A stretch of 64,000 bases of DNA from Geopsychrobacter electrodiphilus DSM 16401 (lineage in GTDB: Bacteria; Desulfobacterota; Desulfuromonadia; Desulfuromonadales; Geopsychrobacteraceae), in NCBI RefSeq assembly GCF_000384395.1, contig NZ_ARWE01000001.1, positions 186,001 through 250,000 on the forward strand, written 5' to 3'. Made by a program: the position numbers and the translations under genes. The notes beneath the pieces are model-generated. The model was given only the letters and a program-made list of their open reading frames with translations, was not told where the DNA came from and made no database searches. This document shows positions 1 through 64,000 of this stretch, one piece after another; the stretch's first letter is position 1; every line of letters starts with the position of its first letter.

Positions 1-523
1 AATCCTTATCGAAAACGCGGATTTTTTCCAGATCTTTATCGACATAGTAGACCACAACATGCCCTTCAAGCATGGCGCTGTAGGTGAACATTTTAACGGG
101 TGCGGCGAGAAAGCAGGTGCCGAAGGTCGCTAGCGCCGCGAGCGGGCTACCATTACCGAGACCGTAGGTGTAGCGCAGGTCAATCGCTACCAGAAAGGCA
201 TCGGGCTCCCCTTTCTGGCGAAAACTTTTCTGGTCTTCGATGCGATAACCCGGCAGGACTTTCAGCGGCCCGCGAATGACGGTCTTTTTCAGTCCCTCAG
301 CGAGGCTATAACCGAAATTTTCCGTTTCGGTGGAGTAGAATTGGTCCAGCGTTTCCTGATAAGAAGTCTCCCACAGGTTTGAATCATAGAGTTGCGGGTC
401 GAGGGAGGTACTCAGGTAAGCAGGCCGGTTGATCCGTTCATCGGCATGCACATGACAGGGGATGCTGATCAGCGCGAGCAGAAAAAACAGCAACGGGAGG
501 TATATGCGGGGCTGAAAATACAT
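1..523 (-). CDS. Exported protein of unknown function, 3' end cut by window edge
   Basis: An open frame runs from an ATG at 521-523 on the minus strand to the window edge without a stop, about 174 codons. The N-terminus is a clear Sec signal peptide: MYFQPRIYLP, then a hydrophobic stretch LLFFLLALISI, with likely cleavage after HVHA before DERINR. The mature part has no motif I recognise; it holds a hydrophobic patch near LAALATFGTCFLAAPVKM about 40 residues before the edge. It is probably a periplasmic or envelope protein. The carboxyl end lies outside the window, so length and family cannot be judged. The gene is separated from grxC by about 150 bases. Confidence 0.65.
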   Translation of the reverse strand, partial: MYFQPRIYLPLLFFLLALISIPCHVHADERINRPAYLSTSLDPQLYDSNLWETSYQETLDQFYSTETENFGYSLAEGLKKTVIRGPLKVLPGYRIEDQKSFRQKGEPDAFLVAIDLRYTYGLGNGSPLAALATFGTCFLAAPVKMFTYSAMLEGHVVVYYVDKDLEKIRVFDKD

Positions 524-673
524 GATCAGGGTCTCGCGTTTAGGGAGCGTTGGACAGACCACGTCGAATTCCAGACTGGTGCTTATGGCGCTGAATCGAG
601 GTTGTCTAACTATAACGCAGCCTGCAGAAAAACCAATAAAAACTAATGAACTAATGCATGTCTTTCAGCTTGC

Positions 674-922
674 TTACAGGAGCGGGTCAAGTTTCCCCTG
701 TTCATCCAGGGCAAACAGATCATCGCAGCCGCCAATATGCCGGGTTCCGATGAAAATCTGCGGGACCGTCTGTTGGCCAGTCCGTTGTCTCATCTGTGTT
801 TCCAGAGCGCTATTTTTAGTGACATCGTGTTCAATGAAGGGGATCCCCTTAATGCTCAGGAGTTCCTTGGCCCGGTGGCAATATGGGCAGTAGTCTTTGG
901 TGTAAATTTCGGTCTGATTCAT
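674..922 (-). CDS. grxC: Glutaredoxin 3 (GrxC type)
   Basis: 82 residues, the usual size of a bacterial class I glutaredoxin. The dithiol active site CPYC is at residues 12-15 after the first beta strand (EIYTKDYCPYC). The cis-proline motif TVPQIFIG and the GGCDDL glutathione-binding turn follow in the normal order. It would reduce disulfides or glutathione-type adducts in the cytoplasm. It stands alone on the minus strand with a normal ATG; the neighbours are a secreted protein and a divergent lipoprotein gene, so the context gives no specific partner. Confidence 0.93.
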   Translation of the reverse strand: MNQTEIYTKDYCPYCHRAKELLSIKGIPFIEHDVTKNSALETQMRQRTGQQTVPQIFIGTRHIGGCDDLFALDEQGKLDPLL

Positions 923-1095
923 GACTTCTCCCAGGAGTGGATTTAAAAATTCGTGTTAGAATGGGCGCTGTCTCGTAGCGCAAGGGCAGAAGTCTATCCA
1001 AAAATTACAAGCATGCAACCTGTTGTCGGGAAAAATCTGCGTGATTTTCCGATTTGCTTTAAACCCCTTATAATCCGATCTCTCCGGGAGGGAAC

Positions 1096-1512
1096 ATGAA
1101 GAAGCTTTTTTATCTGTCAGCCTGTATTCTGAGCCTGATGCTGGCAGGCTGTGCCTCGAAGGTTGATCTTGGCCCCGGTTATCAGCATACCAGCAAGCGA
1201 TTTATGGAGGCGATGCGTTGGCAGGATTACAGGGGGGCTGCGGAGTTCCTGCAGGATGAGTATCGTGCGCAGTTGTTGGAATCTTTTGGGCAGTACAAGG
1301 ATAATCTGCATATCGTCGAGGCGGAATACCTTTTCAGTCAGCTGGACAAAAAAACCGGAACCGCCAAGAGCGAACTGGAATTCAAATATTACCTGCTGCC
1401 GTCGCCCCAGGTTAAGGAATGGCACTGGAAAATCGACTGGGTATTGATTCCGGTCGACGCGAATCAACCCGGGACCTGGCAGGTGCAGGGGGCGCCACCA
1501 ACTTTTCCCTGA
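1096..1512 (+). CDS. Small lipoprotein of unknown function
   Basis: 138 residues with a textbook lipoprotein signal: MKKLFYLSACILSLMLAGC, lipobox LAGC, so Cys19 would be lipidated and the protein anchored to an envelope membrane. An RBS-like gggaggg lies about 6 bases before the ATG. The mature part contains a helical region (FMEAMRWQDYRGAAEFL) and a C-terminal beta-rich part (ELEFKYYLLPS, EWHWKIDWVLIP), which recalls small NTF2-like lipoproteins. I do not recognise a named family. It is probably transcribed alone; two palindromes separate it from sfrB. Confidence 0.75.
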   Translation: MKKLFYLSACILSLMLAGCASKVDLGPGYQHTSKRFMEAMRWQDYRGAAEFLQDEYRAQLLESFGQYKDNLHIVEAEYLFSQLDKKTGTAKSELEFKYYLLPSPQVKEWHWKIDWVLIPVDANQPGTWQVQGAPPTFP

Positions 1513-1682
1513 AACTGCCGAAACTAGTGAAAAACATCATATTTTCAATCGGTTAAACTCATCTATGGTAAGCGGTAAAGGCTAAAAATGGCCTTGATTT
1601 TGCTTTGCCGTCTGTGGTATCTACCTGCATACTGTATACGATTTTCGGGTACTGTAAACCGTTCATTGATCGGGCAATTATC

Positions 1683-1724
1683 CCCCTGCACAGGGGTTTA
1701 TCGATCTCCCCTTCAAAGGGAGAT
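1683..1724. promoter_or_regulatory. Two tandem perfect palindromes upstream of sfrB
   Basis: CCCCTGCACAGGGG at 1683-1696 is a perfect dyad (6-2-6). ATCTCCC and GGGAGAT at 1704-1710 and 1718-1724 form a second perfect dyad with a 7-base loop. They sit 25-65 bases before the sfrB start and are not followed by a T-run, so they look more like operators or leader hairpins than a terminator. No regulator can be named from the sequence. Confidence 0.4.
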
Positions 1725-1748
1725 TGAAGCAGGTTACAGGAGGCCAGT

Positions 1749-3704
1749 TTGGCAGAGGTGATTTTTTCCAGCTGGGGGAGAGAGATTGTCGATAACCGCA
1801 AGGGGCAACCACAACCCCTGGGCGAGTTGCAGATCAAGCTCCCTGCTCAATATCTTGAAGATGGTGAGATTAAGGCGTTTATCGGGTGGGATGGTCTGAT
1901 CCTGCTCGACAAAAATGTCGATGTGGTCGCAATGGCGGCCGAATATATGAAGCGGGTGCAGGAAAAATACTGCTGCGGCAAATGTACTCCCGGCAAAAAG
2001 GGGACACGGGTTCTGCAGGATACACTGGCGCGCATTCTGGCTGGTCACGGTCAGGAAGAAGATCTGCAGACCATTGAAGATCTGGCCCTGCTGCTCGAAA
2101 GCTGCAAGTGTACGCTGTGTATGACCTCCGCCATTCCGGTGTTCGATACCATCAAGTATTTCCGCGATGAGTATTTGGCTTACACCCGCGGGGAAAAGAC
2201 CCCGGCGGTCAATCTGCGTTACACCGATAAATTGACTGCGCCCTGCATGGACCGCTGTCCGGCGCATATCGATATCCCGGCCTACATCGAAGAGATTAAA
2301 GATCGTCGTTTCGACGAGTCTCTTGATGTGATTCGGCGCAATATGCCGATCCCCGCAGTTTGCGGCCGCGTCTGTCCGCACCCCTGTGAAACTGCCTGCC
2401 GGCGTGCGCTGGTCGATGAGCCGGTTAGCATCATGGTCTTGAAGCGGGTTGCCGCCGACCATGAATGGATGCATCACAAGACCCCCCCGATGAAGCCGGC
2501 ACCCGCCAAAGGGAAGACCGTCTGCGTGGTCGGAGGCGGCCCGGCCGGCATTTCGACTGCTTATTATCTGGCCCTCGACGGGTTTAAAGTCACCATCCTC
2601 GATATGCTCCCCGAGCCGGGTGGCACCGTGGCCGTCGGCATCCCCGATTACCGTATGCCGCGCGACCTGTTGCGGCGTGAGTATGAGATTGTTGAAGCGC
2701 TTGGCGTCGAAATCCGCTATAACACCAAGCTCGGTGTCGATGTTTCGCTCAAAGAGCTTAAAGAACAATATGACGCGGTCTTCCTCGGCGTTGGCGCTTT
2801 TCGCTCCAAACCGATGGGGGTCGAAGGTGAAGACGCAGGCTATGAAGGTTTCTCCGAAGGGGGGATCAATTACCTGCGCACCGTGGCGTTGGGGCAGCCG
2901 ATAAAAACCGGCAAGCGCGTGATCGTGGTTGGCGGTGGGAACACCGCTATTGACTGCGTGCGGGTCGCGCTGCGTGAAGGCGCCGAGGATTCGATTCTCA
3001 TCTATCGTCGGACGCGCAAGGAGATGCCGGCTGAATCCTACGAGGTCGATGACGCTGATGAAGAAGGCGTACAATTTGAGTTTCTACGCAATCCGACGCG
3101 TCTGGTGCATGAAGATGGCAAGGTCGTCGGCGTTGAAGTGGTGGTCATGGAACTCGGCGAGCCGGATGAATCGGGTCGCCGTCGCCCCGCGCCCATGCCC
3201 GGCAGCGAATATGTCATCCCCTGCGACATGGTCATCCCGGCTATCGGTCAGGATCCCGATCTCTCCTTCCTCGAGCAGGATGATCTGGGGATTGAGACCA
3301 CCCGCTGGAGCACCATTGTTACCAAGGGCGGCGTGCTGATGACCGATTCCGAGGGTGTGTTCGCTGGTGGTGACTGCGAGATTGGCCCGATGACCGTCGT
3401 CGCTGCGGTTGGCCAGGGGCGCCGTGCGGCGCGGGCCATGTCCCGCTGGTTGACTGAAGGCAAGGCCTATCGCGATGATGCCGATGCGATGGAAGATCTG
3501 GTCGCCGAACTGGGTGTCTTCAATAAAAAAGAGCATACCGGACTTATCGGCGGCCTGCATCGGGAACATCAGCCGAAGGTCAGTGGTGCCGAACGTGCGC
3601 GCAATTACGCTGAAATTGAACTGGCAATGCCTGAAAGCCAGGCTGTGACCGAGGCTGAGCGCTGTCTGCGTTGTTATCGTGTCGGTATGATTGCGGTCGG
3701 TTGA
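1749..3704 (+). CDS. sfrB: SfrB-like NAD(P)H oxidoreductase subunit (GltD-type flavoprotein)
   Basis: 651 residues. The N-terminal ~140 residues resemble the 4Fe-4S domain of NuoF-type subunits (CCGKCTPGKKGTR, CKCTLC). The rest is a glutamate-synthase-small-subunit-like (GltD/NfnB family) dithiol-type 4Fe-4S plus FAD/NAD(P) module: CMDRCPAHIDIPAY, CGRVCPHPCETACRR, the FAD Rossmann motif VVGGGPAGIS, the second nucleotide fold VVGGGNTAIDC and a final GGDCEIGP FAD motif. With sfrA downstream it matches the Geobacter SfrB/SfrA soluble reductase, which oxidises NADPH in the cytoplasm. The start is TTG: AGGAGG at 1738-1743 is 5 bases upstream and no ATG is near. In NuoF the second cluster motif has a further Cys after TP; here it is Gly, with an extra Cys just before, so the ligands may be shifted. 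Confidence 0.88.
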   Translation: MAEVIFSSWGREIVDNRKGQPQPLGELQIKLPAQYLEDGEIKAFIGWDGLILLDKNVDVVAMAAEYMKRVQEKYCCGKCTPGKKGTRVLQDTLARILAGHGQEEDLQTIEDLALLLESCKCTLCMTSAIPVFDTIKYFRDEYLAYTRGEKTPAVNLRYTDKLTAPCMDRCPAHIDIPAYIEEIKDRRFDESLDVIRRNMPIPAVCGRVCPHPCETACRRALVDEPVSIMVLKRVAADHEWMHHKTPPMKPAPAKGKTVCVVGGGPAGISTAYYLALDGFKVTILDMLPEPGGTVAVGIPDYRMPRDLLRREYEIVEALGVEIRYNTKLGVDVSLKELKEQYDAVFLGVGAFRSKPMGVEGEDAGYEGFSEGGINYLRTVALGQPIKTGKRVIVVGGGNTAIDCVRVALREGAEDSILIYRRTRKEMPAESYEVDDADEEGVQFEFLRNPTRLVHEDGKVVGVEVVVMELGEPDESGRRRPAPMPGSEYVIPCDMVIPAIGQDPDLSFLEQDDLGIETTRWSTIVTKGGVLMTDSEGVFAGGDCEIGPMTVVAAVGQGRRAARAMSRWLTEGKAYRDDADAMEDLVAELGVFNKKEHTGLIGGLHREHQPKVSGAERARNYAEIELAMPESQAVTEAERCLRCYRVGMIAVG

Positions 3705-3769
3705 AACGCTATAAACCTGAGCTTTAGTGCCGGCTAGAGTCCCGGTCGATGGCTTGAAGTGGAGATATC

Positions 3770-6334
3770 ATGGTCAACCTCAAGATAGATGGTCGTGACG
3801 TAGAGATTGCTAAAGGCGCTACGATCCTTGCGGCCGCAGAAAAGGTCGGGGTCAAGATCCCGACGCTCTGTTTTTTAAAAAAGATCTCCCCGACCGGTGC
3901 CTGTCGCATCTGCGTGGTTGAGATCGAAGGCGCTGACAAACCGATGACCGCCTGCAATACCCCCGCAACTGAAGGGATGCAGGTTACGACTCAGACGGAG
4001 AAGCTGAAGAAGATCCGTCAGCAGGTGATGCAGCTGATGCTGGTCAATCATCCCCTCGATTGCCCGGTCTGTGATGCCGGGGGCGAATGCGATCTGCAGG
4101 ACAGCTGCTACGGGCTGGAAGTCTCTACTCAGCGATTTGAGGGGGAGAACCTCAATCATGCGGACATCAACAACTGGCCGTTGATTCAGCAGGTTCCCTC
4201 ACGCTGTATCCTGTGTGAAAAATGCGTCAAGGTCTGCCATGAGATCGTTGGCGCCAGCGCACTGCAGGTGCATAATCCGGGTGAAGCTGCCTATATCGAC
4301 ACCCGCGACGGCAAACCGCTCAACTGCGAATTCTGTGGCAACTGCGTGGCCGTTTGTCCAACCGGGACCCTCAACTCCAAACCGTTCAAGTTCAAGGCTC
4401 GCCCCTGGGCGCTGCGCAAGACGCCATCGGTGTGTACCTTCTGTCCCAGCCATTGCCAGATCGATATCAACACCCATGGCAATGAGATCTACCGGATCAC
4501 TTCGGATGACGCGGGGACAACCAACAACGGCAACCTTTGCATCGGGGGCTTTTTCAGTTACGGCTATGTCAATCATGCCGAGCGCTTGACCCAACCTCTG
4601 ATCGGGCAGGAAACGGCGAGTTGGGACCAGGCGTTTGACACCATTGTGAGCGAGGTTGAAGCGATCCGCGAAGCAAACGGCTCGCAAACCCTGGCTGGAT
4701 TGGGGTCGCCGCGCCTGTCTAATGAAGAGAATTACCTGTTTCAGAAGCTGTTCCGCGTCGCCCTCGGCAGCAACAATATCGATTCCGAGGCCCGTTTCGG
4801 AGCCCTGCGTGCCTTGAAGGCGACCGAGTCGGTGCTGGGACTCCGAGGCGCCAGCAACCTGCTCAGCGCTATCGGTAAGTCTGATGCGGTGCTGGTGTTT
4901 GGTGCTGATCCGACGGCCGAAGTTCCGGCGGTTGACTGGCAGGTGCAGAATTCCTGTCGGCGTAACGATGGCAAGCTGATTGTCGCCGGCATGCACAAGG
5001 TCAAGCTGAGCAAGTTTGCCAATGTTTCACTGGTCTGTAAGCCAGGCACCGAACTTGAACTCGCTAACGGGATCAGCCGTCTGCTTTACGAACGCAATCT
5101 GCTTGATACTCCGTACCTTAATCAGTGTCTGGCCAACCCGGAAGAGCTCAAGGTCCATCTTGAGGCGATTAATGTTGACAAGGTCTGTGCTGACACCGGC
5201 GTCAGCCGTAAATTATTGGAAGAGACCGCTGATATGCTCGGTGCGGCCAAAACCGTTTCGATTATCTTTGGCGCTGAGATCACCAAGAGTATCCGTGGGT
5301 ATGAGAAGGCCATCGCCATTTCCGACCTTGCGATTCTCTGTGGCGCCTTGCGTGGCGGCGATGCCGGCGGCCTGTTCCCCCTTGATGAAAAGGGGAACAT
5401 GCAGGGCATGCTCGACATGGGCGTCTGCCCTGAATATCTGCCCGGCTACCAACCTTATACCGCATCACGCGAGCGCTTCGGCAAGTTATGGAAGGCCGAA
5501 CTCCCCGCAGGCGGACTCGATGCCATGGGGATCCTTGAAGGGATCGAGGCCGGTCAGATCAAGTTCCTGTATCTGGCGGCAACCAATCCCCTGACCTACC
5601 CGAACGCTAACCGTTGGCGCAAGGCGCTCGAAAAAGTTGATTTCCTGGTGGTGCAGGATATTCTGCCGACCGCAGTGACCAAGCTGGCGAAGGTGGTTCT
5701 GCCCGGAGCTTCCTGGGCAGAAAAAGGTGGCAGTGTCACCTCCATCGATCATCGCGTGCGGTCGCTGGAGAAGGCGATTTCCTCCCCGGGTGAGTCCCTC
5801 GAGGACTGGGAGATCTTTGCCGGTCTCTATGGGCGTCTGACGAAACAGGCGGTCAGCATCAGTCGCAATGAGATTCTGGCCGAAGTCAGTGGCTTAAGTG
5901 GGCTTTATGGCGACATCTGTTTTGCCGGGGATGCGCGTAATCACCCCTGCCTCAAGCAACCCTATCGTCCGACCCTGAAAGGGTTTCATTATCAGACCCC
6001 GAAGATCGTCGAGGTCGAAACCGGCCTGCAACTGGTGAGTGGCAAATCAATCTATCACTTCGGTACGACCTCGACCTGGTCTGCCGGGCCTCTCGAAGTT
6101 GAGAACCAGGGTGTCGTGCGTATCAATCCCGCCGACGCAGCAGCGGCCGGGGTTGTCGATGGGGCGCGCGTCAGGTTGACGACGCGGGTTGGCTCGACCA
6201 CCGGCAAGGTTCAAATCGACGAAGCCCTGCCGAGTGGACTTATTTTTGCGCCCTATCATTTTTCCGATTTGGGAATTCAGGGTTTGCTGACGGATGGCAG
6301 CAACCGTATTGGTGTTCAACTGGCTAAAGCCTAG
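3770..6334 (+). CDS. sfrA: SfrA-like iron-sulfur/molybdopterin-fold subunit (NuoG-like)
   Basis: 854 residues, laid out like NuoG/formate-dehydrogenase large subunits. A 2Fe-2S domain has Cys34, Cys45, Cys48 and Cys62. A His/Cys 4Fe-4S site follows (HPLDCPVCDAGGECDLQ), then two ferredoxin-type clusters (CILCEKCVKVC and CEFCGNCVAVC), then the Cys-rich cap CTFCPSHC of molybdopterin oxidoreductases, the catalytic fold and a C-terminal molybdopterin-binding barrel starting near HFGTTSTWSAGP. It is the partner of SfrB, 65 bases downstream on the same strand. Whether it binds Mo is not clear from the sequence. The pair is thought to move electrons between NADPH and other carriers in Geobacter relatives; the exact in vivo acceptor is uncertain. 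Confidence 0.88.
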   Translation: MVNLKIDGRDVEIAKGATILAAAEKVGVKIPTLCFLKKISPTGACRICVVEIEGADKPMTACNTPATEGMQVTTQTEKLKKIRQQVMQLMLVNHPLDCPVCDAGGECDLQDSCYGLEVSTQRFEGENLNHADINNWPLIQQVPSRCILCEKCVKVCHEIVGASALQVHNPGEAAYIDTRDGKPLNCEFCGNCVAVCPTGTLNSKPFKFKARPWALRKTPSVCTFCPSHCQIDINTHGNEIYRITSDDAGTTNNGNLCIGGFFSYGYVNHAERLTQPLIGQETASWDQAFDTIVSEVEAIREANGSQTLAGLGSPRLSNEENYLFQKLFRVALGSNNIDSEARFGALRALKATESVLGLRGASNLLSAIGKSDAVLVFGADPTAEVPAVDWQVQNSCRRNDGKLIVAGMHKVKLSKFANVSLVCKPGTELELANGISRLLYERNLLDTPYLNQCLANPEELKVHLEAINVDKVCADTGVSRKLLEETADMLGAAKTVSIIFGAEITKSIRGYEKAIAISDLAILCGALRGGDAGGLFPLDEKGNMQGMLDMGVCPEYLPGYQPYTASRERFGKLWKAELPAGGLDAMGILEGIEAGQIKFLYLAATNPLTYPNANRWRKALEKVDFLVVQDILPTAVTKLAKVVLPGASWAEKGGSVTSIDHRVRSLEKAISSPGESLEDWEIFAGLYGRLTKQAVSISRNEILAEVSGLSGLYGDICFAGDARNHPCLKQPYRPTLKGFHYQTPKIVEVETGLQLVSGKSIYHFGTTSTWSAGPLEVENQGVVRINPADAAAAGVVDGARVRLTTRVGSTTGKVQIDEALPSGLIFAPYHFSDLGIQGLLTDGSNRIGVQLAKA

Positions 6335-6345
6335 AAAGGCGATTC

Positions 6346-6657
6346 ATGCAATACGCAAACTATCAGGACAAAATTGCCTACAGTCAGGAGAAAGCCAACA
6401 AGGTCTCTCTCGGCGAAACCACCCATGGGCGCATGACCCTCTGGTGTCTGTTGCCCGGACAGCATATCCATGCCCACGTCCATGCCGGTGATCATTACTG
6501 GGTCGTGCTCGAAGGCACAGGGAATTATCTGGCCGAGGCGCACGAGAAGGTGGCTGTCTCCGCCGGGACTGTTCTGGTTGCGCCCGCCGGTGAATCTCAC
6601 GGAATTGAAAATTCAGGGACTGAAGGTCTGGTCTTCGTCAGCGTCTCCGCCGGCTAG
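6346..6657 (+). CDS. Small cupin-domain protein
   Basis: 103 residues forming a single cupin barrel. Motif 1 carries the metal ligands (PGQHIHAHVHAGDHYWVVLEG) and motif 2 is APAGESHGIEN. It begins 12 bases after the sfrA stop, so it is likely cotranscribed with sfrBA. Single-domain cupins bind a metal and have many roles, so no reaction can be assigned. The strong terminator at 6677-6715 ends this operon. Confidence 0.8.
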   Translation: MQYANYQDKIAYSQEKANKVSLGETTHGRMTLWCLLPGQHIHAHVHAGDHYWVVLEGTGNYLAEAHEKVAVSAGTVLVAPAGESHGIENSGTEGLVFVSVSAG

Positions 6658-6676
6658 GAACAAGCATCGCCCAAAT

Positions 6677-6715
6677 AAAAAGCCCAGCCCCTCATCGCGA
6701 GGCGCTGGGCTTTTT
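6677..6715. terminator. Bidirectional intrinsic terminator between cupin and mltG
   Basis: AAAAAGCCCAGC and GCTGGGCTTTTT are perfectly complementary arms around an 11-15 base loop. The A-run on one side and T-run on the other let it serve both converging transcripts. Confidence 0.92.
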
Positions 6716-6732
6716 GCGTTGTATCTTCAAGG

Positions 6733-7728
6733 TCAATGATGAAGTTGAAATTTACGCACCGCGCGATTGTGTTCGGCGAGGGTGCTAGAAAACTGATGAG
6801 TCCCATCGCCACGTGCCACAAAGTAGAGGTAATCGCTCTGGGCCGGCTCGGCCGCGGCCTGCAGCGCCTTGAATCCCGGGCTGGCAATCGGTCCCGGTGG
6901 CAGTCCCCGATTCAGATAGGTGTTGTAGGGGCTTTGGGTTTGCAGGTCCTTGCGGGTCAGATTCCCATTAAAATCCGGGATCCCGTAGATGACGGTCGGA
7001 TCCGTCTGTAACGGCATGTTGCGTGCGAGGCGGTTATAAAACACCGCCGAAATCAACGGCATCTCCTCTTCCTGGCCGGTCTCCTTCTGGATAATCGAGG
7101 CCAGGGTCAGTAACTGATGGCGGTTGAAATGGGTTTTGTGTTTGTCGAGTTTCTGCAGGCGGAGCAGCTGGAGCTCAGTTTCATTGACCATCATCCGCAG
7201 CAGCTCAAACCGGCTGATACCGGGGACAAAGTGGTAGGTTTCGGGAAACAGGTAACCTTCAAGCGACTTGGCCTTGACGCCGAGTTTGTCGAGAAAGGCG
7301 GCATCTTGAGCAGCAGCGATGATTTTAGTCTGGTCAGCGACCCCTGCTTCAGCCAGGCGTCGGGCGATCTGCTGGAGATTAAACCCTTCCGGGATGGTAA
7401 TGCTCACCTGATCAACATCGCCAGCGGTAAGTCGATCGAGAACGACGCTGGCTGCTGCGGCGCGGGTAAAGCTGTAGGTGCCGGCCTGGAGGGCTGTTGC
7501 ACGTCCCTGAATGCGGGCCAGTAAGCGAAATGTCAGCGCAGAACGGATGATTTGATGATCGGCCAGGGTATTGGCGATGGAGAGCAGCGAGCTGCCAGAC
7601 TCGATGCTCACAGAACTTTCGGCCGGCGGCGTAAGCGGTGAAAAGAGCGACCACCAGCCGAAGCCCAGAGTGCAGAACAGCCACACGACAAAAACCAGAA
7701 GCAGGCGGTGTCTCCAGCGAAAGCGCAT
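6733..7728 (-). CDS. mltG: Endolytic murein transglycosylase MltG (YceG family)
   Basis: 331 residues, the normal length. There is one N-terminal transmembrane segment (LLLVFVVWLFCTLGFGWW), then a LysM-like region (VSIESGSSLLSIANTLADH) and the YceG catalytic domain with the conserved patterns IPEGFNLQQIARRL, EGYLFPETYHF, LASIIQKETG, LPLISAVFYNRL and QTDPTVIYGI. Glu in IQKETG is the catalytic acid of the family. It cleaves nascent glycan strands at the inner membrane and helps set glycan length. It lies 11 bases downstream of plsY and is probably cotranscribed. Confidence 0.93.
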   Translation of the reverse strand: MRFRWRHRLLLVFVVWLFCTLGFGWWSLFSPLTPPAESSVSIESGSSLLSIANTLADHQIIRSALTFRLLARIQGRATALQAGTYSFTRAAAASVVLDRLTAGDVDQVSITIPEGFNLQQIARRLAEAGVADQTKIIAAAQDAAFLDKLGVKAKSLEGYLFPETYHFVPGISRFELLRMMVNETELQLLRLQKLDKHKTHFNRHQLLTLASIIQKETGQEEEMPLISAVFYNRLARNMPLQTDPTVIYGIPDFNGNLTRKDLQTQSPYNTYLNRGLPPGPIASPGFKALQAAAEPAQSDYLYFVARGDGTHQFSSTLAEHNRAVRKFQLHH

Positions 7729-7739
7729 TCTATTTTAGC

Positions 7740-8327
7740 CTAAAGGTTAAAGCGGTTTTCGCTGCCTGTGCGCAGGCGCTCAATATTGGCACGATGACGC
7801 CAGATGACGATTGTCGCAATCACCAGGGTGGCGACAACGAGCGGGATTGAACGTTCAAAGAACAGGACCAGAAAAGGGACCGCAGCAGCGGCTGTAATTG
7901 ACGCCAGTGAAATAAACCGCCACAGATAAAGGACTACAACGAAAATACCCAGCACGCCGAGCACGGAAAACGGAGAGAGAACCAGAAAAATTCCGAGGGC
8001 GGTCGCCACGCCTTTTCCCCCCTTGAACTTCAGATAAACCGGATAACAATGGCCAAGGAAGGCAGCCAGCGCAACACCGGCGACTTGCTCAACGGGAAGA
8101 TGCAGCGTATAAACTGCAATCGCCACCGGAAAAACCCCCTTCAGGCAATCACCCACCAGAGTCAAAATTCCGAGTTTACGCCCCGCCACGCGGTAGACAT
8201 TGGTCGCCCCGATATTCCCGCTGCCGGTTTTACGGATGTCCTGGCCACCGACCATATGGGTCAACACGACACCGGTGGGAATGGCACCGATCAGGTAGCT
8301 GGCGAGGAGTAGTATGAAAAGGGTCAT
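7740..8327 (-). CDS. plsY: Glycerol-3-phosphate acyltransferase PlsY
   Basis: 195 residues, polytopic inner-membrane protein. The three PlsY motifs are visible: SYLIGAIPTGV, KTGSGNIGATNVYR and KFKGGKGVATALG. It transfers acyl groups from acyl-phosphate to glycerol-3-phosphate in the first step of phospholipid synthesis. ATG start; first gene of the plsY-mltG pair. Confidence 0.95.
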   Translation of the reverse strand: MTLFILLLASYLIGAIPTGVVLTHMVGGQDIRKTGSGNIGATNVYRVAGRKLGILTLVGDCLKGVFPVAIAVYTLHLPVEQVAGVALAAFLGHCYPVYLKFKGGKGVATALGIFLVLSPFSVLGVLGIFVVVLYLWRFISLASITAAAAVPFLVLFFERSIPLVVATLVIATIVIWRHRANIERLRTGSENRFNL

Positions 8328-8473
8328 AGTGTTTTTCGGTTCGGAGTAGAGGGTGGGGGGCGGGTATGTATCTGTGCCCTCATGTCAATGTAGCCGGGTT
8401 CTTTATTGAGGCCTGTTTTTACCATTCTCGCACAGAAAAAAGCAAGATGGTTCACCTCTGGGCTGCTGCGTGT

Positions 8474-9676
8474 TCAGGTCCCTAAGGCTGAAGCGCTCCC
8501 TTTGAGATCGGGGTCGGAGAATTGCGGAATACGTTGTACGGCCAACAAGGAAACCAGGGCGAGAAGGGCGCCGAAAATAAAGGGGATGCGATAATCAACC
8601 AGCCAGAGTGCCCCGCCGATGGCCGGCATGACCACCGCGGCAACATGATTGATGGTGAAGCCGACCGCCATACTCGGGGCGATGTCCTGTGGATCCGCGA
8701 CCTTCTGGAAGTAGGTGCGGATGGCGATGGCGAAATTGAATAGGATATGATCAAGAATGTACATCAGGATGACCACGATTTTAGAGCCGCTGAAGGCGTA
8801 GACCATGAAAATAGCGATGAGGCCGGCATACTCAAGCGACAGGACCTTGCGTTCGCCGAAGCGGACGATGGCCCGCCCGATCCTGGGACTCAGCAGATAA
8901 TTGACCGCGTTGTTGACGACAAACAGCAGGGTGATCTCGGTCAGCGTACAGTGAAAGACCTCGACCAGCAGATAGACCGAAAAGGCGATAAAAATCTGAC
9001 GTCGGGCGCCGGCCATAAAGGTCAGAAAATAATAGAGTGCATACTTCTTGCGGAAGATCATCTTGCGATGCTGCGGCGGCACGCGGGTATGAGTCGGGTC
9101 CTGCTGCAGGCCCCAGAGACCCGCGGCGAGGATCAGACTGCCGACCGCCAGAAACATAACTTCGTAGCTGCAGACCAGGCCGAGCAGAAACAGCAACAGG
9201 CCAACGCCGATGCTGGTCGCCGCCGCCAGGCTACGCAATCTGCCGAAAACCAGCGGCGATGTGACGGTGTCGAAATACTGCAGGGTCAGCGACTGATTGG
9301 TGGTCTCGTAGTAGTGAAACCCGAAGCTCATGATCAGCGTGGTGATCACCAGACCGGTGAAGCTGGGGAAGACCCCGGTCAGACCGATGCCGATGCCGAG
9401 ACAGATGATGGAGAGCGCTGAGAGTTTGTGCTCGCGGATCAGCAGCAGCACGAAAATTGCCAGTAGCGCCAGAAAGCCGGGGATCTCGCGCATCGAACCG
9501 ATGATCCCGATCTGCAGACCATTGAGACCGGCGGATTCCACGGCAAAGTTGTTGAACAGGATCATCCAGCACTGAAGTCCGACCACCGAGGCCGTGGTCT
9601 GGACAATCAAGAAGCGCAACATCGGGCGCTGTTCGGCTGAAACCATATCGAAAAATTTTGCGGACAAGGGCGGCAC
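8474..9676 (-). CDS. Major facilitator superfamily permease
   Basis: 400 residues with about twelve hydrophobic segments, typical of MFS secondary transporters. The N-terminal half has MREIPGFLALLAIFVLLLI and the central loop is basic (HTRVPPQHRKMIFRKKYALYYF). There is no substrate signature I recognise. The start used is GTG at 9676; an in-frame ATG lies 30 bases downstream (9646), so the first ten residues are uncertain. It is monocistronic and divergent from the phosphatase gene at 9792. Confidence 0.8.
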   Translation of the reverse strand: MPPLSAKFFDMVSAEQRPMLRFLIVQTTASVVGLQCWMILFNNFAVESAGLNGLQIGIIGSMREIPGFLALLAIFVLLLIREHKLSALSIICLGIGIGLTGVFPSFTGLVITTLIMSFGFHYYETTNQSLTLQYFDTVTSPLVFGRLRSLAAATSIGVGLLLFLLGLVCSYEVMFLAVGSLILAAGLWGLQQDPTHTRVPPQHRKMIFRKKYALYYFLTFMAGARRQIFIAFSVYLLVEVFHCTLTEITLLFVVNNAVNYLLSPRIGRAIVRFGERKVLSLEYAGLIAIFMVYAFSGSKIVVILMYILDHILFNFAIAIRTYFQKVADPQDIAPSMAVGFTINHVAAVVMPAIGGALWLVDYRIPFIFGALLALVSLLAVQRIPQFSDPDLKGSASALGT

Positions 9677-9791
9677 CTTTCAAAGGAGGATAGTCTGCGT
9701 CAATGTCCGTTAAAGATAAAGGATTAATATCATTCCCATGCCATGATATGTTGAACCTTTAGGTCCCACAACATGACGCTTGGAGATGACC

Positions 9792-10520
9792 ATGTCAGAA
9801 GACCTGCAACTCGCGGCCAAGGTTCATTACGGTTTCCTGCCCGATGATTTTGACGATGACCGTCTGAACATTGCGATTAGTCTGCGCCCTCTGCATGCTC
9901 TCGGCGGGGACTACTGCAGCATTCTTCCCCTGGGGAAAGACCGGATACTGGTCGCTATCTGCGATGCGGTTGGTCATGGTGTCTCGGCGGCCCTTTTTGC
10001 CGCGCGGATCAATACCTATATCCTCACCCAGGCCAGGCCCGATCTGATCCCCTGTGATCTGGTTGCCGATCTGAACGCCTACCTGTGTAAACGCCTGGGC
10101 GATACTGGCATGTATACAACATTTTATGCACTGTTGCTGGATTTTGAATCCGGCAACATGTCCCTGACGGGGGCAGCCCACCCACCGGTCCTGCAACTGC
10201 AACAGGGGCAAGAGCGCTGCCGGGAATGGGAATCGATCATTACCTATCTCGGCATCGCCGACCCAATGCCGCTGCTTTGTGGTTCAGAGCGTCTGCCATT
10301 AAAAACCGGTGATCGGTTTCTGATCTATTCTGATGGCTTGATAGAGGTGGAAGACGTCGCGGGGCAGGCCTTCGGGATCGAAAGGTTGTCCCGGAGTTTT
10401 ATTGCACATCGCCATCTCAGCGGTCAGGCATTGAATCAGGCCATACTCTCTGAGGCCGAGTCATACGCGGGGTTTGGTTTTCAGGATGATGTTTTGCTGA
10501 TGAGCATTACGCTTAAGTAG
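9792..10520 (+). CDS. PP2C/SpoIIE-type serine phosphatase
   Basis: 242 residues. It has the PPM/SpoIIE fold: the acidic metal motif GGDYCSILPL, then ICDAVGHGVSAALFAARI, SGNMSLTGAAHPPVL, DRFLIYSDGLIEV and FQDDVLLMSI near the end. Such proteins (RsbU family) dephosphorylate anti-sigma antagonists or similar partners. No sensor domain is fused and no anti-sigma genes are adjacent, so the partner is unknown. The ATG at 9792 is preferred because GGAG lies 6 bases upstream; a TTG at 9780 is in frame but has no ribosome site. Confidence 0.82.
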   Translation: MSEDLQLAAKVHYGFLPDDFDDDRLNIAISLRPLHALGGDYCSILPLGKDRILVAICDAVGHGVSAALFAARINTYILTQARPDLIPCDLVADLNAYLCKRLGDTGMYTTFYALLLDFESGNMSLTGAAHPPVLQLQQGQERCREWESIITYLGIADPMPLLCGSERLPLKTGDRFLIYSDGLIEVEDVAGQAFGIERLSRSFIAHRHLSGQALNQAILSEAESYAGFGFQDDVLLMSITLK

Positions 10521-10552
10521 TTTTCTGCTCTGAATTTTTTTAAACAGTGCAG

Positions 10553-10616
10553 GGTGGATTCCCTGCGTAAGTGGACCACTAAAAAGGCTGAGCTGAAAAG
10601 CAGGATATGATGGGGA
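10553..10616. mobile_element. Solo IS30-type element end (remnant)
   Basis: Beginning GGTGGATTCCCTGCGTAAG, this stretch matches the right terminal inverted repeat of the intact IS30 copy at 49112-50229 at about 22 of 27 positions. The similarity continues inward through AAAAGCAGGA-ATGATGGGG. No transposase or second end is found nearby, so it is a leftover end, close to the phosphatase stop codon. Confidence 0.6.
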
Positions 10617-10627
10617 TCTTCAAAGAT

Positions 10628-10655
10628 AAAAGGCCAGCTATCCAGCTGGCCTTTT
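10628..10655. terminator. Bidirectional intrinsic terminator
   Basis: AAAAGGCCAGCT-ATCC-AGCTGGCCTTTT: a perfect stem with a 4-base loop flanked by A- and T-runs. It serves katG (minus strand) and transcripts reading in from the left. Confidence 0.9.
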
Positions 10656-10678
10656 ATTACTCTATCTATTTACCAGGT

Positions 10679-12889
<2,211 letters not shown>

Positions 12890-13059
12890 TTATGATGACC
12901 TCATTCACGACACTGCACAGGAAATGACCATCTTTTCCAGAAATAAGCGCCCTGAAGAAGTGCAGGCTGAGAAGATCTATTTTATTCTTACCACTGCTTA
13001 TGATTTTGTCAATACTTATAGATAATAGTTATCCGTAAGTGCTTAAAAAAATATGCGCC

Positions 13060-13497
13060 CTACTTTTTTTGACAAGAGGGACAGACACCAAAGAACGTGA
13101 CCTGGTGTGAATCGATGCGGAAACCGCTTGCATTGGCGATTTCTGTCGTCATTTGGTCTGGCAGGTTGACTTGGGGATCGCTGATCTTTTTACATTGGGT
13201 ACAGATCAGATGAGGATGAGGATAGGGTTTGTTGCCGTCGTAACGTTTTCCCCCATCCGTGAAACCAATCTCCAGGATTTCACCGATATCTTTGAGCAGG
13301 CTGACAGTTTTATATACCGTGGCTAAACTGGTCGTGGGGAAATTTACTTTGACTTCTTCATAGACCTGCTCAATACCAGGGTGATCCTGACTCTGAAGAA
13401 ATATCTTGAGGATGGCTATGCGCTGCGGTGTGATACGGAAATCGCGTTGGCGAAGTTTAGTCAGGATTTCATCCAATCGCGACTGAATATTACTCAT
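13060..13497 (-). CDS. perR: PerR-like Fur family repressor
   Basis: 145 residues. The winged helix (RITPQRIAILKIFL, TVYKTVSLLKDIG) is followed by the dimerisation domain with the metal/His motif HPHLICTQCKKI and a C-terminal CPSCQKK, so two CxxC pairs form the structural zinc site. Position next to katG and the length favour PerR over Fur. As known for PerR, metal-catalysed oxidation of His would release DNA under peroxide stress. It lies 185 bases upstream of katG in the same direction. Confidence 0.85.
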   Translation of the reverse strand: MSNIQSRLDEILTKLRQRDFRITPQRIAILKIFLQSQDHPGIEQVYEEVKVNFPTTSLATVYKTVSLLKDIGEILEIGFTDGGKRYDGNKPYPHPHLICTQCKKISDPQVNLPDQMTTEIANASGFRIDSHQVTFFGVCPSCQKK

Positions 13498-13532
13498 TTT
13501 GTGTTCCTTTATAAGAGGCCCCCTGATGAGAA

Positions 13533-13552
13533 TGATTGTTAATAAACAATCA
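13533..13552. promoter_or_regulatory. Perfect dyad upstream of perR, candidate PerR operator
   Basis: TGATTGTTAATAAACAATCA has 8-base arms with no mismatch around a 4-base AATA centre, 36 bases upstream of the perR start codon. The AT-rich TGATTGTT arms fit the Fur/PerR box style, so autoregulation is the simplest reading. A weaker related dyad (ATAGATAATAGTTAT) lies near 13019-13033 before katG. Confidence 0.5.
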
Positions 13553-13560
13553 CAAAATGC

Positions 13561-14201
13561 CAGCGGTATGTCAAGCCGCTATCTCAGATCATCACTTCAG
13601 GGCAATGGGACTCTGTCAGCACATAGTATCGTTCGGTTCTCGGAGGCCTTCTGCTCTCGAACAGTTTTCTTGAGCTTCTCAAAAGGCAATATTTTTGAAA
13701 TATAGTTCTATTCAGTCTAATATTATTTTCATAAATGAGCCCTTGCTGCCAGCTCGGGCAGTTAACCTATAGATGTTTTTCTAGAGGAACTGAAAGGCCA
13801 ATTGCCTCCGTGCAATTTGAATCCGTCCTGCTTATACAGGCCAGATGAAGCGGAGTTGCTCTTTTGTTCTATTCCGCGGAGACTGGAGGCTTGGTGTCGG
13901 AAATTTACCAAAAACTTTGTCTGTAAGTGAGAATTTAAACTTCGGCACCCCACCTTATTTGAAGCAGGTGAGTCACCGGATTGTATGAATTTCCTGACAC
14001 CTCGAAATTTCATTTCGAATAATGGATCATATCGTGCAATAAAAAAGAACGGTGTTATTTTACGTTTCAGACGCAGATGCCAGGGGGGCTATCAGGAGAG
14101 CCCGTTATGCTGTCTTGGCACGCGTTTGAGAGATGTGCGTTGATCGTGTTGACGTACTGGCCGGATTGTCTATCTCTGTAACAGATTAAGGTCACAATCT
14201 T
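13561..14201. other. Gene-free stretch before the histidine kinase
   Basis: About 640 bases without a convincing gene. It is AT-rich near 13680-13740. An imperfect inverted repeat links GGTGTCGGAAATT (near 13894) with AATTTCCTGACACC (near 13987). A sigma-54-like TGGCACG near 14116 has wrong spacing. Otherwise I see nothing firm. Confidence 0.5.
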
Positions 14202-16337
14202 ATGTTTCTGGAATATTGGGGGAAAAAACGCCTGATTTTCAAAATCTTCGTCTGTGCCATGGTGCTCTTTTTGGTGCCGATCGGAGTGATATCCAATCTT
14301 ACTTTCCGGCACCTGCGCACAATCAAGGATGTTTCGCTTCAGGAGGTCAGAAATGCGCTACTCACAGCACAAATTGACTTTTTAAAAAACCACCTGGCGC
14401 AAAAAGCGGGAAAAATTTCCACGGAATTTTCAGATATCCGCGATGAGGTGCATCTGCTTAGCGCTTTGTCCCAGGCTATTTTGGAAAATCCGGACAATTT
14501 TCGGTATCGGAATGGCAGTCATTACCGGTTGGATGAGGTTGGTGATTACTCCAACCCGGTAGATGACGGAAATTCAAGTCTGTATGTCCCCCGGCGGCTG
14601 CCCTCATTGGATTCGCTGATTCCAGCGATGGAAAATTTCGGTAGCGCGAAGTCACCACGAAATATTCCAGAGTACAATACCTCGCTTGATTCGTTGATTT
14701 CGGCAACTGAAAGTTTGGATATTATCCTCAAGCCTTTGGTGAAATCAGAGCCACGGGTGGTTCTTGGATGGTTTATTCATAAAGATCTCATCAGTCGCAC
14801 TTACCCATGGCGGGATTTCAAGCATCTACCTCGCTACCCAAAGGTAACCTCCTGGCCTTTCTACTATCTTTCAGATCCTGCGCATAATCCCTCGAGGCAA
14901 GAGGTTTTTACTCCGGTCTACACCGATCCGTTGACGCAGGATAATATGATTTCCTGCTTATCTCCGGTCTTTGTCGGCGGGGAGCAACGCGCCACCGTTG
15001 GTGTTGATATCACCGTAGAAACTCTGCTCAAGGAGATTCGCCAGGTTCGTTTGACCGATGGCTCGAGCACCCTGCTCATGTCGCATGGTGAGATAATCGC
15101 TGCCTCTGAGAATCTACCCCTCGCCGTCCTTGGTTTGAATCCCACGCTACCTTCCGCTGGCCAGTCTCTTACGCCTGAGTTCCTTTCCGCAACAGGTCGG
15201 GCGGTCGTGGGGCCGAAGCGAGATAAGTTTGGCGTAGATTTCGTTAATACCCCAGAGTTAAGAGCTTATGTGGGATATGCCCAAGTCGAATCGTTAGGTT
15301 GGCAGCTTTTTCTTTTGGTTCCAGAAGAGGACCTGCTCGGCCCGGTGAATAAAAAAGCTCAAGCAATATTTTCAGAAACTGAGCGAATTCGGGGAAACTT
15401 CGTGCATTTTCTGGTTTTTGCCGTCCTCGCAATGGCAAGCATCGGCTATGTGGTGGTGGCCCACCAGTCTCGCGGGCTGCGCACCCTCCTGGCCGGCATT
15501 CGCGAATTCGGCCGCGGCAACCTTACCCACAGGGTCCGCGATGAAGGGACTGAGTTTGGCGACCTCAGCCAGGCCCTAAACTCCATGGCGGAGAGCCTTC
15601 TCGTGCAAAATCAGAAACTTGAAAAGGCAAACGCTGAAGTTGAACAGGGGCGCAAACTTACAGCTGTTGGTCGTCTGGCGGCCGGGGTGGCGCATGAGGT
15701 CAATAACCCTCTGGCGACCATCTCGACCTATACACAGCTCTTGCTGCGGCGTTCGGACCTTTCCGGTGAAGCCTCCGATAATTTGCAAAAAGTCATGGGT
15801 GAAATTGATCGCATACAACTAATATTGCGTAATTTCCTGAATCTCTCCCGTTTGCAGAAATTAGTAAAAACCAGAGTTAATCCGGATGTCCTGGTACGAG
15901 ATGTTGTCGAGATGGCCAGGCATGAAGCGGGTGCCATGGGGGTTGAGTTGCACCTGTTTCTCAGTGAAACCCCAGCGGATTGTTGTCTCGATCAGTCAGG
16001 CTTCAAGCAGATATTATGGAATCTATTGGGCAACGCCATCGCTTCTCAGACAGAGGCGGGACAGGTGCTGATTCGGACCAGCTACATTTTATCTGAAAGT
16101 GAATCATCCGTATTCATCCTTGAGGTCGAAGACGAGGGGCCAGGGATTTCGGAAGAGGTGATGCCGCATATCTTTGACCCCTTCTTTACGACCAAGGAGG
16201 TGGGGAAGGGGACGGGGCTTGGTCTGGCCGTTGTCAGCAGCATTGTTGACGGTCACCATGGCAGAATTGAGGTCCAAAACCTGAGCCCCAAAGGGTGCCG
16301 ATTTCGCGTGATATTTCCTGCAGGAGAGAGTGAATGA
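14202..16337 (+). CDS. Membrane sensor histidine kinase (Cache-HAMP-HisKA), likely amine-operon sensor
   Basis: 711 residues. A transmembrane helix at about residues 14-35 is followed by a ~380-residue periplasmic double-Cache-like sensor (SRTYPWRDFKHLP, FTPVYTDPLTQDNMIS, VGVDITVETLL). A second helix (FLVFAVLAMASIGYVVVA), HAMP, the HisKA box with His498 in AHEVNNPLATIS, and a HATPase domain (NLLGNAI, DEGPGI, GTGLGLAVV) follow. It phosphorylates the regulator encoded by the next gene, which overlaps it by ATGA. Its position just upstream of the amine dehydrogenase operon suggests it senses an amine or its product in the periplasm; that is inference. Confidence 0.88.
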   Translation: MFLEYWGKKRLIFKIFVCAMVLFLVPIGVISNLTFRHLRTIKDVSLQEVRNALLTAQIDFLKNHLAQKAGKISTEFSDIRDEVHLLSALSQAILENPDNFRYRNGSHYRLDEVGDYSNPVDDGNSSLYVPRRLPSLDSLIPAMENFGSAKSPRNIPEYNTSLDSLISATESLDIILKPLVKSEPRVVLGWFIHKDLISRTYPWRDFKHLPRYPKVTSWPFYYLSDPAHNPSRQEVFTPVYTDPLTQDNMISCLSPVFVGGEQRATVGVDITVETLLKEIRQVRLTDGSSTLLMSHGEIIAASENLPLAVLGLNPTLPSAGQSLTPEFLSATGRAVVGPKRDKFGVDFVNTPELRAYVGYAQVESLGWQLFLLVPEEDLLGPVNKKAQAIFSETERIRGNFVHFLVFAVLAMASIGYVVVAHQSRGLRTLLAGIREFGRGNLTHRVRDEGTEFGDLSQALNSMAESLLVQNQKLEKANAEVEQGRKLTAVGRLAAGVAHEVNNPLATISTYTQLLLRRSDLSGEASDNLQKVMGEIDRIQLILRNFLNLSRLQKLVKTRVNPDVLVRDVVEMARHEAGAMGVELHLFLSETPADCCLDQSGFKQILWNLLGNAIASQTEAGQVLIRTSYILSESESSVFILEVEDEGPGISEEVMPHIFDPFFTTKEVGKGTGLGLAVVSSIVDGHHGRIEVQNLSPKGCRFRVIFPAGESE

Positions 16338-17722
16338 GTACTGTTGCCCGTCCCCGAATTCTGGTGGTTGATGATGATAAGGCCTTGCTTGAGGCGCTGG
16401 TTCAGGCATTGAGGCAGATGGGTTATGAGGTGCTTGGCGAACACGATCCCTTAAAAGGCTTGGTTGGAATCGGTTCCTGGGATCCAGATGTCGTAATCTT
16501 TGATCTCAAAATGCCGGGGATGGATGGTCTAGAGTTGTTACGCCGAGCACTCCTGATCGAGCCTGAACTGCCGGTCTTGCTCCTGACCGCACACGCGACG
16601 ATAGAGACTGCTGTTCAGGCAGTGCGCAATGGGGCCTATGATTTTCTGGAAAAACCCTTCGACCTGACCAAAATCGAATTGACTCTGCAGCAGGCCCTCA
16701 ATTATCGCGGGCAAAAGCGGCGTTATCAATTGCTTGCCGAAACTACTGCCCGGATAGGGACTTTTGAAGGGATTGTCGGGGAAAGCGCCGCGATCCGCGA
16801 GGTCATTGAGGCTGTAACGGCGGTTGCCGAAACCGATTCCACGGTTCTGGTAACCGGCGAAAGCGGAACAGGTAAAGAGCTGGTCGCTCGTGCTGTCCAT
16901 GTTTCGGGTTCACGTAAGGAGAAACCCTTTATTACAGTTGACTGTGCTGCCATTCCCGATTCTCTGCTGGAAAGTGAGCTGTTCGGGCACGTCAAGGGCG
17001 CCTTTACCGGCGCATATCGAGAGCGGGCGGGCTATTTCGAAGCTGCAGCTGACGGTACTGTTTTCCTTGACGAGATTGGTGAGATCCCTCATGTCCTCCA
17101 AAAAAAACTGTTGCGGGTCCTGCAGGAAAAAACCTTTTCGCGCGTCGGAGAATCCCGACAACGAACCTCCGAAGCACGGATCGTGGCCGCGACCAACCGG
17201 AATCTTGAAAAATGGGTGGCAGAGGGTGGGTTTCGCGAGGATCTCTTCTACCGGCTCAAGGTGATCGAAATCCCTGTCCCCCCCTTGCGTGAGCGGTCGG
17301 AGGATATCCCCTTGTTGGTTCAACATTACCTCGGCCGACTCAACCGCAAGCTGAATCGTAAGATTCAGACGGTTAGCCCTGAAGTTATGGCTATTTTTCA
17401 ACGCTATCCCTGGCCTGGAAATATCCGGGAACTGGTCCACCTGCTTGAGCAGATCATGACCTTCCATAATCCGGAAAGACTTGATCCTCTTCATCTTCCG
17501 GCTTATTTGCGCAGCGACTCTATTTCGGCATTGCCCCCTGAATCTTATGCCAGCCTCAAAGAGAAATTACTCGCCGAAGTGGGCATCGAGTACTTCAGAA
17601 AACTGCTCGGTTATTATCGGGGCAATGTGACACGCGTAGCCGAGCACGCTGGGCTCAACCGCAGACATCTAAGTCGGTTGTTGCAGCATCTTGGCCTCGA
17701 TCCCGCCCTTTTTCGTAAATAA
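16334..17722 (+). CDS. NtrC-family sigma-54-dependent response regulator
   Basis: 462 residues. The receiver domain has the phosphorylated Asp in VVIFDLKMPGMDG and the switch Lys in FLEKPF. The AAA+ domain has Walker A GESGTGKE, the sigma-54 contact loop GAFTGA, Walker B DGTVFLDEIGE and the arginine-finger region. A Fis-type helix-turn-helix closes it (GNVTRVAEHAGLNRRHLSRLL). The intact GAFTGA means it can activate RpoN. Two dyads and a sigma-54 promoter lie right after it, so it most likely drives the amine dehydrogenase operon. This replaces the AraC-type QhpR known in Paracoccus. Confidence 0.92.
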   Translation: MSTVARPRILVVDDDKALLEALVQALRQMGYEVLGEHDPLKGLVGIGSWDPDVVIFDLKMPGMDGLELLRRALLIEPELPVLLLTAHATIETAVQAVRNGAYDFLEKPFDLTKIELTLQQALNYRGQKRRYQLLAETTARIGTFEGIVGESAAIREVIEAVTAVAETDSTVLVTGESGTGKELVARAVHVSGSRKEKPFITVDCAAIPDSLLESELFGHVKGAFTGAYRERAGYFEAAADGTVFLDEIGEIPHVLQKKLLRVLQEKTFSRVGESRQRTSEARIVAATNRNLEKWVAEGGFREDLFYRLKVIEIPVPPLRERSEDIPLLVQHYLGRLNRKLNRKIQTVSPEVMAIFQRYPWPGNIRELVHLLEQIMTFHNPERLDPLHLPAYLRSDSISALPPESYASLKEKLLAEVGIEYFRKLLGYYRGNVTRVAEHAGLNRRHLSRLLQHLGLDPALFRK

Positions 17723-17723
17723 T

Positions 17724-17739
17724 GAGACAATTTTGTCCC
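17724..17739. promoter_or_regulatory. Upstream activator site 1 for the sigma-54 promoter
   Basis: GAGACA-ATTT-TGTCCC, a 6-4-6 dyad with one mismatch, starting just after the regulator stop codon. Same half-site as the perfect dyad 40 bases downstream. Confidence 0.6.
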
Positions 17740-17763
17740 GGTTTCCCCTTGCTTTCCGCACCC

Positions 17764-17779
17764 GGGACATAGATGTCCC
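17764..17779. promoter_or_regulatory. Upstream activator site 2 (perfect dyad)
   Basis: GGGACA-TAGA-TGTCCC is a perfect 6-4-6 palindrome, centre 40 bases (about four helical turns) from site 1 and about 180 bases before the -24 element. This is the classic layout of NtrC-family enhancers. Confidence 0.65.
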
Positions 17780-17945
17780 GTCTCTCAGCTCAAGATAGGG
17801 CTATTAATGTCTCTATCTCCGTCCCTCAGGTCCACTTCGCTGAAAATAGATAGAACAGTGTTTATCCAATTCTGAAATAAAAATCCCTTTAGTTTAAGTA
17901 ACATACAATTGAATATCAGCAGTTTTATGCGCGATATATTTATTG

Positions 17946-17961
17946 TGGAACGTTGTTTGAA
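17946..17961 (+). promoter_or_regulatory. Sigma-54 promoter of the amine dehydrogenase operon
   Basis: TGGAACGTTGTTTGAA against the consensus TGGCACG-N4-TTGCW: the GG at -24 and the TTG at -12 are in the right register. The one -24 change is C to A and the -12 C is A. Transcription would start near 17972, about 48 bases before the first gene. Confidence 0.65.
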
Positions 17962-18019
17962 TATACCGAGGGCGAGTTAATGTCATTCGTCTTGCTACCA
18001 ATAAGGGAGGATCTGTGAA

Positions 18020-18868
18020 ATGAAAAAAACCGTAATTTCTTTGTGTCTGGGACTAACTTTTCTCTGGGTAAGTGCCGCCGGGGCCGTGCTGGTCGATCCC
18101 TACGACAATATTCTCCCCCCCGATGGGCTTTATGGCCTTTATTACGGCAATTACTACCAGGCGGATCGGATAAACGATGCCAGCGGCAACAAGGCGCTCG
18201 ACATCGATCTTACCGCGAAAGTCAGTCTTTTGCGTGGGCTCTATTATCACCATTTCGGGAAAATACCTATTGCGCTCCAGGTCATTGTCCCCTTTGGTGA
18301 AGTTAAAGAGACGAAGTTGCTGAATGAAAAATCCTCGGGTCTGGGAGATATCACCTTCGGTCCTGGCGTCTTTCTTTACACGAATGAAAAAAGTGGCACC
18401 TACCTTTCGTACTGGCTCTACCTGACAGCGCCGACCGGCGAGTGGAATATGAATCAAGCCATCAATCTCGGTCAAAACCACTGGTATTTTGAGCATCAGC
18501 TTGCCCTGGAGCAGTTGTGGAAAGGGTTCGTTTACGACATGAACCTGAACCTTTATCACCACAATAAAGAATCGGACAACAACTTCCAGGCGCCAAAGAG
18601 GTTCGAGGTGGAAGCCAGCCTGGGTTACCAGCTCACTGACAAGCTGATCCTGGGTGTGAATGGTGGCGGCTACTGGGATCTGGAGAATGGCAAGGTTGGC
18701 GGAAGCTCCGTTGCCGACACCAAGGCCAGAAGACTTCAATTCGGTCCGACCCTCGGCTATCAGGCCACCGAAAAGATTGGAGTCAATCTTCGCTGGACCC
18801 ACGATCTGAGCGCAAAAAACGATACCCAGGGAGATGATGTTTGGCTGCGACTGTCTTATGCCTTCTGA
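18020..18868 (+). CDS. Outer-membrane beta-barrel protein (phenol/MetA-degradation family-like)
   Basis: 282 residues with a signal peptide ending at SAAGA. The mature protein is a run of alternating aromatic/hydrophobic strands ending in WLRLSYAF, a C-terminal Phe typical of outer-membrane barrels. It resembles the Phenol_MetA_deg family of small barrels found next to catabolic operons. As first gene after the sigma-54 promoter it is a candidate uptake channel for the amine substrate, or for release of products. GGGAGG lies about 10 bases before the ATG. Confidence 0.7.
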   Translation: MKKTVISLCLGLTFLWVSAAGAVLVDPYDNILPPDGLYGLYYGNYYQADRINDASGNKALDIDLTAKVSLLRGLYYHHFGKIPIALQVIVPFGEVKETKLLNEKSSGLGDITFGPGVFLYTNEKSGTYLSYWLYLTAPTGEWNMNQAINLGQNHWYFEHQLALEQLWKGFVYDMNLNLYHHNKESDNNFQAPKRFEVEASLGYQLTDKLILGVNGGGYWDLENGKVGGSSVADTKARRLQFGPTLGYQATEKIGVNLRWTHDLSAKNDTQGDDVWLRLSYAF

Positions 18869-18929
18869 TGCAGCGGGAAGCCTTTACAGCTGCGAAAATA
18901 ACCGACAAATAAACAAGAGGTTTAAAATT

Positions 18930-20492
18930 ATGCGAAATACACTGTTGATCCTGATCGCCCTGTTTTTTTCGATGGGGGTCCTCGCCCCCGGAGCCATGGC
19001 CTTCAGCAAAGATTCGTTGGTCTGGCAGAAGTGCACCGGCTGTCATGCGCCCAAGGCTAATAAAATCTCCAGGGTTGAAGAGCTACGCACCACACCCGAG
19101 GAGTGGGCGGTCATCGTCGATCGTATGGCCAGACTGCATGGGATGGATTTGAAGCCGGGTGAGATGAACCCGCTCATCAAAGAACTTTGCTCCACCCAAG
19201 GCCTGACGGCTGCGGAAGCTGCCCAGGTGAATTACCTCGATCTCTACAATAATCCACAAAATATTGAGAAACCACTGGCCACCGATCCGGAGAAGTTGTT
19301 TGTCACCTGCGTGCGTTGTCATAGTGCGGGGAAAATCCATTCTTACCGGATGACCGAATCCGCGTGGAAAAAGGTCCGCGACTTCCATCTCTACACAACT
19401 CCGACTGTTCTGAGTCAGATGCGGGAAATGAAATGGATTCCCGAGGCCGACGCCGTACTGGCGCAGCTGGCCAAGAGTCAACCCTATGGTGCCGCTCTGA
19501 AACCTTCTAAGAATTCACTCCCTGCATCATGGCTGATTCTGGGGTACGAACCCATCAAGGGGAATTATCGCGGACAGGCGTCGCTCAAAAAAACTGCCAA
19601 CGGGGATTATGCGGTAGTCGGTAATTTACAGTATGCGGACAACACGACCGAGAGCTTCAGCGGTGATGCCTCCCTTTATGGTGGTAGCGCTTTCCGGACC
19701 AATTTAGAGCGCAACGGTTTTAAAACGACAGGTGCTTTCGCCTTCGCCGACGGCATGCTGCGCGGCCAGCACAATTTCCCGGCGCCAAATTTTCGTAACT
19801 CAACCAGCAGTTGGTATCCCCAGAATGGCAAGTCACGCGTGCTCAAGCTGAGCCCCGGCTATCTGGTCGATGGTGAAACCACAACCCTGGTGCTGGAGGG
19901 GGTCAACCTGCCACAGGTGAAGACCGCTGATGTCACTACCACGAATGACGCTATAACAATCATCTCGTTAAAACAGTTGGGCACCAATGCCATTGAGGTC
20001 CAGGCTCTCTACCGTGGCAAAGGGGCGGCGCAGGCTAAACTCAGCGTTAAGGGGCTTGTAGCCGGGACGTTGAACCTGGTCGCGCAGATTGATTATATCG
20101 CCATCACCCCGGAGTTGGGGCGTGCCAGGGTCAGCGGCGGACCGCACTTTCCTTCGGAAGGGGTGCAGTTTGAAGCGATCGCCTATTCCAAAGGGACCAA
20201 CGCCGACGATCCGGCAGACGATGTAGCGCTGGGCCCGGTTGCCGCCAGCTTCACCTTGAAGGAGCTGGTGACCCGTCCCGGTGATGACGATCTGCGTTGG
20301 CTGGGAGATATCGGGGCCGCCGGGACTTACATCCCTTCCAGCGACTATGGCCCAATCCCCGAAAGAGCATTTCATGCTGAAGGAACTGGTCTGGTCAAAG
20401 TCATGGCTGAGTATAAGAAAGACAAGCGCAGTTATTCGGCAGAGGCCAGGTTGGTGGTCACCGAACCCGACTTTATTCCAAGGATAAAGTAA
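18930..20492 (+). CDS. qhpA: Quinohemoprotein amine dehydrogenase alpha subunit
   Basis: 520 residues with a Sec signal peptide (cleavage near APGAMA). The N-terminal diheme cytochrome domain has CTGCH at 35-39 and CVRCH at 127-131. Three beta-sandwich domains follow, as in the Paracoccus/Pseudomonas alpha subunit (WLILGYEPIKGNYRG, LKLSPGYLVDGETTTL). In the periplasm it takes electrons from the CTQ of the gamma subunit and hands them to a soluble cytochrome. The ATG at 18930 is chosen because it begins the signal peptide and has AGAGGT upstream; the frame is open 32 codons further but without ribosome site. First of the conserved A-D-C-B gene order. Confidence 0.93.
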   Translation: MRNTLLILIALFFSMGVLAPGAMAFSKDSLVWQKCTGCHAPKANKISRVEELRTTPEEWAVIVDRMARLHGMDLKPGEMNPLIKELCSTQGLTAAEAAQVNYLDLYNNPQNIEKPLATDPEKLFVTCVRCHSAGKIHSYRMTESAWKKVRDFHLYTTPTVLSQMREMKWIPEADAVLAQLAKSQPYGAALKPSKNSLPASWLILGYEPIKGNYRGQASLKKTANGDYAVVGNLQYADNTTESFSGDASLYGGSAFRTNLERNGFKTTGAFAFADGMLRGQHNFPAPNFRNSTSSWYPQNGKSRVLKLSPGYLVDGETTTLVLEGVNLPQVKTADVTTTNDAITIISLKQLGTNAIEVQALYRGKGAAQAKLSVKGLVAGTLNLVAQIDYIAITPELGRARVSGGPHFPSEGVQFEAIAYSKGTNADDPADDVALGPVAASFTLKELVTRPGDDDLRWLGDIGAAGTYIPSSDYGPIPERAFHAEGTGLVKVMAEYKKDKRSYSAEARLVVTEPDFIPRIK

Positions 20493-20494
20493 CC

Positions 20495-21886
20495 ATGAAT
20501 TACCTGTGGGCAGAGCATAGGGTTTTTCCGGCCGGCGATGGCGCGATTCTCTTCGGGGTGGATCATGCAAGTCTGTTTTTTATCGACGCGCAGACGCGCG
20601 AGGTTCTGCAGCGCTTGGGTTCTCGACCCTCCCTGAATCTTAGCGAGACAGCCCCGCAGGATCGAGAGATTCTGTCCGGGTTGCGAGAAGCGCGTTTTTT
20701 ACGGCCGGAAATCACCATGGAAAGACCCGCTCCAGTGCTACCTGATCCACAGGGGATTCCCTTGGCGACTATGGTATTGGAAGTGGCGCAGGATTGTAAT
20801 CTGCGCTGCACCTACTGCTACGCTGAAGGCGGCGGCTACGGCGGCGAAAGGCGCCTGCTCACTCCACAAACAGCCCGCAAGGCCGTTCGTCTTCTACTCA
20901 GAGAAGCGGCCGATCGCGAGGTCGTGACTCTGGTGCTGTTTGGCGGCGAGCCGCTACTCAACATGCCGGCGGTCAAAGCTGCGATCGAAGAGGCGGTCCT
21001 TAAAGGGGGGGAGGCAGGGAAAAAAGTCCAGATATCGCTGACCACCAACGGCACCCTGCTTAGCCCTGAGATTATCGCCTTCTTGCACCACCATCGTGTC
21101 GGCGTTTCAATCAGCCTCGACGGTCCTCCTGACCTGCACGATGCCAACCGTCCCGATATCAGCGGACGGGGAAGCTACACCAGAATCCTGCCGAAGCTGC
21201 TGCAGCTGTTGCACAACACCCCGGCGCCGGTTGGCGCGCGGGTGACCCTGATCCCGAATCAATGGAGCCGCATCGAAGAGGTCTACGATCACTTGATCAG
21301 TCTCGGCTTTCATGAGGTCGGCATTGCCCCGGCCAGTCCGATTACCAACGAACTGCTTCCCGACAGCGACCAGGAAGAGATCCTTCTCCAGGGTTTTGCC
21401 ACCATGGCTCGCCGCTTCAAGGAGGAGGCTGAAAAAGGCCGGATTCTCCCGTTCAGCAACATTCTCGACCTGCTCGGTCGGCTCCATCTGGGACAGACGA
21501 AATCGATCGCCTGTGGCGCGGGCTTCGGTTATCTGGCGGTCGATGCCGCTGGCGACTTCTTTCCTTGTCACAGGTTAGCCGGCGAGGAGATCTTTCGCGT
21601 CGGCGACCTTGATTCAGGTATCGATATGCACAAAATCAGCGCCAGCCTGGCAACACTCACCGAAGGGAAAGCCCAAATGTGCTCGGACTGCTGGGCCCGA
21701 ACCCTCTGTGCCGGGGGCTGCCACTACGAGAACCATCTCCGGGAGACCAAATTGGGAATGCCCCCGGGGGGCAGCTGTCATTTTATCCGCAGCTGGTTGC
21801 AGCTCGGTATCGAACTTTATGCTGAATTGCGCAGAACGGGCGCCGAGGCCCTGCTTGAGAGGCTAGAGAAACGGATCGCTGGTTAA
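20495..21886 (+). CDS. qhpD: Radical SAM/SPASM maturase QhpD (thioether crosslinks)
   Basis: 463 residues. The radical SAM cluster motif CNLRCTYC is preceded by the strand VLEVAQD; GGEPLL follows. The C-terminal SPASM domain binds auxiliary clusters (CGAGFGYLAVDAAGDFFPCHR, CSDCWARTLCAGGCHYEN). In characterised systems QhpD makes three Cys-to-Asp/Glu sulfur-carbon links within the gamma subunit precursor in the cytoplasm. It starts two bases after the qhpA stop and precedes its substrate gene. Confidence 0.94.
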   Translation: MNYLWAEHRVFPAGDGAILFGVDHASLFFIDAQTREVLQRLGSRPSLNLSETAPQDREILSGLREARFLRPEITMERPAPVLPDPQGIPLATMVLEVAQDCNLRCTYCYAEGGGYGGERRLLTPQTARKAVRLLLREAADREVVTLVLFGGEPLLNMPAVKAAIEEAVLKGGEAGKKVQISLTTNGTLLSPEIIAFLHHHRVGVSISLDGPPDLHDANRPDISGRGSYTRILPKLLQLLHNTPAPVGARVTLIPNQWSRIEEVYDHLISLGFHEVGIAPASPITNELLPDSDQEEILLQGFATMARRFKEEAEKGRILPFSNILDLLGRLHLGQTKSIACGAGFGYLAVDAAGDFFPCHRLAGEEIFRVGDLDSGIDMHKISASLATLTEGKAQMCSDCWARTLCAGGCHYENHLRETKLGMPPGGSCHFIRSWLQLGIELYAELRRTGAEALLERLEKRIAG

Positions 21887-21921
21887 CAAATTAACGATAT
21901 TTTTCACGAAAGGTAAAACTC

Positions 21922-22251
21922 ATGGATAAGAAAAGACGGATTGAGGCCTTGAACCTGAAAGCCAAAGCCATAGAAGCATTGGCCGAGGGGGAAGGAAAAA
22001 CGGTCGAGGCCCTTGCGGAAGGCGATCCCTTGAACATGCCGGTCGGCTGCACCACCATCTTTGATACCGGTTGGGAAACCAATCCACGCCCGGCCACTCC
22101 GGTCGGAAACTGCCTCTCTTCGGCGCGTGATTACGCCGGTTGTGCGGGTGATTGCTGGTGGCCAGCCCAGGTTCCAGACGGTCTCACCAACAGTCCTGAT
22201 TTCGATGTGGCCTGTCCCAATATCGCCCGGGACTGGCGCACTCTGAAATAG
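21922..22251 (+). CDS. qhpC: Amine dehydrogenase gamma subunit precursor (CTQ-bearing)
   Basis: 109 residues with a charged leader (about residues 1-36) containing a repeated EALAEG motif, no Sec signal. The catalytic core keeps all crosslink partners at family spacing: Cys43/Glu52, Cys64/Asp70, Cys78/Asp86, and Cys74 with Trp80 for cysteine tryptophylquinone, within GCAGDCWWPAQVPD. Three thioethers are made by QhpD; Trp80 must gain two oxygens to become the quinone. An extra Cys98 is not part of the known pattern. After leader cleavage it would be exported by QhpF and buried in the A/B/C heterotrimer. Confidence 0.94.
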   Translation: MDKKRRIEALNLKAKAIEALAEGEGKTVEALAEGDPLNMPVGCTTIFDTGWETNPRPATPVGNCLSSARDYAGCAGDCWWPAQVPDGLTNSPDFDVACPNIARDWRTLK

Positions 22252-22331
22252 TAAGGAGTTGCCGGCTGTTGACTCAGACACAGTGGCAACGCAGACGAAA
22301 ACCCTTCATTTTCAAACAACAGGAGTAATTC

Positions 22332-23342
22332 ATGGCTTTCAAAAAGTATTTATTTTTAGCAGCTTTGCTGCTTGGTACCACGCTGATCTGCAGTCGGGTC
22401 GAGGCCAAAGACCTGATATTCCAGATGGGGAACGAGATGATTCAGGTTATCGATGCCGACACCGATCACATCACCAACATCCCGATGAAGGGCGCTGCCC
22501 GTGATTCGTCTTTTACCGCTGACAAGAAGTTTCTCTATGTCACCGGCAGTCGCAGAGTCATCAACAAGCTTGACCTGCAAAAGATGAAGATCGTCAAAAG
22601 TATCAACGTCGAAAAAAAGGGCTGGGAGCGTTTCATCTACGGGATGGCGATCAGCCAGGATGGCAAGACCGGTTACGTGAGTGTTTTCTCCCGCCGCACC
22701 GAAAATGGTGAGGCGATCATCGGTGCGCCTGAGGTGCTGCAGATCAATCTCGACAACGGCAAAATACTGCGCAGCCTGAAAATCCCCTTCGGCGTGGTCA
22801 GCCTCTGCCTGGTCGAAAATGACACCAAACTCTATGCCGTCGGCCAGGACATTTTTACCATCGACCTCAGCCACAAGCAGATGAAAATAGTGGACACCAT
22901 CCCCATGTTTGATAAGGGGATGAACATTCTGGCCTTATGGAACTACACCGAGGAGAACGGTGGCGTCTGGCTCTCTCCCTACTACTCAGCCGAGGGGATG
23001 GGTCTGCTGAGCATCGATACCAAGACCGGCAAGGTCAACGAGACCATGCTCAAGGGCGAGCCGCCTTTCGCCTATAACGCCATTTATTCACCCGATAAGA
23101 CCAAGGCCTATGCGGTTATGGATGAGGTGGCGGTCATCGATCTGAAAACCAGAACCTACAGCAAAATTGTTCCCATTCCCGAAGGGACCTGCTACGGCAT
23201 CATGCCGACCACCGACGGCAAGAAACTCTACGTCGGCGCAGGGGGCTCGACGATTACAGTCTTCGATGTCGCCAGCATGAAGCCGATCAAGGTGTTGCAG
23301 ATGGAAACCGATGCCATGGGTTTGCGACGCTTGACGCTCTAA
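22332..23342 (+). CDS. qhpB: Amine dehydrogenase beta subunit
   Basis: 336 residues with a signal peptide (LICSRVEA cleavage). The mature protein is a seven-bladed propeller of YVTN-like repeats (FLYVTGSRRVINKLDL, KLYAVGQDIFTIDL, KKLYVGAGGSTITVFD). In the known enzyme this propeller holds the gamma subunit with alpha. It ends the structural block: a strong terminator follows 12 bases later. Confidence 0.92.
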   Translation: MAFKKYLFLAALLLGTTLICSRVEAKDLIFQMGNEMIQVIDADTDHITNIPMKGAARDSSFTADKKFLYVTGSRRVINKLDLQKMKIVKSINVEKKGWERFIYGMAISQDGKTGYVSVFSRRTENGEAIIGAPEVLQINLDNGKILRSLKIPFGVVSLCLVENDTKLYAVGQDIFTIDLSHKQMKIVDTIPMFDKGMNILALWNYTEENGGVWLSPYYSAEGMGLLSIDTKTGKVNETMLKGEPPFAYNAIYSPDKTKAYAVMDEVAVIDLKTRTYSKIVPIPEGTCYGIMPTTDGKKLYVGAGGSTITVFDVASMKPIKVLQMETDAMGLRRLTL

Positions 23343-23354
23343 TTAACCACTGGT

Positions 23355-23402
23355 GCGGAGCCGAAAAATCTGCATGCGGATTTTTCGGCTCCGCGTTTTT
23401 TA
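23355..23402 (+). terminator. Strong intrinsic terminator between structural and maturation genes
   Basis: GCGGAGCCGAAAAATC pairs perfectly with GATTTTTCGGCTCCGC (16 base pairs, 8-base loop), followed by GTTTTTTAT. It would end most transcripts after qhpB, leaving lower expression of the downstream maturation genes. Confidence 0.9.
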
Positions 23403-23417
23403 TCTTGAAAGGCGGAT

Positions 23418-24242
23418 ATGGAATACGGCATACGTCTCTCTCGCCCGGTCTTGCCCTTAGATGATCCGCGGCAGTGGTGCCCGAAGAAATGGCGAGACTT
23501 GCTGCCTGACGGTCCCTTGACCGCCGTTTATTTTGGTTCCGAGTTCTGTCAGGATCTGCTCCCCGCGGCCAAAGAGGCGGAAGCGTTCTGCGTGCTGGCC
23601 ACGGAAGCTGGCCTGGAAGCGGTCCTGCTGACTCCACCGGTCAGAACGGATGGGCTGCACCGGATTCAAACCCTGGTCAGCGCCCTTACAACCCGGGGTT
23701 ATGCGCCGACCATTGTGTTTAATGACTTTGGGGTGCTGCACCTGCTGCGCAGCGCGCACCCCGCAAGTAAACGCCAGGCCGGCCGACTCCTCAATCGCGC
23801 CCTCAGAGATCCGCGACTTGTCGAAGAGTCGCCTGCAGCACAACGCCCAGAGACGGCCAGGGGGGGTCAGCTACGCACGCTGCTGCAGCGTTACGGTGTC
23901 GCAGGTCTGGAGACCGATCCCGACCTGACCGGGGGGTATCTCGGTGAACAGATGAGTGGTCTGCAGCGGGTATTGCATCTCCCCTACACCTTTGTGGCCT
24001 CGGGCCGCAACTGCCTGTTCAAGGCCGAAAGCAACAACGATCAAATGAATTTCGCCACTGGGTTGACCAATTCCTGTTCAGCGTCCTGCCGGGACCGCTG
24101 GCAGCAGGAGGAGCGCCAGGATCTTGCCTTTCCCCTCTGGCGGGCTGGGAACACACTTTTCTACGAAGCGCATCAAGCCGCGGTCGAAGCACATCTGGAC
24201 CAGGTTGACAGAATTGTCGTCCACGAAAGGCCGTTGGCATGA
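23418..24242 (+). CDS. UbiV-like peptidase-U32 family Fe-S protein, candidate O2-independent hydroxylase subunit
   Basis: 274 residues. The fold pattern follows U32 proteins: AVYFGSEFC, EAVLLTPPV, PTIVFNDFGVLHLL, YGVAGLETD, and TFVASGRNC. The cysteines Cys44, Cys199, Cys220 and Cys224 (C...C-x20-C-x3-C, with the first in a YxGxxxC turn) match the 4Fe-4S ligands of E. coli UbiV (GEAVC, then C-x12-C-x3-C). UbiU/UbiV hydroxylate the ubiquinone ring without O2. The gene begins the maturation half of the operon and overlaps the UbiU-like gene by ATGA, which suggests a heterodimer. I infer it helps to hydroxylate the CTQ tryptophan; QhpG, the O2-using enzyme for that step, is absent. Confidence 0.75.
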   Translation: MEYGIRLSRPVLPLDDPRQWCPKKWRDLLPDGPLTAVYFGSEFCQDLLPAAKEAEAFCVLATEAGLEAVLLTPPVRTDGLHRIQTLVSALTTRGYAPTIVFNDFGVLHLLRSAHPASKRQAGRLLNRALRDPRLVEESPAAQRPETARGGQLRTLLQRYGVAGLETDPDLTGGYLGEQMSGLQRVLHLPYTFVASGRNCLFKAESNNDQMNFATGLTNSCSASCRDRWQQEERQDLAFPLWRAGNTLFYEAHQAAVEAHLDQVDRIVVHERPLA

Positions 24243-25207
24243 AGCTGCTTGCTCCGTTGCGAAATTCCTCCGAAGTGGAACCCCTGTTGGCGGCCGGGGC
24301 AGAGGAATTCTACTGTGGCATAACCCCTCCTGCATGGCAGACGCGGTTCAGTCACAACTGGATCAATCGCCGCTCCCCCGGTTCGGCCGGGATCGACGAT
24401 TTTGCTGATTTGCAGCGGATTCTGCTCCAGGCTGCAGGCCGTCCCGTTTACGTCACCCTCAACGCCCCATTTTACCCGGCCGGGTCGTTGGAACTACTGG
24501 TCGAGTTCAGTGCCGAACTCCTTGCCGCGGGGGTCGCCGGGCTGATCGTCGCCGACCTCAATCTGCTCCTAAGTCTGGTTGAAGCAGGGCTGGCCGCCAA
24601 AATTCACCTCTCAAGTCTTGCCACCTGCACCAACCAAGGCGCTGCGACATTTTTTCAGGAACTGGGGGTGTCCCGGGTCATCCTGCCGCGCCACCTGACC
24701 CTGGATGAAATCGCGTCGAGTCTGGTCCCCGGGCTCGATTTTGAGGTCTTCCTGCTGAATGACGGCTGCGTCTTTGAAGAGGGTCTCTGCGCGACCACCC
24801 ACGCCGCCGGGGCCTTCTGTCTGAACGATGGTGAAGCTGTACCGGGGATCTCAGCGCAGACCCTGGAGGGGTACGCCTTCTGGAAGTGGACCCTGAACCA
24901 TTGTGGCTGCAAAACCAATCATGGCTATCCTCTCGGACCCTGTGGCCTGTGTGCTTTACCGAGGTTGCGGCATATGGGCATCAGCAGCCTGAAGGTGGTG
25001 GGGCGTGAGGCCTCACTGCCGCGGAAGCAGGCCGCGGTCAGCCTGGCCGCCCAGGCGCTGCGCCTGGCGCGTTCCGGTGCTGGTCCGGAGGAGATTCGCG
25101 ACAGGGTGATTGAACTGCGCGGTGGCGCGGCCCTCTGTCAAGGGAGGCACCTCTGTTACTATCCCGAGGTGTGGGCCGCGGCGCAATCCGGGGAGGGCAG
25201 ATGCTGA
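24239..25207 (+). CDS. UbiU-like peptidase-U32 family Fe-S protein, candidate O2-independent hydroxylase subunit
   Basis: 322 residues. U32 hallmarks in order: LLAPLRNSSEVEPLLAAGA-EFYCG, VYVTLNAPFY, GLIVADLNLL, KIHLSSLATCTNQGAA, SRVILPRHLTLDEI, then the cysteine region Cys177-x6-Cys184-x9-Cys194, Cys222, Cys224, Cys235 and Cys238, and finally SSLKVVGRE. UbiU has the same C-x6-C element (Cys169, Cys176), two later cysteines, and the same IxSVKIEGR-type strand. The protein therefore most likely carries a 4Fe-4S cluster and works with its UbiV-like neighbour. It is not expected to be a true protease. The role in CTQ formation is inferred from operon context. Confidence 0.78.
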   Translation: MKLLAPLRNSSEVEPLLAAGAEEFYCGITPPAWQTRFSHNWINRRSPGSAGIDDFADLQRILLQAAGRPVYVTLNAPFYPAGSLELLVEFSAELLAAGVAGLIVADLNLLLSLVEAGLAAKIHLSSLATCTNQGAATFFQELGVSRVILPRHLTLDEIASSLVPGLDFEVFLLNDGCVFEEGLCATTHAAGAFCLNDGEAVPGISAQTLEGYAFWKWTLNHCGCKTNHGYPLGPCGLCALPRLRHMGISSLKVVGREASLPRKQAAVSLAAQALRLARSGAGPEEIRDRVIELRGGAALCQGRHLCYYPEVWAAAQSGEGRC

Positions 25208-26955
25208 AAGGGATAAAACTCTTTACCCGTCATCTGCGCGGCAAGAAGGGATTGCTGGCGGCGGTGTTTATTCTCGGCCTGGCCGGTTCGGCGTCATCCC
25301 TGGCGACCCCTCTGATCGGCAAGAGCTTTATCGACGCCGTCGCCGAGCGCAGGGATTTTTCCAGTGTGCCCTTGATCGCCGCCGCCCTGCTCGGCCTGGC
25401 TGTAGTTGACTTGCTGCTGGGAACTCTGACCCGGGTGGTGCATACCAAACTTTCGGCCGTGGTGTTGGTGGAGATCAGGGCGCGACTTTTCGCCCACTGC
25501 GTCAACGCACCGCTGGAGGCGCTGGAAAAATTTCGCCACGGCGATCTGTTGAGCCGGTTCGGCACCGATATTTCCAAGATCCAGACCCTTCTGGTCGACG
25601 GGGCCCTCGGGTTTATTCAGAACCTGATCTTTCTGGTTGTGGCAGCTACCATTCTGTTTAATCTCTCACGCCCTCTGGCGCTATGGTGTTTTCTCGGGAT
25701 TATCCTCGCGCTGATTATCACCGCCGCCTTCCGTCGTCCCATCGAAGCAGGGACCAGAGGTATTCGCGAGGTGATGGCCGGGCTCTCGCATTTCCTTTCA
25801 GAGCGGCTGGGTGCCTTGCGCGCCGTGCGCCTGCACAGCGCGCAGCAGGAGGAACAGCAGCGCTTTGGTCGACATAACACCAACCTGGTCAGCAAACTGC
25901 TGAAGTTTCAGTTTTTGGATGCGGCGGCGACCGGCCTGCCCGGCATCATCCTGACCGCGAACCTGGCCTGGATCTATCTGCTCGGCGGCGGGTTGTTGGA
26001 GCGCTCGGAGATCAGCCTGGGGACTTTTGTGGCCTTTATCCTCTACCAGGGGCGGCTGTACGGGCCTGCTCGGGGGCTGCTGGGGTTGGTGCGCAATCTT
26101 CAGGAAGTGCGCGTGAGCCTGGACCGGGTCACCGAGGTGCTCAGCGATGAAGGCGAGCCCTGCGGGCAGCCAGAAGCTGAGGCGGATGGTGAGGCGGGGG
26201 TTCGCCTTGAGGAGATCAGCTATGCCTATCCGGGCAACCCCCTGGTGCTGAACGGAGTCAGTCTGCAGATTGTGCCCGGAGAGCGGGTGGCACTTTTCGG
26301 TACCTCGGGCGCAGGCAAGTCGACCCTGATCCAGATCCTTTTCGGCCTGCGCCGCCCACAGCAGGGGCGAGTTTACCTGGGTGAAAAGAGCATCGGCTAC
26401 GCGGGGAGCGAGCCCTTTTTGTTGCATGCCTCAGTCGAGGAGAATCTGCGCTACGGCAACCCTCAGGCCAGCTTTGAAGCTCTGGTGATTGCTGCGCGGA
26501 TCGCGGCGGCCCACGAATTTGTCGAGGGGCTGCCACAAGGCTATCAGACCATCATCGGCGGTCGAGGCCAGGCCCTCTCTGACGGACAGCGGCAGAGGCT
26601 GGGGATTGCTCGGCTGGTGTTGAGGCGGCCAGATATTCTGGTGTTTGACGAAGCCTTCTCAGCGCTGGATCCAGATACTGAAGCACGGGTGCGTCGTAAC
26701 CTTTGGAGCCATTTTCAGGAGAAGATCATTCTGGTGGTCACTCATCGGCTCGGAGGTTTGAATGAGTTTGATCGCCTGTGCCTGCTGCAGGAGGGTCGGC
26801 TGCGGCAGGTTGATGAACACCAACTTCTCGCCGCATTGGTGACAGCTTCCGCAGCTGAAGGCAATGTCGAATCAGAGCCGGGGCCGGGACGGACTGTCAG
26901 GGTTAAGCCGCCGCAGGGACATCCCCCGCTGGAAGTGGCACGGAGATCGGCATGA
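25201..26955 (+). CDS. qhpF: ABC exporter QhpF for the gamma subunit
   Basis: 584 residues from ATG 25201, which overlaps the previous stop and has GGGGAGGG upstream. Six transmembrane helices (residues ~20-300) are followed by an ATPase domain with Walker A GTSGAGKST, signature LSDGQRQRL, Walker B ILVFDEAFSALD and H-loop VTHR. It is a half-transporter that would dimerise. In Paracoccus the matching QhpF moves the crosslinked gamma subunit across the inner membrane; the absence of a Sec signal on QhpC agrees. Confidence 0.88.
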   Translation: MLKGIKLFTRHLRGKKGLLAAVFILGLAGSASSLATPLIGKSFIDAVAERRDFSSVPLIAAALLGLAVVDLLLGTLTRVVHTKLSAVVLVEIRARLFAHCVNAPLEALEKFRHGDLLSRFGTDISKIQTLLVDGALGFIQNLIFLVVAATILFNLSRPLALWCFLGIILALIITAAFRRPIEAGTRGIREVMAGLSHFLSERLGALRAVRLHSAQQEEQQRFGRHNTNLVSKLLKFQFLDAAATGLPGIILTANLAWIYLLGGGLLERSEISLGTFVAFILYQGRLYGPARGLLGLVRNLQEVRVSLDRVTEVLSDEGEPCGQPEAEADGEAGVRLEEISYAYPGNPLVLNGVSLQIVPGERVALFGTSGAGKSTLIQILFGLRRPQQGRVYLGEKSIGYAGSEPFLLHASVEENLRYGNPQASFEALVIAARIAAAHEFVEGLPQGYQTIIGGRGQALSDGQRQRLGIARLVLRRPDILVFDEAFSALDPDTEARVRRNLWSHFQEKIILVVTHRLGGLNEFDRLCLLQEGRLRQVDEHQLLAALVTASAAEGNVESEPGPGRTVRVKPPQGHPPLEVARRSA

Positions 26956-27632
26956 ACAAAAGATTGGTTTTTGAAACCACAGGCTCTTTGCGCATCGGCA
27001 TTATCGACACGGGGGTCAACCCCTGGCATTCCCACGTGCGCGGTGAGGTGCGTGGACTCCGGATTTATTCAGACGCACAGGGAAGAATTCAGGAGGATGA
27101 GGACTTTCGGGACATGGTTGGTCACGGTACGGCCGTCGCCGGAATTCTGCGTCAGGGTCTCCCCGCCGCAGAACTTTTTGTGCTTCGCGTCTTTGATGGG
27201 GAGTTGAACTCCTATCCTTCATTGGTGGCTCGGGCGCTACTGCGAGCTGCTGCCGAGGGGTGTCAGATTATCAACCTCAGTCTGGGGATGCTTCATGGCT
27301 CGGGGGCCGAGGTCCTTGAACAGGCCTGTCGAACCGTTCTGGATGCGGGATCTGTGCTGGTGGCTGCTGGCCATCCGCAGAGGCCGGGTCTGCTTCCGGC
27401 GTCATTTCCTGGCGTGATCGGCGTAGTATCCGCTGAGCATCTGAAACCGGGGGAGATTGAGGTTAATCCGAATCGACCTTATTCATACCAGGCTTCGGGC
27501 TGGCCGCGCGACCTGGAGGGGCTGCCGCCAGGGGCCAATCTGTGGGGCAATTCTTTTGCCTGCGCCAGAGTCAGTCTCAATTTTGCCTTGAAAACTCCGG
27601 CCGGATTGAGGTCGTCGGAAGCGGTTATCTGA
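26952..27632 (+). CDS. qhpE: Subtilisin-like leader protease QhpE
   Basis: 226 residues, short for a subtilase and without signal peptide, so cytoplasmic. The catalytic triad is visible: Asp in IGIIDTGVNPWHSH, His in GHGTAVAGI, Ser in GNSFACARVS. The oxyanion Asn may lie in the VLVAAGHP region. In the known pathway QhpE removes the QhpC leader after crosslinking. It overlaps qhpF by ATGA. Confidence 0.9.
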   Translation: MNKRLVFETTGSLRIGIIDTGVNPWHSHVRGEVRGLRIYSDAQGRIQEDEDFRDMVGHGTAVAGILRQGLPAAELFVLRVFDGELNSYPSLVARALLRAAAEGCQIINLSLGMLHGSGAEVLEQACRTVLDAGSVLVAAGHPQRPGLLPASFPGVIGVVSAEHLKPGEIEVNPNRPYSYQASGWPRDLEGLPPGANLWGNSFACARVSLNFALKTPAGLRSSEAVI

Positions 27633-27675
27633 GTCAAATTTTCAATCATTTCACTGTCACTCGAAAGGGCAACTC

Positions 27676-29397
27676 ATGAAGCATCTGCTGCGCATTAATA
27701 TGGAGAGTCAAACCACACTCAGCGAAACTGTCGACCAGAAATATGCACTTTTCGGAGGGAGAAGTTTGATCGCCCAAATCCTCAACCAGGAGGTTGATGC
27801 CAGGGTAGTTCCCCTTGGTTCAGAAAATAAACTCATCCTTTGCCCCGGACTGTTTGTTGATACCGCGGCACCCTGCTCCGGGCGCATTTCGGTGGGGGGA
27901 AAGAGTCCACTGACCAAAACGATTAAGGAAGCCAACGCCGGCGGGACCATGGCTAAAAGAATGGCCGCCTTGGATTTGCATGGACTGGTTTTGGAGGGTC
28001 AGCCACCCAAGGACAAATGGTTTGTGCTGGTGGTGGATGCCTCTGGGGTCGAGTTTTTGTCGGCTCAGACTTACCTTGGAATGAACAACTACCAACTTGG
28101 GGAAGAGTTGAGAAAAAAGATGGGGAGTGATATCTCCATCGCTTCGATCGGTTTGGCCGGAGAACGGGGCTATTTGAACGCTTCGATTCAATTTACCGAC
28201 CTTGACGGGCACCCTTCCCGGGCCGCTGCGCGCGGTGGCCTCGGTGCCCTGATGGGCTCCAAGGGGGTGAAAGCGATCGTCTTCAAGGATCCGGAGACGA
28301 CGGATTGGGCGTATGTGGCCAAAGCGAATTTTGTTGCGGCCAACAAGGCTTATGGCCAGGCTATTCTGGCGCACCCCTTTTCGGGACAGGGCCTGCCTGC
28401 GCTGGGGACCGCTCTTTTGGTTAACGTGACCAACGAAATGGGCATTTTGCCGACGCATAATTTCAGCAAGGGGCGTTGGGAGCATGCCGAAGAGACCAGC
28501 GGCGAGCGGATCGCCGAGCTGCAAGCAGAACGGGGCGGCAAGCAGACCCATGCCTGCCAGCGCGGCTGCACCATTCGCTGTTCCCAGGTCTATAACGACA
28601 AGGAGGGCAAATACCTGACCTCGGGGTTCGAGTATGAAACTATCGGGCTGTTCGGGGCGAACTGCGGAATTCGGGATATCGATGTTATCGCCAGACTGGA
28701 CAGACTTTGTGACGACCTCGGCGTCGATACTATGGACGCGGCCTGTGCGCTTGGCATGTGTATGGAAGCCGGTCTGATAGCCTTCGGCGATGCCGCGGGG
28801 GCCTTGCGTCTTGCGCAGGAGATGATCGAGGGCACCGAACTGGGGCGGATTCTTGGTAATGGGACTGAAGCTACCGGTAGACACCTCGGAGTAAAGCGGA
28901 TCCCTACGGTAAAAGGTCAGGCGATGGCGGCCTATGACCCCCGCGGGTTAAAGGGCACCGGGGTGACCTACGCGACAAGTCCTATGGGGGCCGATCATAC
29001 AGCTGGTTGCACAGTCGGCGACCAGAGTCTTGATGGAAGGTGCAAGGACGGGCAGGTCGAACTTTCGCGTAATCTGCAGATCATGATGACAGTCTTTGAC
29101 TCTCTGGGAATGTGTATTTTTTCCGGATTCTGCTGTGAAGATCCCAAGGTGCTCGGGTATCTGATCGATATGGCCGCTGCCAAGTTCGGCGGTGATTGGG
29201 ACGTCAACCGTCTCATGGGTCTCGGGGTACAGACCTTGCTCTTGGAAAAGCAGTTCAATAAGGCTGCCGGTTTTACCGAGAAGGACGACCGTCTGCCGCA
29301 ATTCATGTACACCGAGGTTCTCGAAACGGCAGGTACGACCTTTGATCTCACCACCGAGGATCTGGCCAAGACCCTCGCTTTTGGCGAATCAGTGTGA
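27676..29397 (+). CDS. aor: Aldehyde:ferredoxin oxidoreductase (tungsten, AOR family)
   Basis: 573 residues. The N-terminal domain has the AOR pattern GRSLIAQILNQEVD and APCSGRISVGGKSPLT. The 4Fe-4S ligands are CQRGCTIRC with the fourth in DSLGMCIFSG. AOR oxidises aldehydes to acids with ferredoxin as acceptor, using W-bis-molybdopterin, in the cytoplasm. It starts 43 bases after qhpE in the same direction, so it would oxidise the aldehyde released by the amine dehydrogenase. Its MoaD-like partner gene is decayed next door. Confidence 0.9.
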   Translation: MKHLLRINMESQTTLSETVDQKYALFGGRSLIAQILNQEVDARVVPLGSENKLILCPGLFVDTAAPCSGRISVGGKSPLTKTIKEANAGGTMAKRMAALDLHGLVLEGQPPKDKWFVLVVDASGVEFLSAQTYLGMNNYQLGEELRKKMGSDISIASIGLAGERGYLNASIQFTDLDGHPSRAAARGGLGALMGSKGVKAIVFKDPETTDWAYVAKANFVAANKAYGQAILAHPFSGQGLPALGTALLVNVTNEMGILPTHNFSKGRWEHAEETSGERIAELQAERGGKQTHACQRGCTIRCSQVYNDKEGKYLTSGFEYETIGLFGANCGIRDIDVIARLDRLCDDLGVDTMDAACALGMCMEAGLIAFGDAAGALRLAQEMIEGTELGRILGNGTEATGRHLGVKRIPTVKGQAMAAYDPRGLKGTGVTYATSPMGADHTAGCTVGDQSLDGRCKDGQVELSRNLQIMMTVFDSLGMCIFSGFCCEDPKVLGYLIDMAAAKFGGDWDVNRLMGLGVQTLLLEKQFNKAAGFTEKDDRLPQFMYTEVLETAGTTFDLTTEDLAKTLAFGESV

Positions 29398-29428
29398 ATA
29401 ACTGCAACTCTGAAAAAGGGTTGAACAA

Positions 29429-29533
29429 ACGCTGCGGATCGACGTCGAACTTTTTGCCACCATCCGGATCGGTCGCTTAAAGCAAGGGCAAAGCGGCTAC
29501 CTGGACGAGGCTAGTTATCTGGCATGCAATTAA
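29429..29533 (+). pseudogene. Truncated MoaD-like gene after the aldehyde oxidoreductase
   Basis: The frame LRIDVELFATIRIGRLKQG at 29432 reads as the first strand and helix of the MoaD/ThiS-type carrier usually found after AOR genes. It has ACG where an ATG would be expected (29429, after AAAAAGGG) and stops after 33 codons at 29531, before the C-terminal GlyGly. The end abuts the stop of the convergent methyltransferase gene, so a deletion at that junction is likely. Confidence 0.6.
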
Positions 29534-30456
29534 GTATGAAGCTGCTCTGCCAGCATGGCGATATGGTCGGGACCGATACCACAGCAGCCCCCGATCAGGG
29601 TCGCACCTTCGTCTCGCCATTGTTGTGCCCAGTGCAGGTAAGCCGAAGGCGTCAAGTCTGTACGTATTTTATTGAGGCCCTCGTTTGCGGACAGGGTTTG
29701 AAGCTGCGGGGAAAATGCGTTGGCATAGGCTCCAAGTTCAAGGTCTGGTGTGCCGGCGGATACCAGTGTTTCCCGTGCTACTTGAAGTGCTCCCCTGATG
29801 ACTTCTGGCTGGCAACAGTTAAATAGAATCGCATCGACCTCCAGGCCGGACAAGGATTTCACGGCGGATACGATGGACTCTCCAGATCTCAATAGCGGCT
29901 CAGGGGTGGGCACGGCATCTTCGAGAGAGAAGGAGACCCAGATTGGCTTCGTCCCCTTATCCAGACTTCGGATCAATGAGGTTACGCGTACAGCCTCGGC
30001 CACAAGGCTTTGTGTTTCGCAAAGCCATAAATCGACATAGGGACCAAGCCCCTCTATTAAGGGCGTAGCAATTTCGGCAACGCGGTCAGCCTGATAGAGG
30101 TCGGCTCGATAAGATCCGAACAATGGTGGAATAGAGCCTGCGACCCGCGTGTTCGTTTGAGTTTCTTTAACGGCTGCACGTGCCACTTGTCCCGCTGTCG
30201 CGGCCAGGAGCCTGCCCTGGTTTTTGAAACGTTCCTCTCCGATATGGAAAGGAACCAGAGCATAACTGTTCGTTGTGATGACAGAAGCCCCGCTCTTTAT
30301 GAACGCCTTATGGACCTCTTTGACCGTTTCGGGAGCCTCGATCATCGCTAACGCCGACCACTCCGGTTGTTTAAAAGGGGCCCCACGAAGTTCAAGCTCT
30401 CGCCCCATGCCACCATCCAGAATAGTGATCTTGGTTTCCAACGATTTAACAGTCAT
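29530..30456 (-). CDS. Homocysteine S-methyltransferase family protein
   Basis: 308 residues of the Hcy-binding TIM barrel (MmuM/BHMT-type). Key pieces: TILDGGMGRELE, SGASVITTNSYAL, WLCETQSL and the zinc ligands FNCCQPE and GGCCGIGP. It would methylate homocysteine to methionine from S-methylmethionine or a betaine-like donor; the donor cannot be told. Two starts are possible (GTG 30459, ATG 30456); the ATG is used, though GAGGAG is only two bases away. Confidence 0.82.
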   Translation of the reverse strand: MTVKSLETKITILDGGMGRELELRGAPFKQPEWSALAMIEAPETVKEVHKAFIKSGASVITTNSYALVPFHIGEERFKNQGRLLAATAGQVARAAVKETQTNTRVAGSIPPLFGSYRADLYQADRVAEIATPLIEGLGPYVDLWLCETQSLVAEAVRVTSLIRSLDKGTKPIWVSFSLEDAVPTPEPLLRSGESIVSAVKSLSGLEVDAILFNCCQPEVIRGALQVARETLVSAGTPDLELGAYANAFSPQLQTLSANEGLNKIRTDLTPSAYLHWAQQWRDEGATLIGGCCGIGPDHIAMLAEQLHT

Positions 30457-30638
30457 CACTCCTCACACTCTTTGTGATCATGAAAACTGATGCGGTGTTT
30501 CGGGTCCGCAGAGGACGAGATTGCATGTTGACATGGGGTCGACTCATGTTGCGACAATAGGGATGAAGCCAGAACAATGCAACCGGGGAATTTGCCCTTC
30601 CCGGTCGACCCTTTAAGACAAGATCACAGGATCCTATT

Positions 30639-31106
30639 ATGCTAATTTGCAAAACAGTTCCCTTAAGAAAAACACTCTTTCTAACGAGCATTTTTCTTGT
30701 TTCCTGTTCGGGAAGCATCCCCCCAACCCTTGGCGTCTCTGGTTCCAGGATGGCTCCCTGTCCGTCTTCACCGAACTGTGTTTCGAGTGATGCCCAGGAC
30801 AATGAGCATCTGGTTGCCCCGTTTCAGATTGTCTGTCCGACCATGGACGCCTGGAGGGTCGCGCGGGATTTACTCTCGAAGCTCCCGCGTACGCGGATTG
30901 TGACGGAAAAACCTGATTATCTGCACGCCGAATGCCGCAGCGCCCTGTTCGGTTTTGTTGATGATCTTGAGCTCAACCTGCGGTCTTCCGAAAGGATCAT
31001 CGCGGTCCGTTCGGCCTCGCGTCTGGGGTATTCAGATTTCGGTGTCAATCGCCGCCGCATTGAAGGGCTGAGGGCAGCTCTCATCAGCCGCGGGGTTGTA
31101 AAATAG
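30639..31106 (+). CDS. DUF1499 lipoprotein
   Basis: 155 residues. The N-terminus has a lipoprotein signal with lipobox FLVSC (Cys23). The body matches DUF1499: PCPSSPNCVSSD, the DAWRVARDLL helix, YLHAECRSALFGFVDDLEL, and SASRLGYSDFGVNRRRIEGLR at the end. Its function is unknown. No ribosome site is obvious before the ATG. Confidence 0.8.
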   Translation: MLICKTVPLRKTLFLTSIFLVSCSGSIPPTLGVSGSRMAPCPSSPNCVSSDAQDNEHLVAPFQIVCPTMDAWRVARDLLSKLPRTRIVTEKPDYLHAECRSALFGFVDDLELNLRSSERIIAVRSASRLGYSDFGVNRRRIEGLRAALISRGVVK

Positions 31107-31137
31107 GCCGCACTCAGTTGTCGCCCTGGGATCGATT

Positions 31138-31758
31138 TTAGTGAGCGACAGGAATCAGAATTTCATTGCGCCGCATGAACCAGGGGACAAAAGGCGCGTT
31201 GTATCGTGCCCAGACCGCTTCTCCGTTAACGGTCAGGCCTTCTTGTTGAATCCAGACATCCAGTTTTGCCTTGTTCTGCTGATAGTTCTTTTTACTCCAA
31301 AACCCGGAGTAGCGCACTGTCGCCACGCGCCTGGCGGGAACCTGGCGCAGCCTGATCAGAGGGTCGTCTGGAGTCGGAAGGGTTTCGATGCTGTAGGACG
31401 CTGGCATCATAAAGCTGACCGCCCAACGATCCCCTGATTTTTGTTGTCCGACCGGGGCGGTCATCGCAATATTTTCGCCCTGCGTCTGGGCGACCGGCGC
31501 AGTCATGGCGATTTTTGTTTGGGATTGGTTGTCCCCGGAGATGTAACGAAACAGCCGCCGAAATGCGCTGCTTCCCGCCTTCTCAAAGTCGGCATCGACA
31601 AGAGTCTCGGCGAGCAGAGAGGGCGCATAATCGCGAATTTCAAAAGCGGCTTCTGTTTTGACGACTGCGTATGGGGCTTCTTCAATAGCCATAGTGTTAT
31701 GCGATCCTGAGAGTATGATGATCAAAGTGAGAATGATCAGCGGGGTTCGTTGTTTCAT
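31138..31758 (-). CDS. SOUL-family heme-binding protein, exported
   Basis: 206 residues with a signal peptide (LIIILSGSHNTMA). The SOUL domain is complete: YAVVKTEAAFEIRDYAP, FRRLFRYISGDN, KIAMTAPV twice, WAVSFMMPASYS and YSGFWSKKNYQQNKAKL. Such proteins bind heme or tetrapyrroles. It lies at the end of the minus-strand lipid operon and may belong to the same photo-oxidative group. Confidence 0.88.
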   Translation of the reverse strand: MKQRTPLIILTLIIILSGSHNTMAIEEAPYAVVKTEAAFEIRDYAPSLLAETLVDADFEKAGSSAFRRLFRYISGDNQSQTKIAMTAPVAQTQGENIAMTAPVGQQKSGDRWAVSFMMPASYSIETLPTPDDPLIRLRQVPARRVATVRYSGFWSKKNYQQNKAKLDVWIQQEGLTVNGEAVWARYNAPFVPWFMRRNEILIPVAH

Positions 31759-31857
31759 TCACTTTCTCCCGTGTCATTTGAGGTTTTGACTGTCATTATG
31801 CGCTACCGTAAAGAGAGCGCTTAATGACAGAGAGTTCCGATTAATTACAACAATCCG

Positions 31858-32094
31858 TTACATACCACCCGTCGCTGGGGCAAAAGCAACCCGGTCACCT
31901 TCATGGAGCCGGGTTGTCTGCGGAACAATGACGTTGTTCACATAGACCAGTTTAATCTCTTTACCCTGAAATCCGAGCTTGTCAATCAGGTTGTTGACAC
32001 TGGCTCCGGTGGGCAGCTCATGGGCGGTACTGTCGCGGTAATCACAGACATCCCTTTTGACCAATTGAGCGAAGCATTTTAACGAGACTTTCAT
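31858..32094 (-). CDS. MoaD/ThiS-family sulfur carrier protein
   Basis: 78 residues, starting MKVSLKCFAQL and ending PATGGM. The GlyGly near the C-terminus is the adenylation/thiocarboxylation site, here followed by one extra Met that would need removal. The ATG at 32094 is chosen because AAAGGAG lies 8 bases upstream; the frame extends six codons further. It could feed molybdopterin or tungstopterin synthesis for the aldehyde oxidoreductase, or thiazole or cysteine synthesis. Confidence 0.8.
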   Translation of the reverse strand: MKVSLKCFAQLVKRDVCDYRDSTAHELPTGASVNNLIDKLGFQGKEIKLVYVNNVIVPQTTRLHEGDRVAFAPATGGM

Positions 32095-32174
32095 GGCTGA
32101 AACTCCTTTCACAGGTTAATTGATTGCCAGCGCCGGGAACCTGGATCCCTCACTGACTCTCTTCCCTCCCTATC

Positions 32175-32765
32175 TCACAGACCATTTTCAGTGCCTCCTG
32201 CTAACAAGTGATCCCTGAAGCCCTTGCTGATCGGTTTCTCCCCCAGCCAGATCCCGAAATAAGCGCCGGCGAAGTCGGCTCCGGGGGCAGTGCCGAGCAG
32301 CTCATCATTCAGGTGCAGCTCAGTCCCACGGCCCGGCAGGTAGATTAGACGGTAGCGATCACCCGGCTCGACATCACGAAACAGGGCATAAAAGGTCTTT
32401 AACCGTGCCGACAGGCTGGCATACTCTGCGTCGTTAAGAACTTTTTTCAACAGCTTGTCCGAAGCGGACGCGAAATCTGCGGCCTTGATGCCATGGAAGT
32501 AAGAAAGCTCCAGACTTTTGCTAATGTCAGTGTTCCAGTCCTCTGAGCTGTGGTTCTCAGGCAGATACAAGGCCCCGGCATAGACATTAATAAAACCGGC
32601 CCATTTCATCAGCGCGACGCCCTGAATTCTGAGCGGGGTCCCTTCCACCAGTATGTGATCTTCAAACCCGACACCTTTTATTTCAGCGGCCTGCAGGCTT
32701 GTACCCAACACAAACAGGACGGCAAGCAGAGGGCAGATCAGGGAAGATTTCACTCTTTTTCGCAT
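32175..32765 (-). CDS. Chalcone isomerase-like exported protein
   Basis: 196 residues with a signal peptide (LAVLFVLGTSLQAA). The fold pattern is that of bacterial chalcone-isomerase-like proteins: GVGFEDHILVEGTPLRIQG, FINVYAGALYLPE, and a C-terminal AYFGIWLGEKPISKGFRD. Enzyme activity is unproven in bacteria; a lipid-binding role is more likely. It overlaps the DUF2878 gene by 16 bases and ends the lipid operon. Confidence 0.82.
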   Translation of the reverse strand: MRKRVKSSLICPLLAVLFVLGTSLQAAEIKGVGFEDHILVEGTPLRIQGVALMKWAGFINVYAGALYLPENHSSEDWNTDISKSLELSYFHGIKAADFASASDKLLKKVLNDAEYASLSARLKTFYALFRDVEPGDRYRLIYLPGRGTELHLNDELLGTAPGADFAGAYFGIWLGEKPISKGFRDHLLAGGTENGL

Positions 32766-33331
32766 AGCGGAAGTTCTCCTGTCTTGCAGAGGGTTCCCAG
32801 GCCGCGATACTGACCTTCAGGCGCAGCGATTCTGGTGCGCAACCAGAATAACAGCGGAATCATCACCCCCCAGACAAGCGCCAGAGAGCTAAGGCTGAAG
32901 ATCAGATTACCACCAAACTCAGCCGCTCCGATTCTGACTCCACCCAAGTAGGCCAGCGGCCCGCCGAGCAGCCCGAGGCTGGCCCCCAGCAGATAACGCC
33001 CGGACAGCCAGTTGAGCGAGAAACGCAACAGGCTGGCGAACTGGGCCCAGATAACGAACACCCAGAGCGGCAGCCACAACCCCCAGTTCGGGTCGGTCCT
33101 GAAGGTCAAAACTCCGAACCTCTGCTGCAGACTGTCGACCAGGATGCCGAGCAGGCAGGTGATAAGGATCAACTTTAGCTCGGCGCTCCGTGAATCGGTC
33201 AGCAACAGGTGGACAAGCAGCAACAGCAGCGCCGCCAGGGCGCCACTCAAGGGGTAGTCCCAGGCCGCGCCAAGTACGCAGCAGAACCAGCCGAGCTGGT
33301 AAAGAAGAATATTAAGCAGCTTGCTCTTCAT
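32750..33331 (-). CDS. DUF2878 membrane protein
   Basis: 193 residues from ATG 33331 (an in-frame ATG lies four codons earlier). It has about five hydrophobic segments and the DUF2878 pattern YQLGWFCCVLGAA, GILVDSLQQRFGVL, PLWVFVIWAQFA, and GGPLAYLGGVRIGA. Function unknown; the family travels with the cyclopropane-synthase/flavoprotein cluster. It overlaps the CFA gene's 3' end. Confidence 0.78.
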   Translation of the reverse strand: MKSKLLNILLYQLGWFCCVLGAAWDYPLSGALAALLLLLVHLLLTDSRSAELKLILITCLLGILVDSLQQRFGVLTFRTDPNWGLWLPLWVFVIWAQFASLLRFSLNWLSGRYLLGASLGLLGGPLAYLGGVRIGAAEFGGNLIFSLSSLALVWGVMIPLLFWLRTRIAAPEGQYRGLGTLCKTGELPLCEKE

Positions 33332-35327
33332 CGCTGACATCATCCTGAACCTCTTTTGCGTTTGCCGGTTTCTCTACCACCAGCTGGGCCAGATCGATGA
33401 TCCTGGCTTCAAAACCGGCCATGCAATAGGAAAAATAGTAATCCCACTTGCGCAGAAAGTTATCGTTATAACCAAGCCGCACAATCTCGCGCCGCCTGGC
33501 CAGCAGCGTCTCGCGCCAACACTCCAGGGTGCGCGCATAATCGAGACCGAAATGCTCCAGCTGACCAAAAATAAGGCGCGATCCGGCGGCCATCTCTTTG
33601 GCCAGCACACCGACCGAGGGGAGGTGTCCACCCGGGAAGATGTGTTTGCGGATCCAGTCGGAGCTGTAGCGATAGGCGGTATATTTGCGGTCAGGGATGG
33701 TGATGACCTGAATCACGGCCTTGCCGCCCGGTTGTAACAGACGCTCACAGGTGGCGAAGAAAGGTTTGAGCCCGGCATGGCCAACCGCTTCGAGCATCTC
33801 GATGGACACGATCTTGGAATACTCTCCCTTAACCTGGCGATAGTCGCAGAGCTGCAGATCAATACTCCCTTCCAGGCCGGCAGCCTTAACCCGCTCGCGG
33901 GCCAGGGCCAGCTGTTCATGCGACAGGGTGATCCCGGTCAGTCGGCAGCCAGTCTGGCGCACCGCCTCAATGGCGAAGCTCCCCCAACCGCAGCCGATCT
34001 CCAGCACATGATCCTCGCTGGTGATCCCGGCTTTGGCGATGATCGTTGCTATTTTGTTGCGCTGAGCTTTTGCCAGGCTGGTCTCCTTTGAGGGAAAGAT
34101 TGCGGCAGAATAGGTCATGCTCTTATCGAGGAAAGTTGCGAAAAAATCGTTACTCAGGTCGTAGTGTTCGCGAATATTGCGTGAGCTGCCTTTGAGGGTA
34201 TTGGCGCGCAGCAGATGGCGCAGATAGTTAAGTCCGCGGCCGATCTTCGCAGTGAAAATCCGCCGATCATCCAGCGCTGCTTCGTTGGCCGCCAGCAGTC
34301 TCAGCAGGCCGGGCAGATCATCCGCCGTCCAGTCGCCATCGGTGTAGGCTTCGCCAAAGCCGATATCCCCTGAAAACATGGCGCGCCGGAAAAAACGATT
34401 CTCGCGGATCTCCATTTTCATGGCAGGTGCGCTCCCTGGTTGGCCGAAAACATAGCTGCGGCCATCGGGAATTGTGACCTGCAGTTCGCCTTCAGGCAGA
34501 CGCGAGAGAAATTTGAAGCAGAGCAACATGCCGAGCCGGTCGAGCAGGGTCGGTGGCACGGCACGCACGGTCATGGTCTGATTCGGAACGGGCTTGTCAT
34601 ACACGGGAAGCCTCCTTTGCCAATAGAGTTTTGCCGCCTGCCAGAGGATGCGGGGCATGGTGAGGCTGGCGCCGAGCGGGAATTTCAATATGATGCCCAG
34701 CAGGTTGTGGGTGGTGAAGGGCCGGGATTGGCCCTGCAACCTGGCCACCAGCATCAGCTCACCTTCCAGAAAATAGTTGATCTGGTTGTCGAGGTCGTGG
34801 TCCGGCCCAGTCAGCTGGAACTGATACTCTCCCTGACGCTTAAAGAAGGGGGAAACGTGAAACTGTTTTGCCGTCGTATATTGCAGCCGATCAGCCTTCG
34901 CTCCAGACTCAGGTTTGCTGAGGAGATAGAGATGCATCTCACCAAAAGTATTTCTGACCTGGGTCAGCACGCAGAGCAGTTCGTCGGTTGCAGAGTAGCA
35001 GTAGAAAAAACTGATCGGATTAAAGACGTAGTTGAAATAACGTGCGGCGGTGACCAGCACCACGCGGGCCGGTTCGATGTTGATTGCCGCGTCCTGTAAA
35101 ACTTTGGCCAACTTTACGCGGATCGGCTCAGCTCCGGGCTGCAGGTAGTCACGGTCGTAAATCGCTACCGGCCGCAGTTGGTTGTAGCCGAACAGCGGGT
35201 TCTGGCGCGCAAGGAGTGGCAGCTCATCCAGATCAAACGCGTAAAAATAGGCCGGGTAGCGAAAGCTGTGTTGCAGCGGAGCCAGGCGCGCGTGACTGAC
35301 CTCACCCTGGTAGATCACGGATTTCAT
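33312..35327 (-). CDS. Fusion of DUF1365 with cyclopropane-fatty-acid synthase
   Basis: 671 residues. Residues 1-~240 are DUF1365 (YQGEVSHARLAPLQHSFRYP, NPISFFYCY, MHLYLL). Residues ~270-660 are a SAM-dependent cyclopropane synthase-type methyltransferase: NIREHYDLSNDFFATFLD, EIGCGWGSFAIEA, IVSIEMLEAVGHAG, WIRKHIFPGGHLPS and the C-terminal CWRETLLARRREI. These two are usually separate adjacent genes; here they are a single frame. The product would modify unsaturated acyl chains in the membrane. It overlaps the flavoprotein gene by 4 bases. Confidence 0.88.
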   Translation of the reverse strand: MKSVIYQGEVSHARLAPLQHSFRYPAYFYAFDLDELPLLARQNPLFGYNQLRPVAIYDRDYLQPGAEPIRVKLAKVLQDAAINIEPARVVLVTAARYFNYVFNPISFFYCYSATDELLCVLTQVRNTFGEMHLYLLSKPESGAKADRLQYTTAKQFHVSPFFKRQGEYQFQLTGPDHDLDNQINYFLEGELMLVARLQGQSRPFTTHNLLGIILKFPLGASLTMPRILWQAAKLYWQRRLPVYDKPVPNQTMTVRAVPPTLLDRLGMLLCFKFLSRLPEGELQVTIPDGRSYVFGQPGSAPAMKMEIRENRFFRRAMFSGDIGFGEAYTDGDWTADDLPGLLRLLAANEAALDDRRIFTAKIGRGLNYLRHLLRANTLKGSSRNIREHYDLSNDFFATFLDKSMTYSAAIFPSKETSLAKAQRNKIATIIAKAGITSEDHVLEIGCGWGSFAIEAVRQTGCRLTGITLSHEQLALARERVKAAGLEGSIDLQLCDYRQVKGEYSKIVSIEMLEAVGHAGLKPFFATCERLLQPGGKAVIQVITIPDRKYTAYRYSSDWIRKHIFPGGHLPSVGVLAKEMAAGSRLIFGQLEHFGLDYARTLECWRETLLARRREIVRLGYNDNFLRKWDYYFSYCMAGFEARIIDLAQLVVEKPANAKEVQDDVSDEEQAA

Positions 35328-36607
35328 AATTTCCCTCCCAGTGCGGTCCCGACTGCAACCGCAGAGCGAACAGCATCTTCATGGAACCCATAGCCGAAAT
35401 AACTGCCGCAGAACCAACTGTCGCGCTGGCCGTTAAGCTGCGGAAGTTCCGGCTGCGTCGCAAGTGAGTCGAAACTGTATTGCGGGTGCATATAGTCGAA
35501 CTCGGCGATCACCGTTTCTGGTCGGAACTGTTGCTGTAGGTTGAGGGTCACGCAGTAGTCCTGTTTAGCTTTAAAACCCTGTAGCAGGTTCATGTAGTAG
35601 CTGACATAAACAGGCTGAGTCGCAGAATCCTGGGAGGTGCGGGTAAAGTTCCAGGCCGCCCAGGCCGATTTACGCTTGGGCAACAAAGACGAATCGGTGT
35701 GCAGTACGGTGCGGTTGAGCTGATAGCTCCAGGGGGAGAGCAGGCGTTTTTCGTCAGCGCTTGGATCGCCCAGCAGGCGCAGGGCCTGATCGGCATGGCA
35801 GGCGATGACCACCCGCTCGAACTGCTCGCTGTGACCATCGGCAAACTGCAGTCGCACGCCATCAGCTTCGCGAAAGACCTTTTCCACGCCAGCGTTCAAT
35901 TGAATATCACCATTGAACTCCTGCCGGAAAGCTTTCACGTAGGCAAAGCTGCCGCCAACCACCGTCTTCCATTGCGGCCGGTTGCGCACTGACAAAAGGC
36001 CATGGTTCTTGAAAAAACGCAGAAAGGCCTCGGCTGGAAAGTCAGCGGCCCGTAGTGCCGGGGTCGACCAGATCGCTGCCGCCATGGGCAGAAGGTAATT
36101 ATTGACCATAAAAGATGAATATTTCTTATGCTGCAGATATTCACCAAGGGTCACTGCAGGCACAGCATCGGTAGTAAGTTCCTTACGTGCGTTGCTGTTG
36201 AAGCGACTGATTTCCAACAGGAAACGGTAAAATTCGGGGCTGGCCAGATTGCGGCGTTGGGCAAACAGGCCGTTCAGGTCGTTCCCAGCGTAAACCAGCC
36301 CGCTCTGCAGGCACTGAAAGCCGAAGGACATTTCTGAATTACGGGTTTCGACACCGAGTCGCGCCAGAAATTTTTGAAACAGCGGATAAGTGGCTTCGTT
36401 CAGCACGATAAAGCCGGTATCAACTGCCAGGCCGGCATCAGGTCCAGAGCTGATTTCGATGGTGTTGGTGTGGCCGCCCAGGTAGTGGTTCTGCTCGAAC
36501 AGGCTGACTTGATAACGATCCTGTAAAAGATAGGCAGAAACGATTCCGGCGACACCGCCACCGATGACTGCGACCCGCTGTTTTGTTGTCGATGATGTAG
36601 AAGTCAT
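35324..36607 (-). CDS. FAD-dependent amine-oxidase-type flavoprotein of lipid cluster
   Basis: 427 residues from ATG 36607 (GGAGGGG upstream; overlaps the previous stop by ATGA). The N-terminal Rossmann motif is VIGGGVAGIVSAYLL with FEQNHYLGGHTN. The protein matches the NAD(P)/FAD-dependent proteins that pair with cyclopropane synthase and DUF1365, including the desaturase-type enzyme implicated in furan fatty acid synthesis in alphaproteobacteria. The family role in fatty-acyl chain oxidation is likely but unproven here. Confidence 0.82.
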   Translation of the reverse strand: MTSTSSTTKQRVAVIGGGVAGIVSAYLLQDRYQVSLFEQNHYLGGHTNTIEISSGPDAGLAVDTGFIVLNEATYPLFQKFLARLGVETRNSEMSFGFQCLQSGLVYAGNDLNGLFAQRRNLASPEFYRFLLEISRFNSNARKELTTDAVPAVTLGEYLQHKKYSSFMVNNYLLPMAAAIWSTPALRAADFPAEAFLRFFKNHGLLSVRNRPQWKTVVGGSFAYVKAFRQEFNGDIQLNAGVEKVFREADGVRLQFADGHSEQFERVVIACHADQALRLLGDPSADEKRLLSPWSYQLNRTVLHTDSSLLPKRKSAWAAWNFTRTSQDSATQPVYVSYYMNLLQGFKAKQDYCVTLNLQQQFRPETVIAEFDYMHPQYSFDSLATQPELPQLNGQRDSWFCGSYFGYGFHEDAVRSAVAVGTALGGKL

Positions 36608-37386
36608 CCACCCCTCCGCTCTTTGGGCAACCAAGGGAAAAAACCGCTGGTGCGTTCTTTATAATTTTCGAACTCCGGGTTTCGTGCATACTTCGCTTCG
36701 AGCATCGGAATTCCCGAAACTTTCAGAAGCAGGAAGCCGATCAACATCGGGCTGATGACGCCGATAACACCATGCGGAGAGCCAAGTGAGATCAGAAATA
36801 TCCCCCACCAGAGGGCCGCCTCGCCGAAATAGTTCGGATGGCGGGTGTAACGCCAGAGTCCGGTCTGGATAATTTGTCCGCGGTTGCCCGGGGCCGCCTT
36901 GAAACGCAGTAATTGCCAGTCGCCAACCGCTTCAAAAGTGAAACCAATGAACCAGATCAGGGAGCCGAGCAGATCGACCCAGGTCAGTTCGCCGCCAGGC
37001 TGGTTGATGACCAGCAGCACCGGCAGAGCGACCAGAAAGACCACCGCCCCCTGCAGCATGAAAATTTGCAGGAAACTGCGCCAGATGAAGGTTTTGCCCC
37101 AGGCTTCGCGCCACTGACGGTAACGGAAATCTTCCCCTTCTTCGCCAAGCTTGCGCAGGGAAATATGGGCCGCCAACCTCAGACCCCAGATCGTCATCAG
37201 GGCCAGCACCAGATCCTGCCGCACATGTCCGCTGTCCGCGGCGATATAAAGGCACCAGCCGACCAGGACAAAAGCCAGGCCGTAAGCGATATCGACGATG
37301 CTGTTATCCTTCAGTTTCATGGCTAGGGCGAACATCAGGCTCATAAAAATTAACAGGACGATAATGGCGAGCAGAAACGAGTTCAT
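36604..37386 (-). CDS. DUF1295 membrane protein (steroid 5-alpha-reductase fold)
   Basis: 260 residues with about six hydrophobic helices. The DUF1295 signature is clear: DIAYGLAFVLV, the C-terminal TGLWRYTRHPNYFGEAALWWGIFL, and YARNPEFENYKERTSGFFPWLP. It could reduce or methylate a membrane lipid; no substrate is known. It lies 13 bases after DUF2177. Confidence 0.85.
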   Translation of the reverse strand: MNSFLLAIIVLLIFMSLMFALAMKLKDNSIVDIAYGLAFVLVGWCLYIAADSGHVRQDLVLALMTIWGLRLAAHISLRKLGEEGEDFRYRQWREAWGKTFIWRSFLQIFMLQGAVVFLVALPVLLVINQPGGELTWVDLLGSLIWFIGFTFEAVGDWQLLRFKAAPGNRGQIIQTGLWRYTRHPNYFGEAALWWGIFLISLGSPHGVIGVISPMLIGFLLLKVSGIPMLEAKYARNPEFENYKERTSGFFPWLPKERRGG

Positions 37387-37399
37387 TCTTTCACTTCCT

Positions 37400-37813
37400 T
37401 CAGCCGGGGGTCAGCCAACGGCCGATCTGATAACTTCCCGTGGCGACCAAGGTGCAGAGCAATGTGCCCCAGACAATATCGACAACAACCACCTTGATTG
37501 GCCAGTCACGCAGGGTCGCCAGGTTGGTCAGATCGTAGGTGGCGTAGGTGAAGAACCCGAACAGTGCGCCCCAGATTGCCGCTTTACCTAGCGACTCGGC
37601 GTCCAGTCCTGGCTTAACCGCGAACAGGATAATCCCGGCGATATACATGAAATAGAACAGCAGTGCTGCCGACCAGTTGACCGCTGGGCTAAGTAAGTGG
37701 GAAAGATTGTTCTGGTAGAAGTTCTTCGCCACCACTCCCAGCCAGAGCAGGTCGATGGCGAAAAAGAGCGGTATCGTCAGCAGGTAAAGTTTCAGGTAAA
37801 AGTGAATTGTCAT
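37400..37813 (-). CDS. DUF2177 membrane protein
   Basis: 137 residues with four hydrophobic helices. It matches DUF2177: IPLFFAIDLLWLGVVAKNFY, GALFGFFTYATYDLTNLATL, and DIVWGTLLCTLVA near the end. Function unknown; it is common in light- or singlet-oxygen-induced clusters. Overlaps the SRPBCC gene by ATGA. Confidence 0.85.
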   Translation of the reverse strand: MTIHFYLKLYLLTIPLFFAIDLLWLGVVAKNFYQNNLSHLLSPAVNWSAALLFYFMYIAGIILFAVKPGLDAESLGKAAIWGALFGFFTYATYDLTNLATLRDWPIKVVVVDIVWGTLLCTLVATGSYQIGRWLTPG

Positions 37814-38262
37814 GAGAAGATCTCCGTCAGTTTTTGGCTGCGGTAATCAAAGATGCCGGCCAGCATCTTTTTGACCTGAACCGAATGAACCAGGCGGCCC
37901 AATAGCCCGAAAGGCAGCTGGTAGGTCACGCGGTCAATCATTCTCGTTCGGTCGTCAGTCATAGACTCAACCGCGTGGTAGTGGTACCAGAAGCGGTAGG
38001 GGCCGCACCGTTGTTCATCAACAAAGCTGTGTCCCTCTTTAATATGTTTGATCTCGGTCAGCCAGAGGTGCCGGCCGAAGAGTGGAATGCCGATGGCGTA
38101 ATGAATCGTCAACCCGTTGAACATCCGCTCCGGAAGCCTGGAGAGAATCTCAAAATGAAGATCGGGGGGTGTCAGCTCGTTGAGGTTGACAGGGTTCGCC
38201 AGGAAATCCCAGACCTCCTGGGCGGGTGCGTTGAGAATCATCTCTCGTTCAAGTTGGTACAT
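37810..38262 (-). CDS. SRPBCC-family ligand-binding protein
   Basis: 150 residues. The START-like/SRPBCC fold begins YQLEREMILNAPAQEVWDFLANP and keeps the family elements ILSRLPERMFNGLTIHY, WLTEIKHI, RMIDRVTYQLPFGLLGRLVH. It binds a hydrophobic ligand. First gene of the minus-strand operon, with AAGGAA before the ATG and the predicted promoter 42-71 bases upstream. Confidence 0.83.
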   Translation of the reverse strand: MYQLEREMILNAPAQEVWDFLANPVNLNELTPPDLHFEILSRLPERMFNGLTIHYAIGIPLFGRHLWLTEIKHIKEGHSFVDEQRCGPYRFWYHYHAVESMTDDRTRMIDRVTYQLPFGLLGRLVHSVQVKKMLAGIFDYRSQKLTEIFS

Positions 38263-38303
38263 AAATATTCCTTTTTTAGTTGCAAGAACCTTCGTTTTTA
38301 TTT

Positions 38304-38333
38304 ATATTACTCACAAGGTTACCATTTTGTCTA
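38304..38333 (-). promoter_or_regulatory. Predicted sigma-70-type promoter of the lipid operon
   Basis: On the minus strand: -35 TAGACA (38333-38328), an 18-base spacer and -10 TAATAT (38309-38304), upstream of the SRPBCC gene. The -35 lies inside the dyad at 38325-38341. Confidence 0.5.
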
Positions 38334-38341
38334 GGACAAAA
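38325..38341. promoter_or_regulatory. Perfect 17-bp dyad, candidate LitR operator
   Basis: TTTTGTC-TAG-GACAAAA is a perfect palindrome one base before the litR start codon. It overlaps both the litR ribosome site (AGGA) and the predicted -35 of the divergent lipid operon, so binding could block both. Confidence 0.55.
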
Positions 38342-38342
38342 A

Positions 38343-39224
38343 ATGAAAAATATTCAACAGCTCAGCAGTGAGGTCGGGATCGGGGTTGATACCCTGAGGA
38401 TCTGGGAACGTCGCTATGGCTTTCCGGCCCCCCAGCGCGACCGGCGTGGCCACCGCAGTTATTCCCAAAATGAGGTTGAAGAGCTGAGGATCGTCAAAAA
38501 ACTTCAGGATCTTGGCCAACGGCCAGGTGTTATTTTCGCACTTAATCCGAATCAACGACGTAAGCTGGTGGAGAAGCTGGTCGAAGAACAGGCTCCGAAA
38601 TCGGCAAGCTTGAAATATCTGGCCGCGCAGATGCCGGTGGTTGAGATCGGTCCGCAACTGCGCCTGCTGCTCTCAACTCATGGCTTGAGTGACTTTATTC
38701 ACGAGACTGTCGTACCCTTGGTTCTGTTACTTGGCCTGGGCTGGACCGATGGCAGTATCAGTATTGCGCGCGAACATTTCATCTCGGATCTACTAGAAGA
38801 CATCATCAAAAATGAAATAAAAAAACCGCCAGCAGATGCAACTGCCAGCATTCTGTGTTCAACTCTCAACGGAGAGCGGCATCGACTTGGCTTGCTTATG
38901 GCGGCGGCAATTTTTCATCAGCAGGGAATCGGCTGTCAGCTGATCAGTGACGATCTCCCCATTTCCGAAATTGCACAACTTGCCGAGCAACTTCAGGTCG
39001 ATGCGGTTGCTCTCTCTTTCAGCCCTCACTTTCCGGCAACCCAGGCGAAAAAAGACCTGGTCAGCCTGCGCAACATTCTTGACCCGCAGATCAAGCTAGT
39101 CGCAGGTGGCCAGGCGCTTGATCATGCACCCTACCTGGCGGGGGTCCGTATCTGCACTGACCTCAAACAGATTCCGGCGCTGTGCCAGAAGGAATTCGGC
39201 GTCCGGATCATAAAGGAGCAATAA
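38343..39224 (+). CDS. litR: LitR/CarH-type B12-dependent MerR light regulator
   Basis: 293 residues from ATG 38343. The MerR helix-turn-helix is IQQLSSEVGIGVDTLRIWERRYGFP. The C-terminal cobalamin-binding part keeps the key residues: W-x9-EH (GWTDGSISIAREH) that caps adenosylcobalamin and E-x-H-x2-G (ERHRLG), with the lower-ligand His. In CarH/LitR, light cleaves the Co-C bond and releases DNA. It is divergent from a membrane-lipid operon typical of such regulons and is followed at once by a PPOX-type gene. Confidence 0.9.
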   Translation: MKNIQQLSSEVGIGVDTLRIWERRYGFPAPQRDRRGHRSYSQNEVEELRIVKKLQDLGQRPGVIFALNPNQRRKLVEKLVEEQAPKSASLKYLAAQMPVVEIGPQLRLLLSTHGLSDFIHETVVPLVLLLGLGWTDGSISIAREHFISDLLEDIIKNEIKKPPADATASILCSTLNGERHRLGLLMAAAIFHQQGIGCQLISDDLPISEIAQLAEQLQVDAVALSFSPHFPATQAKKDLVSLRNILDPQIKLVAGGQALDHAPYLAGVRICTDLKQIPALCQKEFGVRIIKEQ

Positions 39225-39225
39225 A

Positions 39226-39618
39226 ATGAATTTAAAAAATTATTTCAGTGAACAGAAAGGAATCGGCGTGCTCTCGACGGCCGATAATGAAGGCCGCGTA
39301 GATGCGGCGATCTATGCACGCCCCCACATCATGGAAGATGGCCGTCTGGCGATGATTATGCGCGAGCGCCTGACGCATAAAAATCTGCAGGAGAATCCGT
39401 ACGCCGTCTATCTCTTTGTCGAAAATACCCCCGGTTATCGGGGGCTGCGGCTCTACTTGAAGAAACACTCCGAAGATACTGATCCGGCCCTGATCAAAGA
39501 GTTAACCCGGCGTTGCCTCTCCCCTGAGGAGGACCAGGCCAAGGGGCCCAAGTTTCTGGTTTACTTCGAGGTGGAGAACATTCGCCCCCTGATCGGCAAT
39601 GATGAAACAGATCATTAG
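39226..39618 (+). CDS. Pyridoxamine-5'-phosphate-oxidase-fold flavin protein
   Basis: 130 residues of the split-barrel FMN-binding fold: GVLSTADNEGRVDAAIYARPH, MIMRERLTHKNLQENPYAVYLF, RGLRLYLK. It starts one base after the litR stop, so it is translated with it. Such proteins bind FMN, heme or F420; the activity is unknown. It may be part of the light/oxidative response. Confidence 0.8.
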   Translation: MNLKNYFSEQKGIGVLSTADNEGRVDAAIYARPHIMEDGRLAMIMRERLTHKNLQENPYAVYLFVENTPGYRGLRLYLKKHSEDTDPALIKELTRRCLSPEEDQAKGPKFLVYFEVENIRPLIGNDETDH

Positions 39619-39741
39619 CCGACAGCAGATTTGACCTCTTGCTTTCGTATTTTTCTCCTGATGAGGTAAGGGCTATTTTTAAAAACATTTTACAAAACTA
39701 ATTAATTCTCGTATAGTTTTCTGCCTGAGAATGGGGAAAGT

Positions 39742-39951
39742 ATGGCTGCAATGGTGAGTGCATACCGACGGTTGATCATTGGTCTGGTTGGTCAGAAGCT
39801 GCATGTCGGCGGCACACGCCTGGCTGTGACCTTTCTGCAGGATCTGTTAGTAGAATTGACGTGGAATATTTCCGCCTGGATCAGGGTTGGAACGGGTCCC
39901 GGGTTTTTCTTCAGCAAAATCAATATGTCTGCAGATCAATGCTCTCCATGA
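39742..39951 (+). CDS. Possible small gene coupled to the diguanylate cyclase
   Basis: 69 residues, starting MAAMVSAYRRLIIGLVGQ, with GGGGA about 5 bases upstream. Its TGA stop overlaps the ATG of the next gene (ATGA at 39948), which is the usual sign of translational coupling. No family is recognised; it has one hydrophobic stretch (RLAVTFLQDLLVELTW). It could also be a chance frame. Confidence 0.35.
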   Translation: MAAMVSAYRRLIIGLVGQKLHVGGTRLAVTFLQDLLVELTWNISAWIRVGTGPGFFFSKINMSADQCSP

Positions 39952-42002
39952 AAAAGGGAATTTTTTCCAGGAACTATCCCTCATCTCCCAGGTCCAGTGT
40001 CAAACGAGAGATCTTTCAAAGCAGCGCACTGCTGGCTTTGATTGTGGTTGCTGTTTTCAGCGTTTTTCTCTCAACTATTCTGTATTATTCTGAAATCTCC
40101 AAGGCACAAGCGGTCATAAACCGCACCAACCGCGCCGTCACTTTCTCCCTTAAAGCCTATTTCACTGAAATCATCAATACGATCAAGGTGCTGGACGAGA
40201 ACAAGGAAGTCCGGGATGCGATGAGTCTCGGCAACGAGGCGCGCCAACGTATCAGGGATGAGTACCGCTCTTTTTCCAACGCCAACAGCCATATTACTTA
40301 CCTCTATTCGGGGTATAAAAACGGGTTGATGCTGATCAACGACTATACTCTGCCTGCAGGGTTTGATCCGACCTCCAGACCCTGGTACCAGGCGGCAATG
40401 GCCATTAAGCCTGAGACTTCAATCGGCCTGCCCTACCGGGATATTAGTACGCAAGAGTGGTTGGTTTCGACCAGTCGGGCGCTTAAAAATTCCGCTGGGG
40501 AATACGGTGGGGTGGTCTCTATCGATTGTTCTTTTGAGCAGATTTCTCAGCTTATTGCGCAGCCCGAAGAGTATAAAACCGAATACAGTTTTGTCATGGA
40601 TCGCTCCGGAAATATGGTCATACATCCAGATCCGGCCCTGATGGGCAAGTCGCTGCAGAAAATGGCTGAATCCATTCGGTCGGCCAATCAGGGTGACTTT
40701 ACCTACCAGGTGAACAATGTAACCCATCTCGCTCACTACAACCGTGTCGCCTCAACCGGTTGGACGGTCGTGACCCTGGTTGACAAGAGCGAAATCCTGC
40801 GTCCGATTATCACCAAAATGTTGTTGCTCGTCGGTTTGATCGGTGTCATGGCTGTGTTGCTGGGGTTTGTGCAGGGCGTGCTGCTGAGTAGACGTTTGTC
40901 CCAGCCACTGGTTGAGTTGGGCAGAAAAATCAAGGCGACTATTGCCGGAGAGGTGGAGGGCGTTGCGGCATATGTCTATCCGAACAATGAAATCGGGATT
41001 ATGGCGCGGGAAATCGGTCAGTTAGCAGAAAAAGCTCTGATCGCAAAAACCCAAGAACTTCAGGCAAGCGAAGAGATTTATAAGAGCATCCTGATGGCCT
41101 CACCCGATGATATTACGATTGCCGATCTTGCCGGGCGCATCATTATGTTCTCTGATGCCGCACCCGAAATGTTTGGGTACTCTCCAGAGGAAGGGGTCGG
41201 CATGTTGATTATGGATTTTATTCATCCTGAAGATCATGCCCGGGCGCGCGCCAATATCGTGAAATTATTGCAGGACAATCATACCGGTCCCAATGAATAT
41301 CGCGCCATTCGCAAGGATGGCCGCTGCTTCGATATCGAGGTCAAAAATGCCCTGATTCGCGATCGACAGGGAAATCCCTATCGGATGGTTCTTATTATCC
41401 GGGATATAACGAGTCGCAAACAAACAGAGCAACAAATTCAACTGCTGGTTCAACAGCTTGAGCTCGAGAGGGATCTTGCTCAACGGAATTCGCTGACGGA
41501 CAGTCTGACCGGTCTGCCCAATCGGCGGTTTTTTGACAATGCCTTGCGGGCCGAATTTTCAAGGCACCAACGATCAGGTTCGCAGCTGTCCCTGATCATG
41601 CTTGATGTGGACCATTTTAAAAAATATAACGATCATTATGGACACCCTGCCGGGGACGACTGCCTGCGTCAGATTGCGCAAACCCTTAAGGCGGTGGTTG
41701 AGCGTGAGTCAGATTTCATTGCGCGCTATGGCGGCGAGGAATTCGTCGTCATTCTTGCCGATACCAGTCTTCAGGGTGCGTTAGCTTTGGCCGCGCGCAT
41801 CAGCAAGGCGGTGTCTAAACTGGCGCTGGCCCATGCCAGATCAGATGTTTCCGACTTTGTCACGATAAGCCTGGGGATCGCAACCGCCGCAGATCATGTC
41901 CTGAATGATGGTTCCCAGCTGGTGTCCCTCGCCGACCAGGGGATGTACCAGGCCAAAATGAAGGGCCGCAATCGTTGTGAGGTCATGCCACCCCCGAGTT
42001 AA
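39948..42002 (+). CDS. Membrane diguanylate cyclase (Cache-HAMP-PAS-GGDEF)
   Basis: 684 residues. The first transmembrane helix (residues ~20-45) is followed by a periplasmic Cache sensor (LMLINDYTLPAGFDPTSRPWYQAA, PYRDISTQEWLVSTSRAL), a second helix, HAMP, a PAS domain (IYKSILMASPDDITIADLAG) and a GGDEF domain with active-site GGEEF in IARYGGEEFVVIL. It makes c-di-GMP in response to an external ligand. The frame is open 29 codons further upstream; ATG 39948 is preferred because it overlaps the small gene's stop and leads directly into the membrane segment. Confidence 0.85.
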   Translation: MKKGIFSRNYPSSPRSSVKREIFQSSALLALIVVAVFSVFLSTILYYSEISKAQAVINRTNRAVTFSLKAYFTEIINTIKVLDENKEVRDAMSLGNEARQRIRDEYRSFSNANSHITYLYSGYKNGLMLINDYTLPAGFDPTSRPWYQAAMAIKPETSIGLPYRDISTQEWLVSTSRALKNSAGEYGGVVSIDCSFEQISQLIAQPEEYKTEYSFVMDRSGNMVIHPDPALMGKSLQKMAESIRSANQGDFTYQVNNVTHLAHYNRVASTGWTVVTLVDKSEILRPIITKMLLLVGLIGVMAVLLGFVQGVLLSRRLSQPLVELGRKIKATIAGEVEGVAAYVYPNNEIGIMAREIGQLAEKALIAKTQELQASEEIYKSILMASPDDITIADLAGRIIMFSDAAPEMFGYSPEEGVGMLIMDFIHPEDHARARANIVKLLQDNHTGPNEYRAIRKDGRCFDIEVKNALIRDRQGNPYRMVLIIRDITSRKQTEQQIQLLVQQLELERDLAQRNSLTDSLTGLPNRRFFDNALRAEFSRHQRSGSQLSLIMLDVDHFKKYNDHYGHPAGDDCLRQIAQTLKAVVERESDFIARYGGEEFVVILADTSLQGALALAARISKAVSKLALAHARSDVSDFVTISLGIATAADHVLNDGSQLVSLADQGMYQAKMKGRNRCEVMPPPS

Positions 42003-42060
42003 ATTCATTTATGTGTATTAAAGGGGCACGTTTTTACTCCTGATTGTTATCTCCAGACCA

Positions 42061-42097
42061 AAAACCGCTCCATCGGCACAACCGATGGGGCGGTTTA
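42061..42097. terminator. Bidirectional intrinsic terminator
   Basis: AAAACCGCTCCATCGG-CACAA-CCGATGGGGCGGTTT: a long stem with one mismatch, A-run before and T-run after. It serves the cyclase gene and the convergent porin gene. Confidence 0.9.
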
Positions 42098-42254
42098 AAA
42101 TATGGTTCAATGATATTCGGCGAAACCCTCTCGCACCATCTCAACCCCTCTCTCAAAAGCTTTTTAAAATCAAGAGAGTCCCTGCGCGCTTTGCCTTTCA
42201 ACAGTCAGGCAGCACAAAGTGATCAGGACGTGATTACAGCCTTTCAAGAAACCG

Positions 42255-43595
42255 TTAGAAGTACAGGAAGGCTGCAATTTCAAAGAGCTTGGTGTCTTCA
42301 AGATTGCCCCCTGCACTCCAGGCTTCATCGGGCGTTGCCTGGGCGAAGACGGCGGTAAGCCAGAGGTTGTCATTGACGGCGTAGTCAGCATAGAGGTTAA
42401 CCTCGGTCGCAAAGTCGTTGCCAAACCCGGCCGCTTGGTCCAGGTTGAAGTCGTAGTAGATGCCTCCGACGGAAAGGCTCTCGGTCGGCTGCAGGTTCAG
42501 CTTGAGCATCTGGGTCTTCTGGTTGGAGTTGAACAGCTGGTACTCGCCGACGATTTCGCCCATGAAGTGGGTACCCCAGCCTCGGGAAAAGCCATAGAAC
42601 AGGGGATCAAAACTTTCATCATCAGAGGTGCCAGCTTTGTCGCCGCTGAAGAAAGCGTACTTGTATGATAATGTCGGGCTCCAGGGAAGAGCGCTAACTG
42701 TGTAGCCAGCTTCGGCATACCACCCGGTGGCGTCCTTTTCTACCCGATCGCCCCCGATCTCTTTGACATACTCGGAAGCAAGAAAGAGGTCTTCGATGCC
42801 CATGGAGGCAAAGGGCGTGCCTTGGCCGCGGATGCTGTAGACATCCATCCCTTTGCGGTTTTCATAGTAGCCCAGGCCATCTTCATTGGAGTCGGTGACA
42901 GTCATCCAGGTCGCACCGATGGTGCCCAGAGTGTCGTTGATGTGTTCAACATTGATACCGTAGAGTTCGGTATCATTGTAATCAGCGTCGGATTTGAGGT
43001 AGAAGAGGTCGGCGCGAACCGGTTTTGTGTTAATGCGAACAATCGCCGTATTGTCAAATGACTTGTGGGGCGCGGTCCAGTATGCGCCGTACCGGCCGTC
43101 GAACTCGCCATCATAAATCAGGAAGCCGTCGCCGATCTGAAATTCCTGCTCACCCAAGGAAATATCAAGCAGGTCTTCCCCGAGAGAGAAGAGCTTGCCG
43201 GATTTCCACCCGATGTATGCCTGCTCGGATTTGATCTTCTCAGTATTGCCCTTCCACATTTCCCACTGTCCGTCGTTACCGTAGCTGCCGGTGGCGACGT
43301 AGCTGAGTCCACTGTAAAAGCGGCCAATCTCAGCCGTGTCGTAGGTGAGATTCAGAATCGGCTTGATGAACCCGTCAGAATATCCCCTGTCCTTATCCTT
43401 GTCAGCATAATTTACGTTGTCAAAATGGGCGTTCTGAATGGCGATTACAGCTGCGCCCATCTCCAGCGAAAAGTTGGCCTTGAAGCCGCCCTTATCAAAC
43501 AAGGTAGATTCCGCTTTTGCCATGGCAGGAGTAAATACCAACAAAACCGCCAGAAAACCAAAAACGAAAAATTGCCCTATTCTTCTCTTTTGCAT
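42255..43595 (-). CDS. Outer-membrane porin, alginate-export-like barrel
   Basis: 446 residues with a signal peptide (LLVFTPAMAKA). The mature protein is an alternating-strand barrel ending KLFEIAAFLYF with C-terminal Phe. It resembles the alginate-export/major-porin group of desulfuromonads (GFKANFSLEMGAAVIAIQN, EQEFQIGDGFLIYDGEFDGRYGAYW). It may be a general pore. It sits upstream of the choline cluster in the same direction but 290 bases away. Confidence 0.75.
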   Translation of the reverse strand: MQKRRIGQFFVFGFLAVLLVFTPAMAKAESTLFDKGGFKANFSLEMGAAVIAIQNAHFDNVNYADKDKDRGYSDGFIKPILNLTYDTAEIGRFYSGLSYVATGSYGNDGQWEMWKGNTEKIKSEQAYIGWKSGKLFSLGEDLLDISLGEQEFQIGDGFLIYDGEFDGRYGAYWTAPHKSFDNTAIVRINTKPVRADLFYLKSDADYNDTELYGINVEHINDTLGTIGATWMTVTDSNEDGLGYYENRKGMDVYSIRGQGTPFASMGIEDLFLASEYVKEIGGDRVEKDATGWYAEAGYTVSALPWSPTLSYKYAFFSGDKAGTSDDESFDPLFYGFSRGWGTHFMGEIVGEYQLFNSNQKTQMLKLNLQPTESLSVGGIYYDFNLDQAAGFGNDFATEVNLYADYAVNDNLWLTAVFAQATPDEAWSAGGNLEDTKLFEIAAFLYF

Positions 43596-43881
43596 GAATT
43601 ATCTCCTCTTACTGATCTACCTCTCAATGAGGTTAAAAATGGGCACTGGATTGGACCATGCCCTCGAAATATACCGGTCTATTGGCTACAACCGCTTTTT
43701 TGAAATGATTAAGCGAGGTGTCTTAAAGAATGCTTCGGGTACGTGGCCCCTAGGCAGGGTTCTGGGAGAGGGTGAGAGGGATGGGGTGAGCTTGTTGCTC
43801 ACCTCACCCGACTCGATTACCGCTCTGAGCCTGGTTGGGAGCCCGTCAGCTTAGCGGCTGAGGGCCCCCTTCTCGTCCGGT

Positions 43882-44835
43882 TCAGGTCTGCTTGAGATAG
43901 GCTTCAAAGACCGGCAGTGCTGCCTGGCCATCGATGGTTGTTACCCCTTCGAGCCAGCCGCGATAGATTTCCGGGTGCTTCTTGAGCCAGATCAGTCCGG
44001 CCTCGCCGTGTTTCAGCTGCTTGTTGTCCTGCAGCATTTGCGAAATTTCGTTCATCATCCCGATCGGGAAGGTGAAATTTTTGAGAAACCGGCCGAGGTT
44101 CGGCTGTTCTTCAGCGAACCCTTTGCGAATATTGGTGAAGACCGTAGCCGTGCCGTCGTTTGCGCCGAAGGTCTCTGCTGTGCTGCCGGTCAAATACTTC
44201 ATGTCAATAATCTGGTTCATGTAGTGGGGTGACCAACCAAGAAACACCACCCAGGTTTTCTCTCGTACAAGGTTCTTGACCTCGGAGAGCATGATCGGTT
44301 CGCTGGTTTCGATCAGTTTGAAGTTGCCGAGTCCGAACTTGTCGTTGTCGATCATGGCTTGAATGATCTGATTGCCGTCATTCCCCCGCTCAATACCATA
44401 AATCTTGTGGTCAAGCTGGTCGGCGTACTTGGCAATATCAGAAAAATCCTTCAGACCGCCATCAACCACGTAGGCAGGGGCCGCCAGGGTGTATTTTGCC
44501 CCCGGCATATTTGCCACGTACTGGATAACTGTGCCCTGTTTGAAGAATTTTTCGGCTATCGTCTCCATGGAAGGCATCCAGTTGCCGAGGAAGATGTCCG
44601 CGTCACCCATGGCGAGGGCATTATAGGCGATCGGCACCGAGAGGGTGACCTTGGAGGCATCATAGCCGAGGCTGTTGAGAATGCTGACCCCCAATTCGGT
44701 CTTGATGGTGACGCCGGTCCAGCTGACGTTGGCGAAACGCACCTGATTCGAGGCCAGCGCGGTGCCGCTGAAAAGCAAGGACGCCGCGAGGAGCATGATG
44801 GCAATAATAATTCTGCGCTGAGTTCGATAGAACAT
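43882..44835 (-). CDS. Choline/betaine ABC transporter substrate-binding protein (ChoX/ProX type)
   Basis: 317 residues with a signal peptide (LLFSGTALA). The OpuAC fold has the aromatic box residues in NVSWTGVTIKT, FLGNWMPSM and FLGWSPHYMN, and the ligand-side GNDGNQIIQ. Choline is favoured because betB and betA are directly upstream in the same direction. No permease or ATPase gene is found in the window, so the transporter must use partners elsewhere. Confidence 0.85.
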   Translation of the reverse strand: MFYRTQRRIIIAIMLLAASLLFSGTALASNQVRFANVSWTGVTIKTELGVSILNSLGYDASKVTLSVPIAYNALAMGDADIFLGNWMPSMETIAEKFFKQGTVIQYVANMPGAKYTLAAPAYVVDGGLKDFSDIAKYADQLDHKIYGIERGNDGNQIIQAMIDNDKFGLGNFKLIETSEPIMLSEVKNLVREKTWVVFLGWSPHYMNQIIDMKYLTGSTAETFGANDGTATVFTNIRKGFAEEQPNLGRFLKNFTFPIGMMNEISQMLQDNKQLKHGEAGLIWLKKHPEIYRGWLEGVTTIDGQAALPVFEAYLKQT

Positions 44836-44895
44836 ATCTTTTCCCTTTTTTAGTCAATCTGGATGGAGTCGGCAAGTCCGCTCCTTTTCCAGTAA

Positions 44896-46377
44896 TTAAA
44901 TGCCGAACCAGTTAATCGGTTTGGGGCTATGGTTTTGGAAAATATGTTTGACTTCGGTGTATTCCTCAAGACCGCTACGGCCGAGTTCGCGGCCCAGGCC
45001 GGATTGCTTGTAGCCACCCCAGGGGGCCTGGGTAAAGTAGACGTTGAAGTCGTTGACCCACACTGTACCGAAGCGCAGCCCTTTGCTCAGACGGTGAATC
45101 CGGTCCGGGTTGCGGGTCCAGAAACCGGCGGCCAGTCCGTAGATGCTGCTGTTGGCCCGATTCATTGCCTCAGTTTCGTCGCTGAAGGTCTCGATGCTGA
45201 TCACCGGTCCGAACACCTCTTCCTGGACGATGCGCATGTCGTTGGTACAGGCGGTGAAGAGGGTCGGCAGGTAAAAGAAACCGGCCTGCAGCTCTGGGTC
45301 GTCCGGACGCTTGCCGCCGAGCTCGAGTTTGGCCCCTTCTTCCTGGGCAATTTTGACGTAGTTCTCGACCTTGGCGCGGTGTTCAGCTGAAATCAGCGGC
45401 CCCATCTGGGTGCCCTCGGCAAAGCCGTCACCGAGACGAATTTTTTCCATCCGTGCCTTGAGCCGGGCAACGAAGTTGTCGTGGATTGATGCTTCAACCA
45501 GCAGCCGTGTTCCGGCGGAGCAGATCTGTCCGGCATGGAAAAACACGCCGTTAAGGGCATAGTCGACGGCGACGTCGAGATCGGCGTCGGCAAAGATGAT
45601 GTTGGGATTTTTGCCCCCCAGCTCCAGGGCGATCTTCTTCACATTGCCGCTCGCCGCGCGCATGATCGCTTTGCCGGTCTGCAGGCTGCCGGTAAAAGAG
45701 ATCAGGTCGACATCCGGACTTTCAGCAAGCTCGGCGCCGACGCTGACGCCGGGTCCGAGGACGGTATTGATAACCCCTGAGGGGAAGCCGGCCTCGATCG
45801 CCAGCTCCGTGACCCTGATGGTCGTAAGTGGAGTAATTTCGCTCGGTTTTATGACGACAGTACAGCCCGCCGCCAGAGCCGGCGCCAGCTTCCACGAGGC
45901 CTGCAGCAGGGGGTAGTTCCAGGGCGAGATCTGGCCACAGACTCCAACCGGTTCGCGTATCACCCGGCTGCTTGAGTCGGCGATCGGCGAATCGATGACT
46001 TCACCGGCGTCCTTGTCGGCGAGTCCCGCATAATAACGGAAGATCCCGGCGATATCGTCCATATCCCAACGGCTCTCCTCGACGGTCTTGCCGGTGTCGA
46101 GGCTCTCAAGCACGGCCAGCGATTCGCGCTCGCGCTCGATCAGTTCGGCCAAACGGTAGAGGAGTGCGCCCCGGGCAGCGCCGGACTGTTCCGACCAGAT
46201 ACCGCTATCGAAGCACTGACGCGCCGCCGCAATCGCGGCCCTGGCCTCTTCGCGATCACCTTCTGCGACGCTCGCGATCACTTGTTGATTGAAGGGGTTG
46301 ATTATCTCTCTGGTTTGCCCGGTTGCTGCAGGGACCCAGTGACCACCGATGTACATCTTCTGCGTGGTTTCACTCAT
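44896..46377 (-). CDS. betB: Betaine aldehyde dehydrogenase
   Basis: 493 residues of the ALDH superfamily. The catalytic Glu is in ALELGGKNPNIIFAD and the Cys in HAGQICSAGTRLLV; the NAD motif FTGSLQTGKAIM is present. It oxidises betaine aldehyde to glycine betaine, an osmoprotectant. It overlaps betA by 4 bases. Confidence 0.93.
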   Translation of the reverse strand: MSETTQKMYIGGHWVPAATGQTREIINPFNQQVIASVAEGDREEARAAIAAARQCFDSGIWSEQSGAARGALLYRLAELIERERESLAVLESLDTGKTVEESRWDMDDIAGIFRYYAGLADKDAGEVIDSPIADSSSRVIREPVGVCGQISPWNYPLLQASWKLAPALAAGCTVVIKPSEITPLTTIRVTELAIEAGFPSGVINTVLGPGVSVGAELAESPDVDLISFTGSLQTGKAIMRAASGNVKKIALELGGKNPNIIFADADLDVAVDYALNGVFFHAGQICSAGTRLLVEASIHDNFVARLKARMEKIRLGDGFAEGTQMGPLISAEHRAKVENYVKIAQEEGAKLELGGKRPDDPELQAGFFYLPTLFTACTNDMRIVQEEVFGPVISIETFSDETEAMNRANSSIYGLAAGFWTRNPDRIHRLSKGLRFGTVWVNDFNVYFTQAPWGGYKQSGLGRELGRSGLEEYTEVKHIFQNHSPKPINWFGI

Positions 46378-48035
46378 TTTTTCACCCCATCGTCATGCTT
46401 ATAAAAACCGGCCGGTGACGGAGTATCCGGATAATTGCCGAGAATCAGGTCGGCGGCTTTTTCGGCCACCATCATCACCGGGGCGTAAATGTTGCCATTG
46501 GTGATCGCCGGAAAGATCGAAGCGTCGACTACCCGCAGATTCTCCACGCCGTGAACCCTGAGGTCGGCATCGACCACGGCCATTTCGTCATAGCCCATCT
46601 TGCAGGTGCAGCTCGGATGATAGGCGCTTTCTCCTTCGCGGGCGACGAAGTCGAGAATCTCTTCGTCGGTCTGCGCCTCTTTCCCGGGCGACAGCTCCTT
46701 GCCGCGCAGATCATTGAAGGCCGCCTGGGCAATGATGTCGCGCGAACACTTGATCGCTTCCACCCATTCGCGCCGTTCCTGGTCGGTGGAGAGGTAGTTG
46801 AAGAAGATCTCCGGATAATCGCTCGCCTGTTTCGATGTGATCTTGACGTGACCACGCACATCGGTATTCATCGGTCCGACGTGCAACTGAAAGCCATGCC
46901 CCTGGGCGGGCGCCGAGCCGTCATAGCGGATGGCGATCGGCAAAAAATGGAATTGCAGATTGGGATAGGCGACCTCTTTGTTGCCGCGGATAAAGCCTCC
47001 GGCTTCAAAATGGTTGGTAGCTGCTGCGCCCTTGCGGCGGAACAGCCAATCAAAGCCGATCTTCGGCTGGTTGTACCACTTGAGGGCCGGGTACATGCTG
47101 ACCGGCTTGGTGCAGGCATACTGAACATACAGCTCCAGGTGATCCTGCAGGTTCTCGCCGACTCCGGGGAGGTCGTGGACCACATCAATGCCGAGACCCT
47201 TCAAATGTTCGCCGTTGCCGATACCGGAGAGCTGAAGTAGCTGCGGGGAATTGATCGCCCCGCCGCAGGAGATGATTTCATTCCCGTAGACCTGATAAGT
47301 CTTGCTCCCCCGGCTGTATTCGACGCCGATCGCTTTTTTCCCCTCGAAGAGGATCCGCGTAGCCATAGCCCGGCACTGGACGCGGAGGTTCGAGCGGTTC
47401 TTGATCGGATGGAGATAAGCCCGGGCGGAGCTGTAGCGACGCGCCCGGTAGATGTTCTGGTCAAAGCGACCGAAACCCTCCTGCTGATAACCATTGACGT
47501 CTTCAGTCTGAGGATGTCCGGCTTCCTCGGTGGCCTTGAAGAAGGCGTCAAACAGCGGGTTGTCGCACTCCGCCGTCGTCAGATAGAGCGGACCATTGGA
47601 ACCGTGGTATTTGTCTGCCCCCTTCAGCCGGGTTTCAGACTTTTTGAAGTAGGGGAGGCAGTGGGCATAATCCCAGTTTTCCAGCCCCTTGTTGCTCCCC
47701 CATTTTTCGTAATCCATGGCGTTGCCGCGGATGTAGATCATGCCGTTGATACTGCTCGATCCGCCGAGAACCTTGCCGCGCGGCTGGGCGATGCGGCGAT
47801 CGTGCATCTGCGGCTCGGGGGCCGATTCGTAGAGCCAGTTGTAGGTCTTGTCGGTCAGCAGGTAGGTCAGGGCCGCCGGCATGTGGATGCGGAAATCCCA
47901 CTTGAAGTCGGGTTTGCCGGCCTCCAGGACCAGTACTTTGTGCTGCGGATTTGCGCTCAGGCGGTTGGCCAGCACGCTGCCGGCTGATCCGCCACCGATA
48001 ATGATAAAATCGTACATCTGCTTTTTCATGGTCAT
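46374..48035 (-). CDS. betA: Choline dehydrogenase, GMC flavoprotein
   Basis: 553 residues. The FAD motif FIIIGGGSAGSVLANRLS, the GMC signatures GKVLGGSSSINGMIYIRG and GAINSPQLLQLSGIG, and the C-terminal HPSCTCKMG/NGNIYAPVMM active-site region are complete. It oxidises choline to betaine aldehyde at the membrane, passing electrons to quinones. With betB and the ChoX-like protein it forms a choline-to-betaine operon. Confidence 0.93.
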   Translation of the reverse strand: MTMKKQMYDFIIIGGGSAGSVLANRLSANPQHKVLVLEAGKPDFKWDFRIHMPAALTYLLTDKTYNWLYESAPEPQMHDRRIAQPRGKVLGGSSSINGMIYIRGNAMDYEKWGSNKGLENWDYAHCLPYFKKSETRLKGADKYHGSNGPLYLTTAECDNPLFDAFFKATEEAGHPQTEDVNGYQQEGFGRFDQNIYRARRYSSARAYLHPIKNRSNLRVQCRAMATRILFEGKKAIGVEYSRGSKTYQVYGNEIISCGGAINSPQLLQLSGIGNGEHLKGLGIDVVHDLPGVGENLQDHLELYVQYACTKPVSMYPALKWYNQPKIGFDWLFRRKGAAATNHFEAGGFIRGNKEVAYPNLQFHFLPIAIRYDGSAPAQGHGFQLHVGPMNTDVRGHVKITSKQASDYPEIFFNYLSTDQERREWVEAIKCSRDIIAQAAFNDLRGKELSPGKEAQTDEEILDFVAREGESAYHPSCTCKMGYDEMAVVDADLRVHGVENLRVVDASIFPAITNGNIYAPVMMVAEKAADLILGNYPDTPSPAGFYKHDDGVKK

Positions 48036-48060
48036 AATGTCCTATCCCTTTTTGGAAATA

Positions 48061-48837
48061 TTAGTCTGCATTTGGTGTCGGTTTGTCGTCCGCCAGGTTT
48101 GCGGGACGCTGCGCATCCTCTACTTCCGCTGCGCAACGCTGCAGCATTTCGTAGTGAGCACCGACCGAAGCTTGTGCTCGTAGCGGTTCATTGTCTGCAA
48201 TATGACGGGCCGTTTCGTCCCAGTTCGCGACGGTTTTCTGTCGGTAGCCCGGATCTTCATACAGGGCGTAATCCTGCGAGCTGAAACCGAGCTGCAGAGC
48301 CCGCATGATCCACTCGAAGATCGGGTTCTTGGTCATTTTTGCCAGACGGATATTCAGTTCGCGGTCCATATCCCCCAATGCTTCCATATCCGGCTCTGCT
48401 TGCTGAAGGCATTCCTGCAGCTTTTCGACCTCTGTCACCAGCTGTTGCTTCTCGGTGTCGTCGGCACGCGCGATCGCCAGGGTGGTGATAGTGCGATCGA
48501 TGCTCTCTCGAAATTCTGCGATATGGGCCAGGCCGATATGCTGTTGCTTAAGAAACAGGGCCAGGGATTCGCTCACATTGCTGACGTCGATCTGCTTGAC
48601 ATAGGCGCCACCCCTGGCCCCTTTACGGATTTCGATCAGGCCTTTTTGCTTCAGCGCGCGCATCGCCTCCCTGATCACCCCACGACCGGTTTTGAACTGC
48701 ATCTGGAGTTCCCGCTCACTGGGCAGGCCCTCCCCTGGCTTAATTTTTTCATCCATAATTGCAGCTTCTATCTGTAGCGCCACATCCTCGCCGGCGCGAC
48801 CGATCCTGGCCGGTGTAAACAGGAAATCTAAATCCAT
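48061..48837 (-). CDS. FadR/GntR-family regulator of the choline operon
   Basis: 258 residues. The GntR winged helix is LQIEAAIMDEKIKPGEGLPSERELQMQFKTGRGVIREAMRALKQKGLIEIRKG. The C-terminal FCD-type helical domain binds an effector. It is the first gene of the bet operon, in place of the TetR-type BetI seen in enterics. Two FadR-like operator dyads lie upstream. Confidence 0.87.
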   Translation of the reverse strand: MDLDFLFTPARIGRAGEDVALQIEAAIMDEKIKPGEGLPSERELQMQFKTGRGVIREAMRALKQKGLIEIRKGARGGAYVKQIDVSNVSESLALFLKQQHIGLAHIAEFRESIDRTITTLAIARADDTEKQQLVTEVEKLQECLQQAEPDMEALGDMDRELNIRLAKMTKNPIFEWIMRALQLGFSSQDYALYEDPGYRQKTVANWDETARHIADNEPLRAQASVGAHYEMLQRCAAEVEDAQRPANLADDKPTPNAD

Positions 48838-48858
48838 ACCTAGTGGACCTTTCTTTAT

Positions 48859-48869
48859 TGGTAGTACCT
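48859..48869. promoter_or_regulatory. GntR-type operator 1
   Basis: TGGTAGTACCT, a GGT-N3-ACC dyad, 22 bases upstream of the gntR start. Fits the FadR-family core GT-N3-AC and shares TGGTAGNACC with site 2. Confidence 0.5.
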
Positions 48870-48984
48870 ATTTGCCAATCCTGAAGGTTTTTTGCGAGGA
48901 GGATTGATATAATGGGCAAAATATTTCAAAAAATTGGGATATTAACTACAAAACTGGAAGGGTAAGTTGTCTCCGACCGTTTAA

Positions 48985-48995
48985 TGGTAGGACCA
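48985..48995. promoter_or_regulatory. GntR-type operator 2
   Basis: TGGTAGGACCA, a full match to the FadR-family consensus TNGTNNNACNA, 126 bases from site 1. Two copies suggest looped repression. Confidence 0.5.
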
Positions 48996-49111
48996 ATCTA
49001 CACGTTGCTGGTGCTTGCGTCAACTTTTATGGCTGAAAAAATCGGATAGGGGCCGGGTTGCCAGCTTAGTTCAATTCAGCGGTAGGTCAGAGAGGTGTGC
49101 ATCGCAGGGGG

Positions 49112-50229
49112 GGTAGATTCATATTGCAAGTGCACCATCTGAAGCCTCATCAAGAACTTCTTGGGGTGTCCGGTAGCCAAGGCACTTTCTCGGGCGGTTG
49201 TTGATCTTCTGTATCACTTTGGCCAACGCTTTTTCTGATACGCGCTTAAAGTTCATCCCTTTTGGGAAGTAGAAGCGCAGCAAGCCATTGATGTTTTCAT
49301 TCGCTCCACGCTGCCAGGCGGAATAGGCGTCGGCAAAGAAAACCTTGAGGCCAGTCCCGGCTTCCAGGTCTTTGAATCGTGAGAACTCTTTACCGTTGTC
49401 CAGGGTCAGCGTATGGCAAATCCCTTGCGGCAGTGACTGATAAGCCGGAATCGCTGATGCATTGAAGGTCTCGGCTTTTCGGTCCGGCAATAAAGACGCC
49501 ATGAGATAGCGGCTTTTGCGTTCAATATGGGTGGCAATAGCGCCTGAACCTCGTCGGCCAAGGACCAGATCTGCTTCCCAGTCACCATAGCGACCTCGTT
49601 CGGCAACAACCTCAGGCCGCGTTTCAATGCCGACCCTGCCGGGGATGAATCTGCGACCGGCACCGTAGCGTTTCTGCCGTCTGCGGCACTTATGCCGTCT
49701 TCGCAAATGGCGATGCAGGTTGCCACCCTGCTCGGCGTCGAGAAACACCCAGCGGTAAATGGTTTCATGACTGATCCGCATGCGTTCGTCATGAGGGAAC
49801 TCTGAACGCAGGCGTTGAGCGATGACTTCTGGCGGCCAGTCTTCCCTGAGTTTGGTATCGATGTACTGAACCAGTGGGGGATGACTCTGACGCCGGTAAC
49901 TTCGCGCTCTATGCCGATTTATTTCAACTTGTCGCTCGATAAAGTAGTACCAGTAAACTCCGCCTGGGTAGGTTGGACCATTACGCTTGAGTTCACGACT
50001 GATGGTCGTGTGGTGTCGTCCCAGGCGACGAGCAATCTCTCGCAAACTGAACTTCGCCACCTTTAAATGGCTGATGACATACCGATCTCTTGGAGTAAGA
50101 TGTGTGTAGGGCATGATGGATTCCTTTCTGGTGTATTGGTTGCTCGCACTTCCAACATTACCAGAAACCCCATCATGTCCTGCTTTTTAGCCCGTGTTAC
50201 GGGTGGTGCACTTACGAATAGAATCTACC
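49112..50229 (-). mobile_element. Intact IS30-family insertion sequence
   Basis: About 1118 bases. Left end GGTAGATTCATATTGCAAG and right end (reverse) GGTAGATTCTATTCGTAAG continue into AAGTGCACCA in both, giving ~26-base imperfect inverted repeats. Flanking GGG on both sides is a possible short target duplication. It sits between the bet regulator and the c-di-GMP gene at 50762. Confidence 0.88.
49119..50114 (-). CDS. IS30-family transposase
   Basis: 331 residues, full length. The N-terminal helix-turn-helix is SLREIARRLGRHHTTISRELKRN. The DDE core is visible: GDWEADLVLG, TLTLDNGKEF and GANENINGLLRFYFPKGMNF. The C-terminal NNRPRKCLGYRTPQEVL is typical. No frameshift or stop interrupts it, so the element may be active. 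Confidence 0.94.
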   Translation of the reverse strand: MPYTHLTPRDRYVISHLKVAKFSLREIARRLGRHHTTISRELKRNGPTYPGGVYWYYFIERQVEINRHRARSYRRQSHPPLVQYIDTKLREDWPPEVIAQRLRSEFPHDERMRISHETIYRWVFLDAEQGGNLHRHLRRRHKCRRRQKRYGAGRRFIPGRVGIETRPEVVAERGRYGDWEADLVLGRRGSGAIATHIERKSRYLMASLLPDRKAETFNASAIPAYQSLPQGICHTLTLDNGKEFSRFKDLEAGTGLKVFFADAYSAWQRGANENINGLLRFYFPKGMNFKRVSEKALAKVIQKINNRPRKCLGYRTPQEVLDEASDGALAI

Positions 50230-50761
50230 GGGTATCTAAGTGAGTAAGGGGTGCATGTTCTGGATATGCCGAACATTATCGGTAAGGGGAACAGGGTTTA
50301 ACATCGAATTCTGTAGATGGCGGGGAACCCTTTGTTTTGGTAAACTTTCTATGCTGGTGGTGTGGCTCGTGGGGTCAGTGACCTGCTTTTTCCGATTCCC
50401 TTATACCTGAAAGGCCACCCCCGTCATTTGCATCATTCGACGAACTGTCCCGGGCCGGATTGGCGGCGAGCCTCTCTATCGCACTAAAATACCTGGTCTT
50501 TTAAAGGGATTTCATTGATGATCGTTTATGGCTGTGCTAAATTGTGGGCTTGAGGATTTTTCAGTGATAGAGGGGCGCACAATGGCGGGGAAAATCTGCT
50601 ATTTATAGATAAGGCGTTTTCGGTCGTGGAGCCGGGGCGTCTTTTTTGGTTTATTCAGGATCAAGGATAAACCCCTTTCGTTCTAATAAGTTGTCTCCCT
50701 CATACGGCTGGTGCCGAAGTTGTCGATGACTTATTCTTCTGGATGATTGGTTTAAGGCCCT
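50230..50761. other. Gene-free stretch after the IS30 element
   Basis: About 530 bases without a convincing gene. On the minus strand near 50456-50405 a short frame reads RPGTVRRMMQMTGVAFQ and then stops, which may be a remnant of an unrelated transposase-type gene. A GC-rich hairpin followed by CTTTTTTGG lies near 50611-50650 and could be a terminator. Nothing else is clear. Confidence 0.35.
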
Positions 50762-53236
50762 ATGCATAATCTGGATCAGCCGATATCGCTTGCCAGGATT
50801 CTGGTCGTGGACGACGAGCTGTTCATGCGGGTTACCCTGCGCGATATGCTGGAGGACAGTGGTTACGCGGTAACCGACGCGGAAAGCGGCACCCAGGCTC
50901 TTGGCCTGGTCGCTGCGGGGGGGATTGACGCCGTTCTTCTCGACATCGTCATGCCCGGCATGGACGGTTTTGAAACCTGTGTCGCCTTGCGCGGGATGGC
51001 AGAGGGGAAACACCTGCCGGTCCTGATGGTCACCTCCCTCGAGGACGAAACTACCGTCAACCGGGCCTACGCCGCAGGGGCGACAGATTATCTACCTAAA
51101 CCGGTCAATCAGACCCTGCTACATCACCATTTGCGCTATGTGTTGCGTTCCAGTCAGTTGTTCGAAGAACTCCGCCAGCAGCAGGAACGTCTGGTTGTTG
51201 CCCAACGGATCGCCCGCCTCGGCCATTGGGAGTGGGACGCGCAAAAGGGCCAGCTGCTCTGCTCTCTCGAAGCGAAACGGGTTTTCGGACTGACGCAGAG
51301 CACCCCGGCAGCATCTCTCAACCTTGAAACCCTGTTGAGCAGGGTTCACCCCGAAGACCGCTCCGCCTTCCGCACCGCTTTGCAGCAAACCCTTGATACC
51401 GGAAACCCCAGCGATCTGGATCATCGTCTGCTTTACCCCTGCGGCACCTTGTACTATGCCAATTCGCATCTTGAGACCGGGGACAGCGCTCAAGGCCGCG
51501 GCAGCATCCTCACCGCGACCATCCAGGATATTACCGAACGCAAACAGGCCGAAGAGAAGCTGCTGCTGTCAGGAAAAGTTTTCGACCACAGCAGCGAAAT
51601 GATCCTGATCACCGACGCCGATTTAATCATTATCGACGTCAACCCCGCCTGTTGCAGTCTGACCGGGTTCGAGCGTGCCGAACTCGTCGGCAGCAGCATC
51701 CGGAGTTATCCATCGACCAATCAGGATGAACATTTTTTTCGCAGACTATGGGAATCCCTTACCCAATTCGGGCGCTGGCAGGGAGAGTTGTGGAATCGGC
51801 GCAAGGATGGTGAATCCTTCCCGACGCTGGTTGCCATCAGCAATGTGACCAATGAACAGGGGGTTATCACTCACTATGTGGCCGTCGCCACCGATATCTC
51901 CAAACTGCGTGAAACCGAGCAGCGCCTGCAGTATCTCACCCAGTTCGATCCCCTCACCGATCTGCCCAACCGGGTGCTGTTTTACGACCGGGTGGAACAG
52001 GCCCTGGTCCACTCGCGGCGCAACAGCGGGGTGTCAGGCGTGCTGTTTCTCGATCTCGACAATTTCAAAGAGATTAACGACACCTTGGGCTATCAGGCCG
52101 GAGATCTGGTCTTGCAGATGTTCGCCAGACGACTGGTCAGTGGGGTGCGGAAGATCGATTCGGTCGCCCGGCTTGGAACCGACGAATTCTCGGTTATCCT
52201 GCGCGAACTCAACTGTAACGAAAGCGCCGCCCTGGTCGCGCAACGGATTCTGGATGCCTTGAATCAGCCGTTCGAGGTCAACAACAGCGAATTCTTCTTG
52301 ACCTGCAGTATCGGCTTGGCGCTCTTCCCCGCGGATGCCGATAACTCCGAAGACCTGATCAGAACCGCCGAAAATGCCATGCAATTCGCCAAGGCCCAGG
52401 GCAAGAATAACTATCAATTCTTCAGTAAAGAGATGAACAGTCAGGCTCAGGCGCGTCTGAAATTGAAGACCGATTTACGCCGCGCCCTGGAACGCCAAGA
52501 GTTTCTGCTCCATTATCAGGCAAAGTTCGACAGCCAGACCACAGAACTCACCGGGCTTGAAGCCCTGGTCCGCTGGCAACATCCTGAGCGGGGCCTGGTG
52601 CCGCCACTCGAGTTCATCCCCCTGGCCGAAGAGACCGGTCTGATCGTGGCTCTCGGCGAGCAGGTTTTACGTATGGCCTGCGCCCAGAACCGCGAATGGC
52701 GGGACCGCGGCTTCGCACCGATCCGCGTGGCGGTCAATCTTTCGGCCAATCAGTTTCGCGACCCCAATCTGCTCTCGATGGTCAGCCGTGTCCTGGCCGA
52801 GAACCGGTTGCCGGCCGATGCCCTGGAACTCGAAATCACCGAGAGTGCTTTGATGCAGGATACCTTGGAAGTTGCCGAGACTCTGCAGCAGTTCAGATCC
52901 ATGGGGATTCGGATCGCGTTGGATGATTTCGGAACTGGATATTCATCCCTCAGCTACCTCAAGCGCTTTCCGGTCGACACCCTGAAGATCGACTATTCCT
53001 TCGTCAAAAATATCTTCGTCGATGCCGGAGATGCCGCCATTGTAGAAGCCATAATTGCCATGGCCCTGAGTCTGAAAATGCAGATTATCGCCGAGGGTGT
53101 CGAAACCGACGACCAGCGTAATTTTGTGCGGGATCGGGGCTGTCAGGAAGTCCAGGGTTATGTCGCTGGAATGCCGCTGCCCGCCAGCGGAATCGAATGT
53201 TTTTTCCAGCAGCGGCAGGCAGCGCCCCATCCATAA
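50762..53236 (+). CDS. Response regulator-PAS-GGDEF-EAL c-di-GMP protein
   Basis: 824 residues. Receiver domain (ILVVDDELFMRVTLRDML, Asp in VLLDIVMPGMDG, Lys in LPKPV), two PAS-like regions (residues ~140-260 and ~265-385), a GGDEF domain whose signature is GTDEF (RLGTDEFSVIL), then an EAL domain with FEALVRW-type EALVRW, NLSANQFRD, ITESALM and DDFGTGYSSLSYL. The EAL domain looks active, while the GGDEF has a changed second Gly, so a phosphodiesterase controlled by phosphorylation is the best guess. It stands alone; its kinase is not next to it. Confidence 0.87.
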   Translation: MHNLDQPISLARILVVDDELFMRVTLRDMLEDSGYAVTDAESGTQALGLVAAGGIDAVLLDIVMPGMDGFETCVALRGMAEGKHLPVLMVTSLEDETTVNRAYAAGATDYLPKPVNQTLLHHHLRYVLRSSQLFEELRQQQERLVVAQRIARLGHWEWDAQKGQLLCSLEAKRVFGLTQSTPAASLNLETLLSRVHPEDRSAFRTALQQTLDTGNPSDLDHRLLYPCGTLYYANSHLETGDSAQGRGSILTATIQDITERKQAEEKLLLSGKVFDHSSEMILITDADLIIIDVNPACCSLTGFERAELVGSSIRSYPSTNQDEHFFRRLWESLTQFGRWQGELWNRRKDGESFPTLVAISNVTNEQGVITHYVAVATDISKLRETEQRLQYLTQFDPLTDLPNRVLFYDRVEQALVHSRRNSGVSGVLFLDLDNFKEINDTLGYQAGDLVLQMFARRLVSGVRKIDSVARLGTDEFSVILRELNCNESAALVAQRILDALNQPFEVNNSEFFLTCSIGLALFPADADNSEDLIRTAENAMQFAKAQGKNNYQFFSKEMNSQAQARLKLKTDLRRALERQEFLLHYQAKFDSQTTELTGLEALVRWQHPERGLVPPLEFIPLAEETGLIVALGEQVLRMACAQNREWRDRGFAPIRVAVNLSANQFRDPNLLSMVSRVLAENRLPADALELEITESALMQDTLEVAETLQQFRSMGIRIALDDFGTGYSSLSYLKRFPVDTLKIDYSFVKNIFVDAGDAAIVEAIIAMALSLKMQIIAEGVETDDQRNFVRDRGCQEVQGYVAGMPLPASGIECFFQQRQAAPHP

Positions 53237-53824
53237 GTCGCTACCCTTGCGGCAGAGCTGAACTCCCGTGTTGGTTTTCTGCGAACACTCTTGAACAGCT
53301 GTTCCATTTAACTTAGATTTTAAAAACTATTTGAACTCCATTATTATTTTTGGGTGATAGATGCCATGTTTTTGATTTCTTGCGGACCTATGTCTTGAAA
53401 TGATAGTGCCACAACACGTCTGATCTACCATCAAAAGAGAACCGCCCTGAAAGGTATCACATAGAATTTACTCAAGAATTTGACTCTTGAGCGTCTCGAA
53501 GAAAACCTTTATCGTGGTGCGTAGCGACATCGGCAGTTCAAATGTTTGCGGCGGTCAGGTCTTGGGGCTTCATCTTCTGAGAATACGTCTGCGCCATCAT
53601 TGCCCCTCTGACCCATTGACATGTTCAGCCAATCCAGCACGATGAAGTTCAACGATATTGTCAATTCCGCTATGGCTAAATAATTGCTCATTACCTGCCG
53701 ATAAGAACGTGTCTCTGTGGCAATGCTGCGCGCAGTTGAACTCTCTGGCGCAGCACCCGGCATACCGTACTTAAATGAAATAATGCCCTTTTCTTTAACC
53801 CTAATTAGCAGCGGAGGCTGAGGT
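53237..53824. other. Gene-free stretch before the oxoamine synthase fusion
   Basis: About 590 bases. A minus-strand frame at 53509-53913 overlaps the next gene and has no recognisable domain or ribosome site, so I do not call it. AT-rich around 53310-53370. CGGAGG at 53812-53817 is the ribosome site of the next gene. Confidence 0.45.
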
Positions 53825-55570
53825 ATGGAGAATCGTTTTTTTTCTATGGGTGAGGTGTTGGTTTCTATCAAAAAAAGCAATATCACTGACATCGACGAAC
53901 GCGCCTCTCGCATTCAGGCCTACATCGATCATGCAAACAGTGGCAGCGGTTATGAATATGACCGTTTCCTTGAGTTTGGTGCCTCGAATTTTGGCAATGT
54001 CGTCACGGAAAATTCAGGGAACAAAAAAGAGTGCATCCTCTGGTGTGTAAACCATTACCTGAGTCTCAACCGAAATGCGAACGTAATAGCGCGGGCGCGG
54101 GACACCTTGCTAACCTACGGGACCGGCTGCGGAACCTCAGCGGCTTCCTGCGGCATGAGCTCTTTGCATAAAGAACTTGAGTCGAGGCTGGCAGGTTTAG
54201 TTGGCAAGGAGAAGGCTCTGCTTTATCCGACCGGGTTCACTGCCAATACTGCTGCTATCTCATACCTGACCGGGAAGGAAGACCTGATTATTTTCGATCG
54301 TGAGAGCCACTCATCAATCATCAACGGCCTCAAGCTATCCGAAGCAAAATGGATCTCGTTTAAGCACAATAACGTGCAGGATTTGGCCCTTAAACTTAAG
54401 AGGTACCGCAATTCCTACCAGAATATCTTTGTCCTGGTCGAGGCGGCCTACTCGATGAGTGGCGATTTGGCGCCACTTAAAGAACTGGTGTCCCTCAAAA
54501 AGGAATTTGGCTTCTACCTTTATGTCGATGAGGCCCATACTTTTGGCATCTATGGTGACAAGGGCCAGGGTTACTGCCATGACCAGGGGGTCAGCCAGGA
54601 TGTTGACTTTATTATGGCCACCCTCTCCAAGTCGACGGCAGCAATCGGAGGGTTCGTTGCCGCTAAAAAGGAGTATTGCTCCCTGCTGAAATGGTCTGAT
54701 CCCTATGTTTTTCAGGCATGTATCCCGCCCGCAGACGCCTCCGTCATTCTCGCCTGTCTCGATGAGATCGAGCAGCGGCCCGAAATGATCAGCGAACTTC
54801 ACGCTATGAACAGTTATATGCGGGGCCTTTTACTCGAAAAGGGTTTCAATCTCGGGGAAAGCCAAAGTCCCATTATCCCAATCTTTATTGAAGATCATAG
54901 AAAGCTGCAAATGGTTGCTCGGGATCTTTACCAGCAAGGGGTCTATTCGACGCCCATCTGTTTTCCCGCCGTCAAAGTGGACGAGGGGAGAATCCGCCTC
55001 ATTCTCAACGCGGCCCATACCAGAGAACACATCCACGCCACGGTCGAAGCGCTGGAGACTGTCTGTAAACGACATCAGGTTATTGGCGGTCAGGAAGATT
55101 CGGTAACGGGACTTTACAACCGCGCCTTTTTCGACGAAAAGCTGGAGAAAGCATTCAATCTGGCGGTGCGACAAGAACAGCCACTTTCAATTGCGATCGT
55201 CGCCGTCGATAATTTCAGGCAGATCTTTACCAGTCATCCAGCAGGGACTGGAGATAAAATATTGAACGCCGTGGGTGGCATAATCAACGCTTCAATGAGG
55301 TCCAGTGATATAGCAAGTCGCTATGACGAGGAAGCCTTTGCCCTAATGTTTTTTAAAGCAGAGGTCTCCGACATGAAAGTGCTCTGTGAACGGCTGATCG
55401 ACAGGGTTCAGCAGAATGACTGGTCCGCTATCTGTGCCGGGGAGAAGGTGACCGTCAGTATCGGCCTGGTCGACTCACGCGGTACCACCACCACCGGCGC
55501 GTTGATGAAGAAAGCGCTGGAATGTCTCGATCGGGCGCAGCAGATGAAAGGCAGTCACGTCTCAAGTTAG
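53825..55570 (+). CDS. Alpha-oxoamine synthase (AONS/SPT/CqsA-type) fused to a degenerate GGDEF domain
   Basis: 581 residues. Residues ~45-400 form a PLP-dependent fold-type I alpha-oxoamine synthase: LLTYGTGCGTSAASCG, LYPTGFTANTAAIS, FDRESHSSIINGLKLS, VDEAHTFGIYGDKGQG and the Schiff-base Lys269 in ATLSKSTAAIGGFVA, closest in pattern to bacterial serine palmitoyltransferase. Residues ~410-575 are a GGDEF-fold domain (EDSVTGLYNRAFFDEKLE) whose active-site motif is DEEAF at 501-505 instead of GGEEF, so cyclase activity is unlikely. The synthase would condense an acyl-CoA with an amino acid to make a ketone, lipid or signal. The fusion hints at c-di-GMP or nucleotide control. Single gene, good RBS. 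Confidence 0.83.
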   Translation: MENRFFSMGEVLVSIKKSNITDIDERASRIQAYIDHANSGSGYEYDRFLEFGASNFGNVVTENSGNKKECILWCVNHYLSLNRNANVIARARDTLLTYGTGCGTSAASCGMSSLHKELESRLAGLVGKEKALLYPTGFTANTAAISYLTGKEDLIIFDRESHSSIINGLKLSEAKWISFKHNNVQDLALKLKRYRNSYQNIFVLVEAAYSMSGDLAPLKELVSLKKEFGFYLYVDEAHTFGIYGDKGQGYCHDQGVSQDVDFIMATLSKSTAAIGGFVAAKKEYCSLLKWSDPYVFQACIPPADASVILACLDEIEQRPEMISELHAMNSYMRGLLLEKGFNLGESQSPIIPIFIEDHRKLQMVARDLYQQGVYSTPICFPAVKVDEGRIRLILNAAHTREHIHATVEALETVCKRHQVIGGQEDSVTGLYNRAFFDEKLEKAFNLAVRQEQPLSIAIVAVDNFRQIFTSHPAGTGDKILNAVGGIINASMRSSDIASRYDEEAFALMFFKAEVSDMKVLCERLIDRVQQNDWSAICAGEKVTVSIGLVDSRGTTTTGALMKKALECLDRAQQMKGSHVSS

Positions 55571-55582
55571 ACGAAGCCCCAT

Positions 55583-55725
55583 GACGCTGAAGCAGCCGTG
55601 GACTTTTCACTGTGGTTCGGGGAAGTGGTTGAGTTGACGGCAGTCGGATGGTTGGTGAATGTGGATCATGGGGGTTCACTCTCTCGAAATTAAACGACCC
55701 AACCAAATTATTAAATGGTTGGGCC
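55583..55725. repeat. Small dispersed repeat, copy 1
   Basis: Starts GACGCTGAAGCAGCCGTGGA and ends with the hairpin CCCAACCA...TGGTTGGG. A diverged copy with the same order of blocks lies at 62895-63046. On the minus strand it holds a mini-frame beginning ATG just after the hairpin and containing HGCFSVMGL, here broken by a stop. Confidence 0.5.
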
Positions 55726-55800
55726 AGATAGAATCATTGAGTTGTACCGGGAAGCGGACAAAGTCACTATCAGGTTTGCAGACAAGATAAGGGTGAAATC

Positions 55801-56163
55801 ATGAAACTATTAGTTATTCCCTTTCTACTTCTGGTTTTTGGTGGCTGTACAACAATGGTGCCAGTCGAATTAGCACCAAAACAACTTCATGACAAAATTA
55901 CTACTTCAGATATTGTTAAGGTCGGACAGAGCGTGAAAATTGTAGTAACTGATGGTTCTCATCATGAATTCAGGGTAACAGAGATTACAGATTCCCATAT
56001 TTCTGGCAAAGATGTTGCTATCCTGATAGCGGATATCGTCGCACTTGAAACAAGTGAGTTTAGTGGTGGGAAGACAGCCCTTTTGGCCGGAACGGTGATA
56101 ATGACACCGGTATTAATTCTTACCATCATGTTGATATCAATGGGTGGAGTTTTGGCCCTGTAA
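55801..56163 (+). CDS. Small lipoprotein with C-terminal membrane helix
   Basis: 120 residues. Lipoprotein signal with lipobox FGGC (Cys16). A short beta-rich middle part (VGQSVKIVVTDGSHHEFRVTEI) resembles SH3-like modules, and the C-terminus is a long hydrophobic helix (ALLAGTVIMTPVLILTIMLISM). Function unknown. ATG at 55801, preceded by AAGGGTG. Confidence 0.65.
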   Translation: MKLLVIPFLLLVFGGCTTMVPVELAPKQLHDKITTSDIVKVGQSVKIVVTDGSHHEFRVTEITDSHISGKDVAILIADIVALETSEFSGGKTALLAGTVIMTPVLILTIMLISMGGVLAL

Positions 56164-56237
56164 CATTTTTTGTTTAAATGCCATGCTTTGCAAGTTATTG
56201 AGTGTATTGCGGGGGCCTTTCCGTGGAAACAGAAAAG

Positions 56238-56262
56238 CCCGATCCAATGTTATCTGATCGGG
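56238..56262 (+). terminator. Hairpin, possible terminator of the small lipoprotein gene
   Basis: CCCGATC...GATCGGG with an 11-base loop, 75 bases after the lipoprotein stop. The T-run is poor, so termination is uncertain. Confidence 0.45.
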
Positions 56263-56269
56263 TCGTATA

Positions 56270-56304
56270 GAAAATAAAAAAGCGGAGCCATTTCTGACCC
56301 CGCC
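56270..56304 (-). terminator. Intrinsic terminator of the PEP-CTERM gene
   Basis: On the minus strand GCGGGG...CTCCGC is followed by TTTTTTATTTTC, 35 bases after the PEP-CTERM stop codon. Confidence 0.7.
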
Positions 56305-56337
56305 TTTGTTTTAGCTGAATTCGTTACACCTTCTGCT

Positions 56338-57102
56338 CTATGCTTGTCTCCGCTTCCGTCCGTACCAGGCAAGGCCTAAAAGGCCAAAGCCGAGGAGGAT
56401 GATTGTAGATGGTTCGGGAACCGGTTGAGTATCATTTAATTCAATAGACGTCTCGATTTTTAAATTTGACTGGGTAGTGTGGCGTTCTGCAAAGAAGAAA
56501 TCAAAATCATAACTCTCGCCATCATTCAGCCCCAAATTGTCTAGATCCACAGACGCAATTGCTGCCGCGTGGATGCCACCAAGATCAACCACAAGCTGCT
56601 TGTTGATAAAAACCCAGACATCATCATCACCTGTAAAGTTAAATGTTTGTCCTGACTTATAGGTGAAATCAGTATGTAGTTCGTATGTAAAATGAAAATT
56701 GTGCCCGGATCCTGGATAATTACCTAGAAGTAAATTGTCGATTGGAAAGAAACTGCTGTTTTGGTAAGAAAAAATGCCATTTCCTGGAGAGGTTTCATTT
56801 AGTGTAATTGTGTAGTCCATCACTCTAGCAGGATCGGAAATGTTGTACCACTCGTTGAAAGATGTGGAGCTGGCGATACTATCGTTAGCCGCTCCTTGAT
56901 AAACCGGCTTGCCATCCGTACCCAGGGTGTTTTGAACTATCCCCGTTATAACTGCACCTGTATAAGATGCTTGAAAGTCTGAATTAAGTGCCGGTGTAAA
57001 ATCTCGCACTGTTCCTGTGAGGTTGATAGATGTTGCTGAAGCCATAGTCGCAGTTGACAGCGTGATTATAAGTATTGAGATCCCAGCCAGATAACGTTTC
57101 AT
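56338..57102 (-). CDS. PEP-CTERM sorted secreted protein with fibro-slime-type domain
   Basis: 254 residues. Signal peptide (LIITLSTATMASA), then a fibro-slime/PA14-like domain (VRDFTPALNSDF, NFTGDDDVWVFINKQLVVDLGGIH, YDFDFFFAERHTTQSNLKI) and a C-terminal PEP-CTERM anchor: VPEPSTIILLGFGLLGLAWYGRKRRQA gives the PEP motif, a hydrophobic helix and a basic tail. Exosortase would cut near PEP and deliver the protein to the surface or matrix. No exosortase gene is in the window. A sigma-54 promoter lies just upstream. Confidence 0.9.
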   Translation of the reverse strand: MKRYLAGISILIITLSTATMASATSINLTGTVRDFTPALNSDFQASYTGAVITGIVQNTLGTDGKPVYQGAANDSIASSTSFNEWYNISDPARVMDYTITLNETSPGNGIFSYQNSSFFPIDNLLLGNYPGSGHNFHFTYELHTDFTYKSGQTFNFTGDDDVWVFINKQLVVDLGGIHAAAIASVDLDNLGLNDGESYDFDFFFAERHTTQSNLKIETSIELNDTQPVPEPSTIILLGFGLLGLAWYGRKRRQA

Positions 57103-57140
57103 TAGATTCCTCCATTAGGCAATATTTGGAGAACTTACTG

Positions 57141-57156
57141 TGCAGTATTAGTGCCG
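57141..57156 (-). promoter_or_regulatory. Sigma-54 promoter of the PEP-CTERM gene
   Basis: On the minus strand CGGCACTAATACTGCA: GG at -24, GC at -12, ten bases between, and GGCAC plus TGCA matched. The start would be near 57130. PEP-CTERM genes are often under RpoN with the PrsK/PrsR system. Confidence 0.65.
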
Positions 57157-57403
57157 ACGTCTAACTTACTGAAATTACATTAGAATCCGTGACACATTGA
57201 GGTTGTGTAAACTTTTTAGTCAATTTCCCACTGTTGAGCCAGCGATTAGGGCCAATGCTGTCGGGTTTTTTTACAGTCTTATACCAAAATGCTGTCCAGA
57301 AGCACCCCGCTCCAGTCAATGTCCCCGGAGACGTCGTCCCAGAAGCATTTCTCGGATCGGTCCGCCCAGGGTGAAACTTCCCAATCCACTCATTCCGTAA
57401 ACG

Positions 57404-57444
57404 AAAGAAGCCCCCGGACCAGAGACGGACCGGAGGCTTTCTTT
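57404..57444. terminator. Orphan bidirectional terminator
   Basis: A 16-18 base imperfect stem with A-run and T-run flanks around the loop AGAGAC. No adjacent gene needs it, which suggests a lost gene. Confidence 0.6.
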
Positions 57445-57499
57445 TGTCATTTTCGACTTGCAGACTCGGGATGCGAAGCCGTCGGAAATTATCAATAAA

Positions 57500-57535
57500 A
57501 GGCTAGAGGGTTTGAACCTCCGACCCTTCTACTTT
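57500..57535 (-). other. tRNA 3'-end-like fragment
   Basis: On the minus strand GGTCGGAGGTTCAAACCCTC followed by TAGCC reads as variable loop plus T-arm (GGAGG-TTCAAAC-CCTCT) of a tRNA. No 5' half is present. Such 3' pieces are often left at att sites of integrated elements. Confidence 0.35.
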
Positions 57536-57659
57536 AATAGTCGGCCCTGAAGCATCGGTTGCTTGGAAAATACAACAAATTTGCATTATCAAGCTAAGGG
57601 GAATAACCTGATTTTATGTAAAGTAATGAGTTTAATTTACCCCGAAAGGTGATTAAGAA

Positions 57660-57986
57660 ATGAAGTGTCCTTTATGTAAGGGTAGAGAACATGTAGAAAT
57701 TGACCTGCATGCAGAGGGCTTCTCCCAAGATGCTCGTGAGTGCGGTGACTGTGGCGCAATTTGGACATTCTCTGGTGATGCTCTCAAGATTATCAAGGGC
57801 CGTGTACAGCAACGACAGAAAGTCTGCACAGAATTTGTCTGCCCAACCTGCAGAAGCATAGTCAACGCTGAAACCGATTTGGATGCATTTAAATTCCACG
57901 AAGAGCTTTATAAGTGCGCTGCTTGTGGAACGGTTTGCTCTATTGCTCACGATCAAGTGAAGGTAGTTAAAAATTCACAAAAATGA
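57660..57986 (+). CDS. Double zinc-ribbon protein
   Basis: 108 residues with two similar halves. Each half has a pair of CxxC knuckles: MKCPLCKG and ECGDCGA, then FVCPTCRS and YKCAACGT. The second half is about 50 residues after the first, consistent with a duplicated rubredoxin-like zinc ribbon. It may bind nucleic acid or another protein; no partner can be named. AAAGGTG lies 8 bases before the ATG. Confidence 0.7.
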   Translation: MKCPLCKGREHVEIDLHAEGFSQDARECGDCGAIWTFSGDALKIIKGRVQQRQKVCTEFVCPTCRSIVNAETDLDAFKFHEELYKCAACGTVCSIAHDQVKVVKNSQK

Positions 57987-58476
57987 TCGTTCCTTTATTC
58001 TACTGGTGGCCAGGTGTAATCAGGCGACTATAATGTAACGAGATAAAATTGTATTACAAAGGTCCGTCTTAGTTCAGTTGGAGCATCCCTATACATCCCT
58101 GGGTTGTCAGGGGATTGACACTCTTAAGGAGTAATGCCCCTAGCCCTTTGGTTATGTTATCGCATCATTAGTCCTAATACCTTTGCCATTTTTTTCTAGC
58201 TCACCGCATCATTGCCCTATCCCGTTGGTCCGATAGTATCTCACAAAGACAAATGTACCCAATGTGACTGTTCCCTGGCGTTAAACGCTGAGGGCGCGAC
58301 AGAAAGATCTCTAGGCTAAAATAGTTTGCGCTGGAGAAATGTGAGTCATAGGGAAAACCGAGGCGGCTATGGTTGGCTGCGTGAAAGCGCCTTCAGGGGC
58401 CATTTCCATAAAGGGGTGGCCTAATAAAATCGAGTTGAAAGCATAACCTAACCATTCAAGCCCAAGGAGAAAAGCG
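57987..58476. other. Gene-free stretch with a tRNA-like 5' fragment
   Basis: About 490 bases. GTCCGTCTTAGTTCAGTTGG-AGCA at about 58064-58088 looks like the acceptor strand and D-arm of a tRNA, but the following anticodon and T arms do not fold canonically. AAGGAG at 58464-58469 is the ribosome site of the next, broken, gene. Confidence 0.35.
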
Positions 58477-58899
58477 ATGAAGAAAATATTGAACGCACTC
58501 AAACTCTAGCTGACTGTCTTTGCTTGCATGTTGCTGACAATTTGGACAACACCAACTCAAGCACTGACCCTTGACAATGATCAATCGCAAATTTATCTGG
58601 CCAGTGGTGGAGGCAGCGGTGGAGGCAGTGGGAACACTGGAGGACAAAGCGGTCAAGGCGTAACAGGTTCATTTAGTCACGAAACCACGGAAATGGAACA
58701 AACACGTGAGAGGGAGCAAGAGCGTAATCAAAATCAGGATCAAGTGAAAGACCAGGATCAAGTGAAAGATCAGGACCAAGTGAAAGACCAGGATCAAGTG
58801 AAAGATCAGGACCAAGTGAAAGACCAGGATCAAGTGAAAGATCAGGACCAAGTGAAAGATCAGGACCAGGACCAGGATCGAGATAAGGTTCACCAATAA
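58477..58899 (+). pseudogene. Secreted DQ-repeat protein interrupted by an amber codon
   Basis: A good ribosome site (AAGGAGAAAAGCG) precedes ATG 58477. The frame reads MKKILNALKL, then TAG at 58507-58509, then continues in the same frame as LTVFACMLLTIWTTPTQA, the rest of a signal peptide. The mature part has a Gly/Ser stretch (GGGSGGGSGNTGG), a charged region and seven tandem VKDQDQ units, ending at 58899. Reinitiation at ATG 58528 would give 123 residues with a shortened signal. The function is unknown; the protein is likely lost or poorly made. Confidence 0.6.
58744..58869 (+). repeat. 18-bp tandem repeat (seven units) coding VKDQDQ
   Basis: Units GTGAAAGA[C/T]CAGGA[T/C]CA[A/G] alternate between two synonymous forms, so the first six make three perfect 36-bp repeats. 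The alternation points to recent expansion by 36-bp steps. Confidence 0.9.
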
Positions 58900-59096
58900 T
58901 CATATGCTACCTAACAGGCTGCTGGCCTTGATCATTTTGGGCAAAATCAAGTTAAAACCGCGGCTCAATAGGAACTTCTACGAAAAAACAACCTTTATAA
59001 AAATAGGAGGTTTGTAAGTTAGAGATGGGCACTATGCGGAAATTGCCTTGACTGTTTCCAGGCCGGCATATCTCAAACTCGAGGAAGGAGGACAAG

Positions 59097-60449
59097 ATGG
59101 GAATCGTTACGAGATACTTAGTTGATGGTCCTAAGAGAAAATGGCAGTCGGCAGGGGGGCTGACTCTCTTGCTGACCTTCTTGTTAGTTCTTCCGACGGC
59201 CAGTATGGCGGCTAAAGGCGGCATCCCTGGCCCCCCGGCGGGGGATGAAACCTCGAACAACCTGTCGATGCCGGCGGTACAGACCGAGTCGGTGAACTCG
59301 ATTCCGGCCAACTGGAGCACACCGACGGAGCCGGTGCTCGGCGTCCACTATTCCTATGGCTGTGATAAAGGGGAAAGCGACGGTAGTTTCAGTTACCCAA
59401 ACACATCCTGTGTTGACAGTCTGTCAGATCCCACAGTCTTTTACGACGCCACTGAGTGTACTGACGCCGTGATGCCTTCACCCTGCGAGGGGCTACCAGT
59501 CGATCGAATCTATTGGCAGAAGGTTGACGTCAACGAGTGGTGGGCCGACGACGACGGGATATCCCCCGACCCGGGGCATGTCGCGTATGTGGATTGGGGT
59601 GATGCCCTCGAGGCGGTCTCCTGGAGCGAGCGCTCGGTCATCCGTGTGGAAACTCAGCCTTACAGCAGCCAGATCCCCGATTTCGACCCCGTCATAAGCT
59701 GCTATGATGCGGCCATTGCTGCTTCGCTGGATCCGGAAACGGCCTGCAAGGTGGGCTTCCAGATGTGGCACATAGGCGGTCAGGGTATCAATGAAAACTG
59801 GGGAGTTCGGGCTGATGAAACCGCGGTCTCGTATAACTACGATTCGCCGTTCCAGATCATCAAGACCGGCAACGCTCGACTGAATTTGACCAAGCTGGCA
59901 CCAGGGTCGGCGACTTGCCCAATGCCTGGTGGCAATTCCGGTGATTCATCACCTCTCGGGGAAGATGGGATTTGGACCGGTACCGAGTGGCAAGGGACCT
60001 GTACCTATTCGGATGAGCCCTATAGTGTCGAGACCAGCGTCGGCGGAAAGTACGTCTACGGCTTCAACTGGCGCATGAAGAACGTCGAGTTGGATTCGCA
60101 TTGTGCCGGATGGGAAAAGACCGGTTTCTGGCGTCTGACCTTCTATGCCCCAGAGGGCGACGTGATGTTCAGCGATCCGAACGCCCCGAATGTCGCGCCG
60201 CCGGCCGTGCCTTCCGAGGTGCGTACCTTGCCGCGGGGGACCGATTTCAACACGGTCACTGTGCCCGCCCCTGAGCCGGTAGTGGTGATCCTCGCGGAGG
60301 AGGAAGAGGAAGACCCAACGGCGGATGACAGGCTCTACAGACCGGTCATTGACACGGAAAACAACCTGACCTACCTCGACATCTGCATTGTCGGCAAGAC
60401 GCAAGGCGGTGGTGGCGGCAAGCCTGGTGGCGGCAAAGGTAAGCCATAA
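59097..60449 (+). CDS. Large secreted protein of unknown function
   Basis: 450 residues. The signal peptide lies slightly inside the N-terminus (SAGGLTLLLTFLLVLPTASMAA). The mature protein is rich in Cys, Trp, Tyr and acidic residues (PVLGVHYSYGCDKGESDG, QVDVNEWWADDD-like region, GFQMWHIGGQGINENWGVR), suggesting disulfides. The C-terminus has an EEEEED patch and a Gly/Lys tail (GGGGGKPGGGKGKP). No known domain is recognised. GAGGAAGGAGG upstream is a strong ribosome site. Confidence 0.7.
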   Translation: MGIVTRYLVDGPKRKWQSAGGLTLLLTFLLVLPTASMAAKGGIPGPPAGDETSNNLSMPAVQTESVNSIPANWSTPTEPVLGVHYSYGCDKGESDGSFSYPNTSCVDSLSDPTVFYDATECTDAVMPSPCEGLPVDRIYWQKVDVNEWWADDDGISPDPGHVAYVDWGDALEAVSWSERSVIRVETQPYSSQIPDFDPVISCYDAAIAASLDPETACKVGFQMWHIGGQGINENWGVRADETAVSYNYDSPFQIIKTGNARLNLTKLAPGSATCPMPGGNSGDSSPLGEDGIWTGTEWQGTCTYSDEPYSVETSVGGKYVYGFNWRMKNVELDSHCAGWEKTGFWRLTFYAPEGDVMFSDPNAPNVAPPAVPSEVRTLPRGTDFNTVTVPAPEPVVVILAEEEEEDPTADDRLYRPVIDTENNLTYLDICIVGKTQGGGGGKPGGGKGKP

Positions 60450-60545
60450 CCTGGTCATAACAGGCGCAACAGTTCCAAGGCGTAACGGCTTGTGATTGCC
60501 TGAGTCATAACACGCCGGGGGGCGGTGCCCGTCCCCCGGTTACCC

Positions 60546-60656
60546 GGCAAGGCATTCGGTGCCTGTCTGAATGAGCAATTTTGAGAGGTTGGCGAGAAAT
60601 CGTTTGCGGTCGGCATCGTTGCGAAAGATGTCACAGCGACCGACACCGCGGAAGAT
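60546..60656 (-). pseudogene. Fragment duplicate of the RAYT transposase gene
   Basis: 111 bases that match 61481-61591 with four mismatches; it is an N-terminal piece of the transposase gene lying just outside the element's end. The rest of the gene is missing, so it is a remnant. Confidence 0.8.
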
Positions 60657-60664
60657 TAATCCTA

Positions 60665-61694
60665 TAGGGACGTTGTTTATTTGTCGATTAGTCTCAACAA
60701 TACAGGGTTATTCTGCACTAAATGTTCGCCTCGACCCGCAGCAACACTTACACCTGATCTCCCGAGTCCTAACTGTCTTCCGAGTTCGGCCCCATTCGCG
60801 CCGGCTTGGCGGGTGACAATGTAGCAGACAACACTACGCACTTCTGCAACACCTGGCGCTCGGGTCTTTAGTCGCAGTTGCTCAGGGGCGATGGAAAAAT
60901 GAGCACAGACTTTGCCGATCAGTGCGCGGATATCGACGCTGAATGCAAGCTCCGGCGCCAGTTCCCGTCGCGTGCGCAGTTCCTCAATAAAATCCCCACC
61001 GCCGAGAATTCGGTCATCATATGGATCATCCGGCAGATTTGTTCTGCGTCTTTTGCCGCTGGTCAAGTCGTCCCGCGTTCCTTGCGCGACACCATCAGTG
61101 ATAAACCGGTGGTAGTGTCGTCTTGCTTTGGTGGCACTTTTCGAAAAGAGTGCGAGAATGTCGTCTGCCACCTGACCCTCCAATATTCCGTTGCCCATGA
61201 TGACCGCATGCCCGGTCCAGGGGTAGCTGTCGAGAGTGGAAAGGTCGGGCACCAATCCGGACCGCAGCGGATTGAGATGGATATAGCGCAGCAGTTCGAG
61301 AAGATAGACATCCTCATCGCAAACAATCGATTTGTAGCGATTTTGAAAAAGGTGTCCTGCGCGTTTATGGCGAAGGTTAAAGTAAATGGCATAGCCTGTC
61401 AGAAGCCTGCGCATCAGAGGTGCCAACCGCGACTGGCGAGGACAGAGCAGAAGATGAACATGATTGGTCATCAACGACCAGGCAAGGCATTCGGTGCCTG
61501 TCTGAATGAGCAATTTGGAGAGGTTGGCGAGAAATCGCTTGCGGTCGGTATCGTCGCGAAAGATGTCACAGCGACCGACACCGCGGAAGATGACGTGTTG
61601 GAGTAGACCTGGGATATCTAGGCGGGCGGCTCTTGGCATGTAGTGAAGGTAGCAAAGGGATATGAGGCTAGTCAACTAATAAACAACGTCCCTA
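60665..61694 (-). mobile_element. RAYT element with inverted ends
   Basis: TAGGGACGTTGTTTATT at 60665 reappears inverted (AATAAACAACGTCCCTA) at 61678-61694; over 27 bases the ends agree at 24. The transposase gene fills the space between. One end overlaps its stop codon. Confidence 0.75.
60677..61639 (-). CDS. REP-associated tyrosine transposase (Y1 family)
   Basis: 320 residues from ATG 61639. The Y1 transposase core has the HUH motif in MTNHVHLLL and GHLFQNRYKSIVCDEDVYLLELLRYIHLNPLR. A C-terminal extension (SIAPEQLRLK, AGANGAELGRQLGLGRSGVSVAAGRG) holds a helix-turn-helix-like part, as in long RAYTs. An upstream TTG at 61675 is in frame but lies in the inverted end. It moves single-stranded DNA bounded by palindromic ends. 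Confidence 0.88.
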   Translation of the reverse strand: MPRAARLDIPGLLQHVIFRGVGRCDIFRDDTDRKRFLANLSKLLIQTGTECLAWSLMTNHVHLLLCPRQSRLAPLMRRLLTGYAIYFNLRHKRAGHLFQNRYKSIVCDEDVYLLELLRYIHLNPLRSGLVPDLSTLDSYPWTGHAVIMGNGILEGQVADDILALFSKSATKARRHYHRFITDGVAQGTRDDLTSGKRRRTNLPDDPYDDRILGGGDFIEELRTRRELAPELAFSVDIRALIGKVCAHFSIAPEQLRLKTRAPGVAEVRSVVCYIVTRQAGANGAELGRQLGLGRSGVSVAAGRGEHLVQNNPVLLRLIDK

Positions 61695-61780
61695 GATTGC
61701 CCTACTTTCGGCAGAAAATAAAAAAGATTGACAGCGCTATTTAGGGCTGGCATAGTAATGAAAAGAAAGGGAGGTTCATT

Positions 61781-62197
61781 ATGAGTGTTCGGCGATTTGA
61801 CGATTTTGTGGCAGTACCAATCTCTACAGAACTCTACATGGCTATTGCCGCGAGGTATCCAGGAAGTGTTACCTCGCTAATTGAGGACGTTGTTGAGGCT
61901 TTCCTCGAGAGAACAAAGGAAGAAGAACCATTTCTGGCAAGATCTTCGAATGGAATTAACTGGAGTTCAGTGTTTCTCGCTACGGGAACAAAATTAAGAG
62001 TCAAGTACCGCAATGAATACAAATACGCTGAGATCGTAGAGGATGAGATTCACTATGACGGCGAGGTGGTACCTTCAGTCTCAAAGATGGCAAGTGTTAT
62101 GTGTAACAACACTTCAGTGAATGCTTGGATCAATGTTGAAGTAAAAAGACCCTCTGACAAGACCTGGATAATTGCTGATATCATTCGCAAGGGTTAG
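61781..62197 (+). CDS. Small protein with RAMA-like domain
   Basis: 138 residues. The C-terminal half matches the RAMA (restriction/adenine methylase-associated) style: GTKLRVKYRNEYKYAEIVEDEIHYDGEVVPSVSKMASVM, then SVNAWINVEVKRP. The N-terminal 50 residues look like a small helical domain. RAMA modules are found with modification or nucleic-acid enzymes. It has GGGAGG before the ATG and begins a three-gene set. Confidence 0.6.
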   Translation: MSVRRFDDFVAVPISTELYMAIAARYPGSVTSLIEDVVEAFLERTKEEEPFLARSSNGINWSSVFLATGTKLRVKYRNEYKYAEIVEDEIHYDGEVVPSVSKMASVMCNNTSVNAWINVEVKRPSDKTWIIADIIRKG

Positions 62198-62227
62198 TTC
62201 AAATTCTTCTCAAGGCAGGAGTCAAGA

Positions 62228-62497
62228 ATGGACATGACACATCACGCTCAGACAAGGTCCCAGCAAAGAGGAATATCTCCGGTTCATCTGAAACTGCTTA
62301 CCGCTTTTGGGCAGTCGGAGAAAATGCCTGGAAATGCAACGGCGGTTTTCTTGGGAAAGAAGGGCCTGAAAGACCTTGAGTTCATCTTGCGTGAGGGCCT
62401 ACAGGTCATGGATAAGCTAAAGGGACAAGTTGTCCTCCTAGCTGAAGATGATAGCGTGATCACTTGCTACCATAGAACCAAGCGGACTTGGCGCTAG
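62228..62497 (+). CDS. DUF4258-like small protein
   Basis: 89 residues. The start MTHHAQTRSQQRGIS and the end VVLLAEDDSVITCYHRTKR fit the DUF4258/BrnT-like group of small basic proteins, many of which behave like toxins or are paired with regulators. The next gene overlaps its frame region, but its likely start is 44 bases downstream. No antitoxin can be named. Confidence 0.55.
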   Translation: MDMTHHAQTRSQQRGISPVHLKLLTAFGQSEKMPGNATAVFLGKKGLKDLEFILREGLQVMDKLKGQVVLLAEDDSVITCYHRTKRTWR

Positions 62498-62541
62498 GAG
62501 AAACGACACAGGATGGAAGCCAAAAAGAGGAGGGACTTAGC

Positions 62542-62877
62542 ATGTTAGATGAAATCAGGAATGCCTTGGAAAAAACAGCAAAGATGGACAACTCCATAGA
62601 CCGGGCGGAGGAGCTGGATGTTTGTCTCACTTGGATCGAAGATGAACTGGAAGGATGTGGTCTGACTGACCAAGAGTTGGAGAGAATCAACAACATACGC
62701 AAGGCCCATTGTCGCGAATTCATCGAATCATTGAGTGGCTACGGCAATTCTGGATATGAGGAGGCCGGACCACTGGCTGGATTGTTTCTCCACCATATTC
62801 AACTATGGGGAGAGTTGGGTAGGGATGATCCTGAATTGCTTACAAAGGTCCAGCCCTTTTTCGTATGTATTGAATAG
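62542..62877 (+). CDS. Small acidic protein of unknown function
   Basis: 111 residues from ATG 62542, chosen because GAGGAGGG lies about 8 bases upstream; the frame is open further. The protein is helical and acidic (MLDEIRNALEKTAKMDNSIDRAEELDVC, ELEGCGLTDQELERINNIRK). No family is recognised. Cotranscription with the DUF4258-like gene is likely. Confidence 0.55.
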   Translation: MLDEIRNALEKTAKMDNSIDRAEELDVCLTWIEDELEGCGLTDQELERINNIRKAHCREFIESLSGYGNSGYEEAGPLAGLFLHHIQLWGELGRDDPELLTKVQPFFVCIE

Positions 62878-62894
62878 ATTTTTGTTTGCAATAA

Positions 62895-63046
62895 GACGCT
62901 GAGGTAGCCGTAGACTTCTCGCCATAGGGTGGGATCGGATTCGGACAGGGGGTGAAGGTCGTCGAGGGATCGGTAGTGGTTCATTGAGGGGGTCCTCTCT
63001 TGGGGGAGAAAAAGAAAGGCCCAACCAAATGTGATCTGGTCGGGCC
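62895..63046. repeat. Small dispersed repeat, copy 2
   Basis: GACGCTGAGGTAGCCGTAGA, then about 110 diverged bases, then the hairpin GGCCCAACCA...TGGTCGGGCC. Same order as 55583-55725. The minus strand has an intact mini-frame MNHYRSLDDLHPLSE...REVYGYLSVL. The hairpin may also end the gene at 63073. Confidence 0.5.
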
Positions 63047-63072
63047 ATTGTGCGGATAGTTGTAAATGGTTT

Positions 63073-64000
63073 TTAAGGTTTCTTGCGGGTCAGGCGCTTC
63101 TTATTTTTCTCATCTAACCATGTATGATAAGAAGGCATTTTGAGGTAGAGTTGCTGGGTCAGATCGGCCAAGACTCTCAGGTTTTCTAGCCTTATGTAGG
63201 CTGGTCGAACAATGTCGGCGTGTCTACCACCGACTTCTTCCCATGCATTTTGGAGCGAATAACCTGCAAACAACTCTGTGCCAGTCAGCATGATTACTGG
63301 TGCCCGCGTTTGTTGTCTTTCTTTTATGTACTCGCGACCCCACTCAGCAAATTTTGCAATACGTTTAATTTCGTCAGTGGACAAGTCGGCCGCTTGTTTC
63401 ATCGTTGAAAAAACAACTACAGATCCTGGAAAGCGGCAAGCAAGGGTCTTCATCCTATCGATGTCTTCGGCTTTGAACACCTCTTTCCCAAAACTTTTCG
63501 CTTCGCCAAAAACGACTTCAGTAGGGAAATTATTTCCAAAAAACTGCTGTCTTTGATACCAGAGTATGAAATCGGACTCTATCTCAATTTTTGGTTCAAG
63601 TTCGAGTGTTTGTCCAGCAGACCAAGTTGTATTTGCTTCGTGAAATTGACCAATTACTTCCGAAAAAAATCTAATTGACAAAGAGGCAGCGTAACCCCCT
63701 TTGGCATAATCTGGTAATGCAAAAGGTCCAACTAGCCGATATGCCCACCGAGTATTTATACTGCTCGGATCAATATTAGGAAAATTAAACTGTTGTAAAC
63801 AACGACTACAGTCAATTTTTTGGTCTAAATTTTTTAATGAATACCAACTCCAGTTTGAGCACTTCGTACACTTAACTTCCAACCCTAGTTCTACTGCGCC
63901 CCTTTCGACGAGACCTTTAAAGTTTCTTTCATGCCTATCATTGGCTTTCGTTGCATTGTTGATTCTGTTTCTGAACTCCTGATGGTGGGCACTCCGCGAT
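63073..64000 (-). CDS. Zinc-ribbon / PD-(D/E)XK nuclease-like protein, 5' end cut by window edge
   Basis: At least 309 codons: the frame stays open through 63883-64000 to the window edge (RNRINNATKANDRHERNFKG), so a TTG at 63882 is not the true start. A zinc ribbon follows (VKCTKCSNW and DCSRCLQQF), then a mixed domain with IEIESDFILWYQRQ...TEVVFGEAKSFGKE, a D...ExK pattern like PD-(D/E)XK nucleases, and VVVFSTMKQAADLS. It may be a restriction- or defence-type nuclease; this is inference from the motif. The beginning lies outside the window. Confidence 0.6.
   Translation of the reverse strand, partial: SRSAHHQEFRNRINNATKANDRHERNFKGLVERGAVELGLEVKCTKCSNWSWYSLKNLDQKIDCSRCLQQFNFPNIDPSSINTRWAYRLVGPFALPDYAKGGYAASLSIRFFSEVIGQFHEANTTWSAGQTLELEPKIEIESDFILWYQRQQFFGNNFPTEVVFGEAKSFGKEVFKAEDIDRMKTLACRFPGSVVVFSTMKQAADLSTDEIKRIAKFAEWGREYIKERQQTRAPVIMLTGTELFAGYSLQNAWEEVGGRHADIVRPAYIRLENLRVLADLTQQLYLKMPSYHTWLDEKNKKRLTRKKP

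What the first reader, a model, noticed from the sequence alone, without database searches (positions are those of the whole stretch)
18930..27632. CTQ amine dehydrogenase operon with a UbiU/UbiV-like U32 pair in place of the O2-dependent hydroxylase
Seen: qhpA, D, C, B, F and E are all present, but no flavin monooxygenase gene (QhpG) is in the operon or window. Instead two overlapping genes encode U32-family proteins: one with C44, C199, C220, C224 (UbiV-like C...C-x-C-x3-C) and one with C177-x6-C184 and later cysteines (UbiU-like). Known: QhpG hydroxylates the CTQ tryptophan using O2; UbiU/UbiV hydroxylate a ring without O2. Inferred: the pair performs anaerobic tryptophan hydroxylation of the crosslinked QhpC, letting an anaerobe make a tryptophylquinone enzyme. 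I know of no description of this.
Basis: partly seen in the sequence, partly recalled or inferred. Interest (0 to 1): 0.95.

Follow-up and report, generated by a model that had tools for sequence, protein, structure and literature searches.

The report
Oxygen-free tryptophan hydroxylase for amine enzyme
A bacterial gene set for an amine-burning enzyme with a home-made quinone cofactor lacks the usual oxygen-using enzyme that builds the cofactor and carries in its place two genes resembling a family that adds oxygen atoms without oxygen gas, which suggests an oxygen-free way to build this cofactor.

Summary
Window 18930-27632 is a qhp operon (A-D-C-B-[V-U]-F-E) without qhpG; the one-contig 4.24-Mb genome has no QhpG relative. 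U is a UbiU-like U32 protein; V is a TIM-barrel partner with a UbiV-like cysteine pattern. It is not a local oddity: of 31 distinct genomes holding the CTQ subunit QhpC, drawn by QhpC alone in five samples, 23 have the pair (V only in part in one) without QhpG, 7 QhpG without the pair, 1 both, 0 neither. In 36 pair loci no other gene recurs widely enough to replace QhpG. Crosslink and CTQ residues are kept. 13 of 28 carriers tested have a separate genuine UbiU. Best reading: V-U is an O2-independent peptidyl-tryptophan dihydroxylase for CTQ biogenesis, which would be the first U32 hydroxylase known to act on a protein. QhpG lies in one clade of the QhpD tree, so it may be the later, oxygen-dependent substitute. 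There is no biochemistry; my paper searches found no description.

The parts
18930..20492 (+). qhpA, diheme alpha subunit of quinohemoprotein amine dehydrogenase (two CxxCH motifs: CTGCH, CVRCH)
   Evidence: TIGR03908 E 7e-78 (262 bits, cut-off 274), Pfam Dehyd-heme_bind, Qn_am_d_aII and aIV; motifs read
20495..21886 (+). qhpD, radical-SAM/SPASM maturase that makes the thioether crosslinks
   Evidence: TIGR03906 E 3e-106 (356 bits, cut-off 453), Radical_SAM
21922..22251 (+). qhpC, gamma subunit, the CTQ-bearing substrate: C43-E52, C64-D70, C78-D86 crosslink pairs, CTQ pair C74/W80
   Evidence: NF037958 125 bits over cut-off 50; residues in register with Pseudomonas and Paracoccus QhpC and in 65 rows; the pairing is recalled
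22332..23342 (+). qhpB, beta-propeller beta subunit
   Evidence: TIGR03907 E 5e-23 (82 bits, cut-off 223)
23418..24242 (+). 'qhpV' (name used here): TIM-barrel protein with four conserved cysteines C44, C199, C220, C224; proposed Fe-S partner of U
   Evidence: No Pfam/NCBIfam hit; AlphaFold pLDDT 90.4, pTM 0.91; U32 structure 5d88 at rank 6, prob 1.00, E 4e-3; cysteine conservation
24239..25207 (+). 'qhpU' (name used here): UbiU-like U32-family protein, C177-x6-C184, C194, C235 plus further invariant C238, C300, C306; proposed O2-independent hydroxylase subunit
   Evidence: PF01136 97.5 bits; hhalign to UbiU 99.8%, E 1.5e-27, C177/C184 aligned with UbiU C169/C176; AlphaFold pLDDT 84.3; 5d88 rank 3, E 3e-5
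25171..26955 (+). qhpF, ABC exporter (start codon uncertain; the longest ORF overlaps U by 37 bases)
   Evidence: ABC_membrane and ABC_tran; position
26952..27632 (+). qhpE, subtilisin-like leader protease
   Evidence: NF049966 QhpE E 3e-39 (135 bits, cut-off 165)
27676..29397 (+). aldehyde:ferredoxin oxidoreductase, probably handles the aldehyde product; not taken as part of cofactor assembly
   Evidence: AFOR_N and AFOR_C; a relative is in 16 of 69 qhp loci scanned, none of them a named Bacillota or Pseudomonadota locus

Best explanation
The V-U pair is the tryptophan hydroxylase of this CTQ pathway. QhpD first makes the three thioether bonds in QhpC. V and U, each with a [4Fe-4S] cluster, then work as a heterodimer on the crosslinked QhpC and put two hydroxyl groups on Trp80 (the job of flavoprotein QhpG elsewhere). 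The oxygen atoms do not come from O2; by analogy with UbiUV and the RNA-modifying U32 enzymes they come from an organic donor, probably prephenate. QhpE then cuts the leader, QhpF exports the subunit, and the hemes of QhpA finish the oxidation to the quinone. Shown here: gene content, conservation of substrate residues and candidate cluster ligands, U32 kinship of U, TIM-barrel models, complementary distribution with QhpG. Inferred: heterodimer, Fe-S clusters, hydroxylation of Trp, oxygen donor, order of steps.
For: Complementarity: QhpC genomes drawn by QhpC alone, 23 pair only, 7 QhpG only, 1 both, 0 neither of 31 (samples; QhpG genome-wide; V genome-wide; loci). Without the two search centres G547 and G553: 22, 7, 0, 0 of 29. 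Reverse search: of 61 loci found by V alone, 38 lie beside at least two qhp genes, 37 of these with U directly after V, the last cut by a contig end; 5 more have QhpC elsewhere in the genome. In G212 the run is D-V-U-F, away from two A-C-B loci, so there the pair sits with maturation genes. In 36 pair loci only A-F, V and U recur widely; next is a regulator cluster in 18, then at most 8. Crosslink and CTQ residues are kept in 65 of 65 QhpC rows (61 different mature cores) except C74 in one. U32 enzymes hydroxylate rings without O2, the donor given as prephenate (PMC10470549 and PMC11574389, passages). A separate UbiU over its cut-off is in 13 of 28 carriers tested.
Against: No biochemical or genetic data. 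The complementarity is clumped by descent: only 2 changes of QhpG and 3 of the pair on the QhpD tree, and the independent-pairs test has no power, so Fisher p 3e-6 overstates it. Four genomes carry both, so another step for the pair is not excluded there. V is not recognisably UbiV by profile and not a Pfam U32 hit. G472 has the pair but threonine in place of the CTQ cysteine, so its product cannot be normal CTQ. The characterised U32 enzymes act on ubiquinone precursors or RNA (PMC11574389, passage), none on a protein. One search scored only the best 31 first-look candidates per genome, so a QhpG could have been missed there. Distant V-U pairs exist without qhp in view (17 of 61 V loci). Models are single chains and their cluster geometry could not be inspected. 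V and U distances follow QhpD (Pearson 0.97, 28 loci), which shows shared descent, not function.
Confidence: 0.82

Rival explanations
1. The pair is needed for CTQ maturation but for another step (for example the final oxidation to quinone, a single hydroxylation, or modification of another QhpC residue), while the tryptophan oxygens come from another chemistry such as heme-driven oxidation in QhpA.
For: Four genomes hold both QhpG and the pair; QhpC of the window's order has an extra C-terminal cysteine that the three QhpG-type rows lack; heme-driven remote Trp modification is known for MauG (PMC7876137 discussion, read).
Against: In the sample 7 of 8 genomes with QhpG lack the pair, so it does nothing that those operons need; the diheme QhpA is in both types, and QhpG is called essential there (PMC7876137 abstract). 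The both-type genomes parallel O2-dependent plus O2-independent ubiquinone hydroxylases in one species (PMC6747719, abstract and passages).
Confidence: 0.11
2. The pair is a UbiUV or TrhP1/P2 relative (quinone or tRNA hydroxylation) that merely sits in the operon.
For: U is a U32 protein whose best equivalog is UbiU.
Against: U scores 60 of the 440 bits needed; 13 of 28 carriers have a separate UbiU over cut-off. In the U tree the 33 qhp-linked and 5 unlinked qhp-genome U rows group together (SH-aLRT 91) apart from 13 UbiU rows (100); a 14th UbiU row, L126, was my faulty extraction, and the tree has long-branch warnings. Bacillota carriers G549 and G559 also have a separate adjacent U32 pair. 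Linkage to qhp in Bacillota, Pseudomonadota and Desulfuromonadales-type genomes.
Confidence: 0.04
3. Another enzyme does the hydroxylation, e.g. the aldehyde oxidoreductase after qhpE, or the radical-SAM QhpD itself.
For: An AOR follows qhpE here; molybdenum and radical-SAM hydroxylases that take oxygen from water are known (PMC11574389, passage).
Against: An AOR relative is in 16 of 69 qhp loci scanned, and in no named Bacillota or Pseudomonadota locus among them. QhpD is in both operon types, yet QhpG is essential in its operons (PMC7876137 abstract). V and U are the only unexplained widely shared genes.
Confidence: 0.02
4. Degenerate operon: no CTQ is made and the proteins serve something else.
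For: No assay exists; G472 lost the CTQ cysteine.
Against: Open frames and conserved CTQ and crosslink residues in all but one row; protease and exporter kept in pair operons with enough sequence, in several phyla.
Confidence: 0.01

Closest known systems
qhp operon / quinohemoprotein amine dehydrogenase with QhpG (Paracoccus, Pseudomonas putida)
   Same: Subunits A, B, C, crosslinking radical-SAM D, exporter F, protease E; CTQ tryptophan, cysteine and three crosslink pairs kept
   Different: No O2-dependent flavoprotein QhpG; a V-U pair stands in the operon
UbiU-UbiV, O2-independent hydroxylase pair of anaerobic ubiquinone synthesis
   Same: Two adjacent genes; U aligns to UbiU along most of its length with C177/C184 on C169/C176; V has a C...C-Xn-C-X3-C pattern
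   Different: U scores 60 bits against a 440 cut-off; V hardly matches the UbiV profile; U has further invariant cysteines C238, C300, C306; 13 of 28 carriers have UbiU besides; proposed substrate is a protein
TrhP1-TrhP2 and RlhA, U32 enzymes that hydroxylate tRNA and rRNA
   Same: U32 family, cysteine motif; hetero-pair in Bacillus; prephenate-dependent (review PMC11574389, passages)
   Different: RNA substrates; in Bacillota G549 and G559 the qhp-linked U is a gene apart from another U32 pair
QhpG, peptidyl tryptophan dihydroxylase (PDB 7ctq)
   Same: Proposed same reaction on the same residue
   Different: FAD enzyme that takes both oxygens from O2 (PMC7876137, passages); V and U hit none of the flavoenzyme families that would match it

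Membership tests
qhp operon / QHNDH | CTQ-bearing gamma subunit with conserved Cys/Trp and three Cys-Asp/Glu pairs | tested here: met
   NF037958 over cut-off; residues C43/E52, C64/D70, C78/D86, C74/W80
qhp operon / QHNDH | alpha, beta, radical-SAM, protease match the curated equivalog models | tested here: inconclusive
   Best hits, but under the equivalog cut-offs (262/274, 82/223, 356/453, 135/165)
qhp operon / QHNDH | QhpG in the operon or genome | tested here: not met
   No relative in the one-contig genome
U32 family (PF01136), protein U | Pfam gathering score | tested here: met
   97.5 bits against 22.4
U32 family (PF01136), protein V | Pfam gathering score | tested here: not met
   No hit; kinship only by profile match to U (91.5%, E 8.5e-7) and a TIM-barrel model with 5d88 among the hits
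UbiU | NF047963 equivalog cut-off (440 bits) | tested here: not met
   60 bits
UbiU | four cluster cysteines C-X6-C-X16-C-X38-C | tested here: inconclusive
   C177-x6-C184 aligned exactly; C194 and C235 are candidates by position, spacing differs
UbiV | C-Xn-C-X12-C-X3-C cluster cysteines | tested here: inconclusive
   C44...C199-x20-C220-x3-C224, conserved, but middle spacing 20 not 12
UbiV | profile similarity to UbiV | tested here: not met
   hhalign probability 4%, E 0.01, residues 30-127 only
U32 O2-independent hydroxylases | [4Fe-4S] clusters, O2-independent oxygen insertion, prephenate dependence | not testable with these tools
   needs purified protein or mutants

The most novel reading that the evidence does not exclude
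The U32 pair is the original, oxygen-independent tryptophan dihydroxylase of CTQ biogenesis, spread over Desulfuromonadales-type bacteria, Bacillota and Proteobacteria; QhpG is a later O2-using replacement confined to one clade, with Thauera as a living intermediate that keeps both. U32 hydroxylases therefore act on peptides, and further U32 pairs beside radical-SAM genes (Clostridia L076) may be more peptide or natural-product hydroxylases.
Probability: 0.48. Interest if true: 0.92.

Novelty: new variant of a known kind. Interest (0 to 1): 0.87.

Why it matters
It would be the first U32 hydroxylase known to act on a protein, and an O2-independent route to a tryptophylquinone cofactor, for which the papers seen describe only flavin, heme or copper-assisted routes. 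QhpC is small and crosslinked in a defined way, so it could be a better assay substrate than hydrophobic ubiquinone precursors for the open question of how U32 enzymes move an oxygen atom. It also bears on whether such quinone enzymes could be made before or without oxygen.

Tried and rejected
Rejected: AOR as the general hydroxylase (16 of 69 loci); a hidden QhpG elsewhere (the 43-51-bit hits in G333, G356 and its duplicate G543, G531, G536, G545 and the 44-47-bit second hits in G706 and G1574 were judged other FAD enzymes by score only); V-U as UbiUV. Led nowhere: phmmer of U and V against PDB sequences (no U32 relative); Foldseek gives mostly generic TIM barrels, no hit for V under E 1e-3; independent-pairs test. 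Dropped: G1620 (QhpC match under cut-off with a stop) from the 31; rows L097, L105, L173 from the careful tree. The 31 include two centres (G547, G553) and several genomes that the V scan had also found, though each was drawn by QhpC. For G333 only part of V was found, at a contig's end, and U was not checked. One search's handles contain the same genome twice in some cases (e.g. G012 and G522), so its '10 of 54' is not a count of distinct genomes. One search lists U in 29 of 36 loci because my overlap filter dropped it in seven, all of which have U.
Full report
OBSERVATION. The region 18930-27632 holds qhpA, D, C, B, then two overlapping genes here called V and U, then qhpF and qhpE. QhpC is over its NCBIfam cut-off; QhpA, D, B and E hit their own models first but below the equivalog cut-offs, so this is a divergent branch of the family. 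QhpA shows two CxxCH heme motifs and QhpD a CxxxCxxC motif (read). QhpC keeps the residues needed: crosslink pairs C43-E52, C64-D70, C78-D86 and the CTQ pair C74/W80, in register with Paracoccus and Pseudomonas. That there are three Cys-Asp/Glu bonds and a Cys-Trp pair is from PMC7876137 (abstract, introduction, discussion and passages seen); which residue pairs with which is recalled. No QhpG relative was found in the one-contig genome: a QhpG that matches PDB 7ctq at E 2e-153 finds only a 35-residue piece at E 0.04. By the identity of contigs the window's genus code also holds a MAG titled Geopsychrobacter, so it is a Desulfuromonadales-type bacterium.

WHAT V AND U ARE. U is a U32-family protein (97.5 bits, cut-off 22.4). 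Profile comparison with UbiU gives 99.8%, E 1.5e-27, over U residues 1-261, and puts C177 and C184 on the UbiU cluster ligands C169 and C176; C194 and C235 are the likely third and fourth (UbiU ligands from PMC6747719, passages). C177, C184, C194, C235, C238, C300 and C306 are kept in 42 of 42 qhp-type rows; the last three are more than the UbiU ligand set and may hold another cluster. V hits no family. Its profile matches U (91.5%, E 8.5e-7) but UbiV hardly (4%). Its model is confident (pLDDT 90.4, pTM 0.91) and barrel-like; the solved U32 structure 5d88 is at rank 6 for V and rank 3 for U, but most other hits are unrelated TIM barrels. V has C44, C199, C220, C224 in 41, 41, 41 and 40 of 41 rows, the last gap being a contig end; the order resembles UbiV C39, C180, C193, C197.

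DISTRIBUTION. Genomes were sampled with the QhpC model only: 8 of 136 in the order of the window, 9 of 395 in its phylum including G000, 7 of 398 in the phylum of Thauera G547, 6 of 348 in the class of Brevibacillus G553, and 5 of 379 in the order of G547, of which two are new, two repeats and one (G1620) is below cut-off with a stop and was dropped. That makes 31 distinct genomes. QhpG was sought genome-wide with an alignment of three QhpG (G000 with one QhpG). One search scored at most 31 first-look candidates a genome; one search scored all. V was sought in loci or genome-wide. Result: pair only 23, QhpG only 7, both 1 (Thauera sp. 28), neither 0. In one of the 23 (G333) only part of V is seen, at a contig's end. 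Without the two centres: 22, 7, 0, 0 of 29. Fisher p is 3e-6 but ignores descent: on the QhpD tree QhpG changes twice and the pair three times, and the independent-pairs test has no power.

The reverse search, with V alone against named genomes, gave 61 loci. 38 lie beside at least two qhp genes, and in 37 of these U directly follows V; the other is cut by a contig end. Five more (L056, L062, L064, L072, L075) have QhpC elsewhere in the genome, and one (L054) is a short contig with V, U and F. The other 17 are distant V-like proteins without qhp in view; their genomes were not searched for QhpC. Named carriers include Geobacter argillaceus, Geobacter and Desulfuromonadales MAGs, Rubrivivax and other Burkholderiales, Rhodocyclaceae, Gammaproteobacteria, Brevibacillus, Aneurinibacillus, Neobacillus and Calidifontibacillus. 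QhpG occurs together with the pair in four genomes: Thauera sp. 28, Thauera RX2, G551 (153 bits) and, in two partial pieces, G555. On plasmids, 50 records match QhpD; V matches one record, a Roseburia that is not among the 25 QhpD records listed.

BY ELIMINATION. In 36 pair loci clustered all against all, only A, B, C, D, E, F, V and U recur widely. The next cluster, holding the window's sensor-kinase-like frame and sigma-54 regulator, is in 18 loci; AOR came out inside the E cluster because of a fused frame, in 8 loci; nothing else is above 8. Many of these loci were found through V, so V's own count there is by selection. In G212 the pair sits in a D-V-U-F run, away from two A-C-B loci, which ties it to maturation rather than to the finished enzyme. 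V and U distances follow QhpD (Pearson 0.97 each, 28 loci), which shows shared descent, not function. Of 28 carriers tested, 13 have a separate UbiU over its cut-off, and the qhp-type U proteins, linked or not, group apart from UbiU, in a tree with long-branch warnings. The pair is thus unlikely to be UbiUV or a stray.

MECHANISM. In the QhpG pathway QhpD makes three thioether bonds, QhpG adds two oxygens from O2 to the tryptophan, QhpE cuts the leader and the subunit is exported (PMC7876137). U32 enzymes hydroxylate rings without O2: UbiUV does so even in air, with no 18O2 label in the product (PMC10470549, passages), and the oxygen of anaerobic ubiquinone synthesis is said to come from prephenate (PMC11574389, passages; the original PNAS paper was not held). 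The simplest reading is that V-U replaces QhpG. [quoted passage not shown]

The pair is not a mark of anaerobes. All 6 Bacilli genomes with QhpC, of 348 sampled, have it and no detected QhpG, and Brevibacillus massiliensis phR, one of them, is called obligately aerobic (PMC9424855, abstract). An O2-independent enzyme working in an aerobe agrees with the UbiUV labelling result. On the careful tree all QhpG rows sit in one clade of 15 rows (support 96/83; it also holds one pair-only MAG row, L192) beside pair-only lineages. This suggests, but without a root does not show, that QhpG came later.

NOVELTY. Searches for tryptophylquinone with U32 and for combinations of QhpG, UbiU, UbiV, U32, QhpD, QHNDH and prephenate in open-licence PubMed Central papers listed no paper that by title, abstract or terms links the two; some lists were cut at the requested length, and most subscription papers and all preprints were out of reach. 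The review PMC11574389 names only ubiquinone and RNA reactions for characterised U32 enzymes (passages).

LIMITS. All evidence is sequence-based. V's kinship to U32 is by fold and profile match to U only. G472 has the pair but Thr for the CTQ cysteine. After checking against the calls I lowered confidence slightly (0.83 to 0.82, novel case 0.50 to 0.48) for the candidate cap.

Noticed in passing
L076 8829-15128: Uncultured Clostridia: a distant U-V pair directly followed by a radical-SAM gene, a carbamoyltransferase and a B12-binding radical-SAM gene, no other qhp gene in view; may be another U32 pair acting on a peptide or natural product.
   Followed up: partly
L217 5302-7990: Roseburia sp. 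831b plasmid carries a V-like protein next to a U32 peptidase, after a heavy-metal ATPase; function unknown.
   Followed up: partly
L057, L063, L067, L078, L083, L084, L086, L087: Pairs with U before V and no qhp operon in view in Helarchaeota, Undinarchaeota, Omnitrophota and Elusimicrobia; the U matches of L083, L084, L086 and L087 are weak.
   Followed up: no
L058, L065, L070, L077, L079, L082; own genome C1:1049355 (L216): A V-like protein without a detected U in Desulfuromonadales-type loci; in L058 beside an HflX-type GTPase, a LysM-lytic transglycosylase and an Smr protein.
   Followed up: partly
L095 / L105 (G472): Pair-type operon whose QhpC has Thr instead of the CTQ cysteine, with a one-residue insertion before CWW; a quinone without the cysteine bond, or decay.
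   Followed up: partly
L214, L103, L104 (G212): Split system: D-V-U-F in one place and two A-C-B loci elsewhere, one next to a NapC/NirT-type cytochrome.
   Followed up: partly
window 14202-18868: Sensor-kinase-like frame, sigma-54 regulator and an outer-membrane MetA-pathway-like protein upstream of qhpA; relatives of the regulators recur in 18 of 36 pair loci.
   Followed up: partly
window 27676-29397: AOR follows qhpE here and relatives lie in 16 of 69 qhp loci, chiefly Geobacter and Desulfuromonadales-type; Thauera L059 has an aldehyde dehydrogenase before V.
   Followed up: partly
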